From an uncultured Verrucomicrobiota bacterium (GTDB lineage Bacteria; Verrucomicrobiota; Verrucomicrobiia; Chthoniobacterales; JACTMZ01), in contig CAJBKE010000060.1 in assembly GCA_903953565.1 (NCBI GenBank), positions 1 to 42,245 of the forward strand: 42,245 nt of DNA, given 5' to 3'. Position 1 is the stretch's first letter, and each line of letters starts with the position of its first letter. A program made the position numbers and the translations under genes. This document shows, in pieces, positions 1-42,245 of this stretch. The notes under the pieces were generated by a model. It saw nothing but the letters and a program-made list of their open reading frames with translations, was not told where the DNA came from and did not search any database.

Positions 1-2
1 AC

Positions 3-308
3 AACCCCGAGCTCCCGTGGAAGACCGCGGCCTTCAGTCAGTATCCGCGCAAGTCCGACGGACAGGCCTTGATGGGCTACAGCATGCGCACCGACCGCTA
101 CCGCTTCACCGTTTGGGTCGACCGCGATGACCATACCAAGGTGGATGCGATCGAACTTTACGATCACCAGACCGACCCGGAGGAGAACGCCAACGTGGCC
201 AAGGATCCGGCCAATGCCGAACTGGTCAAATCCTTGATGAAGCAGTGGGAAGGCGGTTGGCAGGCGGCGAAACCGCCGGCCCAAAGCGTCACCTCTGCCG
301 AGGGATAA
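3..308 (+). CDS. Sulfatase, C-terminal end only (iduronate-2-sulfatase-like)
   Basis: This is the last 101 codons of a gene that enters from the left edge. The visible tail contains AFSQYPR, MGYSMRTDRYRFTVWV and ELYDHQTDPEENANVA. These resemble the C-terminal subdomain of family S1 sulfatases of the iduronate-2-sulfatase type, where the ELYDxxxDPxENxN segment is characteristic. Such enzymes remove sulfate esters from glycosaminoglycans or other sulfated glycans and are normally exported. The catalytic Cys/Ser-x-Pro-x-Arg site would lie upstream of the window and cannot be checked. The gene ends at a strong intrinsic terminator, so it closes its own transcript. Its closeness to a PL6/PL8 lyase gene supports sulfated-glycan breakdown, but the substrate is inferred. 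Confidence 0.82.
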   Translation, partial: NPELPWKTAAFSQYPRKSDGQALMGYSMRTDRYRFTVWVDRDDHTKVDAIELYDHQTDPEENANVAKDPANAELVKSLMKQWEGGWQAAKPPAQSVTSAEG

Positions 309-324
309 ACGGCGGTATCATTGC

Positions 325-363
325 AAAAGCACCCGCGCGGCAACGCGCGGGTGCTTTCGTTTG
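325..363 (+). terminator. Intrinsic terminator after the sulfatase gene
   Basis: A perfect 14-bp stem (AAAGCACCCGCGCG at 326-339 paired with 344-357) closes a 4-nt loop GCAA. It is followed by a short T-rich run, TTTCGTTT. It lies 17 nt after the sulfatase stop codon. The A-tract on the 5' side means it could also work on the minus strand. Confidence 0.9.
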
Positions 364-667
364 GGCACGAGTTGATAGGCTGGAAGGCGAGGGGCCTCCT
401 GAACCAATCGTCTTCGGCTCTCGGCAAACCACAAGGCGAAGAGCGACGTCACGTGAGATGGAGCCGGAAAGCAAATCAAGACGGGGACACCGCGGTTTAC
501 CCGAGTCGCCGCAATGCGCCGAACTTCCGACGAAACGGCCGATTCGCGCGCCCCATGGCAGTTTCGAAAATGTCGTAACCGCTTGGTGTCGCCGAGTCAC
601 TCCGGGGCGCGTTGAGCCAACGGATTCGCGGATAGAGTGCCGCCGCGACAGAAAATCTCAAGCCGCT
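364..667. other. Convergent intergenic stretch with no recognised gene
   Basis: This gap lies between the sulfatase terminator and the end of the minus-strand EF-hand gene. Open frames cross it, but none has family resemblance, a credible start or a convincing composition. I see no further repeat or hairpin here. Confidence 0.5.
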
Positions 668-997
668 CTATTCGTCACTGCCGCCGCCATCGTTCGCAGC
701 CTTGTCGTCCTTCTTGTCCTTCTTCACCGCGCTGGCTTTGAACTCGTCGAGGCTCACCGAACCGTTGGCGTCGGCGTCCATCTTGGTGAATTTCTTGGCC
801 GCTTTCTCCGGGTCCTTTTGTCCCCTCGGCGATGCCACGAACTCTTCTTTGGTCATCGATCCGTCGCTGTTCGCGTCGATTTTGGCAAAGGCCGTGGCGG
901 GATCAGCTTTGGGTTTGTCCGCGCCCTCTTCGGCCCGGGCCGTAAGGAGAAGTGCGGAGGTGGCAACAACAACCAGAGCGAGAAAAGTGCGTTTCAT
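668..997 (-). CDS. Secreted EF-hand calcium-binding protein, 109 aa
   Basis: The start at 997 (MKRTFLALVVV) is chosen because it gives a clean signal peptide ending near TARA|EEG. Two canonical EF-hand loops follow: DANSDGSMTKEE (about residues 41-52) and DADANGSVSLDE (about 74-85). Each has Asp/Asn/Ser at the ligand positions, Gly at position 6 and Glu at 12. The C-terminus is a charged Lys/Asp tail. It probably binds calcium outside the cytoplasm; no enzymatic role is visible. It lies 87 bp downstream of the giant lyase gene on the same strand but has its own TGATAAATATTA motif 8 nt before the start, so it may be transcribed separately. Small EF-hand proteins of this type are common in Verrucomicrobiota and Planctomycetota. 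Confidence 0.85.
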   Translation of the reverse strand: MKRTFLALVVVATSALLLTARAEEGADKPKADPATAFAKIDANSDGSMTKEEFVASPRGQKDPEKAAKKFTKMDADANGSVSLDEFKASAVKKDKKDDKAANDGGGSDE

Positions 998-1005
998 AAG
1001 GCCAT

Positions 1006-1017
1006 TAATATTTATCA
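1006..1017 (-). promoter_or_regulatory. AT-rich TGATAAATATTA motif upstream of EF-hand gene
   Basis: The minus strand reads TGATAAATATTA, ending 8 nt before the ATG. The identical 12-mer occurs upstream of the HTH gene (20835-20846). It is probably a promoter -10 region or an operator. If it is a -10, the transcript would have almost no leader. Confidence 0.5.
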
Positions 1018-1084
1018 GAACAGCCGCGGACTCAAGTGGAAACTGCCCCAAGGGCAGCGACAAGGCCCACGCTTTTCGTGGGCG

Positions 1085-4000
1085 TCAGGGCGTGTAACCG
1101 GTCTCCAGCTTGATGAACACTTTGGTGTTGGTGGAGCGATCCAAGGTGAAGACTTTGCGCTCGCAGCCGACCGGAACATTGGCTTGGCTCACGCTCTCGG
1201 CCGCGCCCGTGGTGGCGACAGGATAATCCCAGGCTCCACCCAGCGAGGTGGTGGCGCGCGGAGTGATGGTGAGCTTCGGATCGTCGGTGCGCACCACGGC
1301 TGTCAGCGAGAAGGTCGACGCCGCGAGAGAGACGAAAGGTTGCTGGCTGGTCGCCGTCGAGTTGCTGGCCCCGCCGATGGCATACTTGGACAGCAACTCG
1401 GGTGTCATGGTGGAACTATTCCCGTTCCAAGTGGAGAAGCCCGAGGCCGCCGAAGTGACCGTCAACGCTTTCTCCACGGGGGCTGCCGCATCGTATTGGC
1501 CATCGCCCGCTTGTGTCGCCGTGATCGTCGTGGATCCCGCTGCGATGATCGTGAGCGTCGATCCGCTGACCGTGGCCACCGCGGGGTTCGAACTGGTGAA
1601 TGTGACCGGCAGCGACGAGGTCGCCGTGGCGCTCAGGATGCGCGTTGTGTCCGCGGTGGCAGTTGCCGGGTCGAGGATGAAGGTGATGGATTGCGTCGCC
1701 TTGGCTACCGATTGCACGGTGAGGACCACTTGACCATCGGCACCGGTCCCGCCCCTGCATTGCGAACCGACGGAGGACCCGCGAGCCCCGCCGCCGCCGC
1801 CGCCGGGTGCGCTGCCGGGGAAACCATCGCCGTTTCCGGAGGAATCCTTTCCATTTCCGCCCGCACCGCCCCCGGTCACAGCGGTTGAGCCCAAGTAGGA
1901 TGTTGCGCTGGTGCCCGCGGCGCCTGTTCCGGCGCTTCCTCCACCGCCTCCTCCCGTATTGATCGGGCTCCCTTGCCCGGCGAGACCGCTGCCGCCGGCA
2001 TAAACGACATCTCCCACGCTTCCCGCGGAACTTCCCGCACCTCCGCTCCCGACAATGCCCGACCCGGAGCTTATGACACTCTGCCCTCCCATTCCCCCAT
2101 TGGCCAGACAGTTGGTGGCAGAATCCGAACCGAACCATGTAGCGCCGCCGGGGATAGCCGTCAGGCTGGGTGATAGAGCGCTCACCCCACCCGCCCCGAT
2201 GGTAATGGTGTAGCTCGATCCGGGAGTGACCGGGACCGTGTTTCTCTTGGCATAGGCACCGCCTGCGCCGCCGCCGCCGAAAGCATTGCCGTTAACCGGC
2301 TTTGATCCGCTCCCGCCCGCACCGCCCGCGCCCCAACATTCCACTTGCACTGCGGTGACATTCGCCGGGCAAGTCCAGGTGGTGGAACTGTTGTAGGTGT
2401 AGGAAATATCCGAGGTGGCACCGGCGACGGTGATGGTCAAGTTCGCGTAGCCCGTGCCCGTGGAGCTGGTGGCGGAGATTGTGGCCGTGTATGTGCCGCT
2501 TTGTGTCGGTGTGCCGCTGATCACGCCGCTCAACGCATTGATGCTCAAGCCGGGCGGCAATCCCGTGGCGTCGAAGGAGGTCGGGTTATTGTCCGCCGTG
2601 ACTTGGAAACTGAGCGGTTTCCCATTGATCGCGACCATCTCGGGATTGCTTGTGATCACGGGCGAGGGGGCGAGGGAGAAAGAGGCGTTGAAAGACTTTC
2701 CTTTGGATCCACTGACATTGACGGAGAGTGTGATTGGACTGGTTCCAGTTACGGTTACACCGGGGTCGGACGACAGCGTGCCGAGCGATGTGCGGCCATT
2801 GAGAGTGACCGTGATCGTGCCGTTGTTGCTCTGCGTCGGATCGGACACACCGACGGAAATGCTGTTGTAGGTTTCCTTCACGATGACGGAACATTGCTTG
2901 TTCACGGTGATGAAGTCGGCTGTGCCGCCGGTATCGGGACCGCTGGTTTTCGCCCAGAAATTCGCCGCAACCACACCCAGCACCTTGCTCTTCACCGCTT
3001 GGATGCCGGTGGTCGCGCTGGTTGGTTCCGTATTGGAAAGAATGGAAATATCCGGGTTGGCCGCGTAGGCCTTCACGCTGCTCGCCTTCCGATTCGGAAG
3101 AATGACATAAGCATACTTCGCATTCGTCGGATTCACCCCATGCTTGCTCACGATCTGGAGATAATAATCCGTGTAGATGGCAGGGTCGGAATCCGTCGGG
3201 TTGATCGTCGTCCAAGCGCCTGACCCGGATACGAATTGGGCCTGCAGGTTGGAGGCGCCCTCCGGGAAGTAATACCCGGCCACGCCGTCCAAGGCGCACC
3301 AAGTCGGACTCGTGCTCGTGCTGACCGTCGCGGGATTGGCCCAGGTCGTTGGTGCAGCGAGAGAATACGCAGTGTCCGCAATGTTGAACGTCGTCGCTCC
3401 AGTGGTCTTCAACTTGCGGTTCTCAATGGTGGTATCCACTTGACCGCCGCTGGTGCAGGTGATGCCGGCTCCAAGGCACACAATTTTATCATCCAGCATG
3501 AACCAAGACTTTTTGGCGTAAAGTTGGGTTCCCGCCGGATGCGCCGACATTCCGGCCACCCCGTAGGCTTTGTTGACTTGCGCGCCGCCGGCCCAGTTCT
3601 GGTCCGTGACCGCATCGTCCGGAGTCGCGCTCAGGTCTGCCGTCGTTCCGGGAAGGCGATACCAGTCCACCGTCGCCCAGTAGGTGTCCATATATTGGGT
3701 GTCCGGATTATCCAAATACAGGTAGGTTACCCCCGCTCCCGTGTACCAACCCTTCAGATTGGTCGGCGAGGTGGTATTGATTTCATAACCGCCCACTCGG
3801 GTGGAGGACATGCTGAGACCAAAACTGAATGCATCGCGATGCATGGCCACGCGGTCCATGGAGGCGAAGTGATATTGGCCCGGTGTCACTTGGGGCGAAT
3901 CGGCAAAGGCAAGAAGCTCGGCTGCTATCCCGCTCGGGGCAAAAGTGGCCACGGAGCGCATGGCTCTCAGTGCCGCGGCTCCCTCTTTGGCTTCATCCGA

Positions 4001-7000
4001 GGACGAGGAAGCGATGGCCCGGCCGCGCACCATGTCCATCATGGCACCTTGATACATCAGCGGCATGGTGCCCTCGGTGATCCAGCCATACATGTTCGAG
4101 AGATTGGGGTCGGTGATTTCCCAAGGGGAGCCGTCGAGCAGTTGAACCAGGATGGCAATATTCTCGATCAACTCCTGACCATACGTCCCAGTGTAGGGAA
4201 TATTGTAATGGAAGATGAAGGAACCATCAGCGTACCAACCGTCCCCGCTCGTGACCTGCGCAAACACGCTGTCCCCGGACGAATCCAGTGGATTGTTGCC
4301 GCTTAGATTTCCCTGGGCCTCATCGAGCAAAAGGGTGCCACTGACAACATAATCGGTCTGGGGATTGACAGGATGGCCTGCGGTGTTGTGCCAGAAGCGG
4401 GTGACAGTCGTCGTGTTGGTGCCGAGCAGGATACCTTGCACCGCTGCGACGAGAGCCACGTTGGAAGTGTTCGCGCCGGTCAGGGCGCCCCACCAGAAAT
4501 AGTCTTTGAAGTTAACACTATTGGGTCCGAAATTGTAGACCGCTTTGACGTAGTTCGCGATTTGGGTCGAGCTCAACGCGCCGGGATTGGAGAGGAGCAG
4601 AATCGCCGCGTTGTTCAGCGATTGCGGACCCGCGATCTCCCAATCGTACCAGTTCCCGAAAACCGTGCCCGTTGCGGTGTAAACATTCGATGTCAGCCAA
4701 TCCAAAGCACCCGCAATGGCTGCCAAGAGGGCGGGATCCTGGTACAGCGCGCATCCTTGTATCGCGTAGGCTTGAGCCATGTATTCGAGCCGCTTGAAAG
4801 AATCCGCGATGTTCCCCGAAGCGACGTCCGCGCTCACTACTCCTGTCTGAGCTGTCTGGGCGGCAAGCGGCAGGTCGCTCCAAATGGCAACAAGCGGCAA
4901 TGCGGTCGCACCCGTTCCGCCGCCGCCAGTTATGGTGACGGTGGGAGTGGTGGTGTAACCCGATCCGCCGCTCGTGACTGCGATCGCCGAAACTTTCCCC
5001 GCCGCAACCGTCGCTGTGGCCGTGGCCCCGCTGCCACCGCCTCCGGTGATCTGCACCGTGGGAGCGCTGGTGTAACCCGATCCGCCGCTGATCACTTTGA
5101 TCCCGGTGATGGTGTAGAGCATCGTCGTTTGATAACCGGATGCTCGGGTGTTGATGCTCGCGGTTGTCTTGGAACTGATTACATCCGCAACCAGCGTATC
5201 CCGCCACTTGGTGCGTAGAGTATTGAATTCCTCCGCTGTGGGTGTCGGTGGCGGTGTAGGTGTTGGCGTCGGTGTGGGCGTGGGTGTTGGTGTGGCAACA
5301 GCGGCGAGAATGAGCGCGTTGCCCGAGACGGTCAGTTGGTGGCTGCTCACCGCGGGTTCAAGTGTGGCGGCGCTGGTGACCGACGCGGCTGTGACCAAGG
5401 TATAGTTCGACCCGGCCAGCGGTGATCCGACAATGTTGACCTTGGACCCCGCCTCGAGAGCAAGCGCTGCGCCGGAGATTATCGCGGAGGCGGTTCCGGG
5501 ATTGGTCAGCGCGATTTCGAGGATCGCGTTGGATTTCACCGTGACGGCGGAAGATCCGCTTCCGCCCAGCGCCAGTCTTCCCGCCTCGACGACGGTTGCT
5601 CCGGTGTAGCTGTTGCTGCCGGAGAACGATAGTCTTCCGCCCCCCCGTTTGGTCATGGCATAAGCCGAGCTGGTGGAGGTCTGCTGGATGTTGCAGGGGA
5701 TGTTCAAGGTGCAACCGGTCGCGATCTGCAGGATGCCGCTGTTGCGGAGCTCCAAAACGGCGGGTATGGAGTTGCTCGCGCTCTGCGGGGAAAGGGTCAG
5801 GCTCGAGTTGTTGGTCAAAAAGGCCATTTCGTTTTCCACTCCGGTGACGGTGTTGGTGAAGGGGGAAGTGTCCGTGCCGCCGGTGTTTCCCATCTTGTAA
5901 GTGGTTTCGGAGCCGATATTGGTCCGCACGGAACTGAGCGTGTAATTCAATCCATTGGTAACGTTCCAGGATTTGCCATTGATGTTGCCCGCGCTGGTGG
6001 TGAGATTGGTCGCGCTGGAGGAGAAGACCAGATCGGTGTAAGAACCGCCGCTCGATGATGCGGTTGGCGCGGCCCCCAGACTCCAGCTCGTCGCCGTGTT
6101 CAGACTCGGGTCGTTTCCGGAAAAGATATTGGGCGGCGCGGGAGCGATGGTGATGGTGACATCCAAGGAACCGGTTCCGGCCGAGTTGCCCGCATAGATC
6201 GTCACCAGAAAAACACCGCTCTGGTTGGGCGTTCCGGAAATCGCTCCGGTGGCTGGATTGAAGGACAATCCCGTCGGTAAGGTCCCTTCGCAAACATAGA
6301 TGTCGGGCAACTCCGAAGTGGTGGTGTTGTAGGTGAAAGCGTAGCCGGCCTGCCCGCTGGCGGTGGACGGACTCGTGATGATCGGTGCCGACGGCGCGGG
6401 GACGACCACATCGGTCGGCATGTCCGAAACGACGACGTTGTCGATGAGCCAGTTGCCCGTGTTGGCGGTGCTGGTGTTGAAACAGAGCCGTCCGAGGTTG
6501 TTGTTTCCGATTAAGGTGACGCCGGGGGAGGCAGAGTTGTCGACTGCTGCCAGATTCAACCCATACATGCCGATGAAGCCGCGGTTGAGAAAAACGGCGA
6601 GGCTGTTGGTGTCCAGTGTCCGCACGTTGCCGTCCGGCCCCACGAAGTTGATCGTGTTTGCGTCGTGATCGTTGGCAAAGAGATGGACGGTCTGCTTGTT
6701 GGTGAGGTTGTAGGTAAAGCCATTCGTCGTCGCCCCCTTGACCGACCAGGCAGGTGTGGTCAGCGAGCCAAACTGGTTGAATTCCAAAGCCGCGATTCGT
6801 TTTGAGGCGCTTCCCCCCGCAGTGGTGTTCGCGGTATTCCAAGCGGCCAAGCCGACGATAAGTGGCATATCACCCGAGGCACTGGGCGCGGCGTTATTCA
6901 AAATCTCGAAGCTGGCCGCCAAATAGGACTGCCCTGAAGCACCGGCATTGAATTCCAGCTGTCCCGAGTTCGTCGAAGTATCGTTGAACCAGGCCACTTT

Positions 7001-10000
7001 TCCAGCCGCTCCGCCGATGATGCTGTTCCCCGCCGAGTTGGTCACTTGGCCCGACGCCTTGATCCCGCTGGTCACGCTTGAGGGTGCCACCAGAGGAACG
7101 GGAGCTCCGTTGGTGTAGTTCTCAAAAGTCTCAAACACGTATGGCTCGACCACATTGAGGTTCAAGGTGGCGCTGCCGGTGCCGGCAGAATTCGCGGCGG
7201 TGAGAGTGACGGCGAACAAACCCGAGACGGACGGCGTTCCCGCAATTTTTCCGGTCACAGTGTCGACGGTCAGCCCCGCGGGAAGATTGGACGCGCCGAA
7301 GCTGGTGGCATCGCGCGAAGCGGTGATTTGGTAACGGAACGGCAGGCCCCGCTGCGCCGTCACGGTGGTGGCGCTGGTGATATCGGGCACCACGGCGGTG
7401 ACCGTGAGTATTTGCTGCACCGGGGAGGCGGCCTGGTAATTCGTGTCCCCGGATTGGCTCGCGGTGATCCAAGTCGAACCGGATCCGTTGATGGTGACCG
7501 TGCTGCCGTCAATGACAGCCACGTTGGGGTCGGAGCTTTCATAGCCGACGGGAAGATCGGTCGATGTGTTGCTCTCGGACAGCGAGTAGGCCGAGAGTGC
7601 GACCGGAGGATCTGTCTCCAACGCCGGGTCCAGAGCACCGAAAACGATCGACTGCCTTCTCCTCGGGTCCTGGGTCGCCGTGGTGGAGCCGTAGATTTCA
7701 GACTCGGTGACGTGGATGTAACCGTTGCTGGTGGAATTCCCCCAACAAACCAATCGCACATAGCGGCCCGAAGCGCTGCCGAGGTTCACTGTCTGGAAGC
7801 CGTTGGTGAAGCCGTTGGTCGCGGAATTTGTCCTGGGAAGGATCGTCGTCCAACTGTTGGTGTTGGTCCCGCTATCGATCCGATAAGTGTAGGTGCGGGT
7901 GGAGCCGTTGTACCAATTCAGTTTCAGCGAGGTCAGGTTCTTGTTCTCGCCGAGATCCCACCAGATCCAGGCGCAGTCCTTGCCGAAGTTGGTCCCGTTG
8001 GTGTTCGGGTTCTTCGAGGTCACCGTGGTGCTCCACCGGGTGTTGGTCGCCCCGTCGTAGGAATAGGACGTTTTGGACCCGGAAGACGTGCTGAAGGCTT
8101 TGACACTACTGATCGTCAGTTTTGCACCGCCACTTGAAGCCACCGCGAGGATGTAGGCTTTCTCGGCGTAGTCGGGTCCGATGGCATCACTGTCTGTCAC
8201 GCGCGCCGTGAACGTGTAGTTGCCGATGGTCGTCGGTGTTCCGGAGAGAATGCCCCCGCCGGAAAGCGTCAGACCCGGAGGGAGGCTGCCGCTGCTGATG
8301 CTCCAGACCAGAAGTCCGTCGCCGCCGCTGGCTTGCATGAGTTGGTAGTAGGAGGTTCCCACGCTGCCGCCGGCTATTGCCGCGGTCAAAATAGTCGGCC
8401 TGCTGTCGCCGCTGCCCGCCACGGGGTAGGACGAGGGACCGCCGTCGAAAACCACGCCCACTTCGCTTTTGAGCAGAGGCTTGAGCCCGCTGCCCGCGAT
8501 CCCCGACTCGAAGCAACCGATGTCGATGTTGTTCGTCGGACGGGCGAGAGCGCGGATATCCGTGGTGGCGGCGAGGGTGTCCGTCCCTTTGTTCAAGATC
8601 GGGCTGTTGGTCGCGGGAATCTTGTAGTTGTCGAAGTTGCTGGTGATCAGCGGACTGGCGGTCGTGTAAGTGCTGTTGCTCAGGCCGTTCCATCCGTATT
8701 TGCCCGAGCTGGTTTCGTAAATGTAGTTGGCTCCCGAGCCTCCGAGCACGATGGGCGTGTAGCCCGTCACATTGCTCGTCTCCCGGTTGATCGCGCTGGT
8801 GGTCGCGCTGTTGCCACCCTGCCAGACGTTGTTGAACATCTGCACGTTGGTCGGCGACTTCGCCACGTAGGCGCCGCTGCTGTTGGTGAGGCTGTCGTTG
8901 GAAAGCAGACCCAAGCTCATCTCTTTGCAGTTGATGAACGTGTTGTTGTAAATCTTCGCGTTGTGGGCCGGCTGGTAGGAACCGGTGTTGCCGATGTTGT
9001 TGGCCGGATTGCCAGCGTTGTAATCCGATTCGCCCGACATGACACAAAGAGAGGCGCGGATTCCGTCCCCGACGACGTTGGCGATGTAGTTGTTGCGTAC
9101 GATCTGGTCGGGGCCGATCACGCGTATGCCAGCCTGATTGTCGCTGGCGGTGCCGAGCACGATGTTCGTTCCGTTGGTGTAGTAGCCGCCACCAAAGATG
9201 AAGTTCCCCTCGACCGTGCTACCCGCGCCGCTGCGGAAGCAGATGCCGCCTTGGCTTTCGAGGACGGTGTTGTTGAGGATTTTGTTGCCCTTGGATTTGA
9301 TCGAGATGATCTCCGGTTCGCCCGCGGTCTGCCCGTCCATCCGCCAGATGGAACGGTAGAAGACGTTGCGCTCGATGGTGACCTGCATGTCGAAGGTCTG
9401 GACATCACCTACGCCGATGCGGAGGGATTCGAAGCCGTTGTCCAAATCGCTACTCGTATTCTGGGGAACCGCGTAGCGCGGTCCGAAGTAGCAGTAGCGC
9501 ACCTTGTGCGAACGCGGGACGCTCACCCCGCCTTCCGCGGTGTTGGGCAGGAACGCGACGGTGGCGTTGCGGATCGTGTCGGGCCGCTCGGTGAGGGTGC
9601 AATATTCGATGGTGGCATAAAATCCCTGGATGTAGATCCACTTGCCGTCCGTGTTGCCTGCGGAGCAGCCGTTGAAGCGGAGGTGCGACAGCGTCATGTA
9701 GCGGGAACCCGAAGCGGTGCCCACCAGGTAGGACGAGCCGGCCAAAATTCCACTGTTCGCGTTGAAGTCCAAACCGGCCAAGGTGATGCCGCGCCCCGAA
9801 AGCGTGATCTGGGATGGGGCATTGACGACCACGCCGCCCGGCGTGACGGCGTAGATCAGGATCGGATTGTTTTTCGCCGTCGTGTCATCGGAAATCGAGC
9901 TCTCCAGCGTCTTGTTCATTGCGCCGTAGGTTCCGCTGTTCAACTGCACAACGTCACCCGCGTTCAACCGCGGCAGATTGTTGAAGTCCGCCGCGTTGTT

Positions 10001-10111
10001 GACCGTGTAAGTGGCGCTAATGGCCGGTTGGATGAGCACGGCAAAAGCGAGCGCCGCAAGACAGCGTCGGGCGCGGTTCCAGGATCGGTGGGTTCTAGGG
10101 GAAAAGAACAT
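1085..10111 (-). CDS. Giant secreted bifunctional polysaccharide lyase (PL6 + PL8), 3008 aa
   Basis: The signal peptide (about 1-33) is followed by a PL6 right-handed beta-helix (about 34-540). It has NGFESLRIG, then EPEIISIKS with Lys272 and Arg293; this 21-residue spacing is that of the catalytic Lys/Arg pair in chondroitinase B and PL6 alginate lyases. Linking modules follow: putative Ig (570-655), F5/8-type C discoidin-like (665-810), Ig-like (820-990), LamG-like (990-1233), Ig (1240-1323), a beta-strand repeat region (1327-1603) and a Thr-Pro linker (1607-1629). The PL8 region (1630-2484) has [19 protein letters not shown] (Asn1881), GSFIFHYN (His1968), Tyr1977 and Arg2031. The 9- and 54-residue His-Tyr-Arg spacings match chondroitin AC and hyaluronate lyases. 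An Ig domain, a Gly-rich region (2567-2795), another Ig and a unique tail end it. Expected activity: beta-elimination of uronic-acid polysaccharides, probably dermatan/chondroitin sulfate. Substrate is inferred; family assignments are strong. Confidence 0.9.
4905..5090 (-). repeat. Tandem Gly-rich direct repeat inserted near the start of the PL8 region
   Basis: Two consecutive units of about 31 residues encode [18 protein letters not shown] and [18 protein letters not shown], each followed by GATA-type residues. They lie at about residues 1674-1737 of the giant lyase, interrupting the N-terminal part of the PL8 helical domain. The DNA copies are also similar, so this is a recent tandem duplication. 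Confidence 0.7.
5225..5294 (-). repeat. Hexamer microsatellite encoding a Thr-Pro linker
   Basis: Degenerate repeats of GGTGTN on the plus strand encode alternating Thr-Pro (about residues 1607-1629) between the beta-strand repeat region and the PL8 region. This is a typical flexible linker and a likely slippage site. Confidence 0.75.
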
Positions 10112-10149
10112 GGGGAAAAGGTAGGGAGTGACGTTCAGCCTGAGGCCGT

Positions 10150-10160
10150 ATAATTATTAT
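10150..10160 (-). promoter_or_regulatory. AT-rich motif upstream of the giant lyase gene
   Basis: The minus strand reads ATAATAATTAT, 39 nt upstream of the ATG at 10111. It is one of a set of similar AT-rich motifs before genes in this window and is a candidate -10 region or operator. The rest of the 247-bp divergent gap (10112-10358) is GC-rich and shows no other clear signal. Confidence 0.4.
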
Positions 10161-10358
10161 GAAGATGACCCCAATAAGCACCGAGTCAATATCCCTAAAC
10201 TCACCCGAATACGGGGTTTGCGCAAGAGGGGCGGGGCCGATTAGCGCCACCTGGCGGTCGTGCGAATGGTTAAACAAAAAAGCACCGCGCCGGCGCGCCC
10301 GGCGAACAGAGTGCAGCTGCGCCCTCCGGCACTACTAAGAGTGGAGTCTCAATCGCAA

Positions 10359-11207
10359 ATGCCTTACTTCGTCGGCGTTGATTCGGATGGCACGGCCTTC
10401 GATTCGATGGAGATCAAGCACAAGCAGGTCTTCCAGCCGATAGCCATCGAGTTGTGGGGCCTCCAGCCGCTGGAGAAGGAATTCCGTGAGCTGGCGGATT
10501 TCGTCAACCTCTATTCCGTGCACCGCGGCGCGAACCGCTTCCAGGGTCTTGTTATGTCCTTCGAGCGGTTACGGCAAATTTCCGGTCGGCGCGATCGTGT
10601 CTCGAGCCTTCCCGATCCCGCGGCCCTGCGGGATTTTGTTCTCTCCGGCTGTCCGCTTTCGGTCCGTGCATTGGAAGAGTGTGCCGCCGGAAATTCATCG
10701 TCGTTTCTCGCCGAGGTCATTGCTTGGAGTCGCCGCAGCGACGAACTCTACGCGCGCATCACCCGCGAAGAGGGCAACCCGCCCTTTCCACTCGTGCGCG
10801 AATCCCTCGAGCGCGCGGCGCAGGCGGCGGACGTGTGGATCATCTCCTCGTCTTCGCGCGCGGGACTCGAACACGACTGGGGCGGTGCGGATCTTCTCGG
10901 GCCGATCGGCCATATTGCCGGGCAGGAAGAGGGGGACAAAAAAGCGCAGCTCACGCAGGCACTGCGCGTGCCGCGTCCGGCGGACCACGCTTTGATGATC
11001 GGCGACGCGCCGGGCGATTACGAGGCGGCAGCTGCCGCAGGCGCTCTCTTTTTTCCCGTTCTTCCCGGTCGGGAACGACAATCTTGGGAGCAGCTTCACC
11101 GCGAGGGCCTCGACCGTTTTTTTGCCGGAACTTTCGCGGGCGATTACCAAAGCCAGTTGCTCTCCGAGTTCCGCAGCGTTCTGCGCGAAGACGCCGCGTG
11201 GCCTTGA
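10359..11207 (+). CDS. HAD-superfamily hydrolase, 282 aa
   Basis: The start at 10359 (MPYFVGVDSDGTAFDSM) is chosen because it places the HAD motif I at the very N-terminus, with Asp8 and Asp10 as nucleophile and acid/base. A GGAG lies 12 nt upstream. Motif II is the Ser-rich WIISSSSRAGL. Motif III/IV is the MIGDAPGDYEAAAAAGA segment near the C-terminus. The large helical cap between motifs I and II suits a phosphatase or phosphoglucomutase-like HAD acting on a small phosphorylated metabolite; the substrate cannot be read from sequence. It is followed after 25 bp by a GH3 gene on the same strand and probably shares its transcript, which hints at sugar-phosphate metabolism. It diverges from the giant lyase gene. 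Confidence 0.8.
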   Translation: MPYFVGVDSDGTAFDSMEIKHKQVFQPIAIELWGLQPLEKEFRELADFVNLYSVHRGANRFQGLVMSFERLRQISGRRDRVSSLPDPAALRDFVLSGCPLSVRALEECAAGNSSSFLAEVIAWSRRSDELYARITREEGNPPFPLVRESLERAAQAADVWIISSSSRAGLEHDWGGADLLGPIGHIAGQEEGDKKAQLTQALRVPRPADHALMIGDAPGDYEAAAAAGALFFPVLPGRERQSWEQLHREGLDRFFAGTFAGDYQSQLLSEFRSVLREDAAWP

Positions 11208-11232
11208 TCCGGCACGAAGCGAAAACATTTCC

Positions 11233-12969
11233 ATGAAAGACGAAAAAACAATCGAAACCATTCTCGGGCAGATGTCCCTAGAGCAGAAGATCGGCCAGTG
11301 CGTGGTCATCGGCATGTCGGGCACGATCATCACCAACGACCTGCGCGAGGCCATCTTGCGCTACCACTGCGGCGGTTTGCGCCTTTCGCCTTTCACCCGG
11401 ATGTTTCGCTACTTTTCGGACGGGAAAGCCAAGCAGCAGGAACTTGGCGAGGGATTCGTTCCTTCCCTGCAGAAAATCGCCGATGTCGGCCAGCCGCCCT
11501 ACGCCACGCCGCAGCAGTATGCGGCAACGCTCAACGAACTGCGCCGTCTGGCCGCGCAGCGCACGCCGGCCGTTCCGCTGCACATGGTCATCGACCAGGA
11601 AAACGACACGAGCAAGGATTTCTCCCGCGGGGGCGTGGTGCAATTTCCCTCGAACATGGGGTTGGTCGCCGGACGCGATCCGGCCATGGCCCGCGAGGTC
11701 GCGCGCTGCATCGCCGTGCAGATGAAGGCGTCGGGCCTCGACATGATCCATTCGCCGGTGGTCGATGTGAACATCAACCCGGACAATCCGGAGATCGGTC
11801 ACCGCGCGTTCGGCGACGATCCCGAGATCGTGGCCGAATACGCCGTGGCCATGATGCGCGGGTTCCAAGACGCCGGGGTCATTGCCGCGGCCAAGCATTT
11901 TCCGGGGCGCGGCGATTCCGCGACCGACGCACACCATGCTTGTCCCGTTTTGCAGGTGGACGCCGAGCGTTTCGAAAAAATCGAGCTTCTGCCCTACCGC
12001 CGGCTCATTGAGGCCGGTCTCGATTCGGTGATGGTGGCGCATTGCATTTATCCGCACCTCGACCCGGACAACATCGCGACGGTTTCTCGCCGCATCGTCA
12101 CCGGGCTTTTGCGTGAGGAACTCGGGTTCGAAGGATTGATCACCACGGACAGCATGACCATGGGTGCGCTCATCGACCGTTACGGCGTCGGGGAATCTTG
12201 CGCTCGCGCCTTGCAGGCAGGCGTCGATGTCATCCTGATGAAGGCTGAGAACCAGTGGCGCGGCGAAATGTTCCATGTCATCCGGCAGTGGGTGGAGTCG
12301 GAAAAAATCAGCGCGTCCGAATTGGACGACAAGGTGCGCCGCGTCCTGCGTTTGAAGCAGAAATACGGCCTGTTCGATAACATGGGCATGGTCGACGCAG
12401 ACCAAGCCGCCGCTCCTTACAGCGATCCGGTCATCGTGGAAACCTCCCGCCGTGCCGCACGCCGCGCGATCATCGTGGTGAAGGACGCACTTGGTGCGCT
12501 GCCCCTCGACCGGACCAAGAAGGTGCTCCTCATCAGCCAGCAAAATTCGATCAAGTCGCCGAACGACATATACGACCATCCGGCGCTCTTCGCGCAATTG
12601 ATGGAGCAGGGTTGGCCCGCGCTGCAGACCTACGAGACGCGCTTCGGTTCCGACGCGAAGCAGGATGCTGAAGTTCTCGCCTTCGTCGCGGCTAACAAAT
12701 TTGATCTCATTGTCTGCACGAATTACTACGACCGTCAGGAAAAGCCGGGCGGCTACGCCAAGGCCCTGATCGATGCGGGGCATCGCGTGGTCTTGGTCAG
12801 CAACACGCCTTACTGCATCGGCGGCATCGGCGGACTGATCCCCTCGGCCAAGACGATCATTCTCAACATGAACCTCACGCCGGAAGGTTTGCGGACGACC
12901 AAGGCGGTGCTGTTCGGCGAAATCGAAGCCGAAGGACTCTGGCCGCTTTCGAATTACAATCCGTTCTGA
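11233..12969 (+). CDS. Glycoside hydrolase family 3, beta-N-acetylhexosaminidase (NagZ-like), 578 aa
   Basis: The start at 11233 (MKDEKTIETILGQMSLEQKIGQ) opens at the usual GH3 N-terminal helix. The TIM-barrel domain holds the KHFPGRGDSATDAHH loop (Lys221-His222 onward). Asp232 and His234 correspond to the acid/base dyad specific to the NagZ-type hexosaminidase branch. The nucleophile is Asp306 in ITTDSMTMGAL. The C-terminal part (about 400-578) is the GH3 alpha/beta sandwich. No signal peptide is visible, so it is predicted to be cytoplasmic. It would release terminal GlcNAc or GalNAc from imported oligosaccharides, or act in cell-wall recycling. Its partner upstream is a HAD hydrolase 25 bp away. 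The family call is firm; the substrate is open. Confidence 0.9.
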   Translation: MKDEKTIETILGQMSLEQKIGQCVVIGMSGTIITNDLREAILRYHCGGLRLSPFTRMFRYFSDGKAKQQELGEGFVPSLQKIADVGQPPYATPQQYAATLNELRRLAAQRTPAVPLHMVIDQENDTSKDFSRGGVVQFPSNMGLVAGRDPAMAREVARCIAVQMKASGLDMIHSPVVDVNINPDNPEIGHRAFGDDPEIVAEYAVAMMRGFQDAGVIAAAKHFPGRGDSATDAHHACPVLQVDAERFEKIELLPYRRLIEAGLDSVMVAHCIYPHLDPDNIATVSRRIVTGLLREELGFEGLITTDSMTMGALIDRYGVGESCARALQAGVDVILMKAENQWRGEMFHVIRQWVESEKISASELDDKVRRVLRLKQKYGLFDNMGMVDADQAAAPYSDPVIVETSRRAARRAIIVVKDALGALPLDRTKKVLLISQQNSIKSPNDIYDHPALFAQLMEQGWPALQTYETRFGSDAKQDAEVLAFVAANKFDLIVCTNYYDRQEKPGGYAKALIDAGHRVVLVSNTPYCIGGIGGLIPSAKTIILNMNLTPEGLRTTKAVLFGEIEAEGLWPLSNYNPF

Positions 12970-13049
12970 GCAATGGAACAGCGTCCTTCCGCGCCGTCAG
13001 TCCCTCAACTCTCATCCCTCAACCATCAACTACGCTTTGAGAGTTATTC

Positions 13050-13185
13050 CAGACACCAAAAGGTTTCAGACTTTGATCGGAGGGTGGATCGCGATGTCCA
13101 CATCGCGATTTCCAGACTGATTATCGCGCCGGGACGGCGCGATCCACCTTGCCAGACGTCCAGAACTTTTTCGTGATTGGTATTA
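13050..13185 (-). repeat. Dispersed palindromic repeat, copy 1
   Basis: The core at 13083-13148 has ends GGTGGATCGCG and CGCGATCCACC. It contains two hairpins: ATCGCGATGT paired with ACATCGCGAT, and ATCGCGCCG paired with CGGCGCGAT. Flanks of about 35 bp each side (including CCAGACGTCCAGAAC and AGGTTTCAGACTTTGATC) are shared with copy 3 in the opposite orientation. The element fills the convergent gap between the GH3 gene and the esterase gene and contains the esterase stop codon. It may act as a bidirectional terminator. Confidence 0.85.
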
Positions 13186-14130
13186 TTCCAACTCGCCTGC
13201 TTTCGCTGGCGCCGGGGGCAACGGAACAAGTCCGAGCGAAACGAGAAATCTCGCCGCTTCGTCCTGAGTTTTAATCTTCGCCGCCGCGCCCGCCTCGCCG
13301 AATTTGCTCGAGTAGTAGCTGTGACCCAATCCGTCGAAGGTCACCAACTCGCAGCGGTTGCCGTTGGCCTTGAGCTTCTCCATCAGGCCCGCCGAGTTCG
13401 CGTAAGGCACCGTCTCATCTTTCGTGCCGTGGAAAATCAAAACAGGCGGCATCGTGGCCGGCATTTGATCGGGAACCGAGCAGGCCAAGGCGCGCTCGGC
13501 AGAACCGCCGAAACGCTTGGTGCCGCCGTAACCGCCATCCTTGGTGTCGCTCACGGGATTGAGCAAAATCAAAGCGGCGGGCAGGGGATCCGGTGAACCG
13601 TGGTCATCAGCGCCCGGGCCTTTCTTCGTGATCGCGGTCCATGCCGCGATGTGTCCTCCGGCCGAGGTGCCCATGACGGCGATCTTGGCGGGATCGATGC
13701 CCAATTCGGCCGCATGCTCCTGCACCCAGCGCACCGCGGCGCGCGCGTCGGAAATGCAGTCCTCGGGCGTGCCGCCCAGGCGCTTGCGCGTGCGGTAATC
13801 GGGCGCCACTCCGACCATGCCCAGCTTGGCTGCCCACTTCGCCCATCCCACCGACTTCTCCGGCGTGCCACTGGCCCAACCGCCGCCGAAGAACATGACG
13901 AGGCACGGGTTTTTATCCGATGCTTTCCAGCCCGCCGGCTTCACGACGTGGAGGCGTAATTCATTCGTTCCGGCGTGGCGGTAGACGAACGGCTCGCTGC
14001 CCGGCAATTCCAACGGCGTGACCTCAGGCGGGGTCGGGGATGGAGTGGTGGTCGGGGTTGTCACGTTCGTTTGGGCCAACAGCGCGGAGGCTCCGGCCAA
14101 GAGCAAAACAGAACAAATTACCGGCTGCAT
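13183..14130 (-). CDS. Secreted alpha/beta hydrolase (esterase-like), 315 aa
   Basis: The N-terminus MQPVICSVLLLAGASALLAQ is a signal peptide, followed by a Thr/Pro-rich linker. The hydrolase fold shows FFGGGWASG (oxyanion hole of the HGGG type), the nucleophile elbow GTSAGGH, the acid in HGTKDETVPY and the His in FDGLGHSYYS. This layout fits BD-FAE/acetyl-xylan-esterase-like enzymes that remove acetyl or other acyl groups from polysaccharides in the periplasm or outside the cell; the true substrate is unknown. The start at 14130 lies directly against an AATAATTATT motif. An in-frame ATG at 14148 is an alternative, adding MAQIII. The gene is convergent with the GH3 gene and divergent from the beta-helix gene. 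Confidence 0.84.
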   Translation of the reverse strand: MQPVICSVLLLAGASALLAQTNVTTPTTTPSPTPPEVTPLELPGSEPFVYRHAGTNELRLHVVKPAGWKASDKNPCLVMFFGGGWASGTPEKSVGWAKWAAKLGMVGVAPDYRTRKRLGGTPEDCISDARAAVRWVQEHAAELGIDPAKIAVMGTSAGGHIAAWTAITKKGPGADDHGSPDPLPAALILLNPVSDTKDGGYGGTKRFGGSAERALACSVPDQMPATMPPVLIFHGTKDETVPYANSAGLMEKLKANGNRCELVTFDGLGHSYYSSKFGEAGAAAKIKTQDEAARFLVSLGLVPLPPAPAKAGELE

Positions 14131-14140
14131 AATAATTATT
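14131..14140 (-). promoter_or_regulatory. AT-rich motif abutting the esterase start
   Basis: The minus strand reads AATAATTATT immediately before the ATG at 14130. It resembles the ATAAATATT-type motifs elsewhere in the window. If it is a -10 region, either the transcript is leaderless or the upstream ATG at 14148 is not used. Confidence 0.35.
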
Positions 14141-14202
14141 TGTGCCATCGGGGCCTTTGCTGTCAAGTTATCTGGCGCATATTGACCTGCGTCGCCGCAT
14201 CT

Positions 14203-16305
14203 ATGAACAAACTTCCCTCCCTATCTTCCGCGCTTCTGCTTGCGGTGACCTTGTCTTCCCACGCCTTCGCCGAGGCCAAGGAGTCCGCTTACTGGCTGGC
14301 TTTCAAGGAGGCGAAGGACCGTTCGCCCGCGAATATTCTAACCGATTTTTCCTACGCCGGATACGAGCACGGGGAAAAAGCGATCCCGGATGTCTCCGGT
14401 CCCGTTTTCAAGGTGACCGATTACGGCGCGGTGGCCGACGATGAGCTTTGCGATGAGGAGGCCATCCGCAAAACGGTTGCCGCAGCCGAGGCGGCCGGTG
14501 GCGGTGTGGTTTTGTTTCCCGCCGGAAAATTTCTCGTCTGGAGCGACCGCAACAAGGCAGAACCGATCCGCATCGGTAAGTCGGGCATCGTCATCCGCGG
14601 AGCGGGTTCCTCCGCGGGCGGCACGGTTATCCGCTCGATCCATTCCGGCTACCGCACGGGCCCGTATCCTGTCCCGAAAGGAACGAAAGATGCCGAGGGC
14701 AAAGATGACTGGTCCAAGATACCCTACATTTTCATGTTCGAACCTCCGTCGGGGGAGTCGGATGGTCCGTCGTCTGTTGCCGTGACGGGCCCGGTGAAGC
14801 GGGACAGTTTCGAGGTTCCGGTCGAATCCTCCGAGGGCTTCAAGGCGGACCAGTGGATTGTCCTGAAAGGCAAGACCCACAAGTTCGACAACGAATTGCT
14901 TGCCGGGTTGGAACTACATCCCACTTGGAAGCGGCTCATTCAGGACGGCGCGGGCATGAACGAGATCCACCGGATCAAGGAGGTGCGCGACAACGTGCTC
15001 GTCTTGCAGGAACCGGTCCTGATCAATCTGGGCGCTGACTTCGGGGTGAAAGTCTCGGCGGCCACGATGCTCGAGCAGGTTGGAGTGGAAGATCTGGCCC
15101 TGCAGGGTGGATGGCTCGGCGATTTCGTTCACCACCGCTCCGCCCTCGACGACGAGGGGTGGGACGGCATCCAGTTCAAGCGCGTGGCCAACGGGTGGAT
15201 CAGGCGTTGCGCTTTTCTCAATCTCAACACGGGGATCTATCTGCGCAATTCCGCCTGCAGCTCGCTGTTGCAGAACCGTTTCGCCGGAAACATGGGGCAC
15301 TACGACGCGGCTATCCGTTCGGACAGTTCCTTCAATCTCATGGGCCTGACGCAAGAACAAACGGCTCCCCAGCACAGCGCCTCGACGGGCAACCGTTCGG
15401 CCGGAACGGTGGTCTGGCGTTGGCAGATGACTCCGGCCTCGACCATCGACTCGCATGGCAATGGTCCTTACGCCACGCTGATCGACCGGGTGAACGGCGG
15501 CACCATGACACGCAGCGGCGGACCCGCGCCGTCCTTCCCGAACCATCTTCGCTGGATGGTGTTCTGGAATTTCTCCTACGACAGCAACGACGATCAGCCT
15601 GTGAATTTATGGAATTATGTCAAAGGCAAGGAAGCGAAGTTCGTCAAGCCGCTCTTTGTCGGACTCCACGGCAAACCGCTGGAATTGAAAGAAGATGCGC
15701 TTGAAGGCAACGAGTTGCCCGGTGCGCCCGTCCTGCCGGAGTCGCTCTACGAGGCGCAGTTGGAGTTGCGTTTGGGCAAAGCGCCCGAGTGGGTGGGGCA
15801 GACCAAGACGGATTGGGAAAAGTTGCGCACTGAGCCCTTGCCCCCTTTTGCCGTGGCCGACATCGCCAAGGGTGACCTCCACGAGGAAGATTTCGCGCTC
15901 GATGATCTGCTCAAAGATTGGTCGGCCATGATGGCCAACCAGGAGCTCGGATGGGCCGTGCCGCTCGAGCTTTCTCCGGAAGTTCCCGCGGTCCGCTTGC
16001 GCGAAGATTACGTCCTGCTCCGCACCATCGTCCAAGCGATGGCCACTTATGCCAGTCCGCTTCCGGTCAAGGACGAGGAGAAAACCCTGGAAGCAGGGAA
16101 GTCGGTCTACGCCTTGTCCCCCGCACTGAAAGTCGAGGTGACCGCGAGCGACAAAGAGCTGACCATCTCCATGCCGATCCAGTCCGACGCGAAAGCGCAG
16201 CGCAAGAATGCCGGGTCTTTGCGCGTGGCGCAGGAGTTGTCAGCGGCCTGCGGCGCCACGCTCCTCGCCGAGCCGGCTAGCCTCAAACTCACGGTGCTGC
16301 GATAG
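14203..16305 (+). CDS. Secreted right-handed beta-helix protein, DUF4955-type, 700 aa
   Basis: The start at 14203 gives the signal peptide MNKLPSLSSALLLAVTLSSH (cleavage near AFA|EAK). From about residue 65, FKVTDYGAVADD and GGGVVLFPAGKFLVW are the start of a pectate-lyase-3-type beta-helix. The middle (about 300-480) has a His/Asp/Asn-rich region including VHHRSALDDEGWDGIQF, GNMGHYDAAIRSDSSFN and TIDSHGNGPYATLIDRV, as in DUF4955 beta-helix proteins of Bacteroidota. The last third, with no recognised motif, may be an accessory sheet domain. A polysaccharide lyase or hydrolase role in the periplasm is likely. A PL29-like chondroitin lyase is a possibility that fits the neighbourhood but was not tested. 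The gene converges on the DUF2264 operon across an inverted repeat. Confidence 0.78.
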   Translation: MNKLPSLSSALLLAVTLSSHAFAEAKESAYWLAFKEAKDRSPANILTDFSYAGYEHGEKAIPDVSGPVFKVTDYGAVADDELCDEEAIRKTVAAAEAAGGGVVLFPAGKFLVWSDRNKAEPIRIGKSGIVIRGAGSSAGGTVIRSIHSGYRTGPYPVPKGTKDAEGKDDWSKIPYIFMFEPPSGESDGPSSVAVTGPVKRDSFEVPVESSEGFKADQWIVLKGKTHKFDNELLAGLELHPTWKRLIQDGAGMNEIHRIKEVRDNVLVLQEPVLINLGADFGVKVSAATMLEQVGVEDLALQGGWLGDFVHHRSALDDEGWDGIQFKRVANGWIRRCAFLNLNTGIYLRNSACSSLLQNRFAGNMGHYDAAIRSDSSFNLMGLTQEQTAPQHSASTGNRSAGTVVWRWQMTPASTIDSHGNGPYATLIDRVNGGTMTRSGGPAPSFPNHLRWMVFWNFSYDSNDDQPVNLWNYVKGKEAKFVKPLFVGLHGKPLELKEDALEGNELPGAPVLPESLYEAQLELRLGKAPEWVGQTKTDWEKLRTEPLPPFAVADIAKGDLHEEDFALDDLLKDWSAMMANQELGWAVPLELSPEVPAVRLREDYVLLRTIVQAMATYASPLPVKDEEKTLEAGKSVYALSPALKVEVTASDKELTISMPIQSDAKAQRKNAGSLRVAQELSAACGATLLAEPASLKLTVLR

Positions 16306-16347
16306 GGGCGCTAGAGTTTGTCTTCCCGAAGGTTGGTTTCCCGAGCC

Positions 16348-16415
16348 TGTAGCGGCGGTCTATGACCGTCGGAGCAATTCAAGTAAGGCAGCGGCGGTCA
16401 TAGACCGCCGCTACA
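16348..16415. repeat. Inverted repeat of a TAGCGGCGGTC palindromic unit
   Basis: Two 21-nt arms (16348-16368 and 16395-16415) are perfect reverse complements with a 26-nt loop. Each arm also folds on itself, with GCGGCGGTC, a 3-nt loop, then GACCG. It sits between the convergent ends of the beta-helix gene and the DUF2264 gene. This has the form of a REP-like doublet and may also terminate transcription from both sides. Confidence 0.85.
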
Positions 16416-16463
16416 AAATGGGATGTTCGCGGGGTTTTGTTTGCGCCCGACGCTCGGGTGATT

Positions 16464-18476
16464 CTACACCGCGCCGGGCAACGCGGGATGGCGGATGATC
16501 CAATTTGCCGCCCCGTTGCTCCGCAAGGTCCACGCGCCCGCTTCACTGGCGATCACTTCCCAATCCGCGAGATTCGCAGATACCGGGCTGATGCCGTGGA
16601 GCGCGGCCAGCCAGCCTTCGCCCTCAATGGTGGCCGTTTGGAAATACGGCGTGAGACTGTTCGCGGCGTAAATGTGCGTGCGCGGACTTTTCCCACGAGC
16701 GGCTTGGCGCAAGGCGGAGTTCTCGAAGCCGTGCACCGCCTGGAGCATCGCGTGATGCGTGCGGTTGCGCCACGAAAGGCGCGGGAATTTTCCCGAGAAG
16801 ACCAACTCGGATTCCTCTTCCGCGGCGAGGCTTTGTCCTCCGAGCAGGAGGCGGCACGGGTTTTGCAGCCGGTATTTGTGGAGCTGCAATTGCCAGGGTC
16901 CGTTCCACCAAAGGTGCGTCTCGATCTCGACACCGCTGCCAAGCGTGTAAGCGCAGGCAAGGTGATTCGCTTCGACCGCGAGCGCGCGAGTCGCCTGGCG
17001 TCCGTGCAAAGTTCCGTCGGCGGATTGCGCGGTGAGGGAGGCGTCGACGGGATAGTCGGTCCCCGGCGCCTGCACTTCGAAGCCTGTGCCGGTGCGGTAA
17101 CCCAGCTTGCCCCATTTGTAAGGACCGAAGATCGTGTTCGCCTCGCAGATCGCCGTGTCCGCGTTGGTCAGTTCGATCTCGCCGCTGATGCCGCGCACGA
17201 TGAGGCCGGTCTGCGTCATGGGATGCGCAAAATCACCTGCCTCGCTCGGCAGCGGTTCTTCCGCCGCCTGCCAGAAATCCGAGGAAGGCGGCAGGAGCAG
17301 GGCAGAGAGGCCTTTCGCGCACCAATAGGGCGAACCGGCGCACGAATAGCGTTCGGACAACTCGGGAAAAACATCGACCCAACCCAAACCGATCGCACCC
17401 TGCGATTGGCGGATGGGACGCGACCCGAAAAACTCAAGGTTCTTCGAGCAGAGGCGGCGGGATAGTCCGGGTGACAAAGTCGAGATGCCCGCCTTCTCGG
17501 CCAGAGCGAACGGCGCCACCGCATTGAAGCGGTAGGTCAGCGACCGGCCGAAGGGAACGTTCTCCCCGCTCGCGGCGAAGAAGCGCGCATGGTCCGGCAA
17601 AAATTGCGCCGTCCAATCGTTCCACCGTTTTTGCCGTGCGGGGTCCGATGCGCCGTGCAGCAGGCCCCACCACAGCGAATAATAGTGAAACGCGTAGGCG
17701 TTGTAGTAATCGACCGTTTCGTTGGTGCCGTCGCGGAACCATCCGCCGCCCAGTGCCATGCCTTCCAGCGCGTCGAGGAAGCCGCGGACAGATTCGTCGT
17801 CGCCCGTTTCGCCGAAGTCTTCGCGCCGCAGGAACTCCAGCGTGAGCACGCCGAAAAAGAGGTGGTTGTTGCGGTGCAGTTTTTTGCCCCGGATGCCGCC
17901 GAGCCATGCGGCGATTTGCGCCTGCTCTTTGCGGTCAAGCGGATCCCACAGCCAACCGCGGGCGATATCCAGGGAGAGGACCAGCGCGGCCATCTCCACG
18001 TTGTGCTGGTGATGATCGCCGGTCGGACCCCAATACTGCGGATCATCCGGATCGGTGCCATGGACCAATCCGCGGCGGAACCATTCGGCGATGTTTTCGC
18101 GCGAAAGGGAATCCGGATTGGCCGTGTTCTTGTCTTCGCACTGCAGCCAGTGCGCGGCCCAGAGGCAGGGGCGGGCGAATGACTCGAGGCGGTCGGCCTG
18201 CGCGCCGTGGTTGCTCGCTTTGCCGAGGAGCGGGAGTTCCGCCTTGCGCGGTTGCATGAGGGCGGCCAGCGGTCGAAGACCTTCTTCCGCGATGCGCAGC
18301 CATGCTTGGTGATCGAGAGAGGGATTCACGGCGGAAGCTTTAGTCTCGGATGTCCAAGCCGTGGATGGCAAACGTCCGGTCGCGGCGGCGGCGGCACCGG
18401 CCATGGCGAAAAGAAAATTGCGGCGGGAAATCGGCGCGGACTCAAGGCGTCCGTCCGTGCTGCCTCCTGCTACCAC
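16464..18476 (-). CDS. Tat-exported DUF2264 family protein, 670 aa
   Basis: The start is GTG at 18476, overlapping the stop of the upstream isomerase gene in GTGGTAG. It is the only nearby start that retains the twin-arginine signal SRRNFLFAMAGAAAAATG. The mature part begins near residue 50 and shows WLRIAEEGLRPLAALMQP, GPTGDHHQHNVEMAAL, HRNNHLFFGVLTLEFL and GWFRDGTNETVDYYNAYAFHYY. These are typical of the (alpha/alpha) barrel of DUF2264; a C-terminal beta-sandwich follows. I recall DUF2264 members being linked to a glucuronidase family (GH154), so an exo-acting uronidase is plausible but unproven here. It is the last gene of a four-gene minus operon and is probably translationally coupled to the isomerase. 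Confidence 0.83.
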   Translation of the reverse strand: MVAGGSTDGRLESAPISRRNFLFAMAGAAAAATGRLPSTAWTSETKASAVNPSLDHQAWLRIAEEGLRPLAALMQPRKAELPLLGKASNHGAQADRLESFARPCLWAAHWLQCEDKNTANPDSLSRENIAEWFRRGLVHGTDPDDPQYWGPTGDHHQHNVEMAALVLSLDIARGWLWDPLDRKEQAQIAAWLGGIRGKKLHRNNHLFFGVLTLEFLRREDFGETGDDESVRGFLDALEGMALGGGWFRDGTNETVDYYNAYAFHYYSLWWGLLHGASDPARQKRWNDWTAQFLPDHARFFAASGENVPFGRSLTYRFNAVAPFALAEKAGISTLSPGLSRRLCSKNLEFFGSRPIRQSQGAIGLGWVDVFPELSERYSCAGSPYWCAKGLSALLLPPSSDFWQAAEEPLPSEAGDFAHPMTQTGLIVRGISGEIELTNADTAICEANTIFGPYKWGKLGYRTGTGFEVQAPGTDYPVDASLTAQSADGTLHGRQATRALAVEANHLACAYTLGSGVEIETHLWWNGPWQLQLHKYRLQNPCRLLLGGQSLAAEEESELVFSGKFPRLSWRNRTHHAMLQAVHGFENSALRQAARGKSPRTHIYAANSLTPYFQTATIEGEGWLAALHGISPVSANLADWEVIASEAGAWTLRSNGAANWIIRHPALPGAV

Positions 18477-19321
18477 CAGCCCTGTTCGCTGGCGGCGCCC
18501 AGTGCCTCCGAAAGATCGGGGAGGTAGGGGTGCCACATTTTTTCCCACTCCAAGGAAATCGCGCCGTTGTAGCCGTCGCGGCGCAGCACCGACATCACTT
18601 CCCGCAAAGGCATCTCGCCGGTCCCCGGGACAACGTAAGTGTAGGGATGCCGCGCCGAGGGAACACCGGTGCTGTCTTTGATGTGCACATGCTTGATGTG
18701 GGGACGCAGCGCGGTCCAAGTCTCCGCGGGACTTTCTCCGCCCAGCCGCCACGTGTGGTGGGAATCCCAAATGATGCCCGTGCCGTGACCGAGACGGTCG
18801 AATAGCTCGAGCAGCGGCGGCGTGGCGGAAAATGCATCGTGTGTTTCGATGAGAATGTCGGTGCGCCATCCGTTGACCGCGCGCTCGGCGCTCCACCACT
18901 CGAGGACTTCGACCGCGAATTGGAAATCCTCGTCGACGAGCTGCTTTCCCCATGTGCCGCCGCCGAAAATACGCAGATACGGGGTGCCGAGTTCCTCGGC
19001 CAAACGCGCAAAAGCCAGCAGGGCGTCACGCCCCGCCTTGTTGTCCCCGACCAGCTTGAAAGAAGTGCCGAGGACGCGCGCGGGCTCGGATGCGGCCTCC
19101 AGAAGATCGCGCGCCGCGGCACTCCCGCCTCGGGATGCGGCGAAATAAGAGGGAAGGTCCGTCGTATTTTCCAACGACCGCAATTCCAGACAGTCGATGT
19201 CATAACGCTTGGCCAGCTCGATCACGCCCGCGAGATCGAGCTCGGGGCAACCCATGGTGGAATAGCAGGTCAGAAACTCGCGCTTCGTCGCGGCCGGTTT
19301 GCGGTCAGGTTGAGCGATCAT
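18470..19321 (-). CDS. Sugar phosphate isomerase/epimerase (xylose isomerase-like TIM barrel), 283 aa
   Basis: The protein has the AP-endonuclease-2/xylose-isomerase-like TIM-barrel layout: CLELRS at strand 2, KLVGDN at strand 3, LIETHD with the metal-ligand Glu, IWDSHHTW with Asp and His, KHVHIKD, and SLEWEK with the final Glu. These metal ligands suit a divalent-metal sugar isomerase or epimerase, or a related ketose 3-epimerase/dehydratase; the sugar is not identifiable. The start ATG (19321) lies inside the end of the dehydrogenase gene (17-nt overlap), and the end overlaps the DUF2264 start. Coupled translation within one operon is very likely. It has no signal peptide, so it is cytoplasmic. 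Confidence 0.86.
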   Translation of the reverse strand: MIAQPDRKPAATKREFLTCYSTMGCPELDLAGVIELAKRYDIDCLELRSLENTTDLPSYFAASRGGSAAARDLLEAASEPARVLGTSFKLVGDNKAGRDALLAFARLAEELGTPYLRIFGGGTWGKQLVDEDFQFAVEVLEWWSAERAVNGWRTDILIETHDAFSATPPLLELFDRLGHGTGIIWDSHHTWRLGGESPAETWTALRPHIKHVHIKDSTGVPSARHPYTYVVPGTGEMPLREVMSVLRRDGYNGAISLEWEKMWHPYLPDLSEALGAASEQGWW

Positions 19322-20408
19322 AAATGTCGGGGGTGATCAGTCCGGGGATTTCCTCCCCGCGGACGAACTTCTCCAGATTATCCAAAGCCAAGGCGGTGCT
19401 GTCGCGGCGCCGGTCCTTCGTCGGCCCCGCGATGTGCGGAAGCAGCGCGACGTTCGACAGGCCGCGCAAGGGCGAATCCTTGGGCAGAGGTTCGGTTTCG
19501 TAAACATCCAGCGCGACTTGCAAGTCATCGGCGCGTTCCCGGGCGACGCGGATCAATGCGGCTTCGTCCACCACCGCGCCGCGGCCTATGTTGACAAAGA
19601 CGCCACCCGGACGGATGGAGCGCAAAAGTTTTTCCGTGACGATGTGGTGATTCTTCGGCGAGTAGGCCGCCAATTCGATGATGACATCGGAGCCCGAGAA
19701 AAGATCCTCGAGTGAACCGGAGCGTTCGACGCCGTGCTCCGCGAGGAGTGTGTCCGGCACGCTGGGGGAGTAAGCCGAGATGCGCCCGCCGAAAGGCCGG
19801 AGCAGCGGGACCATCTGCTGTGCGATATGACCGAAGCCGTGGATGCCCACGCTCCTGCCGAAAAAACTTTGCGTGACCGTGCGCATTCCGTCTTTCCACC
19901 CGCCGTCCCGGTGCATCGCGACCGACCAGTGCGAGGCCCGGCGCATGGCCATCAGCGTGAGCAGCAATCCGCATTCGGCCACGGTGCCGCTGATCGTGTT
20001 TCCCCAGTTGGTCACGAGCAGACCGCGTTCAAGGAGGGAGCGGGGCACGAGTTTGCGCACGCTGCCGGCGAGGTAAGCGACATAGCGCAAGCCGTCGGGC
20101 GCACCGACCTCGAGATCTTCCGGCAACGGCGGGAAAGCCCATGCGCAGAGCAGCACGTCGGGACGGTGCTCGCGCAGCTTGGCAACGAGCGCTGCGGTGT
20201 CGGTGCCGTTCCAGCGGATGACGATTTGCCGGACCGGCATGGCGTCCAGGCGTGCCTTCATTTCGGGCGGGAGAAAGTCGGTTTCCTCCGCCTCGCTCAA
20301 CGCGACGAGAATCGTTGTTTGCCTCGCGGTAGTCGCACCCGAAGCCCTGTCGTTCGTGACGACAGCCGCGCCTGTTTCGTCGTTGGTGAGCGGAGGTTTC
20401 AATCGCAC
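19305..20408 (-). CDS. D-isomer-specific 2-hydroxyacid dehydrogenase, 367 aa
   Basis: The Rossmann-fold NAD-binding motif is GIHGFGHIAQQMVP. Catalytic segments in order are NIGRGAVVDE (near the active-site Arg region), DVYETEPLP (Glu) and LLPHIAGP (His), with the substrate-side Arg in AGSVRKL. The first 30 residues are low-complexity and may be non-essential. The start GTG at 20408 overlaps the stop of the HTH gene (GTGCGATTGA); no ATG lies near. Such enzymes interconvert 2-hydroxy and 2-keto acids with NAD(P)H. Verrucomicrobial sugar operons often contain one without a known substrate. It is translationally coupled to both neighbours. Confidence 0.87.
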   Translation of the reverse strand: MRLKPPLTNDETGAAVVTNDRASGATTARQTTILVALSEAEETDFLPPEMKARLDAMPVRQIVIRWNGTDTAALVAKLREHRPDVLLCAWAFPPLPEDLEVGAPDGLRYVAYLAGSVRKLVPRSLLERGLLVTNWGNTISGTVAECGLLLTLMAMRRASHWSVAMHRDGGWKDGMRTVTQSFFGRSVGIHGFGHIAQQMVPLLRPFGGRISAYSPSVPDTLLAEHGVERSGSLEDLFSGSDVIIELAAYSPKNHHIVTEKLLRSIRPGGVFVNIGRGAVVDEAALIRVARERADDLQVALDVYETEPLPKDSPLRGLSNVALLPHIAGPTKDRRRDSTALALDNLEKFVRGEEIPGLITPDIYDRST

Positions 20409-20827
20409 TCCGATGTGAGCCAGCGCTCGATCTCGCTGACGGTTTTGCTGCCGCAGTTCCGCTCGTAGGGAAGTTTGGCGAGGATGTTGCGTTTGAGGGC
20501 CTCTTCGCGTGTGCGGATGGAGTGCCGGCCCAGCGCGTTGACGGCTCGGGAGGAAAGGCCGTGCAGTTGCAGCGTTCTGTCCAGCGACTTCGCGGCGCGG
20601 CGGTGGCGCGCCAGCATCAAGGAAACGGCTTGAGGGGACACGCTGAGTTTTTCGCCGATTTCGCGGAAACTGTATCCCAGTCCGCGCAGCATGGCGATCT
20701 CCTTCACTCTCTGCGGAACGTCATCGGGGACAATGTGGTGATCGTCCGAAGTGTTCGCGGTCCAAATCTCCGGGCCCGCTTCGCCGATGGTGCAAGTTGC
20801 GGTGTGGGCGGAATTGCTCGTGGTCAC
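20399..20827 (-). CDS. HTH protein with RpoA C-terminal-domain-like tail, 142 aa
   Basis: The N-terminal half (about 35-80) is a sigma-region-4/LuxR-like helix-turn-helix: VKEIAMLRGLGYSFREIGEKL then SVSPQAVSLMLARHRRA. The C-terminal half (about 90-140) reads LHGLSSRAVNALGRHSIRT, then LAKLPYERNCGSKTVSEIERWL. This is the helix-hairpin-helix pattern of the RNA polymerase alpha CTD (compare LSxRxxNxLxxxxIxT and NxGxKSLxEI). The likely role is a transcription regulator that contacts DNA and perhaps polymerase. The start GTG at 20827 is 7 nt after a TGATAAATATTA motif; an in-frame TTG at 20851 would place that motif inside the gene. It leads the dehydrogenase-isomerase-DUF2264 operon and diverges from a LacI gene. 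Confidence 0.75.
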   Translation of the reverse strand: MTTSNSAHTATCTIGEAGPEIWTANTSDDHHIVPDDVPQRVKEIAMLRGLGYSFREIGEKLSVSPQAVSLMLARHRRAAKSLDRTLQLHGLSSRAVNALGRHSIRTREEALKRNILAKLPYERNCGSKTVSEIERWLTSECD

Positions 20828-20834
20828 AATGGGA

Positions 20835-20846
20835 TAATATTTATCA
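20835..20846 (-). promoter_or_regulatory. TGATAAATATTA motif between HTH gene and LacI gene
   Basis: The minus strand reads TGATAAATATTA, identical over 12 nt to the EF-hand upstream motif. It lies 7 nt before the proposed GTG of the HTH gene and 76 nt from the LacI GTG. It is near-palindromic (GATAATATTTATC), so it may be both a -10 region and an operator for the divergent pair. Confidence 0.5.
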
Positions 20847-20922
20847 CACAAGGCTTTGCAAGTGGCAATTGCTGCTTCTGGCTTCTTGCGGAGCGACCGC
20901 AGGGCGGTTTAGAAATCTCCCC

Positions 20923-22005
20923 GTGAAAAAGAGCCGCATTTCCCAGCAGCAGATCGCCAAAGACTTGGGCGTATCGCAGACCCTCGTTTCCATGGCGCTC
21001 AACGGCCGGCGCAACGCGGTCTCCAAGGAGTCCTACGAGGAAATCTGGAGCTATGCCCGGCGTCGCGGCTACCAGCCCAAAGGGATGGCGCCCGAACTTT
21101 TGCCCGCCGCCAAATCGACATCGGTCGGCTTTATTCTGCGCACCGGCGTGAAGCTCTACAACCAGAGCCCTTTCTTCGGCCACGTCCAACATGGCTTGCA
21201 TGAATATCTCGAGGAGCGCGGCATCTCGCTTTTGCTTCTCGGCACCGAGGACGAACTCGACCTCGGAAAGCTCCGCCAGTTTTACGCCTCGGGCGGTGCC
21301 CTGGCCGGACTCGTTGTCATGGGCGAGGTGGAACGTCCTTTCCTCCGCGCGTTGAAGGAACTCGAACCCCGCATCGTTTCGGTCTCCGCGCAGTATCCCG
21401 GGCTGTGCCATTCCGTCCTCTCCAACGAGGAGCAGGCGGCCGAGCAACTCGTTCAGCACCTCACGGATCTCGGCCACAGCCAGTTCGCCTGGCTTGGCGG
21501 CAGCGAGCACCGCCAGCGCTCCGACAGCAGGTGGAAGGCGCTGGTCAGTGCCCTCCGGCTGCGCGGGCTGCAGATCGAACCGAAATTTTGCCAGTGGGCG
21601 AGGGGAGCAGACCGTCTCGATGGACGGCAGGCGGCCGAACAGATGCTCAGCGCGGCGGGGGGCGGCAAGATGCCCACGGCATGGATCTGTTTCAACGGCA
21701 TGATGGCGCGCGGCGCGGTCAATTTTCTCCTCAGCGAGGGACTCCGCATTCCGCGGGATCTGAGCCTTGCCGCCTTCGACCAGACAAGCATCCTCAGCGA
21801 TGAATCGCCATCGATCACCGGGGCAGGCGCCGCCCCCGAGGAAATCGGCCGCGCCGCGGGCGAGCTTGTTCTCGAGCAGTCCGATGCCAAACGCGCGCGC
21901 TGCTTCGACATGGTGATCGACGCGGAACTTGTTGCGCGCGAGAGCACCGGCAAGGTTGCGGCTCTGCGCGGAGCGAAGGCCCGGCCGGCCCCCGTGCAAT
22001 CGTAA
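20923..22005 (+). CDS. LacI-family transcriptional regulator, 360 aa
   Basis: The start GTG at 20923 (VKKSRISQQQIAKDLGVS) is chosen because the LacI HTH begins at once: ISQQQIAKDLGVSQTLVSMALNG, followed by the hinge with YARRRGYQPKG. The rest is a periplasmic-binding-protein-like effector domain with GFILRTG, LVVMGEVE, HLTDLGHSQFAWLGG, ICFNGMMARGAVNFL and DLSLAAFDQTSILSD. It probably senses a sugar or sugar acid and represses nearby carbohydrate genes, most simply the divergent HTH-dehydrogenase-isomerase-DUF2264 operon. A TTTAGAAAT segment lies about 7 nt upstream of the GTG and may be its -10 region, again leaving almost no leader. Confidence 0.9.
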   Translation: MKKSRISQQQIAKDLGVSQTLVSMALNGRRNAVSKESYEEIWSYARRRGYQPKGMAPELLPAAKSTSVGFILRTGVKLYNQSPFFGHVQHGLHEYLEERGISLLLLGTEDELDLGKLRQFYASGGALAGLVVMGEVERPFLRALKELEPRIVSVSAQYPGLCHSVLSNEEQAAEQLVQHLTDLGHSQFAWLGGSEHRQRSDSRWKALVSALRLRGLQIEPKFCQWARGADRLDGRQAAEQMLSAAGGGKMPTAWICFNGMMARGAVNFLLSEGLRIPRDLSLAAFDQTSILSDESPSITGAGAAPEEIGRAAGELVLEQSDAKRARCFDMVIDAELVARESTGKVAALRGAKARPAPVQS

Positions 22006-22324
22006 AAGAGGTGCGAAGGCTGAACGAGTCCACGGCTGTGGACGACAAAAGGCTTAAGCCAATCCTCTGGAAACCATTTGACTCCCCAGTAACTCGAAGT
22101 GTTGTGCGGCCATGAGCCAAAGCAAAGGTGGATCGCGCCGTCCCGGCGCGATTCCTCGTCGGAAAAATCGCGATAGGGACATCGCGATCCACCAGTCTGA
22201 AAACCCTGCAGTTACTTCCCAGCACACACCCGCTACGGCGCGGGTTCAGGGACTTGGCGCTTTGTCGACAAGCCTCCGCTGTGAAATTTGCCAAAGGCCG
22301 TCTCCACTGCGTTCCGGCTAGGCC
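22006..22324. other. Convergent intergenic gap between LacI and pseudopilin genes
   Basis: It holds a small hairpin after the LacI stop (GTCCAC-GGCT-GTGGAC at about 22029-22044, no T-run), repeat copy 2 at 22127-22193, and otherwise no gene I can support. Confidence 0.5.
22127..22193 (+). repeat. Dispersed palindromic repeat, copy 2
   Basis: This is the core of the family: GGTGGATCGCGCCGTCCCGG at the left end and CATCGCGATCCACC at the right, with the two internal hairpins preserved. AGTCTGAAA follows, a trace of the right flank shared with copies 1 and 3; the left flank is not conserved. It again lies between convergent genes. Confidence 0.85.
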
Positions 22325-23035
22325 TCAGTAGCCTCTACCCTGCCAATTGGCCTTGGTCACATTCGTGCGGCTGCTCCAATTTATAGTCCCAACGTGCCCG
22401 TCAACGTAGAGCGCATTCATCGCGATGTTTTTGTGGCGGAATGCGACACTTGTTGTCTTGGTCGGATCGGATTGCCCGCAATCAGAGTTATATGCATTGT
22501 GCGTGCAGGCCGTGTTGCAATTATACCCGCTGTTGTTGGCCGGGTTTAGCCTACCGTCCACAAGAAGCAGGGTTTGCGAGGGATTTTGCACCGCTACGAG
22601 CCTGTTAGCTCCGCTTTGTTGGTTGTTCCCTTTGAAGATCGTGTAGGTGGCGATGTAGTGGTTGACGCTGTTCTCGAAATCACTCGGAGGAAGGTTGGTT
22701 TCGGCCGGACACCGGAAGACAGCATCTTTAACGACTCCCACATCAGCACCGTCTCTGGTCGGAATGTAGGGGCCCAAATACTTGGCCCAAGAATTCTCTC
22801 CGGTCGGATCAGCCGGAAACATGCCGTTGTTCTCAGCCGTGTAGCCAATCATTGCGACCCCGATTTGGCGCATGTTCGATAAGCACTTTGATGATTTTGA
22901 ACCGGCCATCATCCCGCTATACGCCGGCATCGCGATGGCGGCCAAGATGGCGATGATGGCGACAACCACCAGCAGCTCAATGAGCGTGAAGGCAGGTTGG
23001 TGTCGATGGTGATGCTTGGGGGTAAGCATGGGCAT
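22325..23035 (-). CDS. Type II secretion/type IV pseudopilin-like protein, 236 aa
   Basis: The prepilin N-terminal methylation site is present: HQPAFTLIELLVVVAIIAIL, with Phe at +1, Glu at +5 and a hydrophobic helix. A globular part has paired cysteines (CPAE; CNTACTHN; DCGQ) and ends with HKNIAMNALYVDGHVGTI. This matches the H-X9-DG C-terminal signature of the large pseudopilin families of Planctomycetota and Verrucomicrobiota, here with ten residues before the DG. It is probably processed by prepilin peptidase and placed in a T2SS-like pseudopilus or the cell surface. The start is taken at 23035; ATG at 23029 and GTG at 23044 are alternatives. No secretion machinery gene is adjacent, which is normal for these scattered genes. 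Confidence 0.88.
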   Translation of the reverse strand: MPMLTPKHHHRHQPAFTLIELLVVVAIIAILAAIAMPAYSGMMAGSKSSKCLSNMRQIGVAMIGYTAENNGMFPADPTGENSWAKYLGPYIPTRDGADVGVVKDAVFRCPAETNLPPSDFENSVNHYIATYTIFKGNNQQSGANRLVAVQNPSQTLLLVDGRLNPANNSGYNCNTACTHNAYNSDCGQSDPTKTTSVAFRHKNIAMNALYVDGHVGTINWSSRTNVTKANWQGRGY

Positions 23036-23079
23036 AAAAGCCACGATTCACCGGACGGAAGGGGAAAGCAAGCTCAAAG

Positions 23080-23091
23080 TAATACTTATTA
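23080..23091 (-). promoter_or_regulatory. AT-rich palindromic motif upstream of pseudopilin gene
   Basis: TAATACTTATTA is nearly palindromic and lies about 45 nt upstream of the start. It is a variant of the window's recurring AT-rich motif and a candidate -10 region or operator. Confidence 0.4.
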
Positions 23092-23137
23092 CCGATGAAC
23101 TAGTCTGCTTGGCTATGGTCCCGGCAGGGGCTCCCCG

Positions 23138-23623
23138 CTACTCGGAGCTGCCCGCATCGGATTCCGAGGCGGTGGTCGGCGGATAGACCTTGTCCACGAT
23201 CGGCCCGATCGACGGGTCGATCTTGAGCATGACCGCCCGCAGAGCCTGCTGTGCGGCCTGCTGCTTTTCCTTGATGGCGGGGTTGGCTTTGCGGGCCGCC
23301 TTTTGCGCCGCTTTGTAGCGCTCGGCATCGGCCGCAGGGAGTTCATCCACCTTCATCTGTGTCTTGCCGGAGACCGGGAACACCTTGTCGAGCAGCGGGA
23401 AGATTGAAGGGTCGACCTTGACCATCTCCTCGCGGAAGGTCTGCTTGTAATCGAGGTTCTTCTGCTTCAGGTCCGCGTCCCCCGATTTGTAGGCCGCGTC
23501 CTTCGCCGCCTTGAACTTGCCTTGTTCCTCAGCCGGCAGGTCGGCCTCTTTGATGGCTTGGGCTTGGACCACCGCGGAGGTGGCGGCAATGAGAGAAATC
23601 AGGGTGAGGGTAATAATCTTCAT
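23138..23623 (-). CDS. Small secreted protein with a duplicated helical unit, 161 aa
   Basis: The start at 23623 gives the signal peptide MKIITLTLISLIAATSAVVQ (cleavage near AQA). The mature protein is two copies of one unit of about 60 residues. Unit 1 runs from DLPAEEQGKFKAAKDAAYK to DPSIFPLLDKVFP; unit 2 from ELPAADAERYKAAQKAARK to DPSIGPIVDKVYP. Each unit is Lys/Ala-rich and predicted helical, with a conserved DPSIxPxxDKVxP end. I do not recognise a family. The design suggests a small periplasmic helical protein, perhaps a chaperone or envelope-binding factor, but nothing visible fixes a function. It diverges from the first beta-strand repeat gene (228-bp gap). Confidence 0.72.
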   Translation of the reverse strand: MKIITLTLISLIAATSAVVQAQAIKEADLPAEEQGKFKAAKDAAYKSGDADLKQKNLDYKQTFREEMVKVDPSIFPLLDKVFPVSGKTQMKVDELPAADAERYKAAQKAARKANPAIKEKQQAAQQALRAVMLKIDPSIGPIVDKVYPPTTASESDAGSSE

Positions 23624-23807
23624 ACTTGCCAAACAAACTGCAAAGGGCCGCGGCTGTCGAGGGATAATTTTCGCGCGCACCACATCCCATTCGTGGTGGG
23701 TGCACAGGCCATTGGTTGCGAATCCGATCCCTTGTTCGGAAAGGAACGGCGAATCGTGTATCTCCACAAAAAAAACGAGGCATCGGGCATACTTTTCCTT
23801 GCGCCAG

Positions 23808-23819
23808 TGATAAATATTG
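23808..23819 (+). promoter_or_regulatory. TGATAAATATTG motif upstream of the first beta-strand repeat gene
   Basis: TGATAAATATTG differs by one base from the EF-hand and HTH motifs and ends 32 nt before the ATG at 23852. It is a candidate -10 region or operator. Confidence 0.5.
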
Positions 23820-23851
23820 CGAAAATGACAGTGCTTTAATCCCCACAACAA

Positions 23852-26800
23852 ATGCACTCCGCAGCTTCTCTCCTCTTTGTTGCCTCCGCGCATCAAGCAA
23901 CATCTCGCGTCAACATTTCATCCGGCTCGCCTCAACTAAGTGCACTGCGCTTCGCTGGGCGATTCCGCGCGCCGACCGCAGTTTTCGCGGTCGCGGTTGT
24001 TTGTTCGATCGCTTTGTTTCCGCTCACCTCGTTGGCGCAGACCGCCACGGGAGCGACTTGGGATAACACCGGCACGGAATGGACGAGCGGCACCAGTTGG
24101 GTTGGTGACAACGGGCCGACCAATGACAATACTCTCGTCGGCAACATTGCCACCTTCTCCAACGCCGCAGCAGGCTTCAATACTGTGAATTTGAGTGGCG
24201 CGCGAGGCATCTATGGTTTGGTTTTCGTGTCCGGTGCCAACGCCTACACGTTCACCGGAAGCGCGCTCACCGTCGGCAACGCAGGTGGAATTTCGAACGC
24301 ATCGGCCAACCTTCAGACCTTCAGCAATAAAATAATCAACAACGGCGGCACGGCCATCTATGGTTCTTATGGCGGCGGTTCGTTGATTTTCGCTGGCGGT
24401 ATTGATCTCACGACCAGCTCTAGCAGCGCCAGCCGCACCGTGACCCTTGGTGGTTCGGGTGACATTACTGTCAGCGGCGCGATCGCTGCCGGCGGCACTT
24501 CGACGGGCGGAAACATACTCGTGACAAATACCGGCCTGACCATCCTCTCGGGCAACAATACCTATTTCGGCACGACCACCGTCAACAACGGCGCCCGACT
24601 CCGCCTCGGCAGCGCCACGGCCTTGGGAGCCACCAATGGTGGAACCATCATTTCCAGCGGTGGTGCTCTTGATTTGAATGGTCAAGCCATTGGTGCAGAG
24701 GCATTGACCATCAGCGGCGGCGGTGTTTCTTCCAGCGGCGTTATTTTCAACAGCAGTGCCAGCGCAGCAAGTTGGAGCGGCAACATTGCGCCGACCGCCG
24801 ACTCCACTATCAAAGTTACAAATGGATCTATTACTTTGAGCGGCGGCATCAACATTAACAACACCGCGGCATCTTCCCGAACCCTCACTCTCGACGGCGC
24901 AGGCGGGCTCATCCTGAGCGGCAACATTTCCAACTCGTTCGCCGGATCAACGGGCAATATAGCCGTTGCCGCAACAGCCAGTAACGTTACGCTGTCAGGC
25001 AGCAACAGCTACAGCGGCACGACAACTCTCAACAGCGGTGGTGGCGTGAACATCAACAGCGCCTACGCGATCAGCACGAACACTTTCATAATCAGCTCAG
25101 CTTCGGGCGCCGCGTTCCTCAACAATACTAGCGGCGGCGCCATCACCAACCTGGGCAACAACAATATCACCCTGGGTGACGGGATCACTTTCGGCACATC
25201 CGGCAGCACGTCAGCCAACAGCCTGAATCTCGGCACCGGCACGGTCACGGCTTCCAGTAGCCGCGCCATTACCGTCGCGGGAACCGGCGTGACTCTCGGC
25301 TTGGGAACTCTCGACTCCACCTCAACTTCCAGCGGCCGAACCTTCACCGCCAACGGCGCGGGCAACACGCTGTCTCTGGCCGGTTGGAAAATCCAATCGG
25401 GCTCGACGGCCAACGTGACCGCCAAGCTGGCCGGCTCGGCGAACTGGATGATCACCGGCCCCATCGTCAACGGAAACGCCTTCAGCAACGGCGTGCAGAT
25501 CGACGCCACCGGCCTCACCACGTTTGGCGGGGACAACACCTACGATGGCACGACCATTGTCAGTTCCGGCGCCACGCTGCGCATCACCAGCGCCACGGGC
25601 TTGGGCAGCACCAACACCGGCACCACGGTCAGCACGGGCGGGCAACTCCAAATGTCCGGCGGCATCACCGTGAGTGCGGGCGAGGCGCTCAGCCTGAGCG
25701 GAACCAATGGTGATACCGCATCGCTGCGCAACATCTCTGGCGCCAACACCTACAACGGCGCGATCACTTTCAACACCGGCACCAACCGCATCGACTCCGA
25801 CGCCGGCACGCTCACCTTGTCCTCGTTCGCCAGCACCGTGGTCAGCAACAGATGGCTTCTCGTCGGCGGGGCGGGCAACACCATCTTCACCGGCCGCGTG
25901 ACCGGAAACAATAGCGGCAGCCTGGTCAAGGACGGCGCGGGCACGCTGACCCTGGCCAATACCAACAATGAAGTGGGACCTCAGGGCGTTGTTCTCATCA
26001 ACAACGGCACCTTGGCCCTCGGCACCAATAACGCGCTTGGCGCCACGCGCGCGGTTGCGGTGAATGGCGGCACGCTGGACATCAGCACATTTAACAACAC
26101 GGTCGGTGCGGTAACCCTGACCAATGGCACAATTTCCGGCAGCTCTGGCGTGCTCAGCGGCACGAGCTACGCGGTGGAAAACGGAACCATCTCCGCGATC
26201 CTCGGCGGTTCGGGAACCTTGACCAAGAGCGGCAACGGCACGGTGACTCTGAGCGCAGCCAACTCCTACGATGGGGCCACCACCGTGAGCGCCGGTGCGC
26301 TCACCATCAGCAACGGTTCGGCTCTGGGATCTGCCACCGGCGGCGCCACGGTCGCGGCCGGCGCTGCATTGCAACTGCAGGGCGGGATCACCGTCGATGG
26401 CGAAACGCTCGGCTTGAGTGGAACCAATGGTGATACCGCGTCTCTGCGCAACATTTCGGGCAATAACACCTACAACGGCGCGGTCAGCTTCAGCAGCGGC
26501 ACCAATCGTATCGATTCGGACGCCGGTTTGCTCACTTTGTCCTCCTTCGCCAACAGCCTCACCAGCACCAAAGCGCTACTCGTCGGCGGGGCGGGCAATA
26601 CCACGTTCAGCGGCCGTTTCACCGGCAGCACCACCGGCACCCTCACCAAGGACGGCGCGGGCACGCTGACCTTGTCCGCCACCAACTTCGACATTGCAGG
26701 TGGCGTCATCGTCAACGCCGGCACCTTGGCCCTCGGCACGAACGACGCACTCGGTGCCACGCGCGCGATTACGGTCAACAACGCCACCTTTGACCTCGGC

Positions 26801-28450
26801 AGCTACAGCAACACGATGGGCGCGGTGACGGTCACCAATGGCGGCCGCATCACCGGCATCACCGGCACTCTCACCGCCAGCAGCATCAGTTCGGTCGCGG
26901 TCGGCAAGACCAACACGATCAGCGCCAACTTGGCCGGCAGCGGCGGGCTGGCCCTCACCGGCAACACGAATACCACGGTGCTCTCGGGTTCGAATTCCTA
27001 TTCGGGCGACACGACCCTCCAGACCTCTGCCAGCACGAATATGAGGCTGCGCGTCACCACGACGAATGCGCTGTCGAGCAACTCCTCATTGATCGGGTCG
27101 ACCTCGGCGGACAGGATTCCGACTCTCGAGCTCGCGGCGGCCGGGGATTACAGGATGCAGAACTTCAAGGGCGGCAACATGATCTTCGTGGCGACCAACG
27201 GCGCCGCCACACTCTCCTTCACCAATACCTCGGTCACCAACCTCATGACCGGAGGGGACAGAAGCTTCTATGCGACCAACGTTGACGTATCCTTCGCCGG
27301 CGCGCTCCAGGTCTCGGCGACCACGGCCGACAAGGAATTCCGCTTCTTCGGCAATGGAGACTACACGTTTGACGGCTCGATCCTGACGACCAACAACACA
27401 TTTACCTCCAGCCTAGTCGTGGGCACGACGGGCACGGTCACTCTGAACGCCTCGAACAACTACAACGGCACAACCATGGTCAACAGCAACGCGACCCTGC
27501 TCCTCGGCAACAACAACGCTCTCGGAACGACGAACAGCGGAACGACCGTCCTTTCGGGCGGCGCTCTTGACCTGGGCGGCAGCGCGATCAGTGACGAAGC
27601 GCTGTCGGTCGAAGGCTCCGGTGTCTCTTCGGGCGGCGCGATCAAGAACTCGAGCGCCACGGCAGCTTCGTTCAGCGGAGCTGTCACCCTGACCGCCGCG
27701 ACCACCATCGCCGCGACCAATGGCAACATCACGCTTTCCGGAGCCATTGGACAAGACACCGGATCTCGCAACCTGACGAAGACCGGATCCAGCACGCTCA
27801 CCCTTTCCGGGACGAGCGCCAACACCTACCTCGGCCGCACGACAGTGAGCGGAGGCGTTCTCGCACTGAACAAGACGGCCGGTGTCAACGCTATCGCCGG
27901 CGCGGTCAGTGTGGGCAGCGGAGCGCAGTTGCTCCTCTCCGCCAACAACCAAGTTGCCGACACTTCGGCCATCACCCTCTCGGGCGGCACGATCACCCGC
28001 GCCAGCGGTGTGAGCGAAACCTTCGGCAACCTCAACGTCACCGTGGCTTCCACCTTGAACTTTGGAAGCGGAACCGCTGGTTCTTTGGGTTTCGGCACCT
28101 ACTCGCGCGACACCGAGAGCGCGTTGCTCACCGTGCAAAACTTCTTCCAAGGCAACTCGCTTGTCTTTGGTCAGGACTTGGTTACGTCCGGCTACATCGC
28201 ATCCTCCTCCTCTGGGAGCTACGACAACGGTTACTTCGCTTTCGCCGACGGATTCACCACCAACTGGGACTCCGGGACAAGCACCTTCACCATCACGGCC
28301 ATCCCCGAGCCCTCGACCTATGTTGCGGCCATCGCGTTGCTCGGCCTGATGCTCTGGCCGTCGCGCCGCCGTCTGCTCAAGGACGCGAAGTCCATACTCG
28401 GCCTCCGCGCTCCGGCCCGCGATCGCCTGCGCGGTCCGGACGCGGTTTGA
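23852..28450 (+). CDS. PEP-CTERM beta-strand repeat surface protein, 1532 aa
   Basis: A long N-region precedes the hydrophobic signal core AVFAVAVVCSIALFPL (about 43-58), with likely cleavage at SLAQ|TA. The body is a beta-helix-like series of about nine autotransporter-associated beta-strand repeats of the form GAGTLTLxxxNxY...GTTxVxxGxLxLG. Near the end, IPEPSTYVAAIALLGLMLW then PSRRR is a PEP-CTERM signal, which directs proteins to exosortase for cell-surface attachment. The PEP-CTERM is followed by an unusual tail of about 20 residues. A module of about 450 bp occurs twice 720 bp apart (25693 and 26413). It is the first of two tandem paralogs. Its role is likely structural or adhesive at the cell surface; no catalytic motif is visible. 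Confidence 0.86.
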   Translation: MHSAASLLFVASAHQATSRVNISSGSPQLSALRFAGRFRAPTAVFAVAVVCSIALFPLTSLAQTATGATWDNTGTEWTSGTSWVGDNGPTNDNTLVGNIATFSNAAAGFNTVNLSGARGIYGLVFVSGANAYTFTGSALTVGNAGGISNASANLQTFSNKIINNGGTAIYGSYGGGSLIFAGGIDLTTSSSSASRTVTLGGSGDITVSGAIAAGGTSTGGNILVTNTGLTILSGNNTYFGTTTVNNGARLRLGSATALGATNGGTIISSGGALDLNGQAIGAEALTISGGGVSSSGVIFNSSASAASWSGNIAPTADSTIKVTNGSITLSGGININNTAASSRTLTLDGAGGLILSGNISNSFAGSTGNIAVAATASNVTLSGSNSYSGTTTLNSGGGVNINSAYAISTNTFIISSASGAAFLNNTSGGAITNLGNNNITLGDGITFGTSGSTSANSLNLGTGTVTASSSRAITVAGTGVTLGLGTLDSTSTSSGRTFTANGAGNTLSLAGWKIQSGSTANVTAKLAGSANWMITGPIVNGNAFSNGVQIDATGLTTFGGDNTYDGTTIVSSGATLRITSATGLGSTNTGTTVSTGGQLQMSGGITVSAGEALSLSGTNGDTASLRNISGANTYNGAITFNTGTNRIDSDAGTLTLSSFASTVVSNRWLLVGGAGNTIFTGRVTGNNSGSLVKDGAGTLTLANTNNEVGPQGVVLINNGTLALGTNNALGATRAVAVNGGTLDISTFNNTVGAVTLTNGTISGSSGVLSGTSYAVENGTISAILGGSGTLTKSGNGTVTLSAANSYDGATTVSAGALTISNGSALGSATGGATVAAGAALQLQGGITVDGETLGLSGTNGDTASLRNISGNNTYNGAVSFSSGTNRIDSDAGLLTLSSFANSLTSTKALLVGGAGNTTFSGRFTGSTTGTLTKDGAGTLTLSATNFDIAGGVIVNAGTLALGTNDALGATRAITVNNATFDLGSYSNTMGAVTVTNGGRITGITGTLTASSISSVAVGKTNTISANLAGSGGLALTGNTNTTVLSGSNSYSGDTTLQTSASTNMRLRVTTTNALSSNSSLIGSTSADRIPTLELAAAGDYRMQNFKGGNMIFVATNGAATLSFTNTSVTNLMTGGDRSFYATNVDVSFAGALQVSATTADKEFRFFGNGDYTFDGSILTTNNTFTSSLVVGTTGTVTLNASNNYNGTTMVNSNATLLLGNNNALGTTNSGTTVLSGGALDLGGSAISDEALSVEGSGVSSGGAIKNSSATAASFSGAVTLTAATTIAATNGNITLSGAIGQDTGSRNLTKTGSSTLTLSGTSANTYLGRTTVSGGVLALNKTAGVNAIAGAVSVGSGAQLLLSANNQVADTSAITLSGGTITRASGVSETFGNLNVTVASTLNFGSGTAGSLGFGTYSRDTESALLTVQNFFQGNSLVFGQDLVTSGYIASSSSGSYDNGYFAFADGFTTNWDSGTSTFTITAIPEPSTYVAAIALLGLMLWPSRRRLLKDAKSILGLRAPARDRLRGPDAV
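25693..26150 (+). repeat. Intragenic module A of the beta-strand repeat protein
   Basis: It encodes LSGTNGDTASLRNISG, GTNRIDSDAGTLTLSSFA, LVGGAGNTIFTGRVTG and GTLALGTNNALGATRAV. The same module recurs as B at 26413 in this gene and as C at 30290 in the paralog. Confidence 0.8.
26413..26870 (+). repeat. Intragenic module B of the beta-strand repeat protein
   Basis: It encodes LSGTNGDTASLRNISG, GTNRIDSDAGLLTLSSFA and LVGGAGNTTFSGRFTG, offset 720 bp from module A. It is more diverged from A than the paralog's module C in its second half. Confidence 0.8.
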
Positions 28451-28572
28451 GTGGTCGGTTCGGACAGGCTCCCGTCCCCGCCGAAGTGCCGCCATTTGCG
28501 CGCGGCCCCATCCTGGTGTAGGACTCAAGAGTTCCTCACATCTGAAAGCCCAAAAAGGAACTTGCCTGAGGC

Positions 28573-28585
28573 AATAAATATTATA
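28573..28585 (+). promoter_or_regulatory. AATAAATATTATA motif upstream of the second beta-strand repeat gene
   Basis: It contains the same ATAAATATT core as the other motifs and ends 18 nt before the ATG at 28604. It indicates that the second paralog is transcribed from its own promoter rather than only by read-through. Confidence 0.5.
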
Positions 28586-28603
28586 TCTTATCTCAAACCT
28601 CCC

Positions 28604-31600
28604 ATGAACACCGCAAACCCTCTCCTTCGCACCGTTTCCAAAAATTTCACCCGCTCATTCGCGGTCTTCCTCGCCCTGCTCTCGGTGACCTCCGCGCAGG
28701 CGCAGACTGCTATCGGCGCCACCTGGGCGAACACCGGCTCGGAGTGGACGAACGGCGCGAGTTGGCTCGGTGGCAACGCGCCTACGAACATCGCCGCGAC
28801 GAACGCTACGGTGTTGACCAACAACGTCGCCACTTTTTCCAACGCTGCGGTCGGCAACAACACCGTGAATCTGAGCGCCAATCGGGAAATCTATGGTGTT
28901 TTGTTCACTACCGGTGCCAATGCCTACACGTTCACCGGATCTAGTCTTACCATGAATGGGGCCTATGGAATCTCGAACCTTTCGAGCACGGTGCAGACCT
29001 TTAACAACAAGATCTTGAACTCTCAGGCCTCCGGTGTTGCCGGGTCCTTCACTGCCGGTGGCTCACTCGTGTTTGCCGGCGGTATTGATCTCTCCGCTAC
29101 CTCTGCCAATCGCACCGTGACCTTCGGCGGCATCGGCGACATCACCGTCGCCAGCGTGATTGCCAATGGTGGCACTGCAACGACCGCAGGCGTCACCATT
29201 ACCAACCAAGGCCTAACTCTATTTTCCGGCAATAATACCTACGGCGGAACGACCCTTGTCAGCAGCGGCGCTCGCCTGCAACTCGGCAACGCCGGGGCTC
29301 TGGGTAGCACCGTTGGATTGACTCGCGTGAGCAGCGGCAGTGCCATCGATTTGAACGGCCAGACCATTGTTGGCGAGGGTTTGACCAATGCCGGCACCGG
29401 GGTGCTTGCTAGCGGGTCGCTTTACAACAGCAGCGCCAGCGCAGCGACCTGGAGCGGCAACATCACTCCGAGCGACGGCTCCACGATCAAAGCGACCAAC
29501 GGACCGATCACCTTGAGCGGGGGGATCAATTTGAACAATAATGCTGCCACTAGCCGCACACTCACACTGGAGGGTGCCGGGGGTATCATTGTGAGTGGTA
29601 ACATCTCCAACTCTTTCGCTGGGTCCACGGGCGGCCTCACCATCGGCGGCACCAACGGAACGATCACACTCTCGGGCTCGAACAGTTACTCGGGTCTCAC
29701 CATTCTGACCAATACGTATACGCTCAGACTCACCGCGGTCGACGCCCTCTCCAGCAAGTCTTCTTTGGAGGGAGCCAGCGCTGCTGCCCGCACTCCTACT
29801 TTGGATCTCGCCGCGGCGGGTAGCTATAAGATGAATACCTACCAGGGGGGCAACACGATCCTGTTGGCGACGAACGGCGCCTCGAGCTTGACCTTCACCA
29901 ACACCGGCGCCGGGAATTTGGTTACCGGCGGAAGTAGGACCATCACCGCAACCAATGTCGCTGTCACGTTCGACGGTTCTGTGGATATCTCGCCCACAAC
30001 AGCTGCCAAAACCCTCACCGTGGCCGGCAACAGTGACTTCACCTTCAATGGTTCGCTCTTCACGACGAGCGCGTCGAACTCTTCAGCTTTTACCGCCAGC
30101 AGCACGGGAAGGACGACGCTCAACGCCTCGAACAACTATGATGGACTCACCACGGTTTCGGCGGGTGCGACACTTCGCCTGGCCAACTCCTACGCCATGG
30201 GCGCGGCCAACGGGCTGACCAACACTGTAGCCAGTCGCGGCGCACTTGAGTTGCTGGGCGACATCACGGTGGATGGCGAAATTCTCGCCCTCAGCGGCAC
30301 CGACGGCTCGCTTGCCACGCTGCGCAACATCACGAACAACAATACCTACAACGGCGCGATCACATTCGACAGCGGCACCAACCGCATAGATTCCGATGCC
30401 GGCACGCTGACCCTGTCCTCTTTCGCCAACACCCTGAGCAGCTCAAGATCACTGTTCGTCGGCGGGGCAGGCAACACGGTCTTCACTGGCCGCGTGACTG
30501 GAACGGGTAGCGCCACTCTGACCAAGGACGGCGCGGGCACGCTGACCTTGGCCAATACCAACAATGAGTTGGGAGCTACGGGCGGTGTCCTGATCAACAG
30601 CGGCACGTTGGCCCTCGGCACGAACAACGCGCTTGGCGCCACGCGCGCGGTTGCGGTCAATGGCGGCACGCTGGACATCGGGACCTTCAACAGCACGGTT
30701 GGTGCGGTCAGTCTGACCAACGGCACGATTGCCGGGAGCACCGGCGAGATCACCGGAACCAGCTACGCCGTGGAAAACGGCACCATTTCCGCGATCCTCG
30801 GCGGTTCGGGAGTCTTGACCAAGAGCGGCAACGGCACAGTGACCCTGTCGCGCGCGAACACTTACTCGGGCGGCACTTTGGTCAGCGCGGGTGTTTTGGC
30901 CGGCGACACGACCAGCCTCCAAGGCGCGATCAACAACAACGCCACCACGACATTCAGCCAGACGACCAATGGCACGTATGCCGGGACGATGAGCGGCAGC
31001 GGGGCGCTGACCAAGAGCGGCGCAGGAACGCTGACCCTGAGCGGCGCCAATACTTACCTTGGGTCCACAGTCATCAACAGCGGCTCGCTGGAGCTTGGTT
31101 CATCCGGTTCCTTGCGCTTTTTTGCCGGCGCGAGCGGATCCAACAACGCGGTCAGTGGCGCCGGCACGGCTGTTCTAGGTGGCACGTTCGACATCGACCT
31201 TTCCGCAGCCGCCACCAACGCGGGTTCCTCTTGGACTCTGGTTTCGGTGGCCTCGCGCTCTTACCCGGGATCATTCAACGTAGCCGGCTTCACCAACAGC
31301 GGCGGCATCTGGTCCTACGGCACCAACGGGGTGACCTACCAGTTTTCCCAATCGACGGGCACGCTGTCCATTGTCTCGACCAACAGTGTGTCCGGCTATA
31401 CCGCGTGGCTGACGAACTACCCGACTTTGGTCGACACCAACGGCACCGCGGACCCCGACGGCGACGGCTTCAACAACGACCTGGAGTTCGCCTTCGACGG
31501 GAATCCAACGGTCGGAACGGCGGCCTTGCTCACCGCGTCCCGGAGCGGATCGGACGCGGTGTTCAACTTCGTTGCCAGCACAAACACCAATGCGGTCTCC

Positions 31601-31795
31601 TACGCGGTTCAGTCCACGACGAACCTCAGCACGGGCCCGTGGGATGACGACATCGGTGTCACGGCATCCGTAACGAACTCGGCCAACCAGACGAATCCGG
31701 CCATCCTTTTGGCTCCGGACTACGTCCGTAGAGAGTTCTCGTTGCCGGCCACGAACAAGTCCTTCTACCGCGTGAAGGCCACCATCGCGCCGTAA
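28604..31795 (+). CDS. Beta-strand repeat surface protein with Ca-binding-type C-terminus, 1063 aa
   Basis: The start at 28604 gives a clean signal peptide (RSFAVFLALLSVTSAQAQ|TA). The mature N-terminus closely parallels the preceding gene (TAIGATWANTGSEWTNGASW against TATGATWDNTGTEWTSGTSW). About six beta-strand repeats follow. The C-terminal domain (about 930-1063) is different from the paralog: GYTAWLTNYPTLVDTNGTAD then DPDGDGFNNDLEFAFDGNP (a thrombospondin-type-3-like calcium loop), ending SFYRVKATIAP. No PEP-CTERM is present, so anchoring must differ; this C-terminal type is frequent in secreted Verrucomicrobiota proteins. It is probably a secreted or surface structural protein. It lies 153 bp after its paralog. 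Confidence 0.85.
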   Translation: MNTANPLLRTVSKNFTRSFAVFLALLSVTSAQAQTAIGATWANTGSEWTNGASWLGGNAPTNIAATNATVLTNNVATFSNAAVGNNTVNLSANREIYGVLFTTGANAYTFTGSSLTMNGAYGISNLSSTVQTFNNKILNSQASGVAGSFTAGGSLVFAGGIDLSATSANRTVTFGGIGDITVASVIANGGTATTAGVTITNQGLTLFSGNNTYGGTTLVSSGARLQLGNAGALGSTVGLTRVSSGSAIDLNGQTIVGEGLTNAGTGVLASGSLYNSSASAATWSGNITPSDGSTIKATNGPITLSGGINLNNNAATSRTLTLEGAGGIIVSGNISNSFAGSTGGLTIGGTNGTITLSGSNSYSGLTILTNTYTLRLTAVDALSSKSSLEGASAAARTPTLDLAAAGSYKMNTYQGGNTILLATNGASSLTFTNTGAGNLVTGGSRTITATNVAVTFDGSVDISPTTAAKTLTVAGNSDFTFNGSLFTTSASNSSAFTASSTGRTTLNASNNYDGLTTVSAGATLRLANSYAMGAANGLTNTVASRGALELLGDITVDGEILALSGTDGSLATLRNITNNNTYNGAITFDSGTNRIDSDAGTLTLSSFANTLSSSRSLFVGGAGNTVFTGRVTGTGSATLTKDGAGTLTLANTNNELGATGGVLINSGTLALGTNNALGATRAVAVNGGTLDIGTFNSTVGAVSLTNGTIAGSTGEITGTSYAVENGTISAILGGSGVLTKSGNGTVTLSRANTYSGGTLVSAGVLAGDTTSLQGAINNNATTTFSQTTNGTYAGTMSGSGALTKSGAGTLTLSGANTYLGSTVINSGSLELGSSGSLRFFAGASGSNNAVSGAGTAVLGGTFDIDLSAAATNAGSSWTLVSVASRSYPGSFNVAGFTNSGGIWSYGTNGVTYQFSQSTGTLSIVSTNSVSGYTAWLTNYPTLVDTNGTADPDGDGFNNDLEFAFDGNPTVGTAALLTASRSGSDAVFNFVASTNTNAVSYAVQSTTNLSTGPWDDDIGVTASVTNSANQTNPAILLAPDYVRREFSLPATNKSFYRVKATIAP
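30290..30830 (+). repeat. Intragenic module C, shared with the upstream paralog
   Basis: It encodes GTNRIDSDAGTLTLSSFA, FVGGAGNTVFTGRVTG, KDGAGTLTLANTNNELG, GTLALGTNNALGATRAVA and VENGTISAILGGSG. The nucleotide sequence stays close to module A of the first gene over long runs. Confidence 0.8.
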
Positions 31796-32129
31796 GTCTG
31801 GAAAGAGGCTCGGGAGTTTATGGCTGGGAGTCGGCGCGGTGATACAGCCGAAGGCAATTCATACCAATCACGGAAAGGTTCTGGACGTCTGGCAAGGTGG
31901 ATCGCGCCGTCTGCCTTTGGGCCATCTCCGTCACGCTGTGGCGGGACTACGGTTCGGCGCGATAATCAGTCTGGAAATCGCGATGTGGCCTCCGGCTCGG
32001 AGAGACATCGCGATCCACCCTCCGATCAAAGTCTGAAACCTTTTAGGTCTGGTATGATAGCTCGGATAGCCAACGCTTCGTCTACGCCGGATGCAGGCCG
32101 CTCATACGCACTCCCTAATCCCTCAACTC
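31796..32129. other. Convergent intergenic gap with repeat copy 3
   Basis: Apart from the repeat at 31861-32060 this 334-bp gap shows no gene or terminator I can support. Confidence 0.5.
31861..32060 (+). repeat. Dispersed palindromic repeat, copy 3 (with insertions)
   Basis: The same flanks as copy 1 (ATACCAATCACGG, TTCTGGACGTCTGGCAA, then AGTCTGAAACCTTTT) surround a longer core (31896-32019, 124 bp against 66-67 bp). Extra sequence of about 43 bp sits in the loop of the GCGCCG hairpin, and about 14 bp in the loop of the ATCGCGATGT hairpin. Both hairpin stems are kept. It is in opposite orientation to copy 1. Confidence 0.85.
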
Positions 32130-33155
32130 TCAGCTATCGAATGAACTCTCCCGCTCTCCTGCCAGTCGTCCCGCGGCGCGACCGGAGAGCCATGCGCCTT
32201 CGATCTTGCCTCCGGCGAAAAACTCTCCGGCCAGCACAAGCGGCGCAGGTTCCTCGAACGTTGGGGCCTGACCCGCGCTCAATGCCGCGACTGGCTGCGC
32301 ATAGCGCCAGCGTTGCAGAAAAAATTCTTCGGGTGACGAAAGGTCCGTGTCTGCCATCTCCCCGGCACGGGAGAGCAACTTCCGCACGACATCATCCTCG
32401 GCGGCCCCGTAGTTCTCGCGACTGAAGGCGGGCGAGGCGTGGATGACCACCACGGTCTTGCCGTCATGCAAATCCGCTCGCTTCGAGCTGTCGTGTCCGA
32501 TCCAGGAAACCGTCGCGTCGTCCGATTGGATGCCGTGCCAATCGAGTTCGCGGCGGGAGAAAGCCGCGGCGACGGCGAGACACGGCTCCATCTCCACGCT
32601 GCGGAGAAAATCGGCCGCCTCCGGCGCAGCCTCCGCCAGAAGTGCGGCGCCCTGCGGGGGAGGGCACGTCACCACGAGGGAGCGGGCCTCGAAGGCGCGG
32701 CCGTCTTCGCAGACCAGAGCCCATTGGCCTTTGTTGGCGCGGACCGAGATGATTTTTGCCTGGCGCTCGACCTTGATCGCGTTCGCGGCGGCCATCGAGC
32801 GTCCGAGGTTGGACATGCCTTCGCGGCAAGCGTAGCGCGGATGGCTGTCATCTTCGGGCGCCGAAAGCTTCCCGCTTTCATAGCGGTGAAATCCGCGCGT
32901 CCATTCGTGGCATGTTCCCTGCGCGGTCCACTGCGCGACCTGCTGCCGGAACTCCGGTGAGCGCGCGGTGAAAAATTGCGCCCCGTGGTCCACTGGTAGC
33001 CCGTTCCATCGTCGTGTCGCCGCCCGCCCACCCAGTCCGCGGCTTTTTTCAAACACCGTGGCTTTCAATCCCGTGCTGCCCAACTCGACCGCGGCCTGCA
33101 GGCCGGAGATCCCGGCGCCGATGATCGCGACGTCAATGGGCGGTTCGGATGGCAT
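32130..33155 (-). CDS. Renalase-like FAD-dependent oxidoreductase, 341 aa
   Basis: The start at 33155 (MPSEPPIDVAIIGAGISGLQ) places the dinucleotide-binding GAGISG motif at residues about 12-17, followed by VFEKSRGLGGRAATRR and PVDHGAQFFTAR. The C-terminal FAD contact is GGKIEGAWLSGRAAGRLA. This pattern fits the small renalase-like or NAD(P)/FAD amine-oxidase-related proteins found widely in bacteria. Family members oxidise isomers of NAD(P)H or amines; the substrate is not visible. No signal peptide is seen. It lies 93 bp after the TSUP gene on the same strand, so it may be on the AraC-TSUP transcript, but no functional link is obvious. Confidence 0.82.
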   Translation of the reverse strand: MPSEPPIDVAIIGAGISGLQAAVELGSTGLKATVFEKSRGLGGRAATRRWNGLPVDHGAQFFTARSPEFRQQVAQWTAQGTCHEWTRGFHRYESGKLSAPEDDSHPRYACREGMSNLGRSMAAANAIKVERQAKIISVRANKGQWALVCEDGRAFEARSLVVTCPPPQGAALLAEAAPEAADFLRSVEMEPCLAVAAAFSRRELDWHGIQSDDATVSWIGHDSSKRADLHDGKTVVVIHASPAFSRENYGAAEDDVVRKLLSRAGEMADTDLSSPEEFFLQRWRYAQPVAALSAGQAPTFEEPAPLVLAGEFFAGGKIEGAWLSGRAAGRLAGERESSFDS

Positions 33156-33248
33156 GCGTAAGCTAACGTCCGTGAGGCGATCGGTGGACGTCAATCACCG
33201 ACCCCTTGGGCGTCTCGTTGTTTCGACCTGGGCCGCATTATACGATCA

Positions 33249-33998
33249 TTATGCGGTCAGAATGAGGCGCAGGGCCGCGGCGGAAGCCGTTGCGATGGTG
33301 ATCCATTCGAAGAGTTGTTGCGGGACGCGGCACAGGAGGAGTCGCCCGGCCGCGCAGCCGAGAGCGACTACTGGCAGCAGCATGAGGTCGAAAGAGAGCG
33401 ATGCAGGATTGATCAGGTCGAGTTGTATGCTGAACGGGACTTTCGATAGATTCACGATGAGATAGAACCACGCGGCCGTGCCGACGAAGGTCATCTTATC
33501 CATGCGGCGGGCGAGGAAATAGAAGGCGGTGATCGCGCCTGCCGCGTTGGCCAGCATGGTGGCCAGCCCGGAGGCCACGCCGGCCGAAACTCCGAGCAAG
33601 GGGTGTTCCGCCGCGCGACGGAGCATTTCGGGATACCAACGCTGCAAGACAGTCAGAGCCATAAGGGCAAGGATGAGCCATCCGAGCAGGAGCGCAAATT
33701 GCCGGTCCGGAATGAGCGGCATGATCCACCAGCCGACGACTATTCCGGCGAAAGTGGCGGGCAGCAGTTTTCGCAGATCCTTCCAATTCGCGTGCTGCCG
33801 GTAAAAGAGGACAGCGAAACAATCGGCGAAGATCATAAGGGGTAGCAGTGCGCCGGTGGATTCTCGCGCGGGGAAAAGCTGAGCAAAGAGCGAGACAGAT
33901 ACAATGCCGAGCCCGGCGAATCCGGTTTTCGCCATGCCCACGCAAAGCGCAGCAGCCACCGCTGCGGTCCAGACAAAAGGAGAGGAAAGGTCCGGCAT
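33249..33998 (-). CDS. TSUP (TauE/SafE) family membrane transporter, 249 aa
   Basis: The protein has about eight hydrophobic segments, with the N-terminal VGMAKTGFAGLGIVSVSLFA and the second-half repeat GVSAGVASGLATMLANAAGAI that mark the TauE/SafE inner-membrane family. Members export or import small organic or sulfur anions such as sulfite or sulfoacetate. It begins 6 nt after the AraC stop codon, so the two are co-transcribed. In a window devoted to sulfated glycans, handling of a sulfur-containing or organic anion is an attractive guess but is not shown by sequence. Confidence 0.88.
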   Translation of the reverse strand: MPDLSSPFVWTAAVAAALCVGMAKTGFAGLGIVSVSLFAQLFPARESTGALLPLMIFADCFAVLFYRQHANWKDLRKLLPATFAGIVVGWWIMPLIPDRQFALLLGWLILALMALTVLQRWYPEMLRRAAEHPLLGVSAGVASGLATMLANAAGAITAFYFLARRMDKMTFVGTAAWFYLIVNLSKVPFSIQLDLINPASLSFDLMLLPVVALGCAAGRLLLCRVPQQLFEWITIATASAAALRLILTA

Positions 33999-34004
33999 GG
34001 CGCT

Positions 34005-34814
34005 TCAGCGGTTGCTCCAGTGGGAGGGGGAGAGCCCGGTCTGTTTGCGGAACCAGCGTGCGAAGTAATTCGCATCGGAGAAGCCCAAATCGGACGCCAC
34101 CGCAGCGACCCGGTGTCCTTGCCGCAAACTCGCTTCGGCGGCGCGGAGCAGTTCGCGGTCGCGCCATTGACCCAGCGTCAGGCCGGTGGCGCGCCGCACG
34201 AGGCGATTGAGGTAATCCTTTTGCAGTCCCACGCGTTTGGCCAATTCCGCCGGACGCAACCACTGAGCTTCGCCGGCGCGGTCCGGGCGCCATGCGCGCT
34301 GCAGGCGCTTCATGATGGCCGCTCCGCCGGAACCTTGCGGCTCCTTGAGGCAGGCGCGACGGCAACTGTCCATGACCAGCAGCGCCGCGCCGCCGGCCGA
34401 AAGGTCGAGTCCTTTGCCGCTTTCCGAAGATAGCGAGGCCACATGCTGGCGGATCGAGGCGAGTGCCTCGGCCGAAAGCCATCCATGGCGGAATCCGAGT
34501 GCGCGGGGGCCTTTGCCCCCGAGGTCGGCCACGAGGCAGATGGCCCGGCGGGGAGCCTGCTCGCGGAACTCGTGGACGCGGGCCGGGGGAATGAAGAAGA
34601 CCGCACCTGGCCCGACGGGAAGCTTCTTGTGGCCGACGCGCTGCTCGCCGCGGCCGCGCAGGTAGAGCAGGAGCTGCCCGTGGGCGTGCCGGTGCGGCGC
34701 GTAGCGGTCGAAGGGCTGGAGGTGGCGGTTGACGCGCAGCGAACGCACTGTCCAGTCCCCGCACCGCAGGTGAAGCCGGCGCAGGACGATGGGTTGGACG
34801 GGAGCTTTCAGCAT
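34005..34814 (-). CDS. AraC-family transcriptional regulator, 269 aa
   Basis: The start at 34814 (MLKAPVQPIVLRRLHLRCGDW) follows a TTTATTTATT stretch by about 7 nt. The N-terminal cupin sensor has DRYAPHRHAHGQLLLYLRG and AVFFIPPARVHEFRE. The C-terminal AraC domain (about 165-269) has both HTHs: WLRPAELAKRVGLQKDYLNR and HRVAAVASDLGFSDANYFAR, ending FRKQTGLSPSHW. It is an activator of the sugar-responsive type and diverges from the SDR-GH88 operon across 85 bp that hold a direct-repeat operator candidate. It probably responds to an uronate or oligosaccharide and drives that operon, and is co-transcribed with the TSUP gene. Confidence 0.9.
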   Translation of the reverse strand: MLKAPVQPIVLRRLHLRCGDWTVRSLRVNRHLQPFDRYAPHRHAHGQLLLYLRGRGEQRVGHKKLPVGPGAVFFIPPARVHEFREQAPRRAICLVADLGGKGPRALGFRHGWLSAEALASIRQHVASLSSESGKGLDLSAGGAALLVMDSCRRACLKEPQGSGGAAIMKRLQRAWRPDRAGEAQWLRPAELAKRVGLQKDYLNRLVRRATGLTLGQWRDRELLRAAEASLRQGHRVAAVASDLGFSDANYFARWFRKQTGLSPSHWSNR

Positions 34815-34815
34815 C

Positions 34816-34852
34816 AGCACAATAAATAAAGTCGTTGTTGTGCTAAATAAAG
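34816..34852. promoter_or_regulatory. Candidate AraC operator: direct repeats 21 bp apart
   Basis: TAAATAAAG occurs at 34823-34831 and 34844-34852, exactly 21 bp apart (two helical turns), the usual spacing for tandem AraC half-sites. An inverted repeat AGCACAA/TTGTGCT (34816-34822 and 34838-34844) overlaps it. It lies in the divergent gap between the AraC gene and the SDR-GH88 operon. Confidence 0.5.
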
Positions 34853-34899
34853 CGTTTTCGCCCGTAGCGGGGATCGGTGGCAGGCAGTAGATTGCCCTC

Positions 34900-35688
34900 A
34901 TGTCACGACCGGTTATTCTCGTCACGGGCGCAAGCCGCGGTTTGGGCCGCGGGGTGGCGCTTTCTTTGGCCAAGGAGGGCTACGATGTGGCCATCCACTA
35001 CGCGAGCAACCGTGCGGCGGCCGATGAGGCCGCGCAACTTTGTCGCGATGCGGCGCTGGACAAGGCGCAGAGATTTTTTCCGGTCTCCGCGCAGCTCGCC
35101 TCGGCTTCCGAGCGCGCGGCCATGATTGACGCGGTGCTCGGCGAATTCGGATGCATCGACGGATTGGTCAACAACGCGGGGATTGCCCCGAAGGTGCGCG
35201 CCGATATCACCGAGGCGACCGAGGAAAGCTTCGACGAAGTTATTGCGGTCAATTTGCGCGGCCCGTATTTCCTCAGCCAGCTTGTCGCCAATTGGTGGCT
35301 GGCTCATCCCGGCAAATCGCGGTTGCCCGGCGGATACAAACTCGTCTTCGTCACCTCGATGTCTGTCCACACCGCCTCGGTCAACCGCGGCGAGTATTGC
35401 ATCGCCAAGGCCGGACTCTCCATGGCCTCGCAGCTCTGGTCTGTGCGTTTGGCGGGCGAGGGCGTGCAGGTTTTCGAAGTGCGGCCCGGTATCATGAAGA
35501 CGGACATGACGGCCAAGGTGACCGACAAATACGACAAACTCATCGCCGAAGGTCTCGTCCCGCAGCTTCGCTGGGGTACGCCGGAAGATTTGGGCTTGTC
35601 CGTGGCCGCGCTCTGCCGGGGGGATCTCCCTTTCAGTACCGGGGCCGTGATCGACGTCGACGGCGGGTTCCAGTTGCGGCGTCTCTGA
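34900..35688 (+). CDS. Short-chain dehydrogenase/reductase, 262 aa
   Basis: This is a classical SDR: cofactor motif TGASRGLGRG at the N-terminus, NNAG near residue 90, a catalytic Ser in VTSMS, and the YCIAK catalytic Tyr/Lys pair. The end GAVIDVDGGFQ is also typical. Basic residues after the second strand are few, so the NAD/NADP preference is unclear. Databases usually label such proteins 3-ketoacyl-ACP reductase, but being first in an operon with GH88 and KDPG aldolase points to oxidation or reduction of an uronate-derived sugar, in the manner of KduD; that is inference. It ends 11 bp before the GH88 gene. Confidence 0.86.
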   Translation: MSRPVILVTGASRGLGRGVALSLAKEGYDVAIHYASNRAAADEAAQLCRDAALDKAQRFFPVSAQLASASERAAMIDAVLGEFGCIDGLVNNAGIAPKVRADITEATEESFDEVIAVNLRGPYFLSQLVANWWLAHPGKSRLPGGYKLVFVTSMSVHTASVNRGEYCIAKAGLSMASQLWSVRLAGEGVQVFEVRPGIMKTDMTAKVTDKYDKLIAEGLVPQLRWGTPEDLGLSVAALCRGDLPFSTGAVIDVDGGFQLRRL

Positions 35689-35699
35689 AATAAAATCCT

Positions 35700-37076
35700 A
35701 TGATCAAAATCGACCATTCCCTGACCGCGCAAAAGCTAAAGAAGGCCGCGCACGCGGTCTTCGAGGCATCCGCCCCCAAAATCAGCGCTCTGCAGAAGCG
35801 CTGGAAAGATTCCGACGGCACTCCGGTTTTCACCATCGAGGGACGCTACACGTCGCGCGGCTGGACCGAGTGGACGCAGGGCTTCCAGTTCGGCGCGGCC
35901 ATCCTGCAGTTCGATGCCACGGGCGACGAGGAGATGCTGCGCATCGGGCGCGAGGGCACGTTGAAGCTGATGGCTCCCCACGTCACACACGTCGGCGTGC
36001 ATGACCACGGATTCAACAATGTCAGCACTTACGGGAACCTGCGTCGGTTGCTTCGCGAGGGACGGTTGCCGGCAGATGAGTGGGAGGGGCATTTTTATGA
36101 TTTGGCCCTCAAGTCCAGCGGCGCGGTTCAGGCGGCGCGGTGGACGCAAATCAGCCCGGAACTTGGCTACGTTTACTCGTTCAACGGCCCGCACTCGCTC
36201 TTCTCAGACACCATCCGGACCATGCGCGCACTGGCTGTGGCCCATCTCCTTGGTCACCGCTTGATGGAGGAGAACGACAAGGCGGTGTCACTCCTTGGAC
36301 GCATCATCCAGCACGCGGATACAACGTCGCGTTATAATGTCTATTTCGGCAAAGGCCGCGACATCTACGATCTGCGCGGGCGCGTGGTGCACGAGTCGGT
36401 CTTCAATACGAATGACGGCAACTACCGCTGCCCCAGCTCGCAGCAGGGCTACTCGCCTTTCACCACTTGGACGCGCGGTCACGCATGGGTGCTCTGCGGC
36501 TACCCGGAGCAGTTGGAATTTCTCGAGACTTTGCCCGCCGCCGATTTCGTTCCCTACGGCGGCAAGGAAGCGGTGCTGGCGCGTTTCTTGGAAACGGCGA
36601 AGGCCGCGGCGGATTTCTATCTCGAACACACGCCGACCGACGGCGTTCCTTATTGGGACACCGGAGCGCCCGGTTTGGACCAGATGGGTGACTATCTGGA
36701 TCGTCCGGCCGACCCATTTAACGATCATGAGCCGGTGGACAGTTCCGCGGCGGCCATCTCCGCGCAGGGCTTGCTGCGTCTTGGCCGCTGGCTGGAGAAC
36801 CACGGCGAGCCCGAGCCGGGCAAAAAGTATCTTGCGGCGGGATTGACCACCGCGAAAACCCTTTTCGCCGAGCCTTACCTGAGCAGCGATCCGAACCACG
36901 AGGGGCTCCTTTTGCACAGCGTCTACCACCGCCCGAACGGCTGGGATCATATCCCGCCCGGGCGCAAAGTGCCGTGCGGCGAGGCGGCCATGTGGGGCGA
37001 TTACCATGCCCGCGAACTCGCGCTTTATCTGCTGCGCTTGGCCGGCAAAGGGCCTTATCTCACCTTCTTCTCATGA
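35700..37076 (+). CDS. GH88 unsaturated glucuronyl hydrolase, 458 aa
   Basis: The (alpha/alpha)6-barrel motifs of GH88 are present: GWTEWTQGFQFG, VHDHGFNN (Asp102, matching the conserved first Asp), LFSDTIRTMRALA (Asp170, matching the catalytic Asp), YSPFTTWTRGHAWVLCG and DSSAAAISAQGLLRL. This enzyme hydrates the 4,5-unsaturated uronate at the non-reducing end of lyase products and releases it from the amino sugar. It has no signal peptide, so it acts in the cytoplasm on imported disaccharides. It is the natural downstream step for PL6/PL8 lyases such as the one at 1085-10111. TAAAATCC precedes the ATG closely. The TGA stop overlaps the cupin ATG (ATGA), so translation is coupled. Confidence 0.9.
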   Translation: MIKIDHSLTAQKLKKAAHAVFEASAPKISALQKRWKDSDGTPVFTIEGRYTSRGWTEWTQGFQFGAAILQFDATGDEEMLRIGREGTLKLMAPHVTHVGVHDHGFNNVSTYGNLRRLLREGRLPADEWEGHFYDLALKSSGAVQAARWTQISPELGYVYSFNGPHSLFSDTIRTMRALAVAHLLGHRLMEENDKAVSLLGRIIQHADTTSRYNVYFGKGRDIYDLRGRVVHESVFNTNDGNYRCPSSQQGYSPFTTWTRGHAWVLCGYPEQLEFLETLPAADFVPYGGKEAVLARFLETAKAAADFYLEHTPTDGVPYWDTGAPGLDQMGDYLDRPADPFNDHEPVDSSAAAISAQGLLRLGRWLENHGEPEPGKKYLAAGLTTAKTLFAEPYLSSDPNHEGLLLHSVYHRPNGWDHIPPGRKVPCGEAAMWGDYHARELALYLLRLAGKGPYLTFFS

Positions 37077-37534
37077 CCATCGCCGACCTCTCCGAAATCC
37101 AGGGCCGCACCTATCCCGCGCGGCGCCGCACGCAAAACCTTGTCGGGGGAATGTCCCCGATCCAGGCGACCAACTTCGCCATGGGCAATGTCACGCTCGA
37201 GCCCAACGGGGGACAGGTCCCGTGGCACAACCAAGAGCAGGAAGAAATCTACTTCATCGTCGAAGGCGAGGGGGAGATGTGTCTCGGCGAGGAACGCCGC
37301 GCGGTCAAAGCAGGGCAGGCGGCTTACATCCCATCGGGAGTATTCCATCAGCTGACCAATACCGGTTCCACGCCGATGCGCATGATCTACGTCTACGGAC
37401 CGTCCGGCGACGTGGCGCACTGGCGTCAGGAACTCGACGGCACGCTTCCTGTGGCGGGTGTCGATGTTCCGGCGTTGCCCGCGGGGGCGCAACCGCAGTG
37501 TCACGCAACGTTCGCCAAGGACGCCACGGAATGA
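37073..37534 (+). CDS. Cupin-domain protein, 153 aa
   Basis: A single cupin_2 barrel: PWHNQEQEEIYFIVEGEGEM forms cupin motif 1 (His and Glu metal ligands), and GQAAYIPSGVFHQLTN forms motif 2 (His). It is probably a metal-dependent sugar-acid isomerase or binding protein. In this operon an isomerase acting on unsaturated-uronate products, analogous to KduI or KdgF, is a reasonable guess: KdgF is itself a single cupin that opens unsaturated uronates to linear keto-sugars. Its start overlaps the GH88 stop and its stop overlaps the GxxExxY start, both by ATGA. Confidence 0.84.
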   Translation: MTIADLSEIQGRTYPARRRTQNLVGGMSPIQATNFAMGNVTLEPNGGQVPWHNQEQEEIYFIVEGEGEMCLGEERRAVKAGQAAYIPSGVFHQLTNTGSTPMRMIYVYGPSGDVAHWRQELDGTLPVAGVDVPALPAGAQPQCHATFAKDATE

Positions 37535-37912
37535 AGGAGGAGGACGTTTTGGCCAAGCGGGTGCTTGATGAGGCTTTCCGGCTGCATACCGAATTGGGGC
37601 CCGGGCTGTTGGAGTCGGTTTACGAGCAGGTGTTGGCGGCGCGACTGCGCAAGGCTGGTCTGCGGGTCGAGGCGCAGAAGAGCATCTCCGTTGTGGTCGA
37701 CGACCTCACCATCCCGGAGGCCTTCCGTGCGGATCTCATCATTGAGGGGGAAGCTCATCGTCGAACTCAAATCGGTCGAGGAAATGAAGCCTGTCTTCGC
37801 CAAGCAACTCCTCACGTATCTCCGTCTCTCCGGCCTGAAACTCGGCCTGCTCCTGAATTTTGGCGCCCCCAGCCTGAAAAACGGCATCGAGCGCGTCGCC
37901 AACAACCTCTGA
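37531..37912 (+). pseudogene. GxxExxY protein gene with +1 frameshift
   Basis: Frame 1 from ATG 37531 gives the family signature GLLESVY inside ELGPGLLESVYEQVL, and continues to FRADLIIEG. The remainder, KLIVELKSVEEMKPVFAKQL through LNFGAPSLKNGIERVANNL, is in another frame. Removing one G from the G5 run at 37746-37750 rejoins both parts into a normal protein of about 126 residues. The break falls between the Asp (RADLI) and the ExK (VELKS) of the PD-(D/E)XK-like nuclease fold of these proteins. It overlaps the cupin stop codon. The gene could be a decaying insertion, a phase-variable tract or a sequencing error. Confidence 0.85.
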
Positions 37913-37957
37913 CCCCTTTGCGAACGCGGCGAACTTTGCGTGAAAAAATCTGAGCTT

Positions 37958-39106
37958 ATGAAAACACACAGCGTGGGAATCATCATGAACGGCGTCACGG
38001 GGCGCATGGGAACGAACCAGCACCTGATCCGTTCGGTCAAGGCCATCATGGACCAGGGCGGCGTCAAAATCAGCGATGACGAAGTCATCATGCCCGACCC
38101 GATCCTCGTCGGTCGCAGCGAGGCCAAACTGGCCGCTCTCGCCGCACGCACGGGCGTGAAGCGCTACACGACCGATCTCGACGCGGCGCTCAAGGATAAG
38201 CACAACATCATTTATTTCGACGCCACGCTCACCGGACAGCGTCCGATCGGCGTGCGCAAGGCTATCGCCGCCGGCAAGCACATCTATTGCGAGAAGCCCA
38301 CCGCGACGACTTCGGCCGAGGCTCTTGCCCTCGCCAAGGAGGCCGAGGCGGCCGGACTGAAAAACGGAGTGGTACAGGACAAACTTTGGCTCCCCGGCTT
38401 GCTCAAACTGAAATACCTCATCGACACCGGCTTCTTCGGCAAAATTCTCTCGGTGCGCGGAGAGTTCGGTTACTGGGTTTTCACCGGCGAACACGAAAAG
38501 CTCCAGCGGCCCTCGTGGAACTACCGCAAGGAAGACGATGGCGGCATCATCGTCGACATGCTCTGCCACTGGCAATACGTCGTGCAAAACCTTTTCGGAG
38601 ACATCAAGTCGGTCAGCTGCCTCGGGGCGACACACATCCCAGAGCGCTGGGACGAGCAGGGGAAGACGTACAAGTGCACGGCTGACGATTCTGCTTATGC
38701 CACGTTCGAACTGACCAACGGTGTCGTTTGCCATTTCAATTCCTCGTGGACTGTCCGCGTGAAACGCGACGATCTGCTCACGCTGCAGGTCGACGGCACG
38801 GAGGGATCCGCCGTTGCAGGACTGCGCAATTGCACCGTTCAGCACGGCTCGGCCACCCCGCGCTGCGTCTGGAATCCCGACATGGACAGCCCGATCGACT
38901 ACAAGGCCGGATGGATCACGCAGCCGACCAACGACAGCGCCGACAACGCGTTCAAGGTGCAGTGGGAACTCTTCCTGCGCCACGTGGTCAAAAACGAACC
39001 GTTTCCCTGGTCGTTGCGCGAAGGCGCCAAGGGTGTGCAACTGGCCGAGCTGGGGCTCCAATCATGGGCCGAGCGACGCTGGCTCGACGTGCCGGCTATG
39101 AAATAA
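37958..39106 (+). CDS. Gfo/Idh/MocA-family oxidoreductase, 382 aa
   Basis: The start at 37958 ([18 protein letters not shown]) gives the dinucleotide-binding GVTGRMG; an upstream GTG at 37940 would add six residues. The [12 protein letters not shown] segment is the family EKP motif, with the Lys that takes part in catalysis. The C-terminal sheet domain contains [17 protein letters not shown], where the Asp and His are usual substrate contacts. Members oxidise or reduce sugars or inositols with NAD(P). In this operon it probably handles an intermediate between the unsaturated uronate and the aldolase substrate, but the reaction is not defined. It ends 12 bp before the aldolase gene. Confidence 0.88.
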
Positions 39107-39118
39107 GAAATTACGCGC

Positions 39119-39781
39119 ATGCTTTCCCCGCTCTTCGATCCCGCCTTGGCCGATAAAATTTGCGAGGCCGGCATTGTCGCCGTACTCGTTATCGACGATG
39201 CCGGGGACGCCGTGCCGCTGGCGCGGGCTTTGCTCGAGGGTGGGGTGGGTGTGATGGAACTGACCCTCCGGACCCCCGCCGCCTTGGACGCTCTGCGGCA
39301 CATCCGCCGCGAGGTTCCGGAAATGGTGGCGGGGATCGGGACCATCTTGAGTGTCGATCAGCTGCATGCGGCGCGCGAGGCCGATGCCGCCTTCGGCGTT
39401 TCCCCGGGTTGCAACCCGCGTCTCCTCACTGCGGCGAGGGAGGCGGGTTTTTCTTTCGGTCCGGGAATTGCCACTCCGAGCGATATCGAAATCGCCGTCG
39501 AGCACGGATGCCGGTTGCTGAAATTCTTCCCCGCGGAGCAACTTGGAGGCTTGCCATATCTGCGCGCCATGGCGGCACCTTATGCGCACCTTGGTCTGCG
39601 CTACGTCCCGCTCGGAGGCCTGACCGCGAAAAACGCGGCAGACTATCTCGACGATCCTCTCATCGCCGCGATCGGTGGCTCATGGATCGCGCCGCGCGAA
39701 GGAATCAAAGCGAAGGATTGGAGAGCCATCGCTGCCCATGCGCGTTCGGCACGTGATTTGGCCGACGCCCGCAAGAGGTAA
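39119..39781 (+). CDS. KDPG/KDPGal-type aldolase (Eda family), 220 aa
   Basis: The compact TIM barrel of class I KDPG aldolases: MELTLRT with Glu47 and Arg51, GIGTIL, GVSPGCNPRLL, FGPGIATPSDIE, and LLKFFPAE with Schiff-base Lys135. The Glu-Arg spacing of 4 and Glu-Lys spacing of 88 match E. coli Eda (45, 49, 133). It cleaves 2-keto-3-deoxy-6-phosphogluconate (or a close analogue) to pyruvate and a triose phosphate. It closes the SDR-GH88-cupin-oxidoreductase operon and fits as the last step of uronate breakdown. A kinase for 2-keto-3-deoxygluconate is not visible in the window. A TAAGAAATTA stretch lies just before the start. Confidence 0.92.
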   Translation: MLSPLFDPALADKICEAGIVAVLVIDDAGDAVPLARALLEGGVGVMELTLRTPAALDALRHIRREVPEMVAGIGTILSVDQLHAAREADAAFGVSPGCNPRLLTAAREAGFSFGPGIATPSDIEIAVEHGCRLLKFFPAEQLGGLPYLRAMAAPYAHLGLRYVPLGGLTAKNAADYLDDPLIAAIGGSWIAPREGIKAKDWRAIAAHARSARDLADARKR

Positions 39782-39890
39782 TCCGATACGCCTGGAGGTG
39801 GCGCGAACCGGTGCCATGCGCGGAGGCTGAGTAACCGGTCTGCGGCTTGCTCCGGGAGCAGGCGACAAAAAAGAGAGGAGCACTTGTTCC

Positions 39891-40730
39891 TCAATCCCTG
39901 CGGTCCGATGGTGGGTGTCCGTGGAATTTAGCGTAGGCGCGGGTAAAGTCACCCGGATGCCGGTAGCCGAGCGTGAGGGCGGTTTCTTTCACCGTGGTGC
40001 CCGGTCGGGAGAGCAGGCGCGAGGCTTCGCGCAGCTTCATTTCGAGCAGGGCCCGGCCGGGCGCGCGACCAGTCGCCTGGCGGAAGAGACGCTGCAGGCC
40101 CATGGCGGAAACGCCGAGGTAATCGGCCAGTGCGGCCGCCGGCGCACGCACGTCGAGGTGCCTGCGCATCCATTGCTCGGCCAATTGCAACCGGTGGGCA
40201 TCGCGCGTGCCGGTCTCCGCCGGGCCGCGGGCGCTGCGGGCCAGATTGGTGTCGATGAGTTTTTTTAAGGCGGCGACAACCTCCGGCGAGAAAGAATCGG
40301 GCCGCTGGATCTCGCGCCGGGTCAGGCGATGCAACTGCTCCAGTTCAGCGGTTGTTTCGGCGTCGGCCGTGCGCAGCCAGCACGTCTTTTTGTCCAGCTT
40401 TGCGCCGATTTCCGGAGGTTGGCTCCAGAACCAGACAAGGAGGGAGCACGGGGCATTCGGACGGTCGCTCCATCCGTAGGGGACATCGGGCCCGGCGACG
40501 ATGAGCGATCCTCGCGATGTCCTCTGGCGCTTGTCTCCCGCCAGTAGGTGGGGGTGACCCGAAAGCACGACCATGTAGGTCCACCCGTGGTGAACGCGAA
40601 GCGGAATGGGGTAGCGGCCGTAAAACCGGCGGCCCCATGCGAGGTAAAGCAAACCGCCCGGAGGTGGCCCGGGAGGAATCCAGTGCGGGGACCCGGGTTC
40701 GGGCAGGTAGATTTCGCGGGCCGCTTTCAC
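39891..40730 (-). CDS. AraC-family transcriptional regulator, 279 aa
   Basis: The start GTG at 40730 lies 8 nt after a TATAAATT box; no nearby ATG preserves the N-terminal region. The N-terminal sensor domain has LRVHHGWTYMVVLSGHPHLL and IVAGPDVPYGWSDRP (AraC-type cupin). The C-terminal AraC domain has HLDVRAPAAALADYLGVSAM with LQRLFRQATG, then TVKETALTLGYRHPGDFTRAYAK. It diverges from the 2-hydroxyacid dehydrogenase/gnd genes (126-bp gap) and converges on the aldolase gene. A role in controlling one or both flanking carbohydrate units is likely. Confidence 0.88.
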   Translation of the reverse strand: MKAAREIYLPEPGSPHWIPPGPPPGGLLYLAWGRRFYGRYPIPLRVHHGWTYMVVLSGHPHLLAGDKRQRTSRGSLIVAGPDVPYGWSDRPNAPCSLLVWFWSQPPEIGAKLDKKTCWLRTADAETTAELEQLHRLTRREIQRPDSFSPEVVAALKKLIDTNLARSARGPAETGTRDAHRLQLAEQWMRRHLDVRAPAAALADYLGVSAMGLQRLFRQATGRAPGRALLEMKLREASRLLSRPGTTVKETALTLGYRHPGDFTRAYAKFHGHPPSDRRD

Positions 40731-40738
40731 GAAGTAGC

Positions 40739-40746
40739 AATTTATA
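40739..40746 (-). promoter_or_regulatory. TATAAATT box upstream of the second AraC gene
   Basis: The minus strand reads TATAAATT ending 8 nt before the GTG at 40730. As a -10 region it would start transcription at or very near the start codon. Confidence 0.45.
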
Positions 40747-40856
40747 CCATGCTTGCGAGGGTGCTACACTTGTTTCCTTCGACAACGAGCCTGAGTACGG
40801 CAAAATGATGTTGTCAGATCAGACGCCTGCTTGCCGCACATACCCTTCTTTTTCCC

Positions 40857-41816
40857 ATGGCCAAAATCCTTCTCACCACCACATCTTTCCAAGATACCCC
40901 CGGTCCGCACCACGCTCTGCTGGCGCGAGAGGGCTACGAAATCGTCCGCGAGCGCGGTCCGCTCAACGAAGCGCGCATGCTGGAATTGGCCGGTGACTTC
41001 GATGCGTTCCTTTGCGGCGACGATGCCATCACGCGCGCCGTCCTTGAGAAATCCCTCCCGCGCCTCAAGGTCGTGGCCAAATACGGCATCGGACTCGACA
41101 AAGTCGACGTCGCCTCGGCCACCGAACTGAAAATCCCCGTCACTTTTTGCCCGGGAGTCAACCACACCACGGTGGCCGAACACACCTTCGGGCTCCTTCT
41201 CGCCATCTATCGCCAGATCGTCGAGCAATCCAATGCCGTCCACGATGGGAAATGGAAACGCCTCACGGGTCACGAACTCATGGGCAAGACCATCGGCATC
41301 GCCGGTCTGGGACGCATCGGCAAGGAAGTCGCCGTCCGCGCCCGCGCCTTCGGCATGAACGTGCTGGGTTACGACGTTTATTGGGATGCGGACTTCGCTC
41401 GGGCCCACGGTGTTGAGCGCGTCGACGATGTGGACGATCTCATCCGGCGCTCCGACATCGTTTCCCTGCACATGAACCTCACGCCGGAGACGAAAAATTT
41501 CATCAACACGGAGCGCCTCAAGCTTTTCAAGAAAAACGCCGTGCTGCTCAATTGCGCGCGCGGCGAACTGGTCGGCAGCTCCGCGCTGGCCGCCGCCCTC
41601 GGCGAGGGGCAGATCGCCGGCTACGGCGCCGACGTTCTCGACGAGGAGCCGCCCCGACCCGATCACCCGCTGCTCAAGTGCCGCGGCGCGGTCATCACGC
41701 CGCACATCGGCTCGCGAACCTATGAGAGTGTGGTGCGCCAAGCCACCATGGCGGCGCAAAATATGATCAACGTCCTGGAGGGCAAGCCCGCTCTCGCCCA
41801 AGCCAACAAACTCTGA
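40857..41816 (+). CDS. 2-hydroxyacid dehydrogenase, phosphoglycerate-dehydrogenase-like, 319 aa
   Basis: This is a complete D-2-hydroxyacid dehydrogenase. The substrate-side segment is [11 protein letters not shown], and the Rossmann motif is [34 protein letters not shown] and [10 protein letters not shown] carry the catalytic Arg/Glu/His set. It lacks the C-terminal ACT regulatory domain of biosynthetic SerA, so a catabolic or general 2-hydroxyacid role is more likely than serine biosynthesis. It is followed 5 bp later by 6-phosphogluconate dehydrogenase, suggesting joint work on sugar acids. It diverges from an AraC regulator that may control it. Confidence 0.88.
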
Positions 41817-41821
41817 AGCAC

Positions 41822-42245
41822 ATGAGCAAAGAACTTTCCGACATCGGTCTCATCGGCCTCGCCGTGATGGGGCAAAACCTCGCGCTGAACATCGCCGACC
41901 ACGGCTTCCGCATCTCGGTTTACAACCGTACGACGGCGAAGACCGAGGAATTCGTTAAAAATCACCCCGGCACCCCGGGCGGACTCCATGCCGCCCTGAC
42001 CCTCGAAGACTTCGTCGCGTCGATCCAACGTCCGCGCAAAATCATCATCCTGGTCCAAGCCGGCAAGGCGACCGACGCCGTAATCGACAGCCTCGTGCCG
42101 CTCCTCGAGAAAGATGATATCATCATCGACGGCGGCAACGCCTTGTGGTCGGACACCATCCGGCGCGAAAAAGACCTCGCGACCAAACATCTCCGCTTCA
42201 TCGGCTCCGGCGTCTCCGGCGGCGAAGAGGGCGCGCGTTTTGGTC
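41822..42245 (+). CDS. gnd: 6-phosphogluconate dehydrogenase, N-terminal part (cut by window edge)
   Basis: The first 141 codons are visible. [22 protein letters not shown] is the NADP-binding GLxxMGxNLAxN signature. [25 protein letters not shown] and [14 protein letters not shown] follow. [16 protein letters not shown] is the substrate-binding [11 protein letters not shown] loop of Gnd. It oxidises 6-phosphogluconate to ribulose 5-phosphate and carbon dioxide in the cytoplasm. It is 5 bp downstream of the 2-hydroxyacid dehydrogenase gene and probably co-transcribed. The catalytic Lys and C-terminal helical domain are outside the window. Confidence 0.93.

Follow-up and report, generated by a model that had tools for sequence, protein, structure and literature searches.

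The window, the whole stretch of DNA analysed here (42,245 nucleotides), is the entire contig C60 of the Verrucomicrobiota draft genome G000 (2.86 Mb, 70 contigs). On its minus strand, from position 10111 to 1085, lies a reading frame of 3008 amino acids with an ATG start and zero internal stops, which encodes a polysaccharide lyase domain of family PL6 and one of family PL8. The original prediction of both domains in a single 3008-residue protein was borne out: Pfam, alignments and structure models agree, and the coordinates are exact, with the gene on the minus strand. Both families are already known; their pairing is a new combination. The gene contains the following features.

1085..10111, minus strand: whole fusion gene, 3008 aa (ORF and Pfam; independent fusions in L006/G500, L138/G627 and L139/G510)
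10013..10111, minus strand: putative Sec signal peptide, residues 1-33 (by eye from the translation)
8492..10012, minus strand: PL6 beta-helix lyase domain, residues 34-540 (Pfam, alignment, predicted structure)
7703..8104, minus strand: F5/8 type C (discoidin-like) carbohydrate-binding domain, residues 670-803 (Pfam, 39.5 bits)
6134..7159, minus strand: residues 985-1326, a domain with homology to the N-terminal part of unfused PL8 proteins in genomes G192 and G138 (50% identity)
5567..5653, minus strand: PATR repeat, residues 1487-1515, in a linker ahead of a Thr-Pro-rich stretch (Pfam)
2645..5233, minus strand: PL8 lyase, residues 1627-2489 (Pfam, alignment, predicted structure)
4898..5107, minus strand: GGSGYT-type beta module, residues ~1669-1738, within the PL8 helical domain (model; orthologues)
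2423..2662, minus strand: putative Ig domain (He_PIG), residues 2484-2563 (Pfam)
1718..2389, minus strand: Gly_rich_2 domain, residues 2575-2798 (Pfam)

The Sec-like N-terminus suggests that the protein is exported. PDB matches of the discoidin-like domain are AlyQ and glucanase/chitosanase entries. According to Pfam the protein has four He_PIG Ig-like domains. The beta module within the PL8 helical domain is also found in the orthologues that align across the full query. This module of about 70 residues (GGSGYTxxPTV; 4898-5107, minus strand, in the window) occurs in the fusion protein of locus L006 within the PL6 domain, just ahead of the catalytic motif, and several copies form a tandem array in another frame of this genome, 2331 aa long (G000:C59:80815-82407). 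It seems to be a mobile domain that can be accommodated within enzymes.

Gene neighbourhood

The other genes of the window considered here are listed below, with identities to related loci where available.

11122..12969, plus strand: GH3 glycoside hydrolase, sharing 76% identity with its GH3 counterpart in the G192 PL8/PL6/sulfatase locus
13183..14166, minus strand: alpha/beta hydrolase (possible carbohydrate esterase), 67-71% to the G192, G138 and G311 loci
13975..16305, plus strand: DUF4955 pectate-lyase-like protein, 54-55% to the G192, G138 and G311 loci
34900..35688, plus strand: SDR oxidoreductase, opening a putative cluster for uronate catabolism, 69% to L006
35700..37076, plus strand: distant GH88-like protein (sub-threshold in Pfam), 75% to L006
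37940..39106, plus strand: GFO/IDH/MocA oxidoreductase, 84% to L006
39119..39781, plus strand: KDPG/KHG aldolase, Eda (TIGR01182, 213.6 bits, cut-off 156)
39891..40730, minus strand: AraC-type regulator

KDPG/KHG aldolase is the endpoint of unsaturated uronate catabolism. The cluster of SDR, GH88-like, GFO and KDPG aldolase genes is common to the window, L006 and L137 (43-84% identity), and L139 has its first part. L137 has all of these genes and, in addition, those for a PfkB kinase and an MFS transporter, and PL8 alone adjoins the cluster there. In the window 25 kb separate the cluster from the fusion gene; in L006 and L139 the two are adjacent. An AraC gene, identified by domain scan, adjoins the fusion in L006; a putative AraC-type gene stands beside the cluster in L137, and in L139 an ORF of similar size is found next to the fusion. 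No GH88 protein above the cut-off was found in the window's own genome. Also inside the cluster is a GxxExxY-domain protein (TIGR04256; 37006-37953, plus strand), with homologues in L006, L137 and L139.

In G138, G192 and G311 sulfatase genes follow downstream of PL6, and in G627 one is found about 1.6 kb beyond the frame in which PL8 continues. Several of the sulfatases accompanying the unfused loci and one fused locus contain an SGSH_C domain. No sulfatase was matched on the window contig; the nine to ten sulfatase matches of this genome are on other contigs. One small contig (G000:C39, L122) holds a second PL6, which belongs to another clade, beside two sulfatases; this PL6 is related to one of the G192 locus. 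The window and related loci also carry GH2, GH3, PL4-like, DUF4955 and esterase genes.

Two further groups of genes were noted in the window. Two giant PATR-repeat ORFs abut on the plus strand (23852-28450, 1532 aa; 28451-31795, 1114 aa); they may encode paralogous surface proteins or be the parts of a single split gene. A DUF2264 protein stands beside a xylose-isomerase-like TIM barrel and a 2-hydroxyacid dehydrogenase (16464-20408, minus strand), an apparent second sugar-acid operon.

The PL6 half

Sequence and model together place residues 34-540 firmly in family PL6. Chondroitinas_B (PF14592) matches residues 46-440 with 95 bits (Pfam cut-off 24), and all 16 top fold matches of the AlphaFold model (pLDDT 82, pTM 0.88) are PL6 structures (Z 30.8-39.8 over 384-409 residues), in agreement with the right-handed beta-helix of the family. 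The catalytic pair Lys272 and Arg293 was located exactly where it had been predicted; both residues, together with N225 and E267, are invariant in 30/30 aligned PL6 domains. By analogy with the family, N225, E265 and E267 would serve as calcium ligands. In the alignment the catalytic R293 is followed by Ser294, where many PL6 proteins have His. PL6 chemistry requires an L-uronate at subsite +1 (PMC4954714).

With the PL6 alginate lyases AlyGC (5gkd), 8bwk and Pedsa0632 (7o84) this half shares a fold of about 400 residues (Z 39) and the Ca/Lys/Arg set, but it is only 23-26% identical to them, belongs to a separate clade, has Ser294 and is fused to PL8. Chondroitinase B (1dbg, 1ofm, 7o78) shares the fold and the catalytic Lys/Arg at a spacing of 21 residues and is the weaker match. 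The model reaches Z 34-40 with alginate lyases (best 39.8) against 31.3 with chondroitinase B, and the sequence scores 75 bits against 29 bits. An ordinary Verrucomicrobiota PL6 reaches 344 bits to AlyGC, so the clade of the PL6 half is remote from characterised enzymes. In a tree without PDB sequences this half falls outside the clade of alginate-lyase-like Verrucomicrobiota PL6s (support 100/100), to which it is only about 25% identical.

The PL8 half

PL8 enzymes act beside D-uronates. Membership of residues 1627-2489 in this family is firm, again from sequence and model: Lyase_8_N (1947-2065), Lyase_8 (2081-2340; 224 bits, cut-off 27) and Lyase_8_C (2367-2430) are all above their cut-offs, in agreement with the family's alpha toroid, super-sandwich and C-terminal sandwich, and HMM search and structure prediction, the checks suggested at the outset, thus place the two halves in PL6 and PL8. 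All four catalytic residues predicted for PL8 (Asn1881, His1968, Tyr1977 and Arg2031) are in place and are conserved in 43-44 of 44 aligned PL8 domains. A second Arg at the position matching 2035, which we take to be a substrate contact (Arg292 of chondroitinase AC, Arg313 of xanthan lyase), occurs in 21 of the 44 aligned PL8s; all seven aligned orthologues have Ser. The residues that presumably bind pyruvylated mannose in the Bacillus xanthan lyase, Arg313, Tyr315 and Arg612, align to Ser2035, Ser2037 and about a Thr, and this set is absent.

The AlphaFold model of the PL8 half (pLDDT 79) matches xanthan lyase (1x1h) with Z 46.4, Streptomyces chondroitin AC lyase with 45.5, hyaluronate lyases with 38-44 and the mannuronate lyase 7r2x of Paradendryphiella salina with 39.7 (18% identity). 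By sequence, xanthan lyase scores highest (400 bits), ahead of the best chondroitin AC lyase (250) and hyaluronate lyases (208), and the NCBIfam equivalogs are far under their cut-offs (HylB 345 bits against 1350, chondroitinase-AC 140 against 1000). The xanthan lyases of Bacillus sp. GL1 (1j0m) and Paenibacillus (6f2p) are thus nearest in sequence and fold and share the Asn/His/Tyr/Arg set, but the PL8 half has the inserted beta module and is without the residues presumed to bind pyruvylated mannose. The chondroitin AC and hyaluronate lyases (2wda, 1cb8, 1egu) also share fold and catalytic set, but identity is lower (23-32%) and Ser replaces the second Arg. PL8 enzymes can be broad, as seen in the promiscuous Aly16-1 with mannuronate lyase activity (PMC11596371).

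Judged by their sequences, the PL6 half and the PL8 half each belong to a clade without characterised members. Because the neighbourhoods of the catalytic arginines (R293-Ser; R2031...Ser2035) are unlike those of characterised enzymes, one half may be inactive or of unusual chemistry.

Occurrence of the fusion

PL6 and PL8 share one reading frame in three other metagenome-assembled genomes from two other families. L006 (contig CANIEM010000007.1, which by coordinates is G500:C7) has one ORF of 2594 aa, with PL6 30-33% and PL8 75-78% identical to the window's domains. L138 (G627, a different family of the same order) has both in a single frame (PL6 58%, PL8 68%) that ends at the contig edge, the G627 fusion gene being spread over two contigs. 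Another single frame is found in L139 (G510). These three came from a class-level ortholog search and genome contigs; fusion searches were made within Verrucomicrobiota. Among 388 evenly drawn Verrucomicrobiota genomes no such frame was found besides the window's own. Two short contigs (L004, L005) have a stretch like the PL6 tail ahead of PL8. No hidden PL6 was detected at threshold in the long-frame PL8 proteins L070 (G192) and L074 (G138), and plasmid records gave only distant PL8 matches of less than 60% identity. The PL6-PL8 fusion is present in several Verrucomicrobiota, mainly known from environmental genomes.

A merging of two genes by the assembly would account for such a frame in a draft genome of 70 contigs, and contigs of relatives in the same genus break within the fusion gene. 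In G005 residues 14-1598 are matched at 91% identity until the contig ends, and in G001 residue 1819 onward at 90%, again bounded by a contig end. Between them these contigs nevertheless cover each half, the ORF is free of exact repeats 24 bases long or longer, and both domains stand in single frames of L006, L138 and L139. An assembly join was rejected, as it would need one error common to four independent assemblies; the merging of genes that had been named as a refutation of the fusion is excluded by the independent genomes, and we regard an artefact as having next to no chance.

Origin of the fusion

In G192 (a one-contig genome) and G138 the PL8 and PL6 are separate genes on the same strand, a few kb apart, with a CBM96 gene between them. 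This unfused PL8 is 75-78% identical to that of the window, and the PL6 is a relative of the window's from the same clade. G311 holds the PL6, DUF4955 and sulfatase portion of the locus. Residues 985-1326 of the fusion protein share 50% identity with the beginning of the unfused PL8 protein in its mature form, which puts the point of joining near residue 984. In the G627 fusion a similar stretch directly follows PL6, as judged by eye. In G550 (L137 5685-11009, minus strand) a PL8 orthologue adjoins the uronate cluster without a PL6 half, which G550 possibly lost; the pairing is therefore not obligatory.

In the PL6 tree the fused L006/G510 proteins group with unfused sequences, apart from the fused proteins of the window, G005 and G627. 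Forcing all fused PL6s into one clade was rejected (AU test, p 0.0007; p 3.5e-6 with more members), the groups being set by architecture and the first test run after the first tree was seen. The fusions resemble each other closely in their PL8 halves, and a grouping of L006 with unfused PL8s was not rejected (p 0.17). As the fused PL6s do not form one clade, either the pairing arose twice or a single fusion was followed by replacement of the PL6 half. That the PL6-PL8 pairing seems to have come about more than once suggests a common target for both enzymes, an acidic and probably sulfated polysaccharide.

Proposed function and substrate

On present sequence and model evidence we somewhat favour a fused pair of lyases acting on one polymer, PL6 beside L-uronate and PL8 beside D-uronate. 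A PL6 protein would have been joined onto the N-terminus of a PL8 protein, giving a secreted dual polysaccharide lyase. The PL6 half would perform beta-elimination beside L-uronate with Ca2+, Lys272 and Arg293, and the PL8 half beside D-uronate with Asn1881, His1968, Tyr1977 and Arg2031. One molecule could then cut chains in which D-uronate and L-uronate, plausibly its C5 epimer, alternate or form blocks. The discoidin-like and Ig-type domains may anchor the lyases on the polymer or control the distance between them, and sulfate may be removed by the sulfatases of related loci. Unsaturated products would pass through the GH88-like, SDR and GFO proteins and the KDPG aldolase of the same window to pyruvate. 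The activity of each half, the common substrate and its sulfation are deduced, and the sulfatases, GH88-like protein and KDPG aldolase of the window or related loci indicate a uronate-rich, probably sulfated polysaccharide. Points against this reading are the lack of a sulfatase match on the window contig and of a GH88 above the cut-off in the genome, the G550 PL8 that stands without PL6, and the 25 kb between fusion gene and uronate cluster in the window.

The original prediction had named mixed dermatan/chondroitin chains as a possible substrate, with PL6 as chondroitinase B cutting at iduronate and PL8 as chondroitin AC or hyaluronate lyase cutting at glucuronate. These enzymes do belong to PL6 and PL8, sulfatases, several with SGSH_C, stand at the unfused and one fused locus, and the PL8 fold score to Streptomyces chondroitin AC lyase nearly equals that to xanthan lyase. 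The claim found no specific support, since the PL6 half is nearer to alginate lyases in bits and Z and the PL8 half nearer to xanthan lyase (400 against 250 bits), the HylB and chondroitinase-AC scores stay far under their cut-offs and Ser2035 replaces the presumed substrate-binding Arg292 in all seven orthologues; we consider dermatan/chondroitin sulfate an unlikely substrate. The sulfatases leave a sulfated glycosaminoglycan possible, and equally any other sulfated uronate polymer.

Alginate, cut by PL6 beside guluronate and by PL8 beside mannuronate, would suit the pair in that the two residues are C5 epimers, the PL6 half is nearest to alginate lyases and PL8 mannuronate lyases exist (7r2x and Aly16-1; PMC11596371). 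It is nonetheless improbable in view of the separate PL6 clade and the low similarity of the PL8 half to 7r2x, and alginate would need no sulfatases. The halves might also attack different polymers of one composite matrix, such as algal or cyanobacterial mucilage; the fusion would then serve co-targeting, for which multimodular cellulose/alginate enzymes are a parallel. Such enzymes, with modules directed at two polymers of the same wall, have been reported (PMC13235733), and the GH2, GH3, PL4-like, DUF4955 and esterase genes of the loci speak for a complex matrix. As uronate lyases, though, the two halves would feed their products into a single catabolic route, and the pair recurs both as neighbours and as fusions, which makes separate polymers an improbable reading. 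A single polymer with both kinds of uronate appears the safest deduction, into which dermatan/chondroitin, alginate and other sulfated uronans would all fit. Tentatively, and with rather less confidence, the pair may have been fused at least twice in Verrucomicrobiota and be dedicated to a sulfated D-/L-uronate polysaccharide without a described degrading system.

Significance

The search of the open literature, mostly by title and abstract, found no described PL6-PL8 fusion, in line with the original prediction. Aly35 (Vibrio sp. H204) and AlyC8 (Vibrio sp. C42) likewise carry two lyase catalytic domains per chain, but they are reported to be alginate lyases, Aly35 being assigned to PL7, with both domains for alginate and not PL6 plus PL8. 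Specificity is broad and hard to predict within both PL6 and PL8, and the fusion with its conserved neighbourhood is strong genetic evidence for two lyase families serving one substrate. It offers a ready-made two-activity enzyme for the analysis of mixed-uronate chains, and a short list of genes with a testable prediction for naming the acidic polysaccharide eaten by these bacteria.
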